A stretch of DNA of 50,600 bases from Candidatus Poseidoniaceae archaeon (GTDB taxonomy: Archaea; Thermoplasmatota; Poseidoniia; Poseidoniales; Poseidoniaceae). The DNA lies in NCBI GenBank assembly GCA_938030705.1, contig CALHIR010000042.1:1-50600 (forward strand), written 5' to 3'. Below are positions 1 through 50,600 of this stretch, piece by piece. The translations under genes were made by a program, and so were the position numbers. The notes below the pieces were generated by a model. The model saw only the letters and a list, made by a program, of their open reading frames with translations. It was not told where the DNA came from and ran no database searches. Each line of letters begins with the position of its first letter. Position 1 is the first letter of the stretch.

Positions 1-2
1 TT

Positions 3-140
3 TGGACGGCTGGCGATGGTGCTATGCTCTACGAGAACGGCCAAGACCTTTGCAGCGCAGCTTGCGAGATCGACGTCAAGATTACCAACAGCCAAACCGA
101 TGACCCACTCGCCCCAGGCTTCACGGCCGAGGCTGAGTGA
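3..140 (+). CDS. C-terminal end of an unidentified protein (partial)
   Basis: One frame stays open from the left edge of the window and ends in TGA at 138-140. It encodes about 45 residues beginning WTAGDGAMLYENGQ and ending in an acidic tail. The composition (Asp, Glu, Thr, Asn; two Cys in CSAAC) resembles the exported proteins elsewhere in the window, and the other two frames look less protein-like. The gene starts outside the window, so function cannot be assigned. It lies on the same strand as the glycosyltransferase that follows after a gap of about 46 bases. Confidence 0.6.
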   Translation, partial: WTAGDGAMLYENGQDLCSAACEIDVKITNSQTDDPLAPGFTAEAE

Positions 141-186
141 AATCCTTTCCCTTGATTTCTTATGAGGCGGGTGTTTGGGTCATCAC

Positions 187-1323
187 ATGGGCGAAAGTGA
201 GACCGTCCCCGTTCTGCTCAAAGAAGACGGTACGCCGTACAAGACGGCCGTGCTGATTCCAACCATCAACAACGCCGACGAACTCGACATCGTGCTCGAG
301 CGACTTGGCAAGCAAACTTACCCGCACTTTGAGCTCATTATCGCCGATTCCAAATCCAAGGACCACACCAAAGCCGTGTGCGAAAAGCACGGCGCCACGT
401 GGATTGACGACCCGTCACGAAACCGGGCCGACGCCTGCAACTACGCCCTCCGTCAGATGGACCACGACCTCGTGCTGTTCACCGACGACGACACCGTGCC
501 GCCACTCGACTGGGTTGCCAAACTCGTCCGCTGGTTCGACAATCCCGAAGTCGGCGCAGTGGGTGGGCCCAACTTTGCCCCTGACGACGACCCGTTCGGA
601 GCGAAGTGCGCTGACGTGGCGTTCTGCACCAAGTTCATGACCGCCGGCACCCGCTACGGCGCCCAACCCAAGGGCGAACTGGTGCCCATCACCCACAACC
701 CCGGCGTCAACTGCGCTCACCGCATGGCCAACCTCCGAGAAGTGGATTTCTTTGAAGAAGGATGCATCGGTGCCGAAGATGTTGTTCTTGACGCGAAGAT
801 TCAACGCAAGGGCCACAAGTTGTTCATCGACCCGTCCAACGTGATGCCGCACCGTCGCCGACGCCCCTTCAAGCCCTACATGAAGCAGATGCGGAATTAC
901 GGCTACACCCGCATGGTCGCCAACAAGCGATGGCCTGAAATCGCCACGTGGTCGCACACCGCCATCGGGTTCTTCCCGCCTCTTGTGGTGCTCGCCCTCG
1001 CCGCCATGCTCTACGGTGGCTTGTCGGGCGGGGCTGAAGCCGAACTCTGGTTCACGCTCGCGGGCGACTGGGACCTCGCTCGCATCGCCTTCCACATACC
1101 GTTGGGCCTGGTCGGCGCCTACATCGCCATCTCATGGTTGGGAGCAGCCATCGGCACCTCGCCCCATCGCTCCATCGGCACGGTGTTCTTGGCACCGCTC
1201 TTTGTCTTCCTCGCCCAGTGGGCGTACGGCCAAGGCGTCATCAAAGCCTGGCGAGAAATTCGTCGCACGGGTGGCCGCGCAGGCGAAGGTGCCCAAATCG
1301 ATGACCGCGTCCGCACCGCTTGA
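187..1323 (+). CDS. GT2-family glycosyltransferase with C-terminal membrane segments
   Basis: A family 2 glycosyltransferase of 378 residues from the ATG at 187. It would transfer a sugar from a nucleotide- or lipid-linked donor at the inner face of the membrane. The N-terminal part has the GT-A start (AVLIPTINNADEL, about 21-33) and the metal-binding acidic motif DDD at about 100-102. A GAEDVVLD segment near 200 matches the catalytic ED region of the family. Three hydrophobic segments follow (about 265-370), so the enzyme is membrane-anchored. A TTG twelve bases upstream (175) is an in-frame alternative start. The acceptor is unknown; surface-glycan or protein glycosylation is plausible given the neighbouring surface proteins. 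A second GT2 enzyme lies at 48193-49290. Confidence 0.85.
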   Translation: MGESETVPVLLKEDGTPYKTAVLIPTINNADELDIVLERLGKQTYPHFELIIADSKSKDHTKAVCEKHGATWIDDPSRNRADACNYALRQMDHDLVLFTDDDTVPPLDWVAKLVRWFDNPEVGAVGGPNFAPDDDPFGAKCADVAFCTKFMTAGTRYGAQPKGELVPITHNPGVNCAHRMANLREVDFFEEGCIGAEDVVLDAKIQRKGHKLFIDPSNVMPHRRRRPFKPYMKQMRNYGYTRMVANKRWPEIATWSHTAIGFFPPLVVLALAAMLYGGLSGGAEAELWFTLAGDWDLARIAFHIPLGLVGAYIAISWLGAAIGTSPHRSIGTVFLAPLFVFLAQWAYGQGVIKAWREIRRTGGRAGEGAQIDDRVRTA

Positions 1324-1377
1324 GCAAAACCCCTGCGAAAGCCCGTTCTCGCCCATCGTTGTTGGCGAAATTTCATC

Positions 1378-1695
1378 ATGGCCTTCCAAGGCAACCGCAC
1401 CATGGCCCGACCTTCACTCGCTGAGCGCCTCTCAGCGATGGACCAGCCGGACCATGCGTCAGAAGCAGGCGCGATGTGGGGGTCAGTGCGCCCCTTGCTT
1501 GTGCTTGGTCGCATTGTCATGGTGGGTATGATCATCATCATCGGCGAAATTTTCGATGATGTACGAATGGCTGGTTTGACCATCGGAGTTTGGGCCCTTA
1601 TCCTCGGCATTCCGCTGTTTCTTCTGATGTCGACGATCATCACCTACGTTGACCGCCTCGTGGGCGTTGGGGAGAAAGAAGAGGCAAATCTTTGA
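1378..1695 (+). CDS. Small two-TM membrane protein, unknown function
   Basis: A protein of 105 residues with two hydrophobic helices: about 45-62 (a run rich in Ile, Val and Met) and about 67-88. It ends in a charged, Glu-rich tail (GEKEEANL). No enzymatic motif is visible. The ATG at 1378 is used here; an ATG at 1402 is an equally possible start and would remove eight residues. It lies 54 bases after the glycosyltransferase and 43 bases before the exported protein at 1739, all on the same strand, so it may be co-transcribed. I do not recognise the family. Confidence 0.55.
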   Translation: MAFQGNRTMARPSLAERLSAMDQPDHASEAGAMWGSVRPLLVLGRIVMVGMIIIIGEIFDDVRMAGLTIGVWALILGIPLFLLMSTIITYVDRLVGVGEKEEANL

Positions 1696-1738
1696 TACGG
1701 AGACGAAGAATCAAAAAGAAAAGCATGGATGATAAGCC

Positions 1739-4231
1739 ATGAACAAAGGCTGGGTCCTCTTCTTGTTTTTTCTCTTGTTGGCGTCCACTCAGGCCGACCT
1801 TGCAACCGCGAGAAAGGACGGGAAGTTCAACAGCACCTCTGGCTGCAGCTGCCATAGCGGCGGCGCAGGGGGTGTCAATCCCGTTTTGTCCGGCCTCCCT
1901 TCCGCCTATACCCCCGGCACCACTTACGGACTGACCATCGGCATGTCGGGCAACCCGCTCAGCGGTGGATTCAACCTTGAGGTGAACAAGGGGGCGCTGT
2001 CCAACCCGAGCGGTGCGGCTCAAGTTTCTTCCAATGGTTTTCAAGCCACGCACACTACATGGACCAGCACCTCATGGACCGTGGATTGGACGGCTCCAAT
2101 CGGCGGCAGTGGGACGGCCCAGTTTGAACTCGCCGTGTTGCACGGCGACAATGGCCAAAACAAATCAAATGACCTCTACGGAACATCGTCCGTCTCGGTG
2201 AATGAAGACATCAACGTCAACTCGCCTCCATCGGCGACCAACCTTGTGATCTCACCGGCCATCGCCAAGACCACCGACGACCTGACCGTAGCCTACACCT
2301 ACAGCGATGAAGACGGCGATACGGAAAGCGGGACGACCGTGGCCTGGCACCTCAACGGTGTTGTGCAGACGGGACACTCGTCCACCGTCCTCCCCGGCTC
2401 TGCCACCACCAAAGGGGATTCTTGGCATGCCGTGGTGACCCCCTCTGACGGCGAAGATGTGGGCGCCTCCGTGGCGTCAGGTGCCACCGTGATTGGGAAT
2501 TCGGCACCGGAAGTCTCCTCGATGACAGTCAGCGATGAAACGCCCGACACCAACGACGAGGTCACCTTCACCTATCAGACAGAAGATGCCGACGGGGACG
2601 CCATCACCGACAGCGAGACCCGATGGCTCTTGGACGGTGCTGTTGTCGCTTCGCTTGACAACACGAGCACGTTGCCGGCCGTAGCGACCCGTCCCGGAGA
2701 CACGTGGTCGGTGGAGGTGCGCATCACTGACGGCGAAGACTTCTCCGACTGGTTCGCCTCACCGGAGATGGTCGTGGGTTCAAACAATCTGCCCCCAGCG
2801 GTCACCAACATCGTCTTTACTCCCTCAAGTGCGACCACGCTTGATGACATCACGGCGACATGGACGACGACGGACCCTGACGGCGATCCGATCGTTGAGA
2901 CCGAAATCATCTGGATGCTGAACGGCCTCCATCAAACGGATGTTGACGGCATGAATCCACTCCCGGCTCACCGAACGTCGAAAGGTGAAACGTGGACCGC
3001 TTTGATTCAGGCTTACGACGGCGAGGCGTGGTCCGCAACCGCGAGCAGCGAAGAGAAGACCATCGCCAACGCTGCACCGACCGTGGTCAGCGCCGCTTTG
3101 GTCTCGCCAAGTTTTAGCGCTCTTGACCCACTGAGCGTGAACATAACGACCGACGACGCGGACGGCGATGAGGTCAACATCATCGATGTTCGCTGGCACC
3201 TCAACGGCGTGGAACAAAACGATGGAACCAACAGCCTTGTGTTGAACGCAAGCTCAATCCAACGAGGTGATTCGTGGCATGCGGTCATCACGGTGGGTGA
3301 TGGGGCTGACCAGACCACCTACAGCACCCTTTCCACCACCGTCCTCAACGCCGCACCCTCCGTGAGCATCGCTTGGCCTTCCGAAACCAATGCGCTTGTG
3401 GACCTGGCCCCCATCATCGACATCACGGAGATTGACGGCGACGAAACTTCGTTTACGACGACGTGGTACAAAAACGGCTTCAGAGACGCCGCCTTGAGCG
3501 ACGCCATCTCGGTAGAGGCGGAGAAACTCGCCCCCGGCCAAACATGGCGGGTGGTGGTCGAGGCCACGGACGGCGAGGCCACGACCTTGAGTGAGGCAAC
3601 CACGGTCCTTGCAAATCTCCCTCCCGTGGCAAACATCACCATCGTATCCTCGGCCGTATGGTTCAACGAAACCACCGTCCTCTCGGCTGAAGCCTCAACG
3701 GACCTCGACGGCGAACTCACCCAATACAGATGGTCGTGGGACGGCGCATCAGCCACGGGCTCAACCCTGTCGGTGGTGGTAACCAAAGACACCGAAGTCC
3801 ATCTTTTGGTGACCGATGATAACGGCGCCACCGCTGACCAAACGGTGCAATTGACCGTCGTACCGGGTCCGGTGGTACAGAACCTGCTGGTGCTCAACGA
3901 TGGCGCAGGCCATGTTGATTTGACATGGGCCTGGATGGGCGGCGAGGTTGACTTCAACATTCTTCGAAACGGCGAACTCATCTCCACCACCGACGCCTTG
4001 GCCTACCGGGACCAACCACCCATGAGCGGCGTGAACACCTACACGGTACAACCCGTCAACGATGAACGCATCTTCCTCAACGGCGCCGATGAGGTCGCCA
4101 CCACCGTGGAACCCCTCACCGCAGAACAGCCCGGTCCTTCGGCAGGCCTTGGTTTCGGCCTTGGCCTTGCAATGCTACTTGGGCTGCTGATCGCACCGAT
4201 ACTCGGTCAACGCAAAGGAGGTGATTTCTGA
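1739..4231 (+). CDS. Large exported surface protein with N-terminal CSCH motif and Ig/PKD-like repeats
   Basis: An 830-residue cell-surface protein. A signal peptide covers residues 1-25. An N-terminal beta-rich domain resembles the reelin-like/'choice-of-anchor V' type, in which a Cys-His motif sits just after the signal peptide; here it reads GCSCHSGG near residue 37. About five homologous repeats of roughly 95 residues follow (2222 to about 3610). Each has a DADGD/DEDGD acidic turn, a W-x-L-N-G strand and a GDSW or GETW turn. A PKD-like domain (STDLDGELTQYRW) and an FN3-like domain come next. A C-terminal TM helix (about 803-822) and a short basic tail (QRKGGDF) anchor it. It overlaps the next gene by one base (TGATG), so translation is coupled. 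CSCH is one residue shorter than the canonical c-type heme motif CxxCH, so heme binding is uncertain. Confidence 0.8.
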   Translation: MNKGWVLFLFFLLLASTQADLATARKDGKFNSTSGCSCHSGGAGGVNPVLSGLPSAYTPGTTYGLTIGMSGNPLSGGFNLEVNKGALSNPSGAAQVSSNGFQATHTTWTSTSWTVDWTAPIGGSGTAQFELAVLHGDNGQNKSNDLYGTSSVSVNEDINVNSPPSATNLVISPAIAKTTDDLTVAYTYSDEDGDTESGTTVAWHLNGVVQTGHSSTVLPGSATTKGDSWHAVVTPSDGEDVGASVASGATVIGNSAPEVSSMTVSDETPDTNDEVTFTYQTEDADGDAITDSETRWLLDGAVVASLDNTSTLPAVATRPGDTWSVEVRITDGEDFSDWFASPEMVVGSNNLPPAVTNIVFTPSSATTLDDITATWTTTDPDGDPIVETEIIWMLNGLHQTDVDGMNPLPAHRTSKGETWTALIQAYDGEAWSATASSEEKTIANAAPTVVSAALVSPSFSALDPLSVNITTDDADGDEVNIIDVRWHLNGVEQNDGTNSLVLNASSIQRGDSWHAVITVGDGADQTTYSTLSTTVLNAAPSVSIAWPSETNALVDLAPIIDITEIDGDETSFTTTWYKNGFRDAALSDAISVEAEKLAPGQTWRVVVEATDGEATTLSEATTVLANLPPVANITIVSSAVWFNETTVLSAEASTDLDGELTQYRWSWDGASATGSTLSVVVTKDTEVHLLVTDDNGATADQTVQLTVVPGPVVQNLLVLNDGAGHVDLTWAWMGGEVDFNILRNGELISTTDALAYRDQPPMSGVNTYTVQPVNDERIFLNGADEVATTVEPLTAEQPGPSAGLGFGLGLAMLLGLLIAPILGQRKGGDF

Positions 4232-5205
4232 TGAAACGCTTCTCGCTGACGCTGGTGGTGCTGATGCTGTTGCTCGCACCTTCCCTCGGCTCGGCCAACC
4301 CCAACGGCGTGGGGTCGGGAACGTTTGATGCCCAATGCGGAGGCGCTTGCCATGGCGACGCCGACATGAACCGGTCCTCCACCGCCACCGTCGTGGTCAA
4401 TGCCCCTGACGTGGCGTACGAAGGACTGCTCACCAGCGTATCGGTAACCGTTTCCGATATCGAGACAACCACCACCGGTTTGCTCGGTTTCTTCCTCCTC
4501 TCCGACCTCTCCGGGGCCAGCGATACCCCCGCCGACGCCGGGTGGACCATCGTGTCAAACAGCGAAGGAGGCACGGAGAATTACGTTGAAGCCGTGATTG
4601 CATCGGGTCAAACTCAGCACACGGTTCACTGGACGCTTCGCGCACCACCGGTGGGCCTCGCAAGCCTTCATGCTGCGATTCATCACGGCAGCCAAGACGG
4701 GAGCGACGCCCCCTTCTTTGGCGCATCATCGGGCCCAGCGACCATCGATGTTCGTGAAGTCCCCGAAGACCTGCCTCGCCTGGCAGCAAACTTTGAACCG
4801 ACCGTTCGACGAAATGTCGGTGAAAGCACCACGATGACCGTGGCCACAGAGCACGTAAACCAAGTGACCGTGGAATGGAAAGTATCCAGTGGAGAAGTCA
4901 ACACGGCCACCGTCACCTCCGTAGGTGAGAATACGTGGTCGTTTGCCCTCCCGGCCAGCCTGCAACCCGTCCAAATCGAATGGCGTGCCCACTTAGAAGG
5001 CGAGGGCCCGGACCAAACAACGCCTTGGTTCCAACTGCAAAGCGAAGAGCCCTCATGGTCGGTGGATGAAAACGCAGCCTATGTCCAATCCGTGGCCATG
5101 CTCTTGGTGTTCATGGTGGCGTTCCTCTCGCTGCAACGAAGAAGTTCGGCCCCGTCCAAGAATTTTGATCCGTTTGATTCCACTGAAGACGAGGAGGTGG
5201 CCTGA
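4231..5205 (+). CDS. Exported anchored protein with N-terminal CGGACH motif
   Basis: A 324-residue exported protein. The signal peptide covers about residues 1-22 and is followed at once by QCGGACHGDAD (near 36), a CxxxCH motif. As in the upstream gene, this sits where a reelin-like/choice-of-anchor V domain begins. The remainder is beta-rich with an HTVHW strand and an AAIHHG segment. A C-terminal TM helix (about 283-300) is followed by a basic then acidic cytoplasmic tail (DSTEDEEVA). It shares one base with the genes on both sides (TGATG at each junction), so the three form one coupled unit. The shared Cys/His motif suggests a common cofactor or metal with the upstream gene; heme attachment to the non-standard CxxxCH spacing is conjecture. 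Confidence 0.75.
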   Translation: MKRFSLTLVVLMLLLAPSLGSANPNGVGSGTFDAQCGGACHGDADMNRSSTATVVVNAPDVAYEGLLTSVSVTVSDIETTTTGLLGFFLLSDLSGASDTPADAGWTIVSNSEGGTENYVEAVIASGQTQHTVHWTLRAPPVGLASLHAAIHHGSQDGSDAPFFGASSGPATIDVREVPEDLPRLAANFEPTVRRNVGESTTMTVATEHVNQVTVEWKVSSGEVNTATVTSVGENTWSFALPASLQPVQIEWRAHLEGEGPDQTTPWFQLQSEEPSWSVDENAAYVQSVAMLLVFMVAFLSLQRRSSAPSKNFDPFDSTEDEEVA

Positions 5206-5765
5206 TGGTATCGGCCCCAACACTCCACGTCGTGACCACGGAAATCGCCGTTGGCTCCTTTGCCATGGCCGGCTTCGCCTTCCTTGTCGCTGGCCTGGCC
5301 AGCCACGGTTGGTTTGGCCTGAAGCGGCACCTCCAACTCGCCGACCATGTCGCTCATTTTGCATTGGCCTTCGGACTCCTTGCTCTTCCTTTCGCCATCA
5401 TGACCGGCATCCAGTCAAGTCCCGGAGAAGGGCTTGACCACCCCTTGCTCATCAACAAAATGCTCCTCGGCTCGTCCGCCTTTGGTTTGGCGTTCGGCGT
5501 GCTCCTCGCACGACGAAACCACGGCGCCTCCATTTGGTCGAGTCATCTTGGTCGGCGATGGCAAGCACTCGGCGGCATGGGCGCTGTTGGGATGGTGCTT
5601 CTGACCGCTTCGTTGGGCGGTACGTTCGCACGTGGCGAATCGCTCTTGTCGTGGATGCCGGTATCCTTCGATACCGTTCCGCTGATGCCCCTGTGGTTCT
5701 CGGCAGGGCTGGTTTTGGTGGCTCTGGTCAACATGGGCTTGATGCGCAAGCAATCGTCGACCTGA
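5205..5765 (+). CDS. Polytopic membrane protein, His-containing, partner of the Cys/His exported pair
   Basis: A 186-residue integral membrane protein with about five predicted helices (near 12-32, 45-65, 80-100, 115-134, 153-176). Several His residues sit at helix ends: SHGW, ADHVAHF at the start of helix 2, and DHPLL before helix 3. This resembles small membrane cytochrome-like or DUF2231-like proteins, but I cannot place it firmly. It is the last gene of a three-gene TGATG-coupled unit. Its stop codon (5763-5765) directly abuts the stop codon of the convergent ABC transporter gene. A role as membrane electron carrier for the two exported Cys/His proteins is inference from context only. Confidence 0.65.
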   Translation: MVSAPTLHVVTTEIAVGSFAMAGFAFLVAGLASHGWFGLKRHLQLADHVAHFALAFGLLALPFAIMTGIQSSPGEGLDHPLLINKMLLGSSAFGLAFGVLLARRNHGASIWSSHLGRRWQALGGMGAVGMVLLTASLGGTFARGESLLSWMPVSFDTVPLMPLWFSAGLVLVALVNMGLMRKQSST

Positions 5766-7619
5766 TCACAGGCCCGCCATGTCGCCGGTTTGGATGGTCC
5801 ACTGACTGGCGTAAACGCCACCCGAAGCCACCAAGTCATCGTGCAGCCCTCGTTCTACAATGGCCCCGTCGACCATGGAGAGAATCTCGTTGGCGTTTCG
5901 AATCGTGCTCAATCGGTGAGCGACGGCGATGGTTGCACGCTCTTTGCCCGACGAGAGCAGATTCTCTTGAATGCGGCGTTCGGTTTCAGCATCGAGTGCA
6001 CTGCTGGCTTCGTCAAGGATAAGCAAACTTGGCGCCTTCAGGAGTGCACGAGCGAGGGAAATGCGAGCGCGCTGTCCACCGCTGAGCATGGCGCCACGGT
6101 CGCCCACCATGGTGTCAACACCGTTCTCCAATTCCTGAACAAATTCCCAGGCCCCTGCCATTTTGAGGGCCTCGACCAGCTTTTCTTCGGTCGCCTCTTG
6201 ATTGTAAATGACGTTGTCTTTGACGCTGCCGTAGAAGAGGAACGGGTCTTGACTAACGAAACCGATGGCCTCTCGAAGCGAATGCAAGGTAAAGTCCGTG
6301 ATGGGCCGACCGTTGACCAGAACATCGCCGCTGTCGGGGGTGTAGTAGCGCATGAGGAGTTTGAGAATCGTGGTTTTCCCTGCCCCGGTGTGGCCCATAA
6401 CGCCCAAGAATTCGCCCTCGTGGACCTTGAACGAAATGCCGTTGAGCACCTTGATGCTGGTGTTGGGGTAGGTGAAGTACACGTTGTTGAATTCCACCGT
6501 TTTGATGGACCCCTCCAACGCCACGGCGTCTTCGTTGTCAACGATGGTCGGCTCGAGGTCAACGGCTGCAAACACCCGCCGAGCCGCCGCTTCGCCTCGT
6601 TGCAATTGATTGACCAAAATACCGAAGATAAACATCGGCATGGTCATTCGTGTGCTGATGAGCAGGAAGGTGACCAACTGCCCGGTGGTGATTTCACCTT
6701 CACTTGCGAAGTAGCCACCGGCGGTGACCAAGAGGCCGAAAGCGACCCCAGCCACGGCGTAAATCATGGGAATGAACCTGTTTCGGTCTTTGCTCGCACC
6801 CATGGCTTGATCGCGATATGAGCCCGATTCAGAAGCCACGCGGTCCGCTTCCCAATTCTCCGCATTGTAGGCTTGGACGACGGCAATTCCAGAGATGAGG
6901 TTCTCAAGCACGGCGTTGATATCGCCGGTGGATTCTCGCTGCTTGCGGTACTTGCGTTGGACACGTGTGGAGAACCAGTAAACGGCGGGGACGATGAACA
7001 AAATGGGCGTGAACAGAACGGCGGCCAATTTCCACGACATCAACACAAGAATGAGAAAAGCCGTGGCGAAGGTGATGACGATTCGAATGATGGAGGTCGA
7101 GGAGTCCGAGACCACGTCCTCGAGCTGATTGACGTCGCTTGACAGCACCGACATGATTTGTCCTGTTTGACGCAAGTCGTAATACGAGGCTTCCATGGCG
7201 ATGAGGGACCGTGTGGCGTCCATGCGCAAGTCATGTTGAATATTGTAGCCAAGGGTTTGCCAGGCGTATTCAGAAATGCCTTGAAACACGGCCAAACAAA
7301 GGAAACCAAGGAAGATGAGCACACCGTAACCGATGGCTGGATCGCTGTGGATGGTCGTCACCATGTCTTGCACAATCTGAGGGCCGGAGAGCAGGCCCGT
7401 GGTGAAATAATCCACGGCCAAACCGATGGCGACAAACGGCATCAAGTCAAAGAAACGAGCCGCTGCATTGGCAAAGATACCGGCGAAGACCCGCTTCGGG
7501 TATTTTTTGGCGTAGGGGACCACACGCCATATCTGCTTGCCGAGCACATCCGCACCGTCGTTGATGTCCTCGGGCGACATCTTGTCGCTGTTGGTCTTTG
7601 CAGCGTGTGCTCTCGTCAT
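5766..7619 (-). CDS. ABC-type exporter, fused permease-ATPase (MsbA/MDR-like)
   Basis: A 617-residue type IV (exporter-fold) ABC transporter half-molecule that would act as a homodimer. The N-terminal domain has six hydrophobic segments in the first 300 residues. The C-terminal ATPase has Walker A GHTGAGKTT, a Q-loop (FVSQDP), the signature LSGGQRARISLARAL, Walker B LLILDEASSALD and the switch His (AVAHRLST). The frame is open 44 codons further upstream, but that stretch overlaps the divergent subtilase gene and looks non-coding. The chosen ATG at 7619 lies one base from a GGAGG, which is unusually close; the ATG at 7580 is an alternative. The substrate cannot be read from sequence; lipids, peptides or glycoconjugates are all possible. 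Confidence 0.9.
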   Translation of the reverse strand: MTRAHAAKTNSDKMSPEDINDGADVLGKQIWRVVPYAKKYPKRVFAGIFANAAARFFDLMPFVAIGLAVDYFTTGLLSGPQIVQDMVTTIHSDPAIGYGVLIFLGFLCLAVFQGISEYAWQTLGYNIQHDLRMDATRSLIAMEASYYDLRQTGQIMSVLSSDVNQLEDVVSDSSTSIIRIVITFATAFLILVLMSWKLAAVLFTPILFIVPAVYWFSTRVQRKYRKQRESTGDINAVLENLISGIAVVQAYNAENWEADRVASESGSYRDQAMGASKDRNRFIPMIYAVAGVAFGLLVTAGGYFASEGEITTGQLVTFLLISTRMTMPMFIFGILVNQLQRGEAAARRVFAAVDLEPTIVDNEDAVALEGSIKTVEFNNVYFTYPNTSIKVLNGISFKVHEGEFLGVMGHTGAGKTTILKLLMRYYTPDSGDVLVNGRPITDFTLHSLREAIGFVSQDPFLFYGSVKDNVIYNQEATEEKLVEALKMAGAWEFVQELENGVDTMVGDRGAMLSGGQRARISLARALLKAPSLLILDEASSALDAETERRIQENLLSSGKERATIAVAHRLSTIRNANEILSMVDGAIVERGLHDDLVASGGVYASQWTIQTGDMAGL

Positions 7620-7722
7620 ACCTCCGGGGCGATGACCGAGACTCTTGAACCCTCGCCATGCCGTCGCGGCGCCCTGTCCGTTCAACCAATCTTTGATGTG
7701 GTTCCCCGCCGTCCGAGGTTTT

Positions 7723-10700
7723 ATGCAGACGCAGCGCCGCCGAACATCCATTCTCTTTTTTGCCCTGCTTTTGGTTCAGGTGCTGTCCCCGCTTGCGTTC
7801 GTCCAAGCCGAACAAAGGCAGTATCAGCCCGACTCCGATGCCGCATTGGAATTGCTTCAACAGGTCGGTGTTTCGCCCACGCCAACGGCCGAGCATGGCT
7901 GGATGAGCGCTGATGAAGCCAGCGGAGCGACCGCCCTCCGCTACAGGGATGTGCAGTTGGTACCGCCAACGGAATGGACCGAACGAACGGGTGAGTCAAC
8001 CGTGAACGGATTCCATATTCTGGGCCACACCTACCCCGTCCCGAGCGAATGGTTCCACGACCTTGAGGCAGCCGGCATCGATTGCTTTTCCTTCCTGCCT
8101 CCTGCCAGTTTCCACTGCCACGTGAACGGTCAAACCCCTGCGCAACTGGGCCAACTGGATGTTCTCGGTCTTGCGGCCATGGACGCCACCGACAAAGTTC
8201 AGACCGACCTCGTGCGCGGCATGCTCGGCCTCGAAATGGTGGCCCCCAACCCCTTCGTCAACGGAGCAGGCGCCATCGTAAACGTCGTTCTTTCTGGAGA
8301 ACAATTACCAGAAGGCTTGAGCCAACGAAGCGATATTGTGCTCGATTCACACAGCGGCCGTTTTGCCACCATGGCCCTTGACGCCGACGGCCTGGCTTGG
8401 CTCGTTCAACAAGACACCATCGAATGGGTAGAGCCGCGCCCTTTCTTTGAAATCATGAATTCAAAGGGGATTGAAGTGATGAACGTTGACGACGCTTGGG
8501 ACAACACCATCATGGCCAATATCGACAGTTCGTGGTCGGGGTTGGACGGAAGTGGCATCATCGTCACCGTCGCCGATACTGGACTTGACAACGGCGTGAA
8601 CAACACGAACATGCACCCTGATTTCAGAGACCACATCACGGGGATTCTGTCGTTCCCCCCTACCGGTTCATCATGCACCTACTACGGCCTCAGCCCGTGC
8701 GTGGCTGACAGTGCGGAAGACCATCACGGCCACGGAACCCACGTTGCGGGTTCGGTGCTCGGAGACGGAACCCACAGCAACGGCGCTATCATCGGTGCCG
8801 CCCCAGAGGCTCATCTCCTCTTCCATTCCATCGCCACAACCGTGAGTTCTCAAGAACTGTTGATTGGCATCCCCAACGACCTCGATGACTTGTTCAGTCT
8901 TGCCTGGGATAACGGAAGCCGAGTCCACACCAACTCATGGGGCTCCTCTGTGGCGGGAGAATACACCTCCTCCTCAATGCAAGCGGACGCCAGTGCACGC
9001 ACCCACGACGAAATGGTGATTTTGTTCGCCGCTGCCAATGAAGGCGTTGATGCCGACCTCAACGGCGAGATCGATTTGGATTCAATGGGCTCGCCGGCCA
9101 CCGCCAAGAACGTGCTCACGGTTGGAGCGAGTGAAAACAACCGTGGAAACATGACCTATGTCTGGGGAAGCAGCGACTACGGCTCACCCATTTCCACCGA
9201 CCGACTGGCCGATAATCCAGAAGGGATGGCGGCCTTCTCCTCACGCGGACCCACCGATGACGGCCGATTAAAGCCCGACTTCTCGGCCCCGGGTACGATG
9301 ATTTTGTCGGCGAAGTCTCGCAGCACCACCGACACTGGGTGGTTGGCCCACAACGCCAGTTATACCTACATGGGCGGCACGAGCATGGCCACGCCACTCA
9401 CCGCAGGAGCCTCGGCTTTGTTGCTCGAACACCTGATCGAAAACCTTGGCGAAAGCAACCCGACCTCGGCTCTGGTGAAGGCCATCTTTACCGCCAGTGC
9501 TCACGACATGACGGGCCAGTACTCCTCGTCCACGAATGGTGCAGGTGAAGCCGCCCCCAACGACCACGAAGGGTGGGGGCGAATCAACATGTCACAGGCG
9601 ATCAACACCTCCTACCTTTACGGCCATTCGGTCACCACCAGCGCTGATTCAGGCTGGTCGTTCAACGTCCCGGCCAGTGCCGACGACATCAACATCGCGC
9701 TGGCTTGGACCGACCCAGCCTCCACGCCCACCGCCTCAACCAACTTGGTCAACGACCTCGATTTGGCCCTCAAGAGCCCCTCGGGCACGTGGACCAATTT
9801 GAGCAATAACCTCGACAACCTCCGCGGGTTGACCCTGTCAACGCCTGCTCAAGGCACATGGGAACTCCACGTTCTCGGCACCAGCGTCCCGACCGGCCCG
9901 CAATTCTTCGCCCTCGCCTTGACCGGTGATTACGACCTCACCAACTTGACGCAGGACGCTGACCTCGACGGCTACGAAGACGATGACGACGATTGCAACA
10001 CAACGGCTGGTACATCCACCATCGACCGAACGGGCTGCCCTGATACCGACAACGATGGCTACTCGAACCCTGATGGAAACTGGACCGTCAACCAAGGTGC
10101 TGACGCCTTCCCGAGTGACACCACGCAGTGGGCCGACAGCGATTACGATGGCTACGGCGACAACGCCACCGGCAATCAACCGGATGCCTGTACTTCGGCC
10201 GCTGGCAACTCGACCGGCGACCGATTTGGTTGCACCGACACCGATGGCGACAGCTACTCCGACCCGGACAGCGGTTGGACGGTGGCGAACGGAGCGGATG
10301 CCTGTGCCAGCGTTTCCGGTCCGTCGAGTGAGGACCGTAACGGTTGCGCCGACCAAGACGGTGATGGTTATTCAGACCCCGACGGGTCGTGGGGCACCAC
10401 CAACGGCGCCGATGCTTTCCCTACCGACGATACACAGTGGGCCGACAGCGATAACGACGGCTACGGCGACAACCCTCCACCCGCCACCTCAGGCGATGCC
10501 TGCCCGAGCACCAACGGCGGCTCAGACCAAGACCGGTTCGGGTGCACCGATACCGATGGCGATGGCTACTCCGACCCGGACAGCAGCTGGACCGCTGCGA
10601 ACGGGGCTGACGCCTTCCCCTCCGATGGAACCCAATGGGCTGACGGCGATAGCGACGGATACGGCGACAACGCCACCGGCAATAACCCGGACGCCTGTCC

Positions 10701-13317
10701 AACACAAGCCGGGACGTCAACCCAAGCAGGCCGGCTCGGCTGTGCAGACAGTGATAGCGACGGCTACGCCGACATCGACGATGCCTTCCCCAACGAAGCC
10801 ACCCAGTGGGCCGACACGGACGGCGATGGTTACGGCGATGAGGCGACGGGGTTCCAGGGTGATGCCTGCCCCTCCACCGTTGGGACGTCAACTCGAGACC
10901 GATTTGGTTGCACCGATTCGGACAACGACGGTTCGTCGGACGGCGATGCCACATGGACGGCGGCCAACGGTGCCGATGCCTACCCGAGCGACGGAACCCA
11001 ATGGGCCGACACCGACGGCGATGGTTACGGCGACAACCCCACGGGAACCAACGGAGATGCCTGCCCGACACAATCGGGATCATCCACGGCCGACAGACTC
11101 GGCTGTCCCGACACCGACGGTGATGGCTACTCCGACCCCGACGGGTCGTGGGGCGTGAACGAAGGCGCCGATGCCTACCCCAACGACCCAAACCGATGGG
11201 GCGACATTGATGGCGACGGTTATGACGACGGTTTGGATGATGATTGTCCCGCTCTCTTTGGCACCTCAATGCACGACCGAAAGGGTTGCCCCGACCAGGA
11301 CGGCGACGGTTATTCGGACCCCGACAGCGGATGGACCACGGCCGAGGGTGCAGACGCCTTCATGACCGACAACACCCAGTGGAACGACACCGACGGCGAT
11401 GGCTACGGTGATAACCCCACAGGAACACTTCCCGATGCCTGTGCTACGACCTACGGGGAATCGTGGCAAAACGGCACCTACGGCTGCCCTGATGCTGACC
11501 AAGACGGTTGGTCTGACAGCGAAGACACGCACCCAGGCGACAATACGCAATGGGCGGACGCTGACGGAGACGGCTATGGCGACAACCCAGGAGGGACTTC
11601 GCCCGATGCTTGCGTGAACCAATGGGGGAACTCAACACAGGGGAATCGATTGGGTTGCCCGGACAACGACGGTGACGGATGGGACAACGTTGTCGATGCC
11701 CTGCCCAACCTCGCCACGCAATGGCTTGACCAAGACGGGGACGGCTACGGCGACAACGCTACCGGCCTGCAACCCGATGCCTGCCCCGGAGAAGCAGGGA
11801 CCTCAACGATTGGCCCGCTGGGTTGCGTTGATGATGACGGCGACGGTTATGCCAACCTGACCGATGATTTCCCGAACGACCCCACCCGTTGGATTGATAC
11901 GGACGGTGACGGCTATGATGATGCTGAAGACCACTGCCCGCTGACCGCTGGCAACTCCACCGTTGACCGCACAGGTTGCGTTGACGCCGATGGAGATGGC
12001 GTATCCGACCCGACACTGCCCGTTGGAAACGCCAGCGGCTGGAACACCTCGGACGGAGCCGATGCCTTCCCAGAGGAGCCCACGCAGAGCGTTGACAGCG
12101 ATGGAGACGGTTATGGGGAGAACCCGACGGGCTTTGAGGCCGATACCTGCCCAGCAGAAGCCGGTTCATCCAACGTCGACCGATTCGGTTGCGTTGACGA
12201 AGACGGCGATGGCACTTCCGACGCCAACGATGCCTTCCTCGGCGAACCAACGCAATGGACCGATGGCGATGGAGACGGCTACGGCGACAACCCGAACGGT
12301 ACGCAAGCCGATGCATGCCCCACCGAAGCGGGCACCTCCACCTTGGACGGCTTCGGTTGTATCGACGGGGATGGTGACGGTGCAAGCGACGCCAACGATT
12401 TGTGGCCAGCCGATGCCAGTCAGTGGTTTGACAGCGACGGCGATGGCTACGGCGATGTACCAAGCGGCACCGACGGCGATGCTTGCCCGAACCAAATCGG
12501 CACCTCGACGGCGGGTGGCACCTTTGGGTGCCCTGACCAAGACGGAGATGGATGGGCCGACAGCGAAGATGCCTTCCCTGAGCAACGCAGTCAATATGTT
12601 GACAGCGATGGTGATGGTTGGGGCGATAACGCCACCCTCGGTGCGCACAAACCCGACCACTGGCCCAACGATGCCTCTCGAAGTTCAGCTGAGGCATCCA
12701 TGACGTGCACCCCGCTCTCCATCAAGGTCGACCTCGCCGCCAGTGGGTGGTTCACCTTCACGTGCACCATCACCACAACAATGAGTTCGGCCTTTGCTGC
12801 CGATGTGAACTGGCAAACCACCACCAACATTGCAGGGGAGACCTCCGGCCATTTGTTGACCTTCACCTCGGCAACCGGTAATTCACAGACGGTCACCTTC
12901 TCAGGAAATGCAAAGGCGGTCGGCGACCATCAGTTGTTGATGTCGGTGGCTGAACCGGGTGCTGAATACCCGATGGACACGGTCACCGTGGTCATTGTGG
13001 CCAGTGATTCCAACGCTCCTGTGGTGGTGTTGGACGAGACAGAAAATTCCCTCCTCACAGTGATGACGGACAACACGATGGTGCAAGCAGCCCTCGCAGG
13101 GTTGTTGCTCTTTGTCTTGATGGGCACCTTGATGATTCGGGGACAGAGTCGAAAAGCCCGGGATGCCGATCGTCGTATGATGCGGGCCGCTGAATTGCGC
13201 CAGTCCCGAGGTTTGACAGAATTGCCTTCTCGAGACCTGATTCAGCAGCAACACCAACCGCGTGCACCTCGGGAGCGAACGGAATCCATGTTCAGTGAAT
13301 TCCGAAGCAAGCGGTGA
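7723..13317 (+). CDS. Giant secreted subtilisin-like (S8) protease with thrombospondin type 3-like repeats
   Basis: A 1,864-residue exported serine protease. The ATG at 7723 is preferred over the longer frame because MQTQRRRTSIL begins a typical signal peptide (basic start, hydrophobic core, cleavage near VQAEQ). A propeptide spans about 30-260. The S8 catalytic domain has Asp285 (VADTGLD), His337 (GHGTHVAG), the oxyanion Asn in AAANEG and Ser554 (GGTSMATP). A C-terminal beta-sandwich follows. Fifteen Asp-rich modules occupy about residues 745-1646, then a beta domain, a TM helix near 1790-1808 and a basic cytoplasmic tail. The protease would be tethered to the cell surface and probably needs calcium. 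A polymer-degrading role (scavenging marine protein) fits the heterotrophic lifestyle expected of this lineage. Confidence 0.93.
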   Translation: MQTQRRRTSILFFALLLVQVLSPLAFVQAEQRQYQPDSDAALELLQQVGVSPTPTAEHGWMSADEASGATALRYRDVQLVPPTEWTERTGESTVNGFHILGHTYPVPSEWFHDLEAAGIDCFSFLPPASFHCHVNGQTPAQLGQLDVLGLAAMDATDKVQTDLVRGMLGLEMVAPNPFVNGAGAIVNVVLSGEQLPEGLSQRSDIVLDSHSGRFATMALDADGLAWLVQQDTIEWVEPRPFFEIMNSKGIEVMNVDDAWDNTIMANIDSSWSGLDGSGIIVTVADTGLDNGVNNTNMHPDFRDHITGILSFPPTGSSCTYYGLSPCVADSAEDHHGHGTHVAGSVLGDGTHSNGAIIGAAPEAHLLFHSIATTVSSQELLIGIPNDLDDLFSLAWDNGSRVHTNSWGSSVAGEYTSSSMQADASARTHDEMVILFAAANEGVDADLNGEIDLDSMGSPATAKNVLTVGASENNRGNMTYVWGSSDYGSPISTDRLADNPEGMAAFSSRGPTDDGRLKPDFSAPGTMILSAKSRSTTDTGWLAHNASYTYMGGTSMATPLTAGASALLLEHLIENLGESNPTSALVKAIFTASAHDMTGQYSSSTNGAGEAAPNDHEGWGRINMSQAINTSYLYGHSVTTSADSGWSFNVPASADDINIALAWTDPASTPTASTNLVNDLDLALKSPSGTWTNLSNNLDNLRGLTLSTPAQGTWELHVLGTSVPTGPQFFALALTGDYDLTNLTQDADLDGYEDDDDDCNTTAGTSTIDRTGCPDTDNDGYSNPDGNWTVNQGADAFPSDTTQWADSDYDGYGDNATGNQPDACTSAAGNSTGDRFGCTDTDGDSYSDPDSGWTVANGADACASVSGPSSEDRNGCADQDGDGYSDPDGSWGTTNGADAFPTDDTQWADSDNDGYGDNPPPATSGDACPSTNGGSDQDRFGCTDTDGDGYSDPDSSWTAANGADAFPSDGTQWADGDSDGYGDNATGNNPDACPTQAGTSTQAGRLGCADSDSDGYADIDDAFPNEATQWADTDGDGYGDEATGFQGDACPSTVGTSTRDRFGCTDSDNDGSSDGDATWTAANGADAYPSDGTQWADTDGDGYGDNPTGTNGDACPTQSGSSTADRLGCPDTDGDGYSDPDGSWGVNEGADAYPNDPNRWGDIDGDGYDDGLDDDCPALFGTSMHDRKGCPDQDGDGYSDPDSGWTTAEGADAFMTDNTQWNDTDGDGYGDNPTGTLPDACATTYGESWQNGTYGCPDADQDGWSDSEDTHPGDNTQWADADGDGYGDNPGGTSPDACVNQWGNSTQGNRLGCPDNDGDGWDNVVDALPNLATQWLDQDGDGYGDNATGLQPDACPGEAGTSTIGPLGCVDDDGDGYANLTDDFPNDPTRWIDTDGDGYDDAEDHCPLTAGNSTVDRTGCVDADGDGVSDPTLPVGNASGWNTSDGADAFPEEPTQSVDSDGDGYGENPTGFEADTCPAEAGSSNVDRFGCVDEDGDGTSDANDAFLGEPTQWTDGDGDGYGDNPNGTQADACPTEAGTSTLDGFGCIDGDGDGASDANDLWPADASQWFDSDGDGYGDVPSGTDGDACPNQIGTSTAGGTFGCPDQDGDGWADSEDAFPEQRSQYVDSDGDGWGDNATLGAHKPDHWPNDASRSSAEASMTCTPLSIKVDLAASGWFTFTCTITTTMSSAFAADVNWQTTTNIAGETSGHLLTFTSATGNSQTVTFSGNAKAVGDHQLLMSVAEPGAEYPMDTVTVVIVASDSNAPVVVLDETENSLLTVMTDNTMVQAALAGLLLFVLMGTLMIRGQSRKARDADRRMMRAAELRQSRGLTELPSRDLIQQQHQPRAPRERTESMFSEFRSKR
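9955..12660 (+). repeat. Tandem Asp-rich TSP3-like repeats inside the subtilase gene
   Basis: About 2.7 kb of degenerate tandem repeats, each roughly 55-60 codons. I count fifteen copies of a GC-x-D-x-DGDG core, usually followed by YSDPD or a variant, then a W, a DAFPSD- or DAYP-like turn, TQWAD, a second DGDGYGDN turn and DAC. Each unit carries two DxDxDG calcium-binding turns and two Cys that could pair. The copies differ at the DNA level, so this is an old protein repeat, not a recent DNA amplification. Confidence 0.9.
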
Positions 13318-13377
13318 GGAAAACTCCCGAACCGATTCCCTCAAAGAGGAGATGCCTGTCGTCTCGTTTACCACAAT

Positions 13378-13449
13378 GCGGATATGGTGAAGTGGTTATC
13401 ATCTGAGGTTTCCAACCTTATGTCGTGGGTTCGACTCCCGCTATCCGCA
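13378..13449 (+). tRNA. tRNA-Gly (anticodon UCC)
   Basis: A 72-base cloverleaf. The acceptor stem is GCGGATA paired with TATCCGC, with A as discriminator. The anticodon stem TGAGG/CCTTA closes the loop TTTCCAA, giving anticodon TCC (glycine, GGA/GGG codons). The T stem GTGGG/CCCGC closes TTCGACT. CCA is not encoded; CCT follows the discriminator. No intron is seen. The gene lies alone between the subtilase and carS. Confidence 0.95.
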
Positions 13450-13549
13450 CCTCCAAGCCAATTCAGAGAAGGGCGTCAGAAGCCCCCTGCTCGGGCAACC
13501 ATGAAAGGCTCGCCGTCGGAGCCAGCCTCCAACACATCGGTGATGATGC

Positions 13550-14203
13550 ATGGATTTCCTTTCGCTTTGTTTGCTCACGCTCTGGCTCTACCTGCCTGGC
13601 TTCTTGGCCAACACCTTCGCCATGATGTGGGGCAAATGGTTACCCAAGACAGGGTATGGGCCCTGGCCCATCGACGGCGGTCGCGTCATGGCCGACGGGA
13701 ACCGAATGTTGGGGGATGGAAAAACATGGAATGGACTGATCGGAGGTTCACTCACCTCCGGATTGTTGTGCATGCTCCTGGCCTCGTTGGTGAGCACAGG
13801 AGACATGACCACCGCATTTGACGAAGGGGCCACCGTGTTCGCTCACCCACTCATCGGGGCGGAAGACGCTTGGTTTGCCATCGGCGGCCCCAACGGAACC
13901 GCCTTTGTCATGGGGACCTTTCTCGGATTTGCGTGCCTTGTCGGTGATAGCACCGGTTCGTTTGTGAAACGGCGTCGAGGGCTCAAGCGAGAGGGTGAAA
14001 TTTCATCCAAAGCACCTCTCTTGGACACGCTCCCCTTTGCCATCATGGTCTTCCTTTGGGGCCAACTTTTCCTCGGCCCGTCCATACTCGCGGCCGAAGA
14101 ATTACGACTCCCGATGGTCGCTTTGGTGGTCATCACCCCTCTCCTCCACCGTTCCTTCAACCTCATCGGCTACAAGATCGGGTGGAAAGATGTCCCGTAC
14201 TGA
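13550..14203 (+). CDS. carS: CDP-2,3-bis-(O-geranylgeranyl)-sn-glycerol synthase (CDP-archaeol synthase)
   Basis: A 217-residue integral membrane enzyme of the CarS (DUF46) family. It joins CTP to the unsaturated archaetidic acid precursor, giving CDP-archaeol, the branch point to archaeal phospholipids. The family hallmark is clear: LGDGKTWNGLIGG near residues 54-66, then GDSTGSFVKRRRGLKREGE near 128-146, with about five hydrophobic helices. The length is usual for the family. A GGTGATG just upstream (about 13539) supports the ATG at 13550. This is firm evidence that the host makes ordinary archaeal isoprenoid ether lipids, which matters for interpreting the fatty-acid-synthase-like operon at 17835-28240. 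Confidence 0.93.
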   Translation: MDFLSLCLLTLWLYLPGFLANTFAMMWGKWLPKTGYGPWPIDGGRVMADGNRMLGDGKTWNGLIGGSLTSGLLCMLLASLVSTGDMTTAFDEGATVFAHPLIGAEDAWFAIGGPNGTAFVMGTFLGFACLVGDSTGSFVKRRRGLKREGEISSKAPLLDTLPFAIMVFLWGQLFLGPSILAAEELRLPMVALVVITPLLHRSFNLIGYKIGWKDVPY

Positions 14204-14206
14204 AGT

Positions 14207-14216
14207 TGTTTTTTCA
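14207..14216 (+). terminator. Possible T-rich intrinsic terminator after carS
   Basis: A TTGTTTTTTC tract begins four bases after the carS stop codon. Archaeal RNA polymerase can terminate on such T-rich stretches without a hairpin. The run is short, so this is tentative. Confidence 0.3.
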
Positions 14217-14258
14217 AGGAGAGCGAACCCCTTTCAAGGCGAGCATCCACGCCCGGCC

Positions 14259-15677
14259 ATGAACGCACAAAGCCAAGCCATCCTACGGGCCTTCCTGCTC
14301 GGTTTGCTGATGGTGATTGCGCCGCTCTCAGGATGCATTGGTGAGGACAGCGAGACCTCAAGCGTTGACCTCGAAGCGGTCTTAACGATTGACGGCACGG
14401 CACCGCAAGACGCTGAATTACGCGCTGGAGAGTGGCATGATGTGCTCCTGATGGGCGAAGATTTGCGGCTTTCTGCTCCCGCACATGACGTGTTGTTGTT
14501 CGTTGATGGTGTGTTGGACATCGACAGTTCGGTTCCCGTTGACGGCGACCGAGTGATGGTCCAACTCTTGACCACACCCTACACCGAATACATTGAACTC
14601 GTGGTGTGGGACAAGGACGGAACAAAATCGGTGTTCAATCGGTCTGTCGGCAACGGCACACCCATCCTGAACGGTGCAACTTGGTACGAGAAGATGGATT
14701 ACATCACCTGCGACACCCCATCCGACGATTGCGGCGCTTACAACGGCCGATGGATGGGCAGCCCAAACGGACAGTTTGAACGGGCGGCTTCCTACTTCCA
14801 AGGGCATTTTGAGGGGCTTGGCTACGAAACTCATCTGATGCGAGTGGTGGACCACCTCAACCCGAGTCAGCCCGAATCGCTGAACGTAATCGCTTGGAAA
14901 CGAGGGACATCGGGCGATTGTGTCCAAGGCATGGGCTCCCACATGGACATCGCACCGCCAGGAGGTCCGCCCGGCGGAGGAACAACCGAGGGCGCTTACG
15001 ACAACACCGCCGGTACGGTGGTCATGATGCTCTATGCTCAGGCCTTGGTTGACCTCGAGGTGGAATGCGACACCTTCCTCGGGCTTTGGTCTTCTGAGGA
15101 AGAAGGCCTGCGTGGGTCCAACGCCTTTGCCAACAACGATTGCGATGCTTGCTTGCCACAAGATAAGGAACTTCGCTTCTACATCAACATGGACATGATG
15201 GGTATTTCATGGCCAGCCTACAAGGAAAACGGCGATCCGTTTCCCTACCACGCATGGTCGGGACCGGATGTCGACCCCGAGGTCCAAGATGTTGAAATCA
15301 CCAGCATCGTGGACCACGTTCACCGCAACGTGCTCAAAGCTCCCATGGACTTGCGTATTGACGGCACCTACGGTGCTGGATGCGATAACCACTGGGACAA
15401 TCACAGCAACTTGGTGATGGACGTTCACGAGGACAGTTTCGGACGTTCTGACCACGTCACTTTCCGGGACCTTGGAGCCCAGACCATCTTCCATTTGGGC
15501 GCCTATGATGACGATTATTCCGCCTACCATTCCCCTCAAGATACCCTCGAAAACATGGTAGCGGTCGTCGGAGGACAAGAAAACCTCGAAGAGAGTCTTG
15601 AATTCGTTATGTGGGCGGCGTTCTTGGAGTTTATCATGGCCGATCAAACTCCTGAAATTCGCAATGTGAACGCTTGA
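14259..15677 (+). CDS. Secreted lipoprotein M28-family zinc aminopeptidase
   Basis: A 472-residue exported metallopeptidase. The ATG at 14259 opens a signal sequence ending in a lipobox (APLSGC, Cys about 26), so the mature protein is probably lipid-anchored outside the cell. After a beta domain of about 150 residues, the M28 catalytic domain shows all expected zinc-ligand positions: His-x-Asp in GSHMDIAP, Asp in EGAYDNTAG, the Glu pair in SSEEEGLRGSN, Asp in NMDMMG and the distal His in AYHSPQDT. The reaction would be removal of N-terminal residues from peptides. The longer open frame upstream overlaps carS and is rejected. With the subtilase it forms a plausible extracellular protein-degradation pair. 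Confidence 0.9.
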   Translation: MNAQSQAILRAFLLGLLMVIAPLSGCIGEDSETSSVDLEAVLTIDGTAPQDAELRAGEWHDVLLMGEDLRLSAPAHDVLLFVDGVLDIDSSVPVDGDRVMVQLLTTPYTEYIELVVWDKDGTKSVFNRSVGNGTPILNGATWYEKMDYITCDTPSDDCGAYNGRWMGSPNGQFERAASYFQGHFEGLGYETHLMRVVDHLNPSQPESLNVIAWKRGTSGDCVQGMGSHMDIAPPGGPPGGGTTEGAYDNTAGTVVMMLYAQALVDLEVECDTFLGLWSSEEEGLRGSNAFANNDCDACLPQDKELRFYINMDMMGISWPAYKENGDPFPYHAWSGPDVDPEVQDVEITSIVDHVHRNVLKAPMDLRIDGTYGAGCDNHWDNHSNLVMDVHEDSFGRSDHVTFRDLGAQTIFHLGAYDDDYSAYHSPQDTLENMVAVVGGQENLEESLEFVMWAAFLEFIMADQTPEIRNVNA

Positions 15678-15722
15678 GGAGTTGAACGAAACTTCTTGTA
15701 CAGCATGAGGTGATTTTTCCCC

Positions 15723-17369
15723 GTGGAACCCTCATCCTTGGTCGACGACGACGAAGAGGTCACTTCCTCAAAACGCTCAATTCACCCGGCGTGGGCCATA
15801 CCCATCGGTTTTGTTTTGTCCTTCAGCGAGATGATCATCCGATTGCTCGCCGGAAAAGGCGTGGTCGATTCCATTTGGCCGCACGCTGTTCGTTCACTCG
15901 AGTTGACAATGGCCCTGCGCAATGCCCCAGCCATGACCCTTTCCTTCATGCTCATCGTCGCCGCCTTGGCTTACGGGTTGAGGACCGTCGTCGTCGCCAA
16001 AACAGAAAAAACTGCATGGAAGGCGCTGCCCTACGGACTTATCGGCCTTCTTCTCGGGTTCATTTCGATTCACTTCATGATGAACGTGTTCTACTTGCGA
16101 GGAGCGTTTCTCCTCCTTCCCACGCTGATGGGTTGGACGCTCGCTTGCCTCCTTGTGGGGATGGAAGGGCCGCCCTCACTACGAGGCCCGGGGGAAGCCA
16201 GGGTCTCGAAAACACGAGTGCTCCATGTGGTGGGCGTGTTTTTTGCCGCATGGCTCACAATGCCTGGCATTCCAGCCGTCATCGGGTTCGCTCCCTCTCC
16301 CCCTGACGCTCCAGCGATGGGTTACGGCTCATTCCCCGGCCCTTACACCGTAGAGCAATACCGGTCACCGTATCTCATGCCCGAGGAGGTCGCCAGTGTC
16401 CAAGGCGAGCTGGAAGATGATATCGAATTCAGCGTCTACATCACGCTGCCCAATCTTCCCGAGGACCTCCCCATTAGCAGCCTACCGTTGGCTGTCCTCC
16501 TCCACGGCTTTGGCTACCCTGATGTTGATGCCTACCAAGACTGGATCAACCATCTTGCGAGCAAGGGCATGGCCGTAGCCTTCATCCAATACCCATCTGA
16601 CCTTCGCCCCGAAGGTCATGAAACCCACGAAGCGACCTATGAACGGGGCATGTCAGACTTCCTCCAGCACGTGCAACGGGACTTGGCCATTCGAGCGGCT
16701 TTGGACCATGTGGACGCCATCCTCCTTCAAACGGAACGAGAAGCCCAACTCGAGGCGCACCTCGGACAGCGGTACGTCGACCCGTCGGCGCTGTGGACCG
16801 GTGGACACAGCCTTGGCGCAGCCTACACGTTCATCACGCTGGACGATGTTCTCGAGCGTGGTTGGGGTTCACGGGCGCTCGTGGTAGCCTTGGAATCGCC
16901 CGCCAGTCGGCCAATGCAGGAAAACCTCCAACCCGATTTATCGGGGCTGCCGAACGAAACGTTGGTCCAAATTGGGGTCCCTCAAGATGATATGAGTGTC
17001 GGCATGTGCCCCGGCGCTTTCCATCAGCAACTCTTTGCATCGCTGCCCGAGGAGCGAAATCAATTGTTGGAAATCCAATCCGACCTCTACGGCTTCCCAA
17101 GACTGGTCGCAAGCCACTATCTCCAAACAGACCCCGCCCATGACACCCTCTCGGATTGGAGTTTCTACCGCCGAATGGATGCCCAGGCCGATTATGTGGT
17201 CGCCCTCGGAAGAGAAGACACCTTCACAGCGGATTGGGCGTACCAATACATGACCGACGAAACCATGCTGACGGGCATGGGTGAATGGTCGGACGGCACA
17301 CCCGTACTTCCACTCATCTGGCACGCCAACGCCATTGAGGAAGTCGCGACGTTTCGAGACTGTGTTTGA
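15723..17369 (+). CDS. Membrane-anchored alpha/beta hydrolase
   Basis: A 548-residue protein starting at GTG 15723, supported by an AGGTGAT box about seven bases upstream. Residues 1-200 contain about five hydrophobic helices (for example FVLSFSEMIIRLLAG and GLIGLLLGFISIHFMM). The rest is an alpha/beta hydrolase domain with an oxyanion HGFG strand-turn (near 263) and the nucleophile elbow GGHSLGAAY (Ser near 363). A late His, in SHYLQ or the C-terminal HANA, could complete the triad. The fold is shared with lipases, chlorophyllase-like and polyester hydrolases; the substrate cannot be told. The active domain is probably extracytoplasmic. It is 45 bases downstream of the M28 peptidase and may share its transcript. 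Confidence 0.8.
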   Translation: MEPSSLVDDDEEVTSSKRSIHPAWAIPIGFVLSFSEMIIRLLAGKGVVDSIWPHAVRSLELTMALRNAPAMTLSFMLIVAALAYGLRTVVVAKTEKTAWKALPYGLIGLLLGFISIHFMMNVFYLRGAFLLLPTLMGWTLACLLVGMEGPPSLRGPGEARVSKTRVLHVVGVFFAAWLTMPGIPAVIGFAPSPPDAPAMGYGSFPGPYTVEQYRSPYLMPEEVASVQGELEDDIEFSVYITLPNLPEDLPISSLPLAVLLHGFGYPDVDAYQDWINHLASKGMAVAFIQYPSDLRPEGHETHEATYERGMSDFLQHVQRDLAIRAALDHVDAILLQTEREAQLEAHLGQRYVDPSALWTGGHSLGAAYTFITLDDVLERGWGSRALVVALESPASRPMQENLQPDLSGLPNETLVQIGVPQDDMSVGMCPGAFHQQLFASLPEERNQLLEIQSDLYGFPRLVASHYLQTDPAHDTLSDWSFYRRMDAQADYVVALGREDTFTADWAYQYMTDETMLTGMGEWSDGTPVLPLIWHANAIEEVATFRDCV

Positions 17370-17407
17370 GAACACATCTTGAAAAGGAAACTCGTTCTTC
17401 TCGGGGC

Positions 17408-17833
17408 ATGGAAGAGGCTCGCGTTTCAAACGACGTGAAGTCGCTGTGGAAATGGATCAGTGGCTCCGCCTTCCTCGCTTCGCTGTGCTGCTTCCCAAGC
17501 GTTGTCCTCGTCCTGTTTGGCCTCGCCAGCGTTTCGAGCGCTGCTGCCCTCTCAAACGATCTGTATTGGGGAACCAACGGGATGTGGTGGTTCCGACCCC
17601 TCCTGATGACGGTCAGTGCTTTCTTTGTCATCCTCGGGTTGGTGCTGTATTTCCGAAACGACGGAATCTGCTCGTTGGACGAAGTGAAGCGTCAACGCAA
17701 GCGTATCATCAACACCTCGCTGTTGGTGCTCTCATTCTCGGTCGTCGCCTACATTCTGTTCAATTTCGTCATCCTGACCGAAATCGGTGTGGCGCTGAAC
17801 CTGCCTTGGGAAAGCAGTCGCCTGTGGAACTGA
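17408..17833 (+). CDS. Small membrane protein with MerT-like CCxP motif
   Basis: A 141-residue protein from the ATG at 17408. The frame extends upstream to a TTG at 17366 but without a supporting ribosome site. Three hydrophobic helices are seen (about 17-45, 62-82, 100-122). The first contains LCCFPSVVLVLFGLAS, reminiscent of the vicinal-Cys CCxP helix of MerT-type mercury transporters, followed by a WW-containing loop. The similarity is only to this motif, so metal transport is a guess. Its stop codon is one base from the stop codon of the convergent phosphopantetheinyl transferase gene. Confidence 0.6.
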   Translation: MEEARVSNDVKSLWKWISGSAFLASLCCFPSVVLVLFGLASVSSAAALSNDLYWGTNGMWWFRPLLMTVSAFFVILGLVLYFRNDGICSLDEVKRQRKRIINTSLLVLSFSVVAYILFNFVILTEIGVALNLPWESSRLWN

Positions 17834-17834
17834 G

Positions 17835-18590
17835 TCAGGCCCCTTTCCGTTGAGTCTTGCAACCAACCCCCCAATCCGGTTGGGCCTTCATCGCCGCTCG
17901 CGTTCTCTCAAGAAGCAAGTCTTCGGGGGAGGATTCAGAAGGCGGCGAGGGCGTCGTAGCAAGCGAAAGGTGATACCCTTTCTCACTCCAATATTGCAAT
18001 TGAATTTTTGATTTTTCAATTGAAATTTCTTCCAAACTGCTTCCAATTGGAATTTCAATATCCCTCGGGTTGAGATGCATCCCCACCCCGAGCGATTTTT
18101 GCACCGCTTCCTTTCCAGTCCATGCCTGAAACACGTGCGTTGGCTCAGCCCGGAGGGACGCCAATTCCTCGCCCCTGGCCATCATGTCAATGGCGTTCTC
18201 CGCAAGCGTCCGCCCCAAAGGCTCAGCATCGAGCCCCACTTGATGTGAAGCCGGGGAAAGCGCAACAAACGCCATCCCTTCGCTGTGGGATATGGAAATA
18301 TTTGGGAGTGGCGTCCGCTTCCAAACACCTTGGATGAAACGTACGGAAGGCGCCCTGAACTGGTCCCGATGAACCTCGATAACCGAGAGATCACTCACAC
18401 CCCAAGCCAACAAACCCTCGCCCAGGAGGCGTCGGCCACTGAGGTGTTCTTGACGACGTTTCTCCGTGACAAAGGTATCGACCTCGGCCGCCTGTGCGAG
18501 CGGGACGTCAGAGAGTGACCATGACCCGACGGGCATGGCCACGACCTGAACACCAACATCATGAGGGGGCGTGAGCTGTTCAAACCCCAA
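17835..18590 (-). CDS. Sfp-type 4'-phosphopantetheinyl transferase
   Basis: A 251-residue enzyme that moves the phosphopantetheine arm of CoA onto acyl carrier domains. The two-domain Sfp signature is present: ISHSEG (about 100-105), VGLDAEPLG with metal-binding Asp121 and Glu123, and FQAWTGKEAVQKSLG (Lys160, Glu161). It is the last gene of the fabI-synthase-PPTase operon and lies 17 bases after the synthase stop codon, so the obvious partners are the synthase's ACPs. The start is uncertain: the TTG at 18590 keeps the first beta strand (VGVQVVAMPV), and the ATG at 18536 is an alternative that removes 18 residues. Archaea commonly lack this enzyme, so acquisition from bacteria together with the synthase is likely. 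Confidence 0.9.
   Translation of the reverse strand: MGFEQLTPPHDVGVQVVAMPVGSWSLSDVPLAQAAEVDTFVTEKRRQEHLSGRRLLGEGLLAWGVSDLSVIEVHRDQFRAPSVRFIQGVWKRTPLPNISISHSEGMAFVALSPASHQVGLDAEPLGRTLAENAIDMMARGEELASLRAEPTHVFQAWTGKEAVQKSLGVGMHLNPRDIEIPIGSSLEEISIEKSKIQLQYWSEKGYHLSLATTPSPPSESSPEDLLLERTRAAMKAQPDWGVGCKTQRKGA
17997..18052. repeat. AT-rich island with two perfect palindromes inside the PPTase gene
   Basis: Within the GC-rich coding sequence lies a strongly AT-rich patch. CAATTGAA (17997-18004) and TTCAATTG (18015-18022) form a perfect 8-bp inverted repeat with a 10-base loop. TTCCAATTGGAA (18041-18052) is a perfect 12-bp palindrome. The patch encodes an Ile/Glu/Ser/Lys-rich segment of the transferase (near residues 180-205). 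Confidence 0.6.
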
Positions 18591-18607
18591 TCCACCACAA
18601 CCCTTGG

Positions 18608-21600
18608 TTATCGTTCAAGTGAAAACCGTTGGCCCTCTTCAACCGTGGCCATGGCCTTGAGTTGAAGCCCTTTGAGAGCCATGACCGGTGCATCGTCTTC
18701 GCCGACGATGAGCACATCGTGAACCGTGATGCCGTCATCGAGGGCATCCATTTGCACGCTGCGCAGTCGAAGCGTCTCATCGGCGTCCGGGACACGGAGC
18801 ATGGTTGACCACTTGATGCCCACTGGTAAGCTGCTGTAGCCAAGCAATTCCATCGCCGCCAAACCTGCGTTTTGGAAACCTGCTTCAATCAGCATGGGAA
18901 GGGCTTCGAGCAGAACCTTTTCGCCTTCTGCTTCCAACAAGAACTGGTCGGTTGCTGGAAGTTGGTGGCGCATCAAGGCCAGACCGTCAATGCCCTTACG
19001 GTCGCCTTCACCAACTCCTCGGAGTACACCGCCGTGGGATTGGAAGCGGGGCCCGTGGAAATACCGTCCATAGATGAACGAAGCAGGGTGAAGCACTTCG
19101 CCATGAGGCGGGGTGCCAATGGTGGGCAATTCATCGACTTCACGCTGCAAGAAAGGACAGAGGTCTTCGCACTTCTCGACGAGGCGGACAATGGCCGTAT
19201 GGTGTTCGCGCTCCCCGAAAACTTCGCCTTTTGAATTTGCTAAATCCGATACTAAACGGCATCGCACCCATGTCATGTCGCCATCGGTGCGGTCCACATC
19301 AGCCTCAATACGAACCCTCATCGGGCCCTTCAAGAGTTTGACAGGCAACCCGAAACTGACCTCTTCGAAGCCGGCCAAACAGGTCGACGGGCGCAGCAGA
19401 AGCGAGGATTGGGCAAACATCTCCAGAGCCATAACGCCGGGATGGTAAGGCACGCCCTCAATCGCGTGGTCCACCAGGAAGGGGTGGTCTTGGGTCGAGA
19501 GGGTCGTTTGCGTCACCAAATGCTGGCTTTCTTCGAAGGACACCACCTTGTCGATAAAGGGGAAACGCATGGGGTCGGCGATGGTGGCCGCCATGCTCGC
19601 TGGCAACTTCATGGGAGCCTCCCTGAAGGAAGCAAAGCGGTCCATCAAGCCCAACGAACCGCAACCGAGAACGCGACGTTTGCCGCCCTGAAGGGCTTCC
19701 GCTACGAAGAGAGCAACGCCATCTTCAACCGCAAGGGTTTCGATGCCAGCGGCTTCAAAGACGGCTTCGATTGAACCACGCGTGGCCATACCTACGTCTC
19801 GCCATCCAGTCCAACCAATGGCGACAGCACGGCAAGTGGTGGTTGCTGTTAAGCGGGCCATCTCAGCATCCAACACCGAATTGGCTGCGGCATAATCCGT
19901 CTGACCACCGTTGCCAAACCGGCCTGCAACGCTGGTGAAGCAGCAAGCGAAATCAGGCACATCCCGGCCTGAGGCATGAACGGCCGACATCAGGGCTCGC
20001 CACCCGTCGATCTTGACACGCACGACGCGGTCAAAGACATCGTAGGCCTTGTCGGCGACCAGTTTTGAATCCTCTAAGCCGGCACCGTGAACAACGCCCG
20101 TGATGGGGCGCCCGAGTGAAGCCCCGAGGCTTGCTAGCCCCTCGCTGTCCATCACGTCAATCGAGTGATATGAAGCGTAGTTGCCCGTTTTTGAGATGGC
20201 GTCCAGCGTAAGATAGACATCTCGGCTTCTTGTGAAGCGCTGCCAGGCTTGGTTCCACTCGACCATGGTAACCTTCCCCTTCTCGCTGGCTCCGATGAGG
20301 CGCTCTCGCAAGGCGTTCTTCTCGTCGGTCAGTTGGTCTTCACTCCAATCAATCCACGCTGCAGTGGATTCAATCAGCACCGACCGACCAAGTAACTCGA
20401 AATGAGCACCGGCTTTCGGACTTGCTCGAGCGACCCCGAGAATGGAGGCCGCTGTGACGCCCGAGCCTCCGCCTGAAACCAGCCATGTATCGTCAGCCGT
20501 CAGCGGGCGCACCTCGTCCACGACATTTTCTGCAAAAGCGACCAAGGCCCAACGACGGCCGTCCCGGTCCAGCCCGATTTCAACTTCACCATCAAGTTCG
20601 AAGAGGTCGTTTTCGATGCGTCCTGCCGCATCGGTCGCATCAAGCACGAAGTCGGGGTGAAGGTCCAACGCACGACAGCGCAGGTCGGGTCGCTCAAAGG
20701 CGAAGGATTTGGTGACCCCGCTGGCAGCGCACTGAAGGGCGTTGAAGCGATCTCCTTTGTTCCCATGACGGCCGTCAAGGGCAGATACCGAAGCGATGAA
20801 ACCGGGTGAATCGATTGGAATTCGGCCACTCAATTCCTTGAGCAAACCGAACCACCCGTGGGCGGCGAGAGCGATTTGTGAGGAGGGGTAAGCGTCTTCC
20901 GCCCACTGCTCAGAAGCCAGTTTCATCGGCGCCATGTGAACCAACCCTGCGAGTTGGACTTCACGGAGTTGAGTAGCGATCCAAGCCAAATGCTCGGGTT
21001 GTTCGGGATCGGCTCGGAACACCGTTCGCCCGCCCTCGTCTTGACTGGAAGCGTCTCGAATCCGACTTTCAAACCCGATCCGTACCGCTTGCAGGCCGCG
21101 AGCCTCCATGCGTTGACAAAAGGCTTCGGCAATGCCCCATCCGTCATCGGACACGACCACCGTTCCGTGAGGCTGGAGAGCAGAAGGAACGCCCGGACAA
21201 CCTTCAATTTCTACTTGCCAACGTCTCGTCCCCTCATGAGATACAGAGGAGGAGGCTGTTGCCGCCACCTCAGATACAGGCATTTCTGGTTCTGAAACGG
21301 GCGTTGGTCCGGCAGCGCCGCCGCCTCGCATTTTCACGATGTAGGAAGTGAAATGATTCAACGTTGGATGGTCGGCGAGAACGAAATCTTCGTCCACGGG
21401 CAGCGAGAAACGGTCCCTGATTTCGGCCATAATCTCCGCTTGCTTGACCGTGTCAATGCCCAATTCACCCTCAAGGTCTTGGTCCATTTCAATGAAATCG
21501 GCAGGATAGCCGGTGTGGTCCACCACCACGGAGATCAACACGCTTTCAATGTCAGGATGAGCCTCGTCCAAAGAAGAAGCAGTTAGCGCTGGTTGAGAGG

Positions 21601-24600
21601 GTGTTGCGGGGGCGGGTGCTGCTGGGACGGGTTGTGGAAGAGACGCCGGCTCAGGGACGGAAGATGCTGCAGCAGGCGCCCCACCTTGCATGCGTTGGAT
21701 GTAGCCAATCATGTGGTTCAAGGTTGGATGGTCTGCGAGGACAAAGTCCTCGTCGATGGGGAGACTGAACTTGTCGCGTATATCCGCCATAATCTCCGCT
21801 TGCTTCACCGTGTCAATTCCCAACTCGCCCTCAAGGTCTTGGTCAAGTTCAATGAAGTCAGCAGGGTAGCCAGTGTGTTCAACCACCACGGCCACGACCG
21901 TAGCGGTCATGGCAGCGTCATCCACCGGAGCCTCAGGAACAGGTGCCACTTGCGTAGGAGCCGGTTCGGGGGTTGGCAATGCCGTATCGGTTGCAGGAGG
22001 AGTGGGCGGTGGTGCGACGGGTGAGGGCGGTGCAGCACCTGTCATCTGTTGGATGTAGCCGATCATGTGGTTCAGCGTGGGATAATCTGCAAGAACGAAA
22101 TCCTCGTCCACTGGGAGGCCAAACCGGTCACGAATGTCCGCCATAATCTCGGCTTGTTTGACCGTATCGATGCCCAATTCGCCCTCGAGGTCTTGGTCAA
22201 GTTCGACGAAATCTGCAGGATAACCGGTGTGGTTTACCACGACCTCGATGACCGTGGCGACCATGCCTTCATCCTCAACCACGGGCGCTGCAGCCCTGGG
22301 CGTCGCCTCCATGGTGGCAGAAGGCGTGGGTTCAACCTCTGGCGGGGAAGTGGGGGGTGCTGGCGCTGGAGGTGAGGCTGCTGGGGCTGAAGCGACCGAC
22401 GGCTTACCTTCCCAGGGGGAGGTGATGGGCCAGGGCTCACCCTGAATGCCACCGTGGAGGTTGTTTTCGCCATCAACATAGGCCACGAGTTTGTTTTGGA
22501 GGACACGCATCACGACATCGTCGGTTCCGGCGAGCCCTCGTGCCCAAGCCAGCAGGCGACCGCCATCAATACGCTCACCTTCAACAGGCCACCTTCGCAT
22601 CAAGGAAAGGGCGATTTGAGAGCCAAAACCGGCCGCAAAACGCAAACCGTATTCCAACTCAGGATAGTCGCCTCCCTTTGAAAGGTTGAGATCACCCAAT
22701 TCAGGGTCCTTCTCTTTGTGATTGGCGATGGGGGGTATCCGTCGAGTTTTCAAGCCATAGAACATGCTGGCATCTTCAATACCGACCGCCATTGGGTGGC
22801 CGGTGAAACCTTTCGTATTGGCGATGACCAGTTTGTTGGTGGAGTCGCCAAAGGTTTCCTTTAGGGCCTTGACCTCGGACTGAGCCGAACCACCACGTGC
22901 CGGCGTGTAGGTTTCATGGGAGAAGAAGACGGTGCTGGGTGCCATAGCGTGCCGGTCCAGCCCCCACCGTCGTTCCATGTCCGTGATGAAGCCGTTGACC
23001 ACTTGACCCACGTGTTCCACATCAAGACGCGTGCCGTGATAGGCGGAATTGGCCGTGGTAGAGCCGAGGAATTCTGCGATGGGTTGCACGCCGCGCTGTT
23101 GGGCTTCTGAGTTGCGCTCAACGACAAAGGCGGCGGCGCCCATACCCAAAATCAGCCCGTTACGACGTCGGTCAAAGGGAAGGGCCGTCTCTTCAACGAC
23201 GTTGTTGGTCGCGGCGGCACCGGAAGCGGCGAAGCCACCAGCAATCCATTCCCAAAGGTCGTCGCCGGTCACATCATCCGCGCTGATGATGACCACTCGG
23301 TCAACGCGTCCTGCGTCCAGCCAATCCTCAGCGACGCCAAAGGCGGCGGTTGCAGAGGCACAGGCGAGGTTGATGGTGGTGTTTGGTCCACGAATACCGG
23401 TGTATTGCGCAAATTGAGAATGACCCATGTTCAGCGTCTGGAACAGGTAGCGTCGGTCAAATCGACCCTCGCCATCATCCCCGTTGTTCTTGGCGTGCTT
23501 GGAAGCCATCTGAAGTCCTGGGAAACAAGAGGAGAAGACAATGCCCGTACGCTCTCGTTGAATTTGGGGGACCTGCCAGTTTCGAATCAAACGAAGCCCA
23601 CCCTTGCCGATTTGTTCAACCGGCGTCAAGGGGATGCCGGCATCCCGGAGAGCCAGAAGGCCAGCGGCCACAGCGAGTTGGGTGCTGATGTCCCAAGCCA
23701 CGATGGCTTTGGGGTCAATGCCAAATTCTTCGGCGAGGTCAAAGGCGCCCTTGAGCCCTGCGAGTTGCGGTATATCCCCGAAGACGGTGGCTTGGTCCAT
23801 GTTTACCGAGCCGTCTCGACCCTTGATGAGGCGGACGATGTTCTTGTCCAACAGGCGCTGCTTGTATTCGTCGGATACCTCGCTGATACAGGTCTCTCCT
23901 CGAACCAATTTCTCGAATGTATCTTCGGAAAAGACCCGGTCCATTCCGGGCAAACCAAGCGAAACACCGGTGACCACGTAGGGGTCAACATCCCGTTGGC
24001 TAACCGGTTGAAGTTTTGAGACCGTTTGAACTGGAGACACTTTGAGGCTTGGTGGCGCTGAAATCGAGGTCATGGGCGACCATGAGGCGGGTGCCGCTCG
24101 TACCCAGCGGGCGAGTTCGCCGGCCGTCACCGCCGAAGCCCCGTCAAATTCGGGGTCGGTCTGCGCTTCAGAAGCGATGGTGGCGACCACGCGCTGAACT
24201 TGGTCGGGCGTGAGGCCCAGACCCGTCGTGAGAACAACATGACCGTGACAGAACGAAGCAGGATAGCCGCTGAAAGCTGCGATTCGGTCACCAACATAGG
24301 CTTTGATGGCACGGTCCCGAGCATAATCCGAATCCATAGGCCCGCTATGTGCAGCGACGACAGAAGGAACGGTGGAGGTTGTGTTCCCTGCGCTACCGGG
24401 AAGCGGTCGGGCTCGTGTCCGGAGGGATTCCAAGGCTGCTGTGGAGGTTGATGAGGAGACGGGGGTGGAAGAGCGGGCTTCAATGGGCCCCGCTTTGAAC
24501 GCATCTTGAAGTTCATCGGAATCAAGCCCAGGCCATGACGGTGGGCGCCCTGCGAGCGCCAAGGCACCGATGGCGGTCATGAAACTGGCAATACCGCCCT

Positions 24601-27439
24601 GCTTGGGGTGATTGGTCATGATCGGAACATGCGGTTGCCCCTCAAGGATCTGCATAGCAAACATGGTCAAAGCACGCTTCGGGCCCACCTCGACGAACAA
24701 GCGGCCTCCGGCAGCGTACATCGTTTCGATCTGTTTGGTCCACTCCACCGACGAGGCCATTTGTGGTGCGAGTTTTTCCAAAATCGCCACTTTAGAATCC
24801 TCGCCCTCTACAGGATAGAACATGCCGTCAACGTTGGCCGTAATGGGGACATCCGGCCACCGAATTTCCAATCCTTCCAAGAATCGTCGAAGGGGTTCGT
24901 TGGCCGGAGCGACGATACGCGAATGGAAAGCGTGGGAAGTTGCGAGCGCCACGCAGGAGAACCCTTGTTCCTCAAACATGGCCATGGCCGCCTTGACAGG
25001 TTCGGTCTCCCCGGCGATGACGGTCATCTTAGGCGAGTTCTTATTGGCGGCAATCACGTACCCATCGGTCGCTTCAAGGACCGCTTCAACCGCTTCGTAG
25101 GGTGCGGTGACACTGGCCATCAAGCCTTTGTCATCAATTTCAACGGCGCCCATTTCCGTTCCACGGGCAGCCGCTGCCCGTAGAGCGCCATCCATGTCCA
25201 AAATGCCCGAGGACATCAGAGCGGCGTATTCGCCCAGTGAATGCCCGGCGACCATGTCCGGCGTGTGCCCGTAGGATTGGAGTGTACGTTCGATGGCAAG
25301 GTCAGCGGTCAACATCGCAGGCTGCGTGTATTCCGTCTGCTTGAGTTTGTGCTCCGCCTCCTTCAGTTCCTCTTTGGAGAGGGATGACCGCAAAACAAAG
25401 CCAGAGAGCGTCTCGCCTCCCAACACATCGACCATGGTTTCATCGGCTTGTTCCCAGACCTTTGCTGGAGCCGTGAAGCGCTGCACAAGATCTGCGGTCA
25501 TGCCCACGTATTGACTCCCTTGGCCGGGGTACATGTGAACCGCTTTGGCCTTGGGCGACATCGCAGGCTGGTCGGTCACCATAACGCCTTGTGCCTGCAA
25601 AAAGCCCCACTTTTCCCTGTCCATCATGGCCTGCCCAGCCAGCGTTTGACGCTTGGCAAACTCGGCCCAGGAAGTCGCCACCAACGCCAAACGAGTCGGC
25701 TTGGTGGCGTCGTAGGCTTGACTGGCGGTTTGGAGAGCCTCTGACAAACGCCGGCCCTTTGGGTCATCATCAAACAGTGGCCCCTCAAAGACCACGCCGC
25801 CCAATTGTGCCTGAAGGGCTTCGAGAGAATCATCGGAAAGCAGCAAAACACCGCCTTCAACCGCCTTCATCGCTTCGTGCGACATGGTGGCGGGCAGGGA
25901 GGAGTCGAAGATGGAAGGGGCCTCGGCGTGTGCCTGCCCGCTGTAGGCAGCATAGCGAGCATCCCAGTCGGAGGCCAACGGAGCGTGGTAATCCGGTTCA
26001 TAGCCCTCAAGGGCGATATGGAAGTTGGTCCCACCAAACCCGAAGGCTGAGACGCCGGCACGACGTGGATGGGATTCGGGCCGGGGCCATTCGAGAGGCC
26101 CCGTCGGCACGAAAAACGGAATGTTGGACCAGTCAACGGTTGGATTGGGCGTTTCAAAATTCGCACTAGGTGGAATGGTTCGGTGGTGCAGGGCCATGAC
26201 CGATTTCATGATCCCGGCGATGCCTGCAGCCGCTTTGAGGTGCCCAATTTGGGATTTGATTGAGCCGACGGCTACGTTTCCAGTGCCTTCAACCCCCGTC
26301 CACAATCTGGAGAGGGTGGAAAGTTCCGTAGCGTCCCCAACCTTGGTTGATGTACCGTGGGCTTCGACCAGTTCAACGGAGGAAGCTGGGTAGCCTGCTT
26401 GGCTATAAGCCCGGGCAATGGCTTGAATTTGCCCACGTTGACTGGGAGCCGTGATGCCTTTTCCTCGGCCGTCGGATGACCCTCCAATGCCACGGATGAC
26501 ACTGTAGATTTCATCATCATCCCGAATGGCGTCGCTGAGTCGCTTCAACACCAAGACGCCCGCTCCCTCGCCCATGACAAAGCCGTTGGCGCGGGCATCA
26601 AAGGGAGAGGAATGGGTTGGTGAAAGGGCCCCGATGGCCGAAAACTTCGCGAAGGTCGCAGGGTCCATCGTTCGGTCAGCAGCTCCTGCGAGCATGACGT
26701 CAACTTGGCGAGTTTGAAGCAAACGACACGCATCGAGAACGGCGGCCATCGACGAGGCGCAGGCAGCGTCCATCGCGTGATTGGGCCCTTGCAAATCGAG
26801 CAGGTTGGCCACACGCCCAGAGACGACATTCGCCAATTCGCCGGGCATGGTGTCTTCGTCTACTCGGGGCGTTCCTTCCAGCACCGCTTCGGTAAACCCG
26901 TCAGCACTGGCCTCAGGAAGGCCGTGTTGTTTGGCCAGGGCAGTGGTGTGATTGGACCACACTCGAATGTTCGACATGTTCCGATTCTCGCCACCGAGGG
27001 CGTTGGCGAAGACCACGCCGGTTCTGGTGCGATCGATGTCGTTGCCCTCACCGTCATATCCGGCGTGTTCGATGGCGTCAGCTGAAACCGAGACCGCCCA
27101 CAACTGACAGGGATCGATTTGAGGGAGTGTCCCCGGAGGTTGGCGCCAACGTCGCCAGTCAAACTCGGCACCGGTGACCAAGGCTCCGATTTTTGCATAG
27201 GTGTAGCCTTCCGTGTGTTCGCCCGGGCCTCCTTCTTTCCAGAAGTGATGGATTGGACCTGGCCACCGGCCCTCTGGCAACGGGGCGATACTGACCTTTG
27301 CGTCGAGGATGTTCTGCCAAAAGGCGTCAATGTCGGGGGCGTCAGGCATTAAGGCCCCCAAACCAATGACGGCAATGGGCTCGAAGGGCCCTTGTTCAAT
27401 CCCTTCGCAGGGTTTGCCGTCTGCTGTGGTCAACGTCAT
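18608..27439 (-). CDS. Multidomain iterative fatty acid/PUFA-type synthase: KS-AT-(psi-ACP)-KS-ACP-ACP-ACP-KR-DH
   Basis: A 2,943-residue type I synthase that would extend an acyl chain on carrier domains with malonyl units. KS1 has the full triad Cys227 (DAACASS), His361 (EAHGTST), His400 (IGHLK). The AT (about 635-940) has GHSLGE with Ser734 and HAFH at 836-839, the pattern of malonyl-specific domains. A degenerate ACP-like segment lies near 1040-1110. KS2 (about 1154-1640) has Cys1360 (NLACASAT), His1508 (in SHETYTP instead of an HGT motif) and His1548 (GFTGHPM). Three ACPs carry GIDTVKQAE with Thr1759, Thr1877 and Thr1997. The KR has GGGSG near 2323 and Tyr2516 (YAAAN). The DH has His2652 (DHPFLVDH) and Glu2852. 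Order resembles PfaA with an extra KS inserted. ATG 27439 follows an AGGTG site nine bases after fabI. The product is unknown; no thioesterase domain is seen. Confidence 0.93.
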   Translation of the reverse strand: MTLTTADGKPCEGIEQGPFEPIAVIGLGALMPDAPDIDAFWQNILDAKVSIAPLPEGRWPGPIHHFWKEGGPGEHTEGYTYAKIGALVTGAEFDWRRWRQPPGTLPQIDPCQLWAVSVSADAIEHAGYDGEGNDIDRTRTGVVFANALGGENRNMSNIRVWSNHTTALAKQHGLPEASADGFTEAVLEGTPRVDEDTMPGELANVVSGRVANLLDLQGPNHAMDAACASSMAAVLDACRLLQTRQVDVMLAGAADRTMDPATFAKFSAIGALSPTHSSPFDARANGFVMGEGAGVLVLKRLSDAIRDDDEIYSVIRGIGGSSDGRGKGITAPSQRGQIQAIARAYSQAGYPASSVELVEAHGTSTKVGDATELSTLSRLWTGVEGTGNVAVGSIKSQIGHLKAAAGIAGIMKSVMALHHRTIPPSANFETPNPTVDWSNIPFFVPTGPLEWPRPESHPRRAGVSAFGFGGTNFHIALEGYEPDYHAPLASDWDARYAAYSGQAHAEAPSIFDSSLPATMSHEAMKAVEGGVLLLSDDSLEALQAQLGGVVFEGPLFDDDPKGRRLSEALQTASQAYDATKPTRLALVATSWAEFAKRQTLAGQAMMDREKWGFLQAQGVMVTDQPAMSPKAKAVHMYPGQGSQYVGMTADLVQRFTAPAKVWEQADETMVDVLGGETLSGFVLRSSLSKEELKEAEHKLKQTEYTQPAMLTADLAIERTLQSYGHTPDMVAGHSLGEYAALMSSGILDMDGALRAAAARGTEMGAVEIDDKGLMASVTAPYEAVEAVLEATDGYVIAANKNSPKMTVIAGETEPVKAAMAMFEEQGFSCVALATSHAFHSRIVAPANEPLRRFLEGLEIRWPDVPITANVDGMFYPVEGEDSKVAILEKLAPQMASSVEWTKQIETMYAAGGRLFVEVGPKRALTMFAMQILEGQPHVPIMTNHPKQGGIASFMTAIGALALAGRPPSWPGLDSDELQDAFKAGPIEARSSTPVSSSTSTAALESLRTRARPLPGSAGNTTSTVPSVVAAHSGPMDSDYARDRAIKAYVGDRIAAFSGYPASFCHGHVVLTTGLGLTPDQVQRVVATIASEAQTDPEFDGASAVTAGELARWVRAAPASWSPMTSISAPPSLKVSPVQTVSKLQPVSQRDVDPYVVTGVSLGLPGMDRVFSEDTFEKLVRGETCISEVSDEYKQRLLDKNIVRLIKGRDGSVNMDQATVFGDIPQLAGLKGAFDLAEEFGIDPKAIVAWDISTQLAVAAGLLALRDAGIPLTPVEQIGKGGLRLIRNWQVPQIQRERTGIVFSSCFPGLQMASKHAKNNGDDGEGRFDRRYLFQTLNMGHSQFAQYTGIRGPNTTINLACASATAAFGVAEDWLDAGRVDRVVIISADDVTGDDLWEWIAGGFAASGAAATNNVVEETALPFDRRRNGLILGMGAAAFVVERNSEAQQRGVQPIAEFLGSTTANSAYHGTRLDVEHVGQVVNGFITDMERRWGLDRHAMAPSTVFFSHETYTPARGGSAQSEVKALKETFGDSTNKLVIANTKGFTGHPMAVGIEDASMFYGLKTRRIPPIANHKEKDPELGDLNLSKGGDYPELEYGLRFAAGFGSQIALSLMRRWPVEGERIDGGRLLAWARGLAGTDDVVMRVLQNKLVAYVDGENNLHGGIQGEPWPITSPWEGKPSVASAPAASPPAPAPPTSPPEVEPTPSATMEATPRAAAPVVEDEGMVATVIEVVVNHTGYPADFVELDQDLEGELGIDTVKQAEIMADIRDRFGLPVDEDFVLADYPTLNHMIGYIQQMTGAAPPSPVAPPPTPPATDTALPTPEPAPTQVAPVPEAPVDDAAMTATVVAVVVEHTGYPADFIELDQDLEGELGIDTVKQAEIMADIRDKFSLPIDEDFVLADHPTLNHMIGYIQRMQGGAPAAASSVPEPASLPQPVPAAPAPATPSQPALTASSLDEAHPDIESVLISVVVDHTGYPADFIEMDQDLEGELGIDTVKQAEIMAEIRDRFSLPVDEDFVLADHPTLNHFTSYIVKMRGGGAAGPTPVSEPEMPVSEVAATASSSVSHEGTRRWQVEIEGCPGVPSALQPHGTVVVSDDGWGIAEAFCQRMEARGLQAVRIGFESRIRDASSQDEGGRTVFRADPEQPEHLAWIATQLREVQLAGLVHMAPMKLASEQWAEDAYPSSQIALAAHGWFGLLKELSGRIPIDSPGFIASVSALDGRHGNKGDRFNALQCAASGVTKSFAFERPDLRCRALDLHPDFVLDATDAAGRIENDLFELDGEVEIGLDRDGRRWALVAFAENVVDEVRPLTADDTWLVSGGGSGVTAASILGVARASPKAGAHFELLGRSVLIESTAAWIDWSEDQLTDEKNALRERLIGASEKGKVTMVEWNQAWQRFTRSRDVYLTLDAISKTGNYASYHSIDVMDSEGLASLGASLGRPITGVVHGAGLEDSKLVADKAYDVFDRVVRVKIDGWRALMSAVHASGRDVPDFACCFTSVAGRFGNGGQTDYAAANSVLDAEMARLTATTTCRAVAIGWTGWRDVGMATRGSIEAVFEAAGIETLAVEDGVALFVAEALQGGKRRVLGCGSLGLMDRFASFREAPMKLPASMAATIADPMRFPFIDKVVSFEESQHLVTQTTLSTQDHPFLVDHAIEGVPYHPGVMALEMFAQSSLLLRPSTCLAGFEEVSFGLPVKLLKGPMRVRIEADVDRTDGDMTWVRCRLVSDLANSKGEVFGEREHHTAIVRLVEKCEDLCPFLQREVDELPTIGTPPHGEVLHPASFIYGRYFHGPRFQSHGGVLRGVGEGDRKGIDGLALMRHQLPATDQFLLEAEGEKVLLEALPMLIEAGFQNAGLAAMELLGYSSLPVGIKWSTMLRVPDADETLRLRSVQMDALDDGITVHDVLIVGEDDAPVMALKGLQLKAMATVEEGQRFSLER
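21350..22297 (-). repeat. Three tandem ACP domains separated by Pro/Ala linkers
   Basis: Three homologous segments of about 80 codons repeat at spacings of 354 and 360 bases, judged from the Thr codons at 22165, 21811 and 21451 (first base on the minus strand). They share HTGYPADF, ELDQDLEGELGID or EMDQDLEGELGID, and VDEDFVLAD or IDEDFVLAD. They are joined by Pro/Ala-rich linkers typical of flexible carrier-domain tethers. The high similarity suggests duplication or ongoing homogenisation. Confidence 0.9.
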
Positions 27440-27448
27440 AGGGACACC

Positions 27449-28240
27449 TCAATTCATGATGCTCTCGGGCACCATCGTAATGGAATACCCAGCGTCCACG
27501 TAAACGCACTGGCCCGTAACGCCGGCTGAAAGTGGGCTGGCGAGCCAAAGCGTTGCGCCAGCTACATCGGCTTGACTCACGTTTCTCCGAAGGGGGGCGT
27601 TCGCCTCAACGTGGTCCAAAATCCGGTCAAAACCGGGGATTCCGCTGGCGGCGATGGTGCGGATGGGGCCCGATGAAATGGCGTTGACTCGGTGGCCTTC
27701 GGGGCCAAGGTGGCACGCCAGTTCTCGCGTCCAGCATTCAAGGGCGGCTTTGGCCATTGACATGATGCCGTAACTGGGCACGAATCGGTTGGACGCAGCG
27801 TAGGTCAAGGTGATGGTCGACGAGCCCGAATTGAGGTAGGGCAGGGCGTGCTTGAGGCACCGTTGAAGTGAATTTGCCGAGATGGTCATGGCGGTGTTGA
27901 TATCGTCGTCCTCCACGAACAGAATGGGCCGGTCAAAGCACGAACGGGGAGCGAATCCAATGGCGTGGACCAAAATGTCGGCTTTTTTCCCCGGGTGCTC
28001 GGCAGCAAAGGCCGTGAAGAATTCCTGCGTGGCGCTATCGGAGGCGACATCGAGTGGATAGAAACCACCGATGGCTGGCAGCTCATCCTTGAGTTTGAAC
28101 ACACGGCTCATGAAGCGCTTTTGGTATCCCAAATACAAGGTGACACCAGCGGCTGCCAATTGCTTACAAATCGCCCATGCAATGGAGTCCTCACTGGCGA
28201 CACCAAACACAAAGGCCGTTTTACCTTCCAGTCCAAGCAT
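27449..28240 (-). CDS. fabI: Enoyl-ACP reductase (FabI type)
   Basis: A 263-residue short-chain dehydrogenase-fold enzyme that reduces the trans-2 double bond of enoyl-ACP with NAD(P)H. The FabI signature is clear: a nucleotide-binding start KTAFVFGVASEDSIAWAI, an AIGFAP strand (HAIGFAPRS), LTYAAS, and the catalytic Tyr-x6-Lys in YGIMSMAKAALE. C-terminal GVTGQCVYVDAGYSI is the usual ending. The length is standard. ATG 28240 has a strong AGGAGGG upstream. It is the first gene of the operon and ends nine bases before the synthase, which has KR and DH but no enoyl reductase domain, so it supplies the missing step in trans. Two dyads lie upstream at 28262-28314. Confidence 0.93.
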   Translation of the reverse strand: MLGLEGKTAFVFGVASEDSIAWAICKQLAAAGVTLYLGYQKRFMSRVFKLKDELPAIGGFYPLDVASDSATQEFFTAFAAEHPGKKADILVHAIGFAPRSCFDRPILFVEDDDINTAMTISANSLQRCLKHALPYLNSGSSTITLTYAASNRFVPSYGIMSMAKAALECWTRELACHLGPEGHRVNAISSGPIRTIAASGIPGFDRILDHVEANAPLRRNVSQADVAGATLWLASPLSAGVTGQCVYVDAGYSITMVPESIMN

Positions 28241-28261
28241 GAAAACCCTCCTTGGGGATTA

Positions 28262-28279
28262 GGTGTAGTCCGCTACACC
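28262..28279 (-). promoter_or_regulatory. Perfect 7-bp dyad upstream of fabI (candidate operator)
   Basis: GGTGTAG and CTACACC flank a TCCG spacer, centred about 30 bases before the fabI start codon. This is a perfect inverted repeat in a short intergenic region, in the position of a repressor site or a leader hairpin. It could instead belong to a terminator of the upstream gene on the same strand. Confidence 0.45.
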
Positions 28280-28290
28280 AAGCCTTTGAG

Positions 28291-28314
28291 TGTTGCCTCT
28301 CAAAACGGGCAACA
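28291..28314 (-). promoter_or_regulatory. Second 7-bp inverted repeat in the fabI upstream region
   Basis: TGTTGCC (28291-28297) and GGCAACA (28308-28314) form a perfect 7-bp stem with a 10-base loop. It lies 11 bases beyond the first dyad in the 116-base gap between the gene ending at 28357 and fabI. It may be a terminator hairpin for the upstream gene or part of the operon's control region. The two dyads differ in sequence. Confidence 0.4.
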
Positions 28315-28356
28315 TCGGCCGAGTTCAAGACCTGAAGTAAAACGCCGTTGTGGACA

Positions 28357-29487
28357 TCAAAGTTCGGCGAAAACATCGTCGAAATCGTCGCCGTCGTTTT
28401 CGGGGAACAAGTCGTCGAGATCAGAGAGGTCAAGGTGGTCAAACTCGTCAAGCTTGTCCTCTTCGGGTTCATCGTCAACCTCAACAGGTGGGACATACAT
28501 CGGTTGGGCGTTGGCTCGGCGACGAAGGGTTCGAGCGAGTGCCACCACGAAAATAAGACCAAAGAGCACGGCTGCGCCGATGCTCCCGTACATGACGAGG
28601 GTGTCTTTGTCCACTTCCTCCAAGCCCCCACCAAGCCCTCCTGCCGAGTTGCTTGCTTCAAGTTGAATGGAGATGCTGCTCTCGCTGACCGGCGCATCGT
28701 TGTCGTTCTCACTCTGCGCCTGGAAGGTTACCTGGTAGCGTTCATCTTCAGCTACTTCGGACGGGGCCCTGACGGTCAATTCTCGGACGGTTGAAACACC
28801 GCCCTCCGAAACATCCTCGGCCACGGAGGTCCCACCTGGGAAGGTAAAGCCAGCGTCCTCAAGTTCTGCAGTGTTGGTGATGGAGACACGGATTCTGTCG
28901 TCATCGTTTCCGTTGTTTTGGAACTGGAAGGTGATCTTGACCTCGTCACCCTGGTTCACGGTTCGCGTGCTCTTGTCGGAGATATCCAAATCCACCATGC
29001 CAAAAGTGGCGATCTTCAAATCGCCACTTACCGTTGCGTTGGAGGCAAGCGCTTCGGGCCATTCAAGCATGCCCACGTTGGTCACGGTAGCGACCAGCGT
29101 GAAATCATAGGCGATGTCGGCCGAGATGCGTGTTTGTCCGCTGAAGGTGACCTTGAAATCCTCTTCTTCGTCTGGACCGAGGTCAAAGGTGTCTTCTTCC
29201 AGCATCATGTCGACTTCGAGGCCGTCCCATTCTTTTTCCACGCTGATGGATTCTTGGAACGAGGAGGGATTTTTCACGGTGCAGGTGATTTCAACCACCG
29301 GGTCGTTGAGGGGATGGACATCAAGTTCAGGTTGCTTATCGTCACAATCGATTTCAACACCGGGAGCGGTCGGCGCTTGGGCGTGAGCAGATGGAGCGAA
29401 ACTGCACAGCACGAGGGCCACAACAAACAATCCCAAGCGGCGTGTGGAAAGCATGGCCCTCAGGGTTCCCTGTGGATTCTCTTTCAT
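28357..29487 (-). CDS. Secreted, C-terminally anchored protein with CARDB/NEW3-like beta domains
   Basis: A 376-residue exported protein. A basic start and hydrophobic core (LGLFVVALVLCSFAPSAHA) form a signal peptide. Two Ig-like beta domains follow, each with the pattern of additional-sandwich domains on surface proteins (ITCTVKNPSSFQE and VKITFQFQNNGNDDD). A Gly linker leads to a TM helix (about 293-312). The cytoplasmic tail is extremely acidic (DDLFPENDGDDFDD). ATG 29487 is used; an inner ATG at 29454 is also possible. It follows the TatD-like gene by 51 bases on the same strand. No enzymatic motif is visible; a structural or cargo-binding envelope role is likely. Confidence 0.75.
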   Translation of the reverse strand: MKENPQGTLRAMLSTRRLGLFVVALVLCSFAPSAHAQAPTAPGVEIDCDDKQPELDVHPLNDPVVEITCTVKNPSSFQESISVEKEWDGLEVDMMLEEDTFDLGPDEEEDFKVTFSGQTRISADIAYDFTLVATVTNVGMLEWPEALASNATVSGDLKIATFGMVDLDISDKSTRTVNQGDEVKITFQFQNNGNDDDRIRVSITNTAELEDAGFTFPGGTSVAEDVSEGGVSTVRELTVRAPSEVAEDERYQVTFQAQSENDNDAPVSESSISIQLEASNSAGGLGGGLEEVDKDTLVMYGSIGAAVLFGLIFVVALARTLRRRANAQPMYVPPVEVDDEPEEDKLDEFDHLDLSDLDDLFPENDGDDFDDVFAEL

Positions 29488-29538
29488 CAATGTGATGGGA
29501 AGTTGTTGCGAAAAGCGAAGGGTTCGCCGAGGAGGGTT

Positions 29539-30405
29539 TTATTCACCATAGACGAAGGTCGGCAGCGCACTGTGGGTGTTCCACATGATGTCTTCATCAA
29601 CGCCTGCGGCGAGAAGTTGTTGCGTTCGTTTCGGGACCGTTTTGGGCCCGAGAACGGCTCCTGGCCTCCGAGGGTCGTCCATGTAATCCGTTTCGAGGAA
29701 AAAACCGTTTTTGGCCATGCGATGCGTTTCAATCAACGTTTCGAGGGCCCCTTTGCCACACAGAACACTTGGTGTCAGCCCGTGAGTGTGGGCGTCTCGA
29801 ACATCGGGGGGCGAATAGTGGCGAACCAACTTTCTCAAATCCATGCCTTGGCGCAACGCCCGTTGAGCCAAATCGGGATAGGTGTCTTCGCTTTCTCCTT
29901 CCACGTGCAACTGAAGCGGCAACCCCTCCTGTGCAGCGAGGTGCATCGTCTCGTCGAGAAGTTCGTTGGAGAGGTCCCAAATCTCATCGGAGACGGGCCA
30001 ATGTGGCCGTCCAACTTCACCGATGGCGTGCGCTTGACCCTCATGCACAAAGTCCAAGGCCGCCTCAATGGAATGGCGGTAATTCTCAATCGCCCGTTCC
30101 TTGCCCGCTTCGCCATCCTCTGAAACCCAGCGCTCGAATTGATGAGCGAAGGCAGCGGGATGCGGACCGAGCACCACTCGGACGCCGAGGCCAACCTCAT
30201 CGCGTACCGATTGGGCCATGTCCAAGGTGTCAGCATAGGCGGTTCGATGCCCTTCGAGTGTCTCCGGAGGTGCGGAGAAATCGGGGCAGTGGACGAGAAC
30301 CAAATCGGTCCCGCCTACGCGCTGGAAACTACGAGCGGCTTCAAGATACAAGCCCTTTCGGTTGAGGTGGAAGTGGTTGTCCAAAATCGGACCGTCATAG
30401 ACCAT
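29539..30405 (-). CDS. TatD-like metal-dependent hydrolase
   Basis: A 288-residue amidohydrolase-superfamily protein with a TIM-barrel pattern of metal ligands. These are DNHFHL (the H-x-H pair near residue 10-13), GEVGRPH (Glu), LQLHVEG (His), RHYSPP (His) and ETDYMDDP (Asp). The layout matches TatD-type nucleases/hydrolases; archaeal members are often only distantly related, and the substrate is unknown. The ATG at 30405 follows a GAGGGAG box. It lies nine bases downstream of the TBP-like gene in a tightly packed operon that begins with the giant surface protein. Confidence 0.85.
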   Translation of the reverse strand: MVYDGPILDNHFHLNRKGLYLEAARSFQRVGGTDLVLVHCPDFSAPPETLEGHRTAYADTLDMAQSVRDEVGLGVRVVLGPHPAAFAHQFERWVSEDGEAGKERAIENYRHSIEAALDFVHEGQAHAIGEVGRPHWPVSDEIWDLSNELLDETMHLAAQEGLPLQLHVEGESEDTYPDLAQRALRQGMDLRKLVRHYSPPDVRDAHTHGLTPSVLCGKGALETLIETHRMAKNGFFLETDYMDDPRRPGAVLGPKTVPKRTQQLLAAGVDEDIMWNTHSALPTFVYGE

Positions 30406-30414
30406 ACGGCTCCC

Positions 30415-30957
30415 TCAAATTCGGTCGACGAAAAAGCCCCTGTCGCCGAACACCCCGTTCCAATACACCGCGGCCATCGCCACCATGTTGGGGTGGCGGG
30501 CGTCCGCCACGATGCATTTGCCATTGGGCCATATCTGGACGGTCAAACTGTGCCGTGTGTCCGTCAAGGTGGTGCAACCAAGCCGGGCATCAAATTCAGC
30601 CGTTCCCGAAGGGAGGCTGGCTGGAATGGCCTCCAAATTGAGGGCTCGATCGAATTGGAACGAGACCACGACCGGCCCCATTTCTGCGACCAGCCCGCTA
30701 TCATCCATGCCCATGCGAAGCAAGAGTTCCTTGGCGGCAGCTCGGGCGGCTTCGATGCGGTGGGTGCCGTGGACGACAATGCGGCCTTCCTCGTCGATGA
30801 CCAAGGTCGCCCGAGGGCGCTCCATGGCCTTGATGACGACGCCGCTGTTGCGTTGGCCACCCACTTCTGCGACGACCGTGTCATGGTCCAGGGGGCGTGG
30901 ACAGACGAAACGAACCAGTTGGTTTTCGACGCGGACGTCAATGGAACCGGTGGCCAT
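30415..30957 (-). CDS. Divergent TATA-box-binding-protein-like protein
   Basis: A 180-residue protein with the two-repeat saddle layout of TBP. Repeat 1 has GVVIKAMERPRATLVIDEEG and VVHGTHRIEAARAAAKEL. Repeat 2 has EFDARLG, LTVQIWPNGKCIVADARH and AVYWNGVF. These align with the TBP pattern of a Pro-Lys turn, an LIF strand, SGK and a helix of Ala-rich repeats. The length matches archaeal TBPs (about 180). Two of the four DNA-intercalating Phe positions are lost in repeat 1 and one is Trp in repeat 2, so canonical TATA binding is doubtful. It ends nine bases before the TatD-like gene and starts one base after the hypothetical upstream gene. It may be a specialised paralogue or a non-DNA-binding relative. 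Confidence 0.65.
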   Translation of the reverse strand: MATGSIDVRVENQLVRFVCPRPLDHDTVVAEVGGQRNSGVVIKAMERPRATLVIDEEGRIVVHGTHRIEAARAAAKELLLRMGMDDSGLVAEMGPVVVSFQFDRALNLEAIPASLPSGTAEFDARLGCTTLTDTRHSLTVQIWPNGKCIVADARHPNMVAMAAVYWNGVFGDRGFFVDRI

Positions 30958-30958
30958 G

Positions 30959-31762
30959 CTACTCCTCCTCCGTGCTGATGGCGTGGGTCAATGTTGATGA
31001 AATCTCCTCTGGCGAAGGCCGCTCGTTCAAAGCGGCCAACATGGCGTCCTGGTGCGGTAGGTGAACGGCCAAGAGAAGGATGGCGTCTCGACCCTCTGTT
31101 TCACGCAGTGCAGCCAAAGCCCCTCGGATACGAGCGGCGTATCGGGTGTTCCGGCGCTGGGCCAATTCAGGGGTGCTGAGCCACTCCGAGAGTTCCCACC
31201 AAGCCGCCGCTAACACGCTTGCAGTTGCATAATCCACCGACTGACCTTTTGGTGGAGGTTGGGCGTTGAACAGATGGTGTTTGACGCTCTTCTTCCATCG
31301 CTTCCCCACCCGCACCATGCCGAGCAATTTCTTCCAGTGCGAAACTGCCCGGGCCTCCTGGGTCAAATAGTCGCTCCAATCCTCGTCATCGGCCAGGGGT
31401 TCAATGAAAAACACAGGTCGGTCGTGTCGGTCCGCATTGCGTTGCAAGCGACGTGGTTCCGGGTCTGGAAACCGCCCCCCCTGCAAGTTCTCAAGGGTGG
31501 AAATACCTTCGACATACTTGCCAAAAGCCCCACCTGAGAGCATGGCATGCGTCTGGTTTACCCCCTGCGATTCCGCCTCATCGGCCTCTTCTTGAATCCA
31601 AAGGTCGACCACATCGGGCGACTCAAGCAGGGCCAAACCATGCCAAGAAGCACGTGGCCGCATGGCGTTCGGGAAGACCACGGTTGGCATCGTTCCGTGA
31701 ACGATCACCGTGCCGCCGTCCGGGTCCTCCCAGACCGCATCGGTCCATCCTTCGGAAGGCAT
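30959..31762 (-). CDS. Conserved hypothetical, possibly distant TraB/GumN-like
   Basis: A 267-residue soluble protein with no signal peptide or TM helix. The ATG at 31762 has a GGGGG box just upstream, and the gene lies nine bases after the surface protein and one base before the TBP-like gene. The N-terminal strand VIVHGTMP and the late segment RRNTRYAARIRGAL with ILLLAVHLPHQDAML recall the HGT/E-R-N-R/GaxHlpG pattern of the TraB/GumN group of putative hydrolases. The similarity is faint and I would not rely on it. Otherwise the protein is unrecognised; its position suggests co-expression with a surface protein and a TBP-like factor. Confidence 0.55.
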   Translation of the reverse strand: MPSEGWTDAVWEDPDGGTVIVHGTMPTVVFPNAMRPRASWHGLALLESPDVVDLWIQEEADEAESQGVNQTHAMLSGGAFGKYVEGISTLENLQGGRFPDPEPRRLQRNADRHDRPVFFIEPLADDEDWSDYLTQEARAVSHWKKLLGMVRVGKRWKKSVKHHLFNAQPPPKGQSVDYATASVLAAAWWELSEWLSTPELAQRRNTRYAARIRGALAALRETEGRDAILLLAVHLPHQDAMLAALNERPSPEEISSTLTHAISTEEE

Positions 31763-31771
31763 GATGCCCCC

Positions 31772-34700
31772 TCACTGGTTGTTGACCCAGTCTTGAAGGG
31801 ATTCGATGTTCCATCCTTGGTCAAAGTAGCCTTGGATTTCCTCTTGCGTCCATTGCGGGAAGGTCTGCATGGCCCGAGCCATTTCCGGGTCGACATCGGC
31901 AGGGATTTCAGCGAGTACCTTGCTTTCGGTGTAGCCGAGGTCGTCGTCATCGTCCTCGTACTCTTCATCGAGCAGAGAGGCACCACCGCCCCGACGGGCG
32001 AGCACCAGAACCAGGGTTCCAAGAACACCGATCACCAGCACCAAAATGGCGACAATGAGCAGCAAGTTACCCGAATCTTCCTCGGCCTGAACCTTGACGT
32101 TGAACACGTCCGCCCATGGGTCCTGAGAACCGTCGTAGATGTTCTCGCTGGTCCCGTTCAGGCTGATGGTGTAGTACATGCCCGTGGTCTGAGCGGCAAA
32201 CGGTGCGAGGGTGACTTCGACCCAATCGCTCACTTCCTGAATCTCCAGTACGGGCGTGGAGACCGTATCTTCAACAACGGGCGTTCCGCTGTCGGTGACC
32301 GACTTGATGACCAACTCGGCCACGCCGGCCATGGAACCGGTGTTCTTGACCTTGATTTTGAGTTTCATGCTCTCGCCAACACGTGGGTCATCGCTGAGCA
32401 GTACGTCCTGAATCTCAAAGGTCGCTTTCTCCTCAATGAAGGTGTATTGCGACTTGTGCTGCGCTTGTCCGGAGAAGATGGGCAAAATGGAGCCGTCTTC
32501 CTGCGGGCCGCCACCCAGTCGGACCGTCGATCCAGCAGAGTCAGCTCCGGAAACCCAGAACACCAAGGTGGGTTGTTGTTGTTCATTCACCTCAGCGTCA
32601 AACACACGAGGCTCGGCGTTTGAGAGTGGCCAGAGGTCCAAACAGGTCGCTGAAGCGAGGTATCCATTGCTCACCTCTTTGGAAGACAAAGAGAGGGCAG
32701 CCGAGGACGGTTCGAAGCCGAAATACTCGGCGTATTCAGACCAAGGCGTGTAGTCGATGGTGTTGCTGTAGAACATCCAGTTCACCCGGAGGTCTCCGGG
32801 GAATATCGCTTCTTGCTCCTTGATTTGGAGTTGAAGGTCCACGCAGTGGTAGTTGGCCGTAGACAGCGTGTTCTTGATGATTCGGCCATCGGTGCCCTCG
32901 GGCAACTCACCGTCCTCAGCAAGCCAAGTGTTGGGAAGGACTTCGGGAGCCGTTCGGTCCACTTTGAGGGTGAATTCACCGCATCCGTAAGAGGATGAAG
33001 TAGCGCACAAGGCCGCCGTGTAGTCTTCGGCTCCATCTGGCATGGCGTAGCCGTAATTGGTTGGGTCATCGCAGGGTTCCTCGTCCACCTCAGAAACAGG
33101 AGGGCACAAACGGAATTCATACTGGTATTCGTTGGTGAAGACCGGTGCGGTGATGTTGATTTCAAAGACGCCGCCCGTGAACGAATGGTAAACCGTTTCG
33201 CCGGGTGTTGCAATGTAGCCCTTGTCGAAGTCTTCTGCTGCATCTTGACGAACAATTTCCATCGTCAATTCGATTTCGGGATTGATGTAAACGCTGTCGT
33301 AAATACCCTCTCGGAAGGCGAACTGGCCGGTGAACTGAACGGTGTCGCCAGCGAAAATGAAGCCCTGACGAACATCGCTGGTGAAGGGCTCGCTCACGTC
33401 TTCGAACATTGGAGTAACCATCAGATTGTTGACCTCGTCGGTCCGGAAATCAAGTTGCATGATGTCGCTGTAGCGCCAAATTTGGATGTAGCGACCGGGG
33501 ACACCCGAAAGCATCGTGTAAAGCGGGTTGTCAAGGTCTTGCATTTGCAGTTTGGGCTCAATGTCCTTGCCGTCCATACCGACAATACCCCAATCAATAC
33601 GGATGGGGATGTTGAGGATGAAATCCGATTCAAACGGATCGATAAGGTCCGTGTTGTCCATGGTGAGCATGGATGGGGCGACGTCACCGTCATAGACGAT
33701 GTTGAGGTAAGGGCTGTCGGTCCAAGCGGTTTGGTTTCGAGGGAAATACCAGATGGTCATGTCATCCCCGGTCTTGTCAAGGTTGATCTGGAAGAAGTCA
33801 ACGTCTCGCCAGCCGTTGTCGTCGCTGGCTTCGAGAAGAAGGTGGTAGGTGTTGCCAGCATACATGGTTTGGTTCCACGTACCGTCCCACTGCAATTCAT
33901 TGGAGTTGAGGAACGGGTTACCCTTGGAATCTTCAATGAAGAAATTACGAATCACCGGGCTCTTCGACGACATGGACACGTAGCTGACCTGGTCGTTGTC
34001 AAATCCGGGACCGCCGCCATCGATGGGGTTGCCCGCAAGGTCGTAGCCTTCAATCCAAATTGACACCTTGCCTTCGAGGCCTTCATTGGCGATGTCGTTG
34101 TACTGGCCTGAATAATTGGCCGTTGGGGCCTCACCGTCGCCGTTGAGCGTGACGGTGATGTATTCGTCAGCATCGGGAAGGCCGTCGCTGTTCAGGTCGT
34201 GGTCGTGTTCAACCCAAAGGTGCATGTCCAAGGTCGCCGGTGGGCTGGGTAAGTCTTGGCTGGACATACGGATTTGTTGATTGGCTTGAGGCACGACCCA
34301 GGTGTCATCAAGGAGCGTTCGCCAGTTCGAATCGACGTTTGAGTCCGTGCCCGGGCTCAAGACCTGCAGGTCCAAAAGATTCGGTTCGTAGGTATCGATG
34401 GTGATGTCGAACGGAATGGCGCAGGTCTCGTCGGGATTGTACTCAACAGGAGGGCAAAGCAGGTCGCCACCTTCGTAGCCTCGGACAGCGAAGCGGTAGG
34501 TCTCGCTACCCGCTGCGTCGCCCAAATTGACGTTCCAAGCGAAGTCGCCGCCAATGACACCGGAGCGATTGGCAACTTCTTCCCATTCAATGGTAATGTT
34601 GCCGTCCGTGGTGTTGACGTGTTTCAGTTCGAGGGTGAGGAAGTACGAGCTCGGGTCAGGGGCTTCGTTCAGGTCCTCAAGGCGAATTTGGCCGATGAGG

Positions 34701-37700
34701 TTGATGTCTTGGCCAGATTCTGCACCGGTAAGCGCCTGTGTCGCACCGATGCTGTTCTGAAGTTCAAACGAGGTGATGCCAGCATCGTTTTCCACGGCGT
34801 TCCCCACTGCAGGGTCGAGCAGAATGGCGTCAGGGAGTCCGTTGACGCCGCTGGTGGTCGTCAGGCCTGCATACATGCGAACGGCCTCGGTGTCGTCCCA
34901 GGTGGGGTTGACACGGAAGTGCCAAGTGATCTCCTTGCCGTTGGCGACGTCTGCTACCGATGAAGTGGATTCGAGTTGAACGTAATTGTTCTCGTCGCTG
35001 GCTTCCGAGAAGGACATGAAGTCGCTCCATGCGAACTTGATGTAACCCGATTCGGATTCAAACGTCAGCCATGCTTCGGATAAAGCCGTTCCCGTGAGGA
35101 GGTCAACGGTGTGTGTTGTGACCACTTCGTAGATGTCCCCGTTGGGGTAGAGGCCGATGGGGCTGTCGGTCATCAGCAGGGTGTTGGTGTAGCCGGTGCT
35201 GGTCGTGACGCTGAGGTCGCTCAGTGAAACGCCGCCACCAGAATCCGTGTAGACAGCGACTGGAACGCTGGCCGTTGCTCCGCCAGTCCACAGGGCCACG
35301 CCTTGGTTCAGTTCGATATCGAACCCGTCGGCGGCGTTGAGGGTGGTGGCGTAGTCATAGACGATGTCCAAATCCACGATGTCGAGGGTGGTTCCCGACG
35401 AAGCGTTTGGTGAATCAACTTCGAACCTGAACATCACCCAGTATCGTCCAAATTCATCCTCGTGCGTACCGGCGACCGAGGGGTTGGTCAACAGCGAATT
35501 CAATGCTCCAACGAAGTCGATGGGTTGGGAAAGCATCTCCTGGACGAGGATGGTGCTGTTGGGCATATCGCCAAGTACCACGGACTGGGAGCCCGCCATC
35601 AAGGTCATTTGGAAGCCTTCAGTTGGGTCGCTGTTGGAATGGATTGAAATTTGGTCCATGCCAAAATCAGCGGCCGTGACCTCAGCGCCTTCTGGCAAAA
35701 GGAAGAAGCCGCCCGTGGCTTGGCCATTGACGTCAAGGGTGAGGGTGGATTTTTCGGCAGCGTAGTTCACATTATCCACCGTGCCCGAAACGAAGGTCGT
35801 TTGGCGGCCAAACATGTCGAAAGCAGGTTCGGTGAAGCCGTAGTCTACATCGCCGTCGTCCGCCACATCGATACGGAGGTTGGCAGCATGGTGTCCAAAT
35901 TCAAGGTCGAACCAAATGCCGGCCACATCGCAGGGGCCCTGATAGGACGTAACCGAGTTGAATCCAAAGAGCGGGGTGTCAAACACCGTCTGAACACCGT
36001 CTTGAACGGTAATGCTGGATGTTTGACCGGTTGGGGTAATTTCAATGGTCGGCGATTCGGTGCAGTCGTCTTGAATCATGGGCGTCATGGCCGTGATGGG
36101 GTTACTGAATTTGCTTCGCTCAAACGACCCACTGTAAGCCTCACGTATGATTTCGGGGACATAAATCATCGGTTCTCCGCCTCCCATGGTCTGCCAGATG
36201 CCATCATCGATTTGTGTGGGTCCGACCGATGAGAAGTTGAAACCGGTTCCAACACGGGTGCCGATGCTAAAGCCGTGAAGGATGGGTGTAGAAAGACGGT
36301 CGGGACCAGAATTGAAGGTGAAATCCAGATTAACGGCACGGTACTTTTCCGTGTCGATGTTCCAGAGTTCAATGATGTCACCGCTCAAGCCGGACATTGG
36401 TTGTCCATCCTTGTCGTTGATGATGTTGTTGTTGGTATCGAGGACATCAACCTCCAACGTGGCTGAAAGGGAAGTCTCGGCCTCGAGAGCCAACAATCCG
36501 TAGCCGTTCGGGTGGTTCTCGCCGCCCAGTGTGGAGGGCGTCATGCCCCGAACGGTCATGGTCGCTTGTTGAGGCAAAAGGTCGCCAAGGCGGAAATTGT
36601 CGATGTACCAGCCGGACATGTTGTCATCGATGTTCATTGCCGTGCTCGCGGTGTGGTGCATGACGAAGCGAATTTGCACGTATTCATCGATGTAGTCGGT
36701 CAAATCAACAGCAACCGTCGCCCAACCCGAGGGGTTTTGCGCAGTGGTGGAGGACCCGGCAAGGCCGTATTCCCATTGGCTGCCATTTTGCAGGCCACCG
36801 CAGTTGCTGGTGATCTTACCGTTCCAGTTTTGCCCAGAGCCTCCACCTTGGGCATAGTTGGAGCCGAAGGAGAGCCCGGTGCTCGACTGTTGGTCGATGG
36901 CGAGGATGGAAAAGCCACTGTCATCGGGCGGGAAGCCGGGGTTGGGCGAAGAACGGATTTGGAGGTAGCCACAGTCTTGGTAGTGAAACGAGTTGGGTTG
37001 GGAGCCCGTGGAAGTTTCAAGGTTCCACCACGAATCAAAGAAGGCCGTCTTGCTCTTCAAAAGCGGGTCAACGAAGAGTTCAGCACTGGTCAACCCAACA
37101 ACGAATGGCAAATAGGAAGGCGGGGTGTTGCCGTCGCTGTTATCATCGGTGTAGTTGGTGTCAGCGAGGTTGGTACCCCAGCATTCTTGGCCGGAGGAAC
37201 AACCTGCTGGAACATCGGAGGCTGAAAGCGAACCGTGTTCCCAACCCACGCCGCTCGATGGCATGAGGAACGGGTCGGTGGAATCAAGAAAGCCCGCTGA
37301 GGTCCCTTCAAAATCGGTCAAGAACCCTTCAGAGACCAAAGAAACAGGTGTTGCTGTGTTGCTCTCTTCGTAGCGGAACAGGGACTCGTCGGAGAACTCC
37401 GTCAATTGGTTGTTATACAGTGGGTTCCACACTCTGTAGTTTCCACCGCCAAGGTCAGTGTCCGTGTCAATACGAGATTGGTGCCCGTGCTCCACGGCGT
37501 GGGTGTGAACCTTCATGCTGGCTCCCGTCACGGTCTCTCCATCCGGCAAATTGATGACGCCATCAACCAAATTTTGCAGGTCATTGCCGTCTCGTATTTC
37601 GACATCAACGGTCTGGTCACCGTCGGCGAACGTGGTTATGTTAGCCGAAGCAAACGGAGCGAGAAGCATCAACAACATCAAGAAAATTGGCTTTGTTTTT

Positions 37701-37720
37701 CGGTGTGATTCGTTTGACAT
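31772..37720 (-). CDS. Giant anchored surface protein (1,982 residues)
   Basis: A very large exported protein. The ATG at 37720 has a GGTGA box and opens a signal peptide (PIFLMLLMLLAPFASA); 47 extra upstream codons are rejected. The ectodomain is Asp/Thr/Asn-rich with many beta-sandwich segments. One MAM/laminin-G-like region near residues 150-380 has paired Cys, and several later segments resemble invasin/Ig-type modules. A C-terminal TM helix (about 1887-1907, LLLIVAILVLVIGVLGTLVL) is followed by an acidic stretch (EEYEDDDDD) and a helical end, WTQEEIQGYFDQGWNIESLQ. No catalytic motif is evident. It is the first gene of a compact operon. S-layer-like coat, adhesin or polymer-binding protein are the likely roles. 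Confidence 0.85.
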   Translation of the reverse strand: MSNESHRKTKPIFLMLLMLLAPFASANITTFADGDQTVDVEIRDGNDLQNLVDGVINLPDGETVTGASMKVHTHAVEHGHQSRIDTDTDLGGGNYRVWNPLYNNQLTEFSDESLFRYEESNTATPVSLVSEGFLTDFEGTSAGFLDSTDPFLMPSSGVGWEHGSLSASDVPAGCSSGQECWGTNLADTNYTDDNSDGNTPPSYLPFVVGLTSAELFVDPLLKSKTAFFDSWWNLETSTGSQPNSFHYQDCGYLQIRSSPNPGFPPDDSGFSILAIDQQSSTGLSFGSNYAQGGGSGQNWNGKITSNCGGLQNGSQWEYGLAGSSTTAQNPSGWATVAVDLTDYIDEYVQIRFVMHHTASTAMNIDDNMSGWYIDNFRLGDLLPQQATMTVRGMTPSTLGGENHPNGYGLLALEAETSLSATLEVDVLDTNNNIINDKDGQPMSGLSGDIIELWNIDTEKYRAVNLDFTFNSGPDRLSTPILHGFSIGTRVGTGFNFSSVGPTQIDDGIWQTMGGGEPMIYVPEIIREAYSGSFERSKFSNPITAMTPMIQDDCTESPTIEITPTGQTSSITVQDGVQTVFDTPLFGFNSVTSYQGPCDVAGIWFDLEFGHHAANLRIDVADDGDVDYGFTEPAFDMFGRQTTFVSGTVDNVNYAAEKSTLTLDVNGQATGGFFLLPEGAEVTAADFGMDQISIHSNSDPTEGFQMTLMAGSQSVVLGDMPNSTILVQEMLSQPIDFVGALNSLLTNPSVAGTHEDEFGRYWVMFRFEVDSPNASSGTTLDIVDLDIVYDYATTLNAADGFDIELNQGVALWTGGATASVPVAVYTDSGGGVSLSDLSVTTSTGYTNTLLMTDSPIGLYPNGDIYEVVTTHTVDLLTGTALSEAWLTFESESGYIKFAWSDFMSFSEASDENNYVQLESTSSVADVANGKEITWHFRVNPTWDDTEAVRMYAGLTTTSGVNGLPDAILLDPAVGNAVENDAGITSFELQNSIGATQALTGAESGQDINLIGQIRLEDLNEAPDPSSYFLTLELKHVNTTDGNITIEWEEVANRSGVIGGDFAWNVNLGDAAGSETYRFAVRGYEGGDLLCPPVEYNPDETCAIPFDITIDTYEPNLLDLQVLSPGTDSNVDSNWRTLLDDTWVVPQANQQIRMSSQDLPSPPATLDMHLWVEHDHDLNSDGLPDADEYITVTLNGDGEAPTANYSGQYNDIANEGLEGKVSIWIEGYDLAGNPIDGGGPGFDNDQVSYVSMSSKSPVIRNFFIEDSKGNPFLNSNELQWDGTWNQTMYAGNTYHLLLEASDDNGWRDVDFFQINLDKTGDDMTIWYFPRNQTAWTDSPYLNIVYDGDVAPSMLTMDNTDLIDPFESDFILNIPIRIDWGIVGMDGKDIEPKLQMQDLDNPLYTMLSGVPGRYIQIWRYSDIMQLDFRTDEVNNLMVTPMFEDVSEPFTSDVRQGFIFAGDTVQFTGQFAFREGIYDSVYINPEIELTMEIVRQDAAEDFDKGYIATPGETVYHSFTGGVFEINITAPVFTNEYQYEFRLCPPVSEVDEEPCDDPTNYGYAMPDGAEDYTAALCATSSSYGCGEFTLKVDRTAPEVLPNTWLAEDGELPEGTDGRIIKNTLSTANYHCVDLQLQIKEQEAIFPGDLRVNWMFYSNTIDYTPWSEYAEYFGFEPSSAALSLSSKEVSNGYLASATCLDLWPLSNAEPRVFDAEVNEQQQPTLVFWVSGADSAGSTVRLGGGPQEDGSILPIFSGQAQHKSQYTFIEEKATFEIQDVLLSDDPRVGESMKLKIKVKNTGSMAGVAELVIKSVTDSGTPVVEDTVSTPVLEIQEVSDWVEVTLAPFAAQTTGMYYTISLNGTSENIYDGSQDPWADVFNVKVQAEEDSGNLLLIVAILVLVIGVLGTLVLVLARRGGGASLLDEEYEDDDDDLGYTESKVLAEIPADVDPEMARAMQTFPQWTQEEIQGYFDQGWNIESLQDWVNNQ

Positions 37721-37818
37721 GGTGTCACCTGCACATCGGCGAGGGTTTACCCCCCTAAAATCTCGTCGCTTACTGGACTCGGTCCCTTTTTCCACTTCAT
37801 TTCCTGAACCGAGTGAAC

Positions 37819-38322
37819 ATGAGTTATGAGGGTGAACCTTGTGGACAGGCCATGGAGCCATATTCCACCGAACCCGTCACCCTCATTGAAGAGGTGTTTC
37901 CTCAGGATACCAACGCCTACAATACCCTGTTTGGGGGAAGGTTGCTGTCGCTGATGGACAAAGCAGGTGGCATTGCGTGCGCTAAATTCGCTCACCGAGA
38001 ATTTGTCACAATTTCCATTGATACCTTGACCTTCATTGCTCCTGCACGGCAAGGCGATCTGCTGGAAGTTACCGGCCAAGTCGTCTACACCAGCAGCCGC
38101 ACAGCGTGCACCAAGGTGACCGCTTACACCATGAGCAAAGCAACATGGGAAAAGAGCATCATCTGCGAGGGTTACTTCTTCTTTGTCGCCATCGATTCCA
38201 ATATGCAGGCCATACCAATCCCACAATTTACGCCCGAAACCGATGAGGAAAAGGAAGAATGGGAGAAGGCAAAAGCCATCCGGGATAACATGCTTGCTCA
38301 GAAGGCGAAGCGGGACGCTTGA
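37819..38322 (+). CDS. Acyl-CoA thioesterase, hotdog fold (YciA/BACH-like)
   Basis: A 167-residue single-hotdog thioesterase that hydrolyses acyl-CoA to free acid and CoA. The family signature is clear: FPQDTNAYNTLFGGRLLSLMDKAGGIAC, containing the catalytic Asn/Asp region and GG turn, then a THD-like strand (ISIDTLTFIAPARQGD). The C-terminal region is charged (EEWEKAKAIRDN). Start choice is uncertain: GTG 37813, ATG 37819 and ATG 37852 are all in frame, and the last matches the family's usual N-terminus best. It is divergent from the giant surface protein, sharing about 98 bases of upstream DNA. It could release or recycle products related to the synthase operon, but that is inference. Confidence 0.9.
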   Translation: MSYEGEPCGQAMEPYSTEPVTLIEEVFPQDTNAYNTLFGGRLLSLMDKAGGIACAKFAHREFVTISIDTLTFIAPARQGDLLEVTGQVVYTSSRTACTKVTAYTMSKATWEKSIICEGYFFFVAIDSNMQAIPIPQFTPETDEEKEEWEKAKAIRDNMLAQKAKRDA

Positions 38323-38362
38323 CCACCCATTGATTCTTCAAGCGCTGCCAACTCGCCGATGC

Positions 38363-39388
38363 ATGGTCGTGTTGAACGTCGCCGTTATCGCCTCGGATGA
38401 ACTTGCTCGAAGTATCGCCAAAGCGGCCGACCAAAGGGACGTTCACACCTATGTTCACAAGGAAAACGGGCCGGACGGAGCGAGGATCCTTTCGCTGATT
38501 CGTCCCGCCAAATTCCCTGAACGCCTCCCCCCCTTTCTCAACGCCCTCTCCACCTCACAAGCGGGCATCATCGAAATCACGGCGGTCGACGCCACCCTTG
38601 GCGAAGCATTGGTCGCCTTTGCAAGCGCCCGCATCGAGCGGGGCATGGCCGTCATCAATCCCGCTGAAGGCGGATGGGTTGACGAGGACCAGGTCAAGAT
38701 GTTGTTCAAGCAAGCAGGCTTAGGCTCCTGGACCTTTGAAACCAACGACGGCGTCCACCTCCGAGAGCGCATGTACGCTTTGATGGACGATATCCAAAGC
38801 GTCTTGGAAGCCAACGCCAACGCCCCTTTGGTCCTGCCCGTAGACCAATACTTCAACGTCAAGGGCATCGGTCTTGTCGCCATCGGCTATGTCCAATCGG
38901 GTCGGGTGAACGTGCACGATGAAGTTCTGCTTCTGCCCGCCAACGGCACGGGGAATGCCAAATCGCTTCAAGTAATGGACGACGATGTTGAGGTCGCGAC
39001 GGCTGGAGACCGGGTGGGCCTCGCCTTACGAAACGCCAAAGAAGAACACTTGACGGGCAACACCATCATCGTTCATCCTCCGGTGGAAGACAAGCGAGCC
39101 AACGTGTCCACGCCCATGGCTCTTGACCAGCATAACCGCTCCACGGTTCAACTGACCACCTCTCCCTTCCAAAAGCGCGTGTTGACCGCCGGCGATGTGA
39201 TTCACGCCAGCGTTGACCTTCAATTCGTCGTCGGCCGAGTGCAAAGCGTGGAAGGCAGCAAACTGACGGTTGAATGGGAACACCCGCTCTTTGTTCGCAA
39301 GGACAACCCCCCCTCGGTCCTCATCGCCCAACTGGATTCCAAACCTCGAATCATGGGCTCGGCCGTGGTCACCGAGGCAAAGGCCTGA
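38363..39388 (+). CDS. Degenerate translational GTPase (EF-Tu/SelB-like) lacking the P-loop
   Basis: A 341-residue protein. Residues about 155-240 are an EF-Tu/SelB domain II (LPVDQYFNVKGIGLVAIGYV, then GDEVLLLP-type turn VHDEVLLLPANG and VEVATAGDRVGLAL), and 245-340 resemble domain III. The N-terminal 130 residues take the place of the G domain but contain no G1 P-loop, no DxxG and no NKxD, so GTP binding is unlikely. Archaea have EF-1alpha-related proteins with such degenerate GTPase domains. The ATG at 38363 is used; the long upstream frame overlaps the thioesterase. It follows that gene by 40 bases. A role in translation or RNP assembly is possible; none is proven. Confidence 0.75.
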   Translation: MVVLNVAVIASDELARSIAKAADQRDVHTYVHKENGPDGARILSLIRPAKFPERLPPFLNALSTSQAGIIEITAVDATLGEALVAFASARIERGMAVINPAEGGWVDEDQVKMLFKQAGLGSWTFETNDGVHLRERMYALMDDIQSVLEANANAPLVLPVDQYFNVKGIGLVAIGYVQSGRVNVHDEVLLLPANGTGNAKSLQVMDDDVEVATAGDRVGLALRNAKEEHLTGNTIIVHPPVEDKRANVSTPMALDQHNRSTVQLTTSPFQKRVLTAGDVIHASVDLQFVVGRVQSVEGSKLTVEWEHPLFVRKDNPPSVLIAQLDSKPRIMGSAVVTEAKA

Positions 39389-39478
39389 CGGCGATTGAAT
39401 CAACCGCTTGTTTTGCACCGGTGAACTCAGACCATCTGCGGTGGTTTGATAACCTGCCACACCCCGCTCGGACATGGG

Positions 39479-40945
39479 ATGCGCGAGATTGGGCAGGGAA
39501 CTGTACCAACCAGCGAGATGGACAAGGAAACCTTCCTGTCCCTCCGGTTGGCAGAACCATCGGAACAGGTGAAAATCACCTTGGATGAGCGCATGCTGAG
39601 CATTGAAGGGAAGCGAAATGCGACCATCGACATGCGCCTGAACGCCATCAGCACCATGAAACACCACTCCAGCAATTTGGTCCCCACCTGGCTCCTGTTT
39701 CTTGGCCTAGCCCTGATTTGGATCGGCTATCGCGTGATGGTGCCCTCAACCTACAGAATGACTTTCATTGGAGCAGGCGTTGGGCTTTTGGCGGCCCGCA
39801 TATTGACCAAGAAACCGACCCTGACCATCCAAACTTCCTCGGGCGACACCCACGTTCTTTTTGGCAACGAGCGAGCGCTGAATCGGCTCAGTTTCATGTT
39901 TCATCACCTTGCCAACAACAAGACCATGGCTGAAGTGCGAGCCAAGCTCAAGGCCATTGAGGCTGAACTTGAGGGTGGGTGGCGCCACGAAGACATCATG
40001 CCTGCCCCCATCCTTCCAAACGTGCTCGAGGTACCCCCATCGCTGAATCAATTCTTAGCCGATGGCGAGGAAACGATCGTGCCCACTCAAGAACTTCAAC
40101 CGACACCTGAATGGATGCCAACCCACGAACCTGAACCGCAACCATCCCCTCCGATGGTCGGCTTCATCCAGAGTTTCCAGCCTGTATCGTTCCCGTCCCA
40201 GCACGTGGAGTACCCTCCCGATCACCGCCCAGCACCGATTCTCCACCCCGTCCTCTTGCCCGAGCAAGCACCTCCCATGCACCAAGGTGGGCAGGAGAAT
40301 GCACGACCTTTCATCCCCTCCTTCCTCAACCAACACGGCGCCCATATTCCTGGCATGCACCAAGCAGAAGAGGAAGAGGACATCTCCGAGGGCTTAGAAC
40401 TGGATACGGAGTTTTTGGAGGTGTTGGATGCCGTTATTGAGCCCGAGCCAGAACCGGCCCCCCCAGGAATTACCCCCGTCCCTCAGCGAGAAACTCTCTT
40501 GAAGCCGAAAGAACAACGTTCGATTGAAAATTCTCCCTTCCATGCCCGTCGGACTCGCACGCTCCGTCCACGGGAAGTCCGAGGGAGGAACATGTTGGAT
40601 CGAATACGAACCGCCTCCAGCGAGTTGTTGGGGCGAACGACCAGCGGGACCCAACCTCAAGCGATGGCCACCACCGAAACTTCAGGAGGGCTCCGAGCCC
40701 AGGCCGCCGCTGCCGAAAGCGAGACCAGTGCTCACGTTCATGACTCCCTTTCAGAAGAACGAGGAGGCGTGATGGCCCCGGAGGAAACGGCCCGTCTCAA
40801 TCGACATTCCCAACGCCTTCTCGCTGTCGTTGATGAACTACGCCAATCCGAGGAGGAGGGTCTTGAATCCCTCTCTTTTGGCGACCTTCGCCCGAGTAAC
40901 ACCGATGATGAGGCCGTGAAGGTCCCTCGCCTTGATGATGACTGA
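39479..40945 (+). CDS. Two-TM membrane protein with long Pro/Glu-rich cytoplasmic region
   Basis: A protein of 488 residues from the ATG at 39479 (an ATG at 39518 is also credible; TTG 39446 less so). The N-terminal about 45 residues form short beta strands, followed by two hydrophobic helices (near 70-90 and 93-110), TLTIQTSSGD and a charged helix. The rest is low-complexity: Pro/Glu/Gln-rich to about residue 350, then an Arg-rich patch (HARRTRTLRPREVRGR), a long Ala/Glu region and an acidic end. It reads as an envelope-associated scaffold, not an enzyme. The stop codon abuts the stop of the convergent PfkB gene. Confidence 0.65.
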   Translation: MREIGQGTVPTSEMDKETFLSLRLAEPSEQVKITLDERMLSIEGKRNATIDMRLNAISTMKHHSSNLVPTWLLFLGLALIWIGYRVMVPSTYRMTFIGAGVGLLAARILTKKPTLTIQTSSGDTHVLFGNERALNRLSFMFHHLANNKTMAEVRAKLKAIEAELEGGWRHEDIMPAPILPNVLEVPPSLNQFLADGEETIVPTQELQPTPEWMPTHEPEPQPSPPMVGFIQSFQPVSFPSQHVEYPPDHRPAPILHPVLLPEQAPPMHQGGQENARPFIPSFLNQHGAHIPGMHQAEEEEDISEGLELDTEFLEVLDAVIEPEPEPAPPGITPVPQRETLLKPKEQRSIENSPFHARRTRTLRPREVRGRNMLDRIRTASSELLGRTTSGTQPQAMATTETSGGLRAQAAAAESETSAHVHDSLSEERGGVMAPEETARLNRHSQRLLAVVDELRQSEEEGLESLSFGDLRPSNTDDEAVKVPRLDDD

Positions 40946-41869
40946 TTAAACACCCAACATGGAGCGATAAGCTCCAAGACGTTGGTCAAACAATGAACCA
41001 TCCAAACCCCGCAGCGCTTTCGTTCCAAAGGCTTCGAGGGTGAAACTTGCCATGACGGTGGCCACCATCAAGCCGTTGCGAAGTTCATCCAATGAGAGCG
41101 ATCCCGAACCCGAGGCCAGATGGGCCGCCAAGGCTCCGGCGAAGGTGTCGCCGCAACCTGTTGGGTCAACCACGTCAGCGGTAGGGACAGCCGGAAGCGC
41201 AAGAAGGGCCCCGTCATGAAGCGCCAAGACGCCGTGTTCACCGCGTTTCACGATGAGGGTCTTGGTGTTGGTATCACTTGCGAGGGCATGCATAGCGCGA
41301 ACCAAGTTCTCGTCTTGCGAAAGCATCCGGGCTTCACCGTCGTTGATGATGATCAAGTCCACAGCGTGCATGACCTCGAGGAGCGCAGGTTTGGCAATCG
41401 TGATCCAGAGGTTCATCGAATCGAGCATGGTCAATCGGGTGGCCTGTGTTTGCTGGAGGACGCTTTGCTGCAGAGCGGGGTGAAGATTGGCGCAAAACAC
41501 GACGTTTGGTTGCTGCCAAGCGGTTGGGACCACCGGTTGAAAGTGCTCAAAGACGTTCAAGTGGGTCGCCTTTGTTTCGGCTTCTGCCATGGCGCCATGG
41601 TACGCCCCTTCCCAGCGGAAGGTCTCACCTTTCGCCGTTTCCAGTCCGCTGAGGTCGAGCCCCGCATCGGCGAGAATCTGGCGGTCTTCATCGGCAAAGT
41701 CCTCGCCAACCACGCCGACGAGACCTGTTTCTCGGCCGGTTGAATGACGTTGCAAAAATCGGCAAGACAGGCCCCCATAGGTCGCAGAACCCCCGAGGGC
41801 CCGGTCCACAGAGCCTTCCGGGGAAGCGACGGAATCGTAAGCGATGCTACCGACAATGAGGACGCTCAT
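40946..41869 (-). CDS. PfkB-family carbohydrate kinase
   Basis: A 307-residue ribokinase-fold sugar or nucleoside kinase. Both family signatures are seen: GGSATYGGL near the N-terminus and the C-terminal DPTGCGDTFAGALAAHLASG, with the catalytic Asp in GCGD. The ATG at 41869 has a GGTGAT box overlapping the end of the upstream biotin carboxylase gene, so the two form an operon. The substrate cannot be told from sequence; ribokinase, adenosine kinase and fructokinase types are all possible. Confidence 0.88.
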   Translation of the reverse strand: MSVLIVGSIAYDSVASPEGSVDRALGGSATYGGLSCRFLQRHSTGRETGLVGVVGEDFADEDRQILADAGLDLSGLETAKGETFRWEGAYHGAMAEAETKATHLNVFEHFQPVVPTAWQQPNVVFCANLHPALQQSVLQQTQATRLTMLDSMNLWITIAKPALLEVMHAVDLIIINDGEARMLSQDENLVRAMHALASDTNTKTLIVKRGEHGVLALHDGALLALPAVPTADVVDPTGCGDTFAGALAAHLASGSGSLSLDELRNGLMVATVMASFTLEAFGTKALRGLDGSLFDQRLGAYRSMLGV

Positions 41870-41880
41870 GACCATCACCT

Positions 41881-43221
41881 TCAACCAAGCAATTCTTGGT
41901 GCATGTCAATGTACTGAATCGTGATGTCACCGTTGTTGAAATCTTCTTCGTCCATGATTCGCCGATGAAGCGGAATCAGGTGCTCAACGCCGGTGATCAT
42001 GGTTTCATCCAGCGCCGTTTTCATGCGGCGAACGGCGTCTTCACGATCTCGGCCCCAAACCAAGAGTTTGGCGAGCAAAGAGTCGAAGCAACCTGGCATT
42101 TCGTACCCTGGATGGGCGTGGGTGTCGCAACGAATGCCAAAACCGCTGGGGAAATGGCACTCCCAAAGGCGCCCGGGGCTGGGAACAAACTCTCGTGGGT
42201 CTTCGGCGTTCAAACGGCACTGAATGGCGTGGCCTCGCCACTTGATGTCCTCTTGCTTGAGTGGGAGCGCTTCACCTTGGGCGACACGAACGCCGAGTTC
42301 GACGAGGTTGTGGCCGGTGATGAGTTCGGTGACGGTATGTTCAACTTGGACACGAGGATTCACTTCAAGGAAATAGAAATCACCGTTGGCGTCTCGAAGG
42401 AATTCAAAGGTTGCCAGACCTTTGTAACCCACGGATTCTGCCCCCTTGCACACGAGCTCGCCGATTTCCGCTCGCTTTTCATCGGTCAACCAAGGCCCCT
42501 CTTCAACGAGTTTCTGGTGGCGGCGCTGGATGGAACAGAAACGCTCACCAAAGTGAATGGCGTTCTTTCCGTCCGCAAGAACTTGGAATTCAACGTGTTG
42601 GGCACCTTGAATATACTTCTCAACGAAAACGCGTTCATCGCCAAAGGCCGACTTGGCTCGGGACTGACAGAGTTTGAGGGCGCTCTCAAATTCGTCGGCT
42701 TTCCCAACGATTTGCATGCCGATACCACCGCCACCAGCGGCGGCCTTGATGATGACAGGATAACCGATTTCATCGGCGAGGGCACTGGCGACATCGGCAC
42801 TGGCGATGGGTTCAGAGGAACCTTTGGCCGTGGGGAGACCGGCTGCCTCCATGGCTGCACGAGCCTCAATTTTGTCGCCGAGCAAGGTGATTACGCCGGA
42901 GGCAGGCCCAATGAACGTGATGCCCTCTTCCTCGAGCCGAGCCACAAAAGCAGCGTTCTCCGCCAAAAACCCGTAGCCAGGGTGAACGGCATCACACTCG
43001 AGTTCTTTGGCCGCTTGTACCACCGCTTCGATGTCCAAATAGGAGTCCAGTGGATTGGCACGGTAGTTTGGATAGGCGATGTCAGCCATCTGGACCGGCA
43101 AGGAAAGCCGGTCTTCTCGGCCGTGGATGATGGCCGCTTCAATACCCATATCGCGGAGGGTTCGCAGGATACGCAGGGCGATTTCGCCCCGGTTGGCAAT
43201 CAGCACGCGCTTGAAGCCCAT
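41881..43221 (-). CDS. Biotin carboxylase subunit (acetyl-/propionyl-CoA or pyruvate carboxylase)
   Basis: A 446-residue ATP-grasp enzyme that carboxylates biotin using bicarbonate and ATP. The typical start is RVLIANRGEIALRILRTL. Other landmarks are HPGYGFLAEN, the Gly-rich ATP loop AAAGGGGIGM, the FCSIQRRHQK loop and EVNPRVQVEHTVTE. No biotin carrier or carboxyltransferase domain is attached and none is encoded in the window. The ATG at 43221 is chosen by homology; 35 upstream codons are rejected. In archaea this subunit belongs to acetyl/propionyl-CoA or pyruvate carboxylases. It could supply malonyl-CoA to the synthase operon, but that depends on its unseen partners. Confidence 0.9.
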   Translation of the reverse strand: MGFKRVLIANRGEIALRILRTLRDMGIEAAIIHGREDRLSLPVQMADIAYPNYRANPLDSYLDIEAVVQAAKELECDAVHPGYGFLAENAAFVARLEEEGITFIGPASGVITLLGDKIEARAAMEAAGLPTAKGSSEPIASADVASALADEIGYPVIIKAAAGGGGIGMQIVGKADEFESALKLCQSRAKSAFGDERVFVEKYIQGAQHVEFQVLADGKNAIHFGERFCSIQRRHQKLVEEGPWLTDEKRAEIGELVCKGAESVGYKGLATFEFLRDANGDFYFLEVNPRVQVEHTVTELITGHNLVELGVRVAQGEALPLKQEDIKWRGHAIQCRLNAEDPREFVPSPGRLWECHFPSGFGIRCDTHAHPGYEMPGCFDSLLAKLLVWGRDREDAVRRMKTALDETMITGVEHLIPLHRRIMDEEDFNNGDITIQYIDMHQELLG

Positions 43222-43473
43222 GGGTGATGGGCAACCGAAGCAATCTATGAGGAAAGCGGTGCAGACAGGAACAGAAACACCATCTATATTCCACTTGAGT
43301 GGAAAAACCGTCTCAATTTCAGACATGTGGCCATGCCTGCCTAAGAGAACGAAGCCTTTGGAAGGCCTAAACCTCCATATTTTTGCGTTTTATGGAAAAA
43401 AGTTTCTGGGAAATGGCAGAAAAATACTTCTTTACGACCGAACCTTGATACGGTAGTACATCCATCTTCAAGC
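43222..43473. promoter_or_regulatory. Divergent promoter region, AT-rich
   Basis: A 252-base gap between the biotin carboxylase (-) and the SLOG protein (+). An AAAAATACTT stretch at 43420-43429 lies about 45 bases before the ATG at 43474, a plausible TATA box. The sequence near 43378-43395 (TTTTTGCGTTTTATGG) is another AT-rich candidate for either direction. No small gene or stable hairpin was seen. Confidence 0.35.
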
Positions 43474-43938
43474 ATGAGCGGAAGGACGCCGACAGGAGCA
43501 GAGGTGCTTGATGCCCTCGCAGGGAAGGACCTCAATGAGGATGGAAAAATCATCAATTTGATCGTCTGCGGGAACTCAAAATTTTACGATTTCAGTTTCT
43601 TTGAGAACGAGATGAACATGTGGTGCAAATACAACGGCTATCCCGATGTCATTATTTTGGGAGGGGCCAGCGGTGTTGATTACCTCGCCGAGCGTTGGGC
43701 TGACAACCACAACATACCCGTCGCCGTGTTCAAGGAGGCATGGGACATACCCCGACCAAACAGCGCCGAAGATACCGGCCGGCCAGAAGCCGTGGCTGAT
43801 TTGGGGGAGCGTATGATGAAGCGTGCCACGCACATGCTGGCGTTCCCTGGGCCGCAATCGGTTTGGACAAAACACATGGAGGCGATGGCGATTGAGGCCG
43901 GCCTTCCGGTGATGAGCATCCCGTTGCCCATGGAGTGA
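43474..43938 (+). CDS. SLOG-fold (DUF2493/YspA-like) nucleotide-binding protein
   Basis: A 154-residue Rossmann-like protein. The pattern LIVCGNSKFYDF, then IILGGASGVDYLAERWADNHNIPVAVF, and later MLAFPGP, matches SLOG-superfamily DUF2493 proteins, related to Lysine-decarboxylase-like (LOG) and DprA-type nucleotide binders. Such proteins are thought to bind or process nucleotides or their derivatives, often in stress or defence contexts. Here it stands alone between a biotin carboxylase and a flavoprotein reductase, both on the minus strand, which gives no clue to function. Its stop codon adjoins the stop of the convergent CysJ-like gene. Confidence 0.8.
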   Translation: MSGRTPTGAEVLDALAGKDLNEDGKIINLIVCGNSKFYDFSFFENEMNMWCKYNGYPDVIILGGASGVDYLAERWADNHNIPVAVFKEAWDIPRPNSAEDTGRPEAVADLGERMMKRATHMLAFPGPQSVWTKHMEAMAIEAGLPVMSIPLPME

Positions 43939-45189
43939 TCAGTAGACGTCTCTGAGGTAGCGCTTTTCTTCGCGCATCATCGTCTTCTCGATGAAGTGGG
44001 TCGCATCTTCCTCCGACATGCCACCGTGGTCAATGGCAATTTGAATCAAAGCGCGATGAACGTCTTTGGCCATGTATTGCTTGTCGCCGCAGATGTAGAA
44101 GTATGCACCGCGCTCAAACCATTCCCATACCTCTGCCCCGTGCTCCTTGAGGCGGTGTTGGACGTAGATCTTCTCCTCTTGATCACGGGACCAAGCGGTG
44201 GTGAAGCGCCACAGATGCCCTTCGTCAATCCATCCCTCAATTTCGTCTTTGTAGTAGTACTCGGTCTTCTCTGATTGGTCTCCGAAGAACAACCAGTTTT
44301 TGCCCGAGCCCCCGTCGTGGACGCGCTGTTCCATGAACGCTCGGAAGGGGGCAATACCGGTACCGGGGCCCACCATGATGATGTCCGTGTCTTTGTCTTC
44401 GGGGAGAATGAACGATTTGGTGGGCGACATGAAGACGCCAATGGGCGCCCCAGAGGTGTCGATTTCATCGGCCATGAACTGCGTGCACAAGCCGCCACGG
44501 GCACGCCCGTTGTATTCGAACCGGACGATGCCAACGGTTAGTTCCACAGAACCAGGATGAGCATCGTGGGAAGAAGCAATGGAATACAGACGAGGCTTGA
44601 GGCGGTCGGCCAGTTCAAGGAATTCTTCGGGCGTATATTTGACTTCGAACTCACGCATGATGTCAACATAATCACGGGTCCAAAGATAATCTTCGATGGC
44701 CTTGGTGTCCGCCGTGATGGCTTCAACTTGGGCTGCTGGGTCATCGGACGGAACCGACGGGCGGAGGGCGGGCGGAACGTGCTCGTCATCGGAGGGCGAC
44801 CAAGCAGTCTCATTACGAGTTCGGGACACGATGCTCATGGAGATCTTCATGCCGCTTGAGACCACTTTCTCAGCGAGGGATTGGACAAATTTCTTGTTGG
44901 CCAAGTGAACCTCGAAGTCTTTTTTCAGAGCATCATAGAGTGTTCGCTCACCGTTGTGCGTGGTGACGACGGTGTCTCGGTCCCACCCTTGGACTTCGAG
45001 AAGCTCTTCAACGATGTGAGGTGGATTTTCAGCGATGACACCGAGCGCATCCCCAACTTTGTAATCCATACCCGAATCTCCCAAGGCGAACACGATATGC
45101 CGTGTCTCTTTGCGAGAACCCTCGCCATTGAGGATGTAGTTCTCTGTGATTTGTGTCTTGTAGGGGTTTTTTGCGGACCAATCAGCCAT
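43939..45189 (-). CDS. CysJ-like NADPH-flavoprotein reductase lacking the flavodoxin domain
   Basis: A 416-residue member of the cytochrome P450 reductase/sulfite reductase flavoprotein group. It has the FAD-binding RLYSIASS, a GLCTQFMAD turn, the NADPH motif MVGPGTGIAPFRAFMEQR, YICGDKQYMAKDV and the terminal aromatic stacking residue (RYLRDVY). The N-terminal flavodoxin-like FMN domain of full-length CysJ is absent, so electrons must go to a separate flavodoxin, ferredoxin or enzyme. The ATG at 45189 has a GGTGAGGAG site. The partner is not in the window. NADPH oxidation with one-electron transfer, for example to sulfite reduction or desaturation, is possible; a desaturase link would be speculative. 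Confidence 0.88.
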   Translation of the reverse strand: MADWSAKNPYKTQITENYILNGEGSRKETRHIVFALGDSGMDYKVGDALGVIAENPPHIVEELLEVQGWDRDTVVTTHNGERTLYDALKKDFEVHLANKKFVQSLAEKVVSSGMKISMSIVSRTRNETAWSPSDDEHVPPALRPSVPSDDPAAQVEAITADTKAIEDYLWTRDYVDIMREFEVKYTPEEFLELADRLKPRLYSIASSHDAHPGSVELTVGIVRFEYNGRARGGLCTQFMADEIDTSGAPIGVFMSPTKSFILPEDKDTDIIMVGPGTGIAPFRAFMEQRVHDGGSGKNWLFFGDQSEKTEYYYKDEIEGWIDEGHLWRFTTAWSRDQEEKIYVQHRLKEHGAEVWEWFERGAYFYICGDKQYMAKDVHRALIQIAIDHGGMSEEDATHFIEKTMMREEKRYLRDVY

Positions 45190-45320
45190 CTCCTCACCTC
45201 ATCCCACGGGGGATGATTTTCGCACTTGAGGTCGCTATATCATGGTTGGTATCGTTTCACATCCCCTTCACCAACGGCACCAACCGATGAGAAGAAGAAG
45301 CACCGTGCGGTCGCAACGGT

Positions 45321-46103
45321 ATGGCTCACCACATCGAGATGTTGGGGACGGGCAACGCCTTCCTCCCACACGGGCGGCACCATTCCTTCGCCTTCCTCGA
45401 CGGGCGCCACATCATCGACGCACCCCCGACGGCACTCGCCGGGCTTCGCCGTGCCGGGCACGATGTTGCTGGCGTTCGAACGGTCTTCGTCACGCATGTC
45501 CACGGCGACCATGTGTTTGGTTTCCCGTTCCTGTTGCTGGAACGCAAATACATCTCGGACAGAGAAGGCGAACAACCGCTGACCGTTGTTGGTACCCCCT
45601 TCGTAAAAGAACGATTAACGCATCTTTGTCAGCTTGCTTTTCCCGGCTCGCTGGACAGCATGATCGAACAAATCAACTGGGTCATGGAGGACAAAGGCCA
45701 ACTGGATGACGGATGGCGGTGGGAGCGGTTTGAAGTTCACCATGACGATGCGGTGGAACCTCACGGCTACCGATTTGAACACGAAAGCGGCGCCTCCTTC
45801 GTTCACAGCGGGGACTCCGGCCCTTGCGAGACCCTTTACGACGCGATTGAGCGCTCCCATCTTGCTGTCCTGGAAATGGGCTTCCCCGACTGGGTTCCCT
45901 CAACCCATCACCACAAACCCATGGACATTAGGGCCCTTGCCGAGCGCTGCTTGACGCCATTGGGCATCACGCACACCTACATCGATGATCAAAGCCCTTA
46001 CCCCAAACTTCTCGAAGACACCGAACCGGTGTTTCCACCCCATGTGGTTCAACTTCACGACGGTGACCTCATCCGTTGGAATGGGAAATCATGGGAATTT
46101 TGA
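45321..46103 (+). CDS. Metallo-beta-lactamase-fold hydrolase (RNase Z-like)
   Basis: A 260-residue protein with the MBL start EMLGTGNAFLP and the zinc-binding THVHGDHVFGFP (HxHxDH, near 56-61). Further ligands are likely in SGDSG (Asp) and the late THHHKP. RNase Z and related phosphodiesterases share this layout, but RNase Z-specific arms are not obvious, so a general hydrolase call is safer. The ATG at 45321 is used; the frame is open upstream in another register. It is divergent from the CysJ-like gene with 131 bases between, including a CTATATC near 45235 that may be a TATA element. The gene precedes the candidate replication origin. Confidence 0.85.
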   Translation: MAHHIEMLGTGNAFLPHGRHHSFAFLDGRHIIDAPPTALAGLRRAGHDVAGVRTVFVTHVHGDHVFGFPFLLLERKYISDREGEQPLTVVGTPFVKERLTHLCQLAFPGSLDSMIEQINWVMEDKGQLDDGWRWERFEVHHDDAVEPHGYRFEHESGASFVHSGDSGPCETLYDAIERSHLAVLEMGFPDWVPSTHHHKPMDIRALAERCLTPLGITHTYIDDQSPYPKLLEDTEPVFPPHVVQLHDGDLIRWNGKSWEF

Positions 46104-46322
46104 GAACGACTTTCGGTTCGATTTCATTTGCAAAGGTGTTCATTTTTCATTTTCTGGCATCTCTTTATATCCGGAAGTGAGGCGTACACTTCTTCCAAAA
46201 TTCACGCCTCCCATTTCTTCCCGTGGACAGGCATATAAGGGGGACTCGGACTCACGGGGAACATGGCGTTGAGTCGGCAAAAGACTCTCTCGTCTTTGGT
46301 ATAAATAAGGAGGTGAATTCAC
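46104..46322. other. Candidate replication origin region with inverted repeats upstream of orc1/cdc6
   Basis: This 219-base gap has several dyads: GAAGTG/CACTTC (46174-46192 region), GAGGCGT/ACGCCTC (46179-46185 and 46204-46210), TTCCCGTG (46218-46225) against CACGGGGAA (46253-46261), and GAGTC/GACTC near 46271-46287. A tandem GGACTC GGACTC sits at 46242-46253. T-rich and A-rich stretches at 46141-46170 could unwind easily. ATATAA at 46233-46238 is a likely TATA box, and AAGGAGGTGA at 46307-46316 is a strong ribosome site for the gene at 46323. Archaeal origins commonly flank orc1/cdc6; no exact match to a known ORB consensus was found. Confidence 0.5.
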
Positions 46323-47564
46323 ATGGAAACCAACATCTTCGACAAGTTTGTTTCCAAGAAAACCCTCTTCAAAAACAAAGAACATCTTCGCCATAATTTC
46401 AGACCTCATCGCCTTCCGCATCGAGAAGAAGAAATCGAGAAGATCTCCTACAACCTATGGGAAGCCCTCAAAGGCCACATCCCGAGCAACATGACGCTTT
46501 ACGGAGTAACCGGTGCCGGAAAGACCGCTGTCACCGATTACGTCTGCCATCACCTCCGTGCCAAAGGCGAGACCATGGGTCGTCAGGTTGAATCTATCAT
46601 GGTAAACTGCCGTCAAATCGACACCCAATACAGGGTGTTGAGTCATATCGGCAATTCACTGCTTGAAGACTTTGAGCAGGATGAAATCCCGTTCACTGGA
46701 TGGCCCACCGATCGCGTCTTCAACGAACTCATTCGACGAATGGACCGAAGAGGAGGCGTGTTTGTTATTGTCCTCGACGAGATTGACCACCTCGTGAGAA
46801 AGGTCGGTGATGACCTGCTCTACAACCTAACCAACATGAATTCCTCGCTTAAAACTGCCCGAGCCTGTGTGATTGGTATTTCCAACGACCTCAAATTCAC
46901 CGACTTCCTTGACCCTCGTGTTCGGTCTCGACTCGGCCAATTGGACGTCCTCTTCCGTCCTTATGATGCAGAACAACTCCAAGACATTCTTCGCCAGCGC
47001 GCCCAAGAAGGGCTTAACGCTGAAGCCATTGGGCCGGGAGTCATCGAACTCTGCGCTGCCCTCGCTGCGCAGGAACATGGTGATGCTCGATGTGCGCTTG
47101 ACTTGCTCCGGATTTCAGCGGAGAGGGCCGAACAATCCGGCGAGAATGTGGTGAATCAAAACCACGTCCGCATCGCTCAAAGCCAAATTGAATCCGACCA
47201 GATGACACCGGTCATCGCCTCTCTCCCAAGCCAGCAGAAACTGGTTCTGGCCGCCATTCTGGTGAACGAACAGAACGGCCTTCGGAATGTTCAAACTGGC
47301 CAAGTGTACGATATCTATCGACAGGCTTGTCAACACATTCGTCAAAACCCATTGACTCAGCGCAGAATTTCAGGACTCATTTCGAATCTTGACATGCTGG
47401 GTTTGGTGACGGCACGAACGGTGAGCAAGGGGCGCTATGGACGCTCAAAGGAGATCAACTCCTGTATTCCAGCCAACGTTGATGTGCGAAATATCATGTC
47501 AACGGCGGAGGAAGAAATGCTCGTGGTCTTCAACGCCAACTACCACCACCAAACATCCCTTTGA
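46323..47564 (+). CDS. Orc1/Cdc6 replication initiator
   Basis: A 413-residue AAA+ ATPase that recognises archaeal replication origins and helps load the MCM helicase. Walker A is GVTGAGKTA (61-69), Walker B FVIVLDEIDHL (about 147-157), and RSRLGQL lies at the expected sensor/arginine-finger region after DPRV. The C-terminal third is a winged-helix DNA-binding domain (QRRISGLISNLDMLGLVTARTV). The start at 46323 has AAGGAGGTGA seven bases upstream. The length is normal for archaeal Orc1/Cdc6. An origin is likely in the preceding gap. Confidence 0.95.
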   Translation: METNIFDKFVSKKTLFKNKEHLRHNFRPHRLPHREEEIEKISYNLWEALKGHIPSNMTLYGVTGAGKTAVTDYVCHHLRAKGETMGRQVESIMVNCRQIDTQYRVLSHIGNSLLEDFEQDEIPFTGWPTDRVFNELIRRMDRRGGVFVIVLDEIDHLVRKVGDDLLYNLTNMNSSLKTARACVIGISNDLKFTDFLDPRVRSRLGQLDVLFRPYDAEQLQDILRQRAQEGLNAEAIGPGVIELCAALAAQEHGDARCALDLLRISAERAEQSGENVVNQNHVRIAQSQIESDQMTPVIASLPSQQKLVLAAILVNEQNGLRNVQTGQVYDIYRQACQHIRQNPLTQRRISGLISNLDMLGLVTARTVSKGRYGRSKEINSCIPANVDVRNIMSTAEEEMLVVFNANYHHQTSL

Positions 47565-47632
47565 CGGGCCAGTGAACCTCAAGGGTCGCTCCGTTCGGTG
47601 TGCTTAAATGCAGTACGCCAGTCGGCGAGAAC

Positions 47633-48181
47633 ATGAGCGACGATGAAACCGGCCAAGCCACGGATGGCAAGGTGCCCGTTTATGCCTCTGCTTTGGTCTT
47701 CCTTGGCGTCTGGGGATTGGTTCTTGCTGCTTTGAACATGTTCAGCATGGCACACCCAACCTACCACGTCTCGTGGGGAGGTCTGTTGACCTTTGAAGCA
47801 ACCAACGCGGCTTTCGGCGACGCAAAGGACGGTTTCCACTATGAAATACTCGGCGACACCATCTTCATCGCTGGCTGTGTTGCCCTCATCGCCTTCGGAG
47901 CTCGAACCGTGAACGAGCGTCATTCCATGTCCGAATGGAGCAAAGGATTGCTCATCAATGATACTTGGCCGGCTCTCAACGACCCAGGCCTCGGTGGCGG
48001 TCAACGCACCATGGCTGCTTGGTGCCTCCTGCTCGGCCTCGCCTTCTACCTCTACTTCGGTGTCGCCCACCAGGGATGGATAGACGTCGGCGTCTATTCC
48101 GTGACCATCGCTCTCATGGCTTCGGGGTTCGCTTTGAACCACGCCAGCCGAGTGCCACCCGGCGACGACAAAATCGATTGA
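47633..48181 (+). CDS. Small polytopic membrane protein, unknown function
   Basis: A 182-residue protein from the ATG at 47633 (GTG 47600 is an upstream alternative). About four hydrophobic helices are visible, near 20-40, 70-90, 125-145 and 150-170. A charged loop carries NERHSMSEWSKG, and the tail is hydrophilic (PPGDDKID). No known motif was recognised. It follows orc1/cdc6 by 68 bases and ends 11 bases before the convergent glycosyltransferase stop codon, so it may share the initiator's transcript. Confidence 0.6.
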   Translation: MSDDETGQATDGKVPVYASALVFLGVWGLVLAALNMFSMAHPTYHVSWGGLLTFEATNAAFGDAKDGFHYEILGDTIFIAGCVALIAFGARTVNERHSMSEWSKGLLINDTWPALNDPGLGGGQRTMAAWCLLLGLAFYLYFGVAHQGWIDVGVYSVTIALMASGFALNHASRVPPGDDKID

Positions 48182-48192
48182 AGCCAACCCGT

Positions 48193-49290
48193 TCAACGCT
48201 TGTGACCGTTTCGACCAAGCAGGGCGTCTATGCACCCCAAGAACAAACCTTGCCAAAGTGCTACGCTCCAGCGAAAAGTCAATCGCCGCACGCCAAGCAT
48301 GGCGATGAATTTGTTTTGGGGGGTCGTTCGCAATACCTCACGATTCACGACCCCAAGCCGTCCGCGCCACAAGAAGATCTCGTGAACGACGAGCAAACCC
48401 AAGGAAACGAGGAGGACCTTTCCTTCCCAAGCCTCGAAGATGCTCAGACCAACGGTCAGACTGCCCGAAAGCAGACCCCATGCGACCGGGACACCTGAGA
48501 GGATGATGCCGAGCCAAATGGGGAAGAGGCAGAGCACCATGGTTGAACTTCCGAGGAAATCAAAACCAGGTCCTTGTCGTCGGCGTTTCGGGTGATGGCG
48601 AATTATTCTCAGGTGGGCTCTCGCATCCCTTTTGCGTTTGGCCAAGAAGTGAGCGGCGCCTGTTTCAGGCACATGCTTGACCAAGGCATCACGTGCATAG
48701 ACGATGATACCGCCGGCTTCGATGAGTCGAAGACTGACTTCCATGTCTTCGGCATGGTACCAATTCGGGTCAAACCCTCCAACTTCCAACAGCGCTTCCC
48801 GATGAAACATCGAACAGGGGCCGTTGGCCAGGCTGGTTCGTCGTGGTCGAGCCCGATATTTGGCTGCAATTTCCACAGAACGAAGACGACTTACCAAATC
48901 GTTGGCCTGCTCAAACACCGTTCTGCCTGTGACCGCCACGATTCGCTCGTGCTCAGAAATCGGTTGAATGTTGGCCACCATGTTGGCCACCCAATCCTGT
49001 TCGGGGCGCACATCGATGTCCGTGATGGCAACCCAGTCCCCCGAAGCATGCTCAACCGCCCACTGGCGTCCGGCCGACAAGCCAAGGGGAGGCTGGTGAT
49101 GGACGGTCACCGGGAGGCCTCGTTCACCAGTTGGGTCGTGATACGGCGATAACACCGCCTCAGCCCCATCGTCTGAACCGTCGTTCACCACCAGAATTTC
49201 GATGTGAGGATAGGTTTGGTTGAGCAAGGCGTCCAAACAGCCTTTAATCCAATGAACGCCGTTACGGACGCAGACCGAAACGGAGACCAT
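48193..49290 (-). CDS. GT2-family glycosyltransferase with C-terminal TM segments
   Basis: A 365-residue glycosyltransferase. The GT-A domain starts VSVSVCVRNG, has VVNDGSDD (about 34-41), the metal-binding DID at 91-93 and the catalytic ED in YHAEDMEVSLRL. After a GP-SMF loop the C-terminal 130 residues hold about two or three hydrophobic helices. The family transfers a sugar to lipid or polysaccharide acceptors at the inner membrane face. ATG 49290 is used; GTG 49302 four codons upstream is possible. The gene begins 12 bases after the stop codon of the CoA-biosynthesis fusion, so they are co-transcribed. A different GT2 enzyme lies at the left end of the window. Confidence 0.85.
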   Translation of the reverse strand: MVSVSVCVRNGVHWIKGCLDALLNQTYPHIEILVVNDGSDDGAEAVLSPYHDPTGERGLPVTVHHQPPLGLSAGRQWAVEHASGDWVAITDIDVRPEQDWVANMVANIQPISEHERIVAVTGRTVFEQANDLVSRLRSVEIAAKYRARPRRTSLANGPCSMFHREALLEVGGFDPNWYHAEDMEVSLRLIEAGGIIVYARDALVKHVPETGAAHFLAKRKRDARAHLRIIRHHPKRRRQGPGFDFLGSSTMVLCLFPIWLGIILSGVPVAWGLLSGSLTVGLSIFEAWEGKVLLVSLGLLVVHEIFLWRGRLGVVNREVLRTTPQNKFIAMLGVRRLTFRWSVALWQGLFLGCIDALLGRNGHKR

Positions 49291-49302
49291 TGGCCCCTCC
49301 AC

Positions 49303-50322
49303 TCAAACCACCTCAAACAATTCCAAGAGGCGGCGGCATCGCGCTTTGGTTTTGAGGCTGCTTGGTTGGGCGACCACACCAACACCGGGCTGACCGTAGA
49401 GAACAACCGCATGCAGCGGAACATGAAGGTGGATGTACAACGGTGCGAGATCTTCCTCGCCGTCGACCACGATCACCGTGGGCTCCTCAAGTTGAGCAGC
49501 TTCGAAAATGACCTCTTTGAGTTCAGGCGTGAGCACACCTGCCGGGTTGGGCACTTCCATGACGTGGGTAAACGGTGAAAGGTCCACCTGTTCATCCACC
49601 GCCAGCGCCGTGCGTTTGGTTTGGCCATCGATGAACCCCATGTCGGGAACGATGTCGAGAGCAAGAAGCGTTGAGACCGTTACGTCGCCAACGGCAATGA
49701 GAATGGTTTGCGAAGTGTCAATATCCTCCAGGGCCGCCATCATCGCCACCTCGGGCGTTGATTCTGGGCCTTGATACAGCGTACCCATAGGCGTTTTCAA
49801 TTCGGGTTCAGCCCGAGGGTGCATGCGCAAAACTCGCCCTTCCCATTCGGGAGAAAACCAGGGATGGCCGTCCACGTCCACCATACCGTTGCGAATACGG
49901 GACGAACTGATGATGTCACCCCCAACATCGGTCAGATGAGCAACTTCGACGATGTGGAGCGGATCGAGCCCGTTGGCTATTCGACGTTCATTGATGCGAT
50001 CACACTCGGCTTTTGTTTCTGGCGTGGCGACGATAGCGTCCGCCTTCCGATGGGTGGGGGCGGGACCGTGGTGGTCGATCAGTTCATGGACGGAGACACG
50101 GGTTGGGGCATTGGATGCTACCCAATTCAACACTTCATCCCGACGCGTTTCAAAGGATTGCATGTTAACGGATTTTTGGTCTGCCATGCTATCGTTGGTC
50201 AGATGAACTTCAATTCGGGCCGCTGCTCGGCACGCTGCATGAAGGAGAAGACGATGCCCTGCGTGAAGGCGGTCAAAGGTGCCCCCAACCAAACAAAGTT
50301 GGAACTGCGGGGATGCTCCCAT
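49303..50322 (-). CDS. Bifunctional phosphopantetheine adenylyltransferase / GTP-dependent dephospho-CoA kinase
   Basis: A 339-residue fusion of the last two CoA-making steps. The N-terminal half is a nucleotidyltransferase with GGTFDRLHAGHRLLL (the HxGH loop, near 13-27) and ISSSRIR (near 144-150), the archaeal PPAT type. The C-terminal half (about 175-339) is the DUF359 GTP-dependent dephospho-CoA kinase, seen in GDVTVSTLL, GFIDGQTKR, PAGVLTPEL and VDGEEDLAPL. The length equals the sum of the two domains. Separate proteins are the usual form, so the fusion makes the coupling explicit. CoA made here is the substrate of the PPTase in the synthase operon. Confidence 0.88.
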   Translation of the reverse strand: MGASPQFQLCLVGGTFDRLHAGHRLLLHAACRAAARIEVHLTNDSMADQKSVNMQSFETRRDEVLNWVASNAPTRVSVHELIDHHGPAPTHRKADAIVATPETKAECDRINERRIANGLDPLHIVEVAHLTDVGGDIISSSRIRNGMVDVDGHPWFSPEWEGRVLRMHPRAEPELKTPMGTLYQGPESTPEVAMMAALEDIDTSQTILIAVGDVTVSTLLALDIVPDMGFIDGQTKRTALAVDEQVDLSPFTHVMEVPNPAGVLTPELKEVIFEAAQLEEPTVIVVDGEEDLAPLYIHLHVPLHAVVLYGQPGVGVVAQPSSLKTKARCRRLLELFEVV

Positions 50323-50395
50323 GAATGTTGGGTCCGTTTTCGGCCTTTGAGTTCATCGCCAAAAAAGAGAGAAAACAGCGCTTTGAATGACTGTG

Positions 50396-50455
50396 CCCCG
50401 ATACCTAACGGCCTTGTTCACTGTTTCCTCCGAGGCCTGACCCTCGGTATCGGGG
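50396..50455. other. Perfect nested hairpin near the right end of the window
   Basis: CCCCGATACC (50396-50405) pairs with GGTATCGGGG (50446-50455), a perfect 10-bp stem extended to 11 by G50395-C50456. An inner stem GGCCT/AGGCC (50410-50414 with 50433-50437) sits inside, giving a nested structure of about 60 bases. The surrounding gap 50323-50600 has no gene that I can support. It could be a structured RNA, an rRNA-type processing stem or a control element. The left of the gap is AT-rich (AAAAAAGAGAGAAAA near 50361). Confidence 0.5.
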
Positions 50456-50600
50456 CGTGCTGTCCGGTAAGGTGGTTGTCTTGCGTTCATTCTTGCGTCG
50501 CACAAGGACCCATAACCCACCGATGGTTTACCGCATTTGCACCGGAAGTCACTCCCCGAAGGGTCGTCCCAGTCTTCGATTGCGGCCGTACACGTGGTGT

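What the first reader, a model, noticed from the sequence alone, without database searches (positions are those of the whole stretch)
17835..28240. Operon encoding a near-complete bacterial-style fatty acid/PUFA synthase in an archaeon
fabI, a KS-AT-KS-ACPx3-KR-DH megasynthase and an Sfp-type PPTase are adjacent on the minus strand with gaps of 9 and 17 bases. Together they hold condensation, malonyl loading, ketoreduction, dehydration, enoyl reduction and ACP activation. Archaea are usually described as lacking a dedicated fatty acid synthase, and the host here carries carS. The domain order is PfaA-like but with an extra KS inserted, and no PfaB, PfaC or PfaD homologue is present. A dedicated fatty acid, polyunsaturated fatty acid or polyketide lipid is the likely product. 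Seen: motifs and order. Inference: that the operon works as a unit.
Basis: partly seen in the sequence, partly recalled or inferred. Interest (0 to 1): 0.9.

Follow-up and report, generated by a model that had tools for sequence, protein, structure and literature searches.

The report
Fatty-acid synthase operon in marine archaea
Many Poseidoniales archaea of the ocean carry a near-complete, bacterial-style fatty-acid factory in one operon, which makes it testable whether these archaea build fatty acids, with the twist that its carrier domains mostly have threonine where serine is expected.

Summary
FabI, a 2943-aa KS-AT-KS-ACPx3-KR-DH synthase and an Sfp-type phosphopantetheinyl transferase form one operon in a Poseidoniales (Marine Group II) archaeon. 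It is no chimera: 131 of 193 relatives match the synthase, neighbours are conserved, and genomes without it show an empty site. Catalytic residues of KS1, AT, KS2, KR and DH are kept in 49 full-length synthases. I read it as an iterative type I fatty-acid synthase making a saturated chain. A PUFA synthase is unlikely: no PfaD, no PfaC-like protein, PKS-type dehydratase. The layout is that of bacterial 'Type R' secondary-lipid synthases with DH and FabI added. Unexpectedly, the phosphopantetheine site is Thr in 266, Ser in 9 and unread in 2 of 277 carrier domains of the family, never another residue. The chain's destination is open: a co-occurring PlsC-like acyltransferase hints at esterification, but one clade lives without the operon. 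A putative MGII fatty-acid pathway, and polyketide synthases in Thermoplasmatota, were already in print; my searches found no description of this operon.

The parts
27449..28240 (-). FabI-type enoyl-ACP reductase (263 aa), first gene of the operon
   Evidence: Y157-x6-K motif; orthologue in 27 of 27 synthase-bearing and 0 of 25 synthase-less genomes
18608..27439 (-). 2943-aa synthase KS1-AT-KS2-ACP1-ACP2-ACP3-KR-DH
26000..27382 (-). KS1 (C227, H361, H400 kept)
24641..25540 (-). acyltransferase domain, GHSLGE S734, HAFH H839
22580..23947 (-). KS2, own divergent KS clade, C1360-H1508-H1548 conserved
22043..22276 (-). ACP1, Thr1759 at the phosphopantetheine site
21698..21910 (-). ACP2, Thr1877
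21335..21556 (-). ACP3, Thr1997
19760..20902 (-). ketoreductase region (Y2516, N2520); the Pfam KR match is residues 2409-2548, the outer limits are my estimate
18611..19582 (-). PKS-type double-hotdog dehydratase (H2658, E2852)
17835..18590 (-). Sfp/ACPS-superfamily phosphopantetheinyl transferase (251 aa), last gene

Best explanation
The operon encodes a self-contained iterative type I fatty-acid synthase. The PPTase loads phosphopantetheine onto the tandem ACPs, most likely on Thr. The AT loads malonyl units; KS1 and/or KS2 condenses them; KR and DH act in cis; and FabI reduces the enoyl intermediate in trans, giving a saturated fatty acyl chain. The chain is probably released by transfer to an acceptor by a separate acyltransferase. 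Shown: genes, order, conservation, kept active-site residues, co-inheritance. Inferred: activity, saturation, Thr as attachment site, the role of KS2, release and destination.
For: Every step from malonyl loading to enoyl reduction has a gene in one operon. Catalytic residues are conserved in 49 full-length synthases, this one included (40 Poseidoniales rows, with one X at KS2 H1548 and one X at DH E2852, and 9 others). FabI orthologue 27/27 vs 0/25 and Pfam PPTase 24/27 vs 0/25 in genomes with vs without the synthase. In 34 genomes the full KS and ACP matches lie in this synthase apart from those of G036. An empty site lies between TatD and a ~630-aa gene in synthase-less genomes. In archaeal L143 and bacterial Nonomuraea L156 the homologous synthase is followed by a multidomain acetyl-CoA carboxylase, and in L141 by a biotin carboxylase, pointing to malonyl-CoA use. 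The DH model matches PKS dehydratases.
Against: No biochemistry and no product. No thioesterase domain was found in the synthase. Thr at the ACP site: E. coli AcpP S36T failed to replace wild type in a suppression test (PMC9456370, passages). The DH has Glu where PKS dehydratases have Asp (Asp recalled). A lipid survey saw no unusual abundant intact polar lipids in MGII-rich water (PMC6962369). The presence/absence counts reflect about one main loss in one clade, not independent events.
Confidence: 0.7

Rival explanations
1. A polyunsaturated fatty acid (Pfa) synthase that has lost or dispersed its partners.
For: TIGR02813 (PfaA) is the best NCBIfam hit; tandem ACPs; KS1 branches among Pfa-like KS domains (quick tree, SH-aLRT only).
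Against: PfaA cut-off not met (845 of 1010 bits). No PfaD over cut-off in 34 genomes, best 18.9 bits. All full-length KS matches in G000 lie in this synthase, so no PfaB or PfaC type KS protein was found (genome 90% complete). DH is PKS-type, whereas Pfa clusters carry the DH/isomerase domains in PfaC (PMC3098273, passages).
Confidence: 0.07
2. A polyketide or secondary-lipid synthase making a specialised chain (glycolipid, pigment or signal tail) rather than a general fatty acid.
For: Bacterial Type R synthases of the same layout are classed as secondary-lipid synthases without a named product (PMC3098273). The operon is dispensable: a clade of the second Poseidoniales family lacks it. KS2 is a separate, strongly conserved KS type.
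Against: FabI in the operon and the full KR-DH-ER set point to full reduction. It is found in 109 of 115 genomes of the host family, and mostly at one chromosomal site, more like core metabolism than a variable secondary cluster.
Confidence: 0.2
3. The ACPs are not modified on Thr; carriers are dead or the synthase is non-functional.
For: Thr replaces Ser in all three ACPs here; E. coli AcpP S36T did not work in a suppression test.
Against: The residue is always Thr or Ser (266 T, 9 S, 2 unread of 277 in the family), with at least 3 changes on the tree and one protein carrying both (L143), while the other active sites and the PPTase motifs are kept: GxDxE in 14 of 14 and WxxKE in 13 of 14 aligned (L148 lacks the Lys).
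Confidence: 0.08
4. Bacterial contamination or assembly chimera.
For: Bacterial-type enzymes in an archaeal contig; 63-contig genome.
Against: The same operon beside the same neighbours in many separate assemblies, including a 2.06-Mb single-contig genome (G039 = CM001443.1), with TatD, TBP-like and u267 conserved. GC of the operon is 57-59%, inside the window's 52-63%.
Confidence: 0.01

Closest known systems
Type R secondary lipid (Pfa-like) synthase, Shulse & Allen 2011 (PMC3098273; passages read)
   Same: One large protein KS-MAT-CLF(second KS)-ACP(3-6)-KR followed by a PPTase gene; in one case an acetyl-CoA carboxylase gene between them.
   Different: Reported in Acidobacteria, Elusimicrobia and Chloroflexi; the word archaea does not occur in its main text. 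Here a DH is fused and FabI leads the operon; the second KS keeps Cys-His-His.
Nonomuraea gerenzanensis synthase (L156, 2555 aa; bacterial)
   Same: KS-AT-KS-ACP(Thr)-KR-DH; 39.6% mean identity over 69% of the query, KS2 46% identical; its KS1 and KS2 fall with those of other Thermoplasmatota synthases (supports 90 and 82).
   Different: One ACP found, by motif and by my own HMM, not by Pfam at 1e-5. Followed by a 1821-aa acetyl-CoA carboxylase and a 247-aa ORF without Pfam match, so its PPTase is not identified. No FabI hit over 150 bits in the held flanks.
Synthases of other Thermoplasmatota families (L136, L137, L139, L141-L145)
   Same: KS-AT-KS-ACPn-KR-DH with mostly Thr ACPs.
   Different: Frames of 3050-3798 aa (mechanical starts), 2-6 ACPs; FabI beside it at over 60 bits only in L136 and L137; ACC or biotin carboxylase beside it in L143 and L141.
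PfaA (TIGR02813) and PfaABCDE PUFA synthases
   Same: PfaA-like KS-AT-ACPn-KR order, PPTase in the cluster.
   Different: Below the PfaA cut-off, no PfaD, no PfaB/PfaC KS protein found in the genome, PKS-type DH, Thr ACPs.

Membership tests
Type R secondary lipid synthase | KS-MAT-second KS/CLF-ACP(3-6)-KR in one protein | tested here: met
   three ACPs
Type R secondary lipid synthase | PPTase gene downstream | tested here: met
Type R secondary lipid synthase | KS groups with Type R KS domains (Koribacter, Solibacter, Elusimicrobium, Roseiflexus) | not testable with these tools
Type R secondary lipid synthase | second KS is a CLF | tested here: inconclusive
   Cys and first His kept in 49 of 49, second His in 48 of 49 with one X; whether the published ones lack Cys was not seen
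Pfa PUFA synthase | PfaA model TIGR02813 cut-off 1010 bits | tested here: not met
   845.4 bits
Pfa PUFA synthase | PfaD enoyl reductase | tested here: not met
   0 of 34 genomes over cut-off
Pfa PUFA synthase | PfaC KS-CLF-DH-DH protein | tested here: not met
   no other full KS in G000; genome is 90% complete
Pfa PUFA synthase | DH/isomerase domains of the PfaC kind | tested here: not met
   only PKS_DH_N found; Foldseek hits listed are PKS synthases and dehydratases, with one FAS
Type I fatty acid synthase (functional sense) | all catalytic steps encoded with kept active-site residues | tested here: met
   Thr at the ACP site and Glu in DH depart from the usual residues
Type I fatty acid synthase (functional sense) | makes saturated fatty acid from malonyl-CoA | not testable with these tools
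   needs biochemistry
Sfp-type PPTase | ACPS domain with GxDxE and WxxKE motifs | tested here: met
   PF01648 E 2e-9; both motifs in the window protein

The most novel reading that the evidence does not exclude
Poseidoniales, abundant surface-ocean archaea, make fatty acids de novo with a type I synthase whose carrier domains bear phosphopantetheine on threonine, attached by a dedicated PPTase. They esterify these chains to glycerol-3-phosphate through co-inherited PlsC-like acyltransferases, and so build bacterial-like or mixed membranes across the lipid divide.
Probability: 0.3. Interest if true: 0.93.

Novelty: new variant of a known kind. Interest (0 to 1): 0.74.

Why it matters
MGII archaea are reported to lack the enzyme for the archaeal glycerol-1-phosphate backbone, to carry glycerol-3-phosphate dehydrogenase in nearly all genera, and to keep other archaeal lipid genes (PMC6461757, PMC6962369, passages), so what their membranes are made of is an open question. 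This operon is a concrete, expressible source of fatty acyl chains, and the clade that lacks it is a natural control. If the Thr carriers work, it also gives a natural test of a rule usually taken as invariant (phosphopantetheine on serine).

Tried and rejected
PUFA synthase: rejected on TIGR02813 cut-off, PfaD, KS and DH tests. Contamination: rejected. FabI-synthase fusion suggested by a 3211-aa ORF in L012/L057: rejected, the two are joined only through a run of unread bases. PlsC as a marker of the synthase: rejected, PF01553 is in 52 of 52 genomes; only the 533-aa paralogue tracks it. PlsY: no match in 34 of 34. KS2 structure model: mean pLDDT 50.5, not used. KS2 as inactive CLF: not supported, catalytic triad kept. 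Co-occurrence as many independent events: rejected, the synthase-less f2 genera form one clade (100/100) that also holds synthase-bearing g12 (3 changes in all, counting the f3 outgroup). The degenerate ACP-like stretch between AT and KS2 scores 2.2 bits only.

Rows dropped or limited: one search's de-duplicated set of 283 includes 6 Ser ACPs of two canonical bacterial reference synthases (L157, L158), which I removed to give 277 for the family; some genomes still occur both as G and as named loci. One search left out domain pieces under 300 aa (CLF of L178, N-terminal pieces of FabF) and the Fusobacterium locus L177; its KS1 clade rests on SH-aLRT 80 and on few bacterial references, all from plasmid records. 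Searches are 'quick' trees with long branches flagged. One search kept 17 of 22 loci per domain. Only 34 of the 52 genomes were given, and 13. One search also showed more PF01553 copies with the synthase (3 or more in 22 of 27) than without (2 or fewer in 22 of 22 f2, but 3 in two of three f3).

Papers: PMC3098273, PMC6962369, PMC6461757, PMC6336850, PMC9723583, PMC9902471, PMC7291766, PMC8473941 (a reference line only), PMC9456370, PMC8683515 and PMC11744666 were seen as passages; the others only as search listings. Villanueva et al. is known to me only through citations in these. Recalled, from no call: that ACPs of the PfaA and E. coli kind use Ser (also in passages), that PKS DH has Asp, that H-x5-D recalls yeast GPATs, DUF359 as dephospho-CoA kinase, eukaryotic ACC layout. 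That this operon and natural Thr carriers are not described in print rests on searches in an open-access library only.
Full report
What is there. The three genes are as described: FabI (27449-28240), the 2943-aa synthase (18608-27439) and a PPTase (17835-18590), all on the minus strand, 9 and 17 bases apart. Pfam finds KS, AT, three carrier domains, KR and PKS_DH_N in the synthase, ACPS in the PPTase and an enoyl-ACP reductase in FabI. The second KS lies at residues about 1165-1620.

Whose it is. The window is G000:C42, a 2.0-Mb genome in 63 contigs, 90% complete. CarS is present.

Distribution. The synthase matches 131 of 193 relatives: 109 of 115 in the host family and 22 of 78 in the second family (my count from its table). 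Among named loci with enough flank, FabI is present in the same orientation in 57 of 58 and PPTase in 54 of 54; on the FabI side TatD is present in 55 of 56, a TBP-like gene in 55 of 56 and a 267-aa gene in 54 of 54 (sides and gaps).

Empty site. I read the TatD locus in 10 genomes of the second family without the synthase. The order is u267, TBP-like, TatD, then after about 390-460 bases a ~630-aa gene, which is seen in 8 of the 10; the contigs of the other two (L200, L205) do not show it, and in L198 no TBP-like hit was called. In synthase-bearing L151 the FabI-synthase-PPTase block sits between TatD and that same gene; in L149 too, with one further 282-aa ORF after the PPTase. The flanking gene is 61-62% identical between L149 and L151 and 58-75% to the others. 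In three other synthase-bearing loci (L146, L147, L152) the gene after the PPTase is different. In genus g12 (G115, L202) this site is empty and the operon is on another contig. A tree of the neighbours puts the synthase-less genera of that family in one clade together with g12 (100/100), so I count about one main loss and a possible relocation or regain. In the synthase tree the f1 genus g5 (L152) groups with the f2 genera (99) whereas its neighbours group with f1 (95/96), which suggests one transfer inside the order.

All or none. In 52 genomes (27 with, 25 without the synthase), the FabI orthologue (63-100% identity) is in 27 of 27 and 0 of 25. A Pfam PPTase is in 24 of 27 and 0 of 25. Of the three misses, G022 ends in a truncated PPTase and G115 has a divergent one (26% identity) next to the synthase; G129 is unresolved. 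G056 has a second, weaker PPTase hit on another contig, and in a few fragmented genomes the PPTase lies on a different contig from most of the synthase. In a subset of 34 genomes, carrier-protein matches are in 21 of 22 with (the miss, G118, has the gene split over contigs) and 0 of 12 without, and the full-length ketosynthase matches lie in this synthase apart from G036, which has another large KS/ACP protein and a further KS. The short PF00109 hits of 18.9-30.1 bits, mostly on ~400-aa frames, are probably thiolases (inference). These counts are not independent because of the single clade.

Active sites. In 49 full-length synthases the KS1 Cys-His-His, AT Ser-His, KS2 Cys-His-His, KR Tyr/Asn and DH His are kept, with X in one row at KS2 H1548 and in one at DH E2852. 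The DH second residue is Glu in every readable row, where PKS dehydratases have Asp (recalled). The DH model (pLDDT 77.8, pTM 0.83) matches PKS proteins: first a whole PKS (PsoA, E 1.9e-14), then dehydratase domains GphF, CurJ and CurF (E 3e-13 to 6e-13). KS2 forms its own clade, far from KS1 and FabF; one type II KS joins its stem (91). It is the more conserved part: 75-95% identity to the window against 65-77% for DH in two overlapping sets of 17 loci.

Threonine carriers. All three ACPs read LGIDTVKQAE. Across the family the site is Thr in 266, Ser in 9 and unread in 2 of 277 domains (after removing two reference synthases). Ser occurs in genera g5, g12 and g19 and in the first ACP of L143, whose other three are Thr; the tree needs at least 3 changes, with L143 counted as its own state. 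The bacterial Nonomuraea relative also has Thr. A site limited to two hydroxyl residues, exchanged more than once while a PPTase stays adjacent in this order, is what one expects if Thr is the attachment residue. Against it, E. coli AcpP S36T did not function in a suppression test. My two literature searches on this listed no paper on a natural Thr carrier that I could recognise from title, abstract start or the passages opened.

What it most likely does. Full reduction machinery with FabI in the operon and a PKS-type DH point to a saturated chain. In archaeal L143 and bacterial L156 the homologous synthase is followed by a multidomain acetyl-CoA carboxylase, in L141 by a biotin carboxylase, which fits malonyl-CoA use. 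In L137 a FabI domain ends an 840-aa protein just upstream. Here an AccC-like biotin carboxylase (below NCBIfam cut-offs) lies 13.6 kb away, but operon-less genomes keep it too, so it is no special evidence.

Where the chain goes. PlsC-family acyltransferases are in 52 of 52 genomes and PlsY in 0 of 34. A 533-aa PF01553 protein (G000:C29:9205-10803) has full-length or split orthologues (37-100% identity) in 23 of 27 synthase-bearing and 0 of 25 other genomes, where only remote paralogues match, 86 bits at most. It is missing in G036, G060, G115 and G129, so it is not obligatory, and the same single-clade caveat holds. Published work reports no G1P-backbone enzyme in 270 MGII genomes but G3P dehydrogenase in all genera but one (PMC6461757, passage) and a putative fatty-acid pathway with PlsC (PMC6962369, passage), while the same lipid survey found no abundant lipids that could be the mixed ones, and another study links MGII to common GDGTs (PMC7291766, passage). 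Rinke et al. and Tully et al. stress fatty-acid degradation in MGII (passages). The loss of the operon in a whole clade argues against an indispensable membrane role, unless those cells scavenge fatty acids.

Comparison with the known. The layout KS-MAT-CLF-ACP(3-6)-KR plus PPTase, with ACC between them in one case, was described as Type R in bacteria (PMC3098273, passages). I call this an archaeal variant with DH and FabI; descent from Type R was not tested. Polyketide synthase clusters, some transcribed, have been reported from Thermoplasmatota genomes of the Cariaco Basin without further description in the passages I saw (PMC9902471). Related megasynthases of 3050-3798 aa occur in other Thermoplasmatota families: I read 8 of them at full length and two partial ones. 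In the phylum sample of 292 genomes the broad model used gives matches in 258, most of them weak, and in all 14 controls, so only the long, high-scoring frames count.

Noticed in passing
31772-37861 (-): 2029-aa protein with no Pfam or NCBIfam match, upstream of the operon. BLASTP relatives at the same place in several synthase-bearing loci (L146, L147, L149, L151, L154, L155) but none in the 12 loci L194-L205 (10 synthase-less f2, one g12, one f3), nor in synthase-bearing L152.
   Followed up: partly
15723-17369 (+): 548-aa protein with hydrophobic N-terminal part and a GHSLG hydrolase-like motif, convergent with the PPTase, found in 30 of 49 loci with room; a candidate thioesterase or lipase without a Pfam match.
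   Followed up: partly
49303-50322 (-): Cytidylyltransferase-like domain fused to DUF359 (recalled: GTP-dependent dephospho-CoA kinase), i.e. a possible CoA-biosynthesis fusion in the same window.
   Followed up: no
G036:C24:10576-17202 and C15:6278-7018: One genus (g8) has an additional large KS/ACP protein (2356-aa frame) and a further KS, and lacks the 533-aa acyltransferase.
   Followed up: no
L166:4203-5804 (-) = G000:C29:9205-10803: 533-aa PF01553 acyltransferase that co-occurs with the synthase (23 of 27 vs 0 of 25); its H-x5-D and FPEG motifs recall yeast-type GPATs (recalled).
   Followed up: partly
L143:10833-17261 (+): Archaeal 2142-aa multidomain acetyl-CoA carboxylase with an ACC_central region (a eukaryote-like layout, recalled) next to a homologous synthase.
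   Followed up: no
30415-30957 (-): A 180-aa protein with a TBP domain match is a constant neighbour of the operon; whether it is a general or a specialised TBP was not examined.
   Followed up: no
synthase residues about 1045-1090, inside 24020-24307 (-): Stretch between AT and KS2 that resembles a degenerate carrier domain without a Ser/Thr site; 2.2 bits only.
   Followed up: partly
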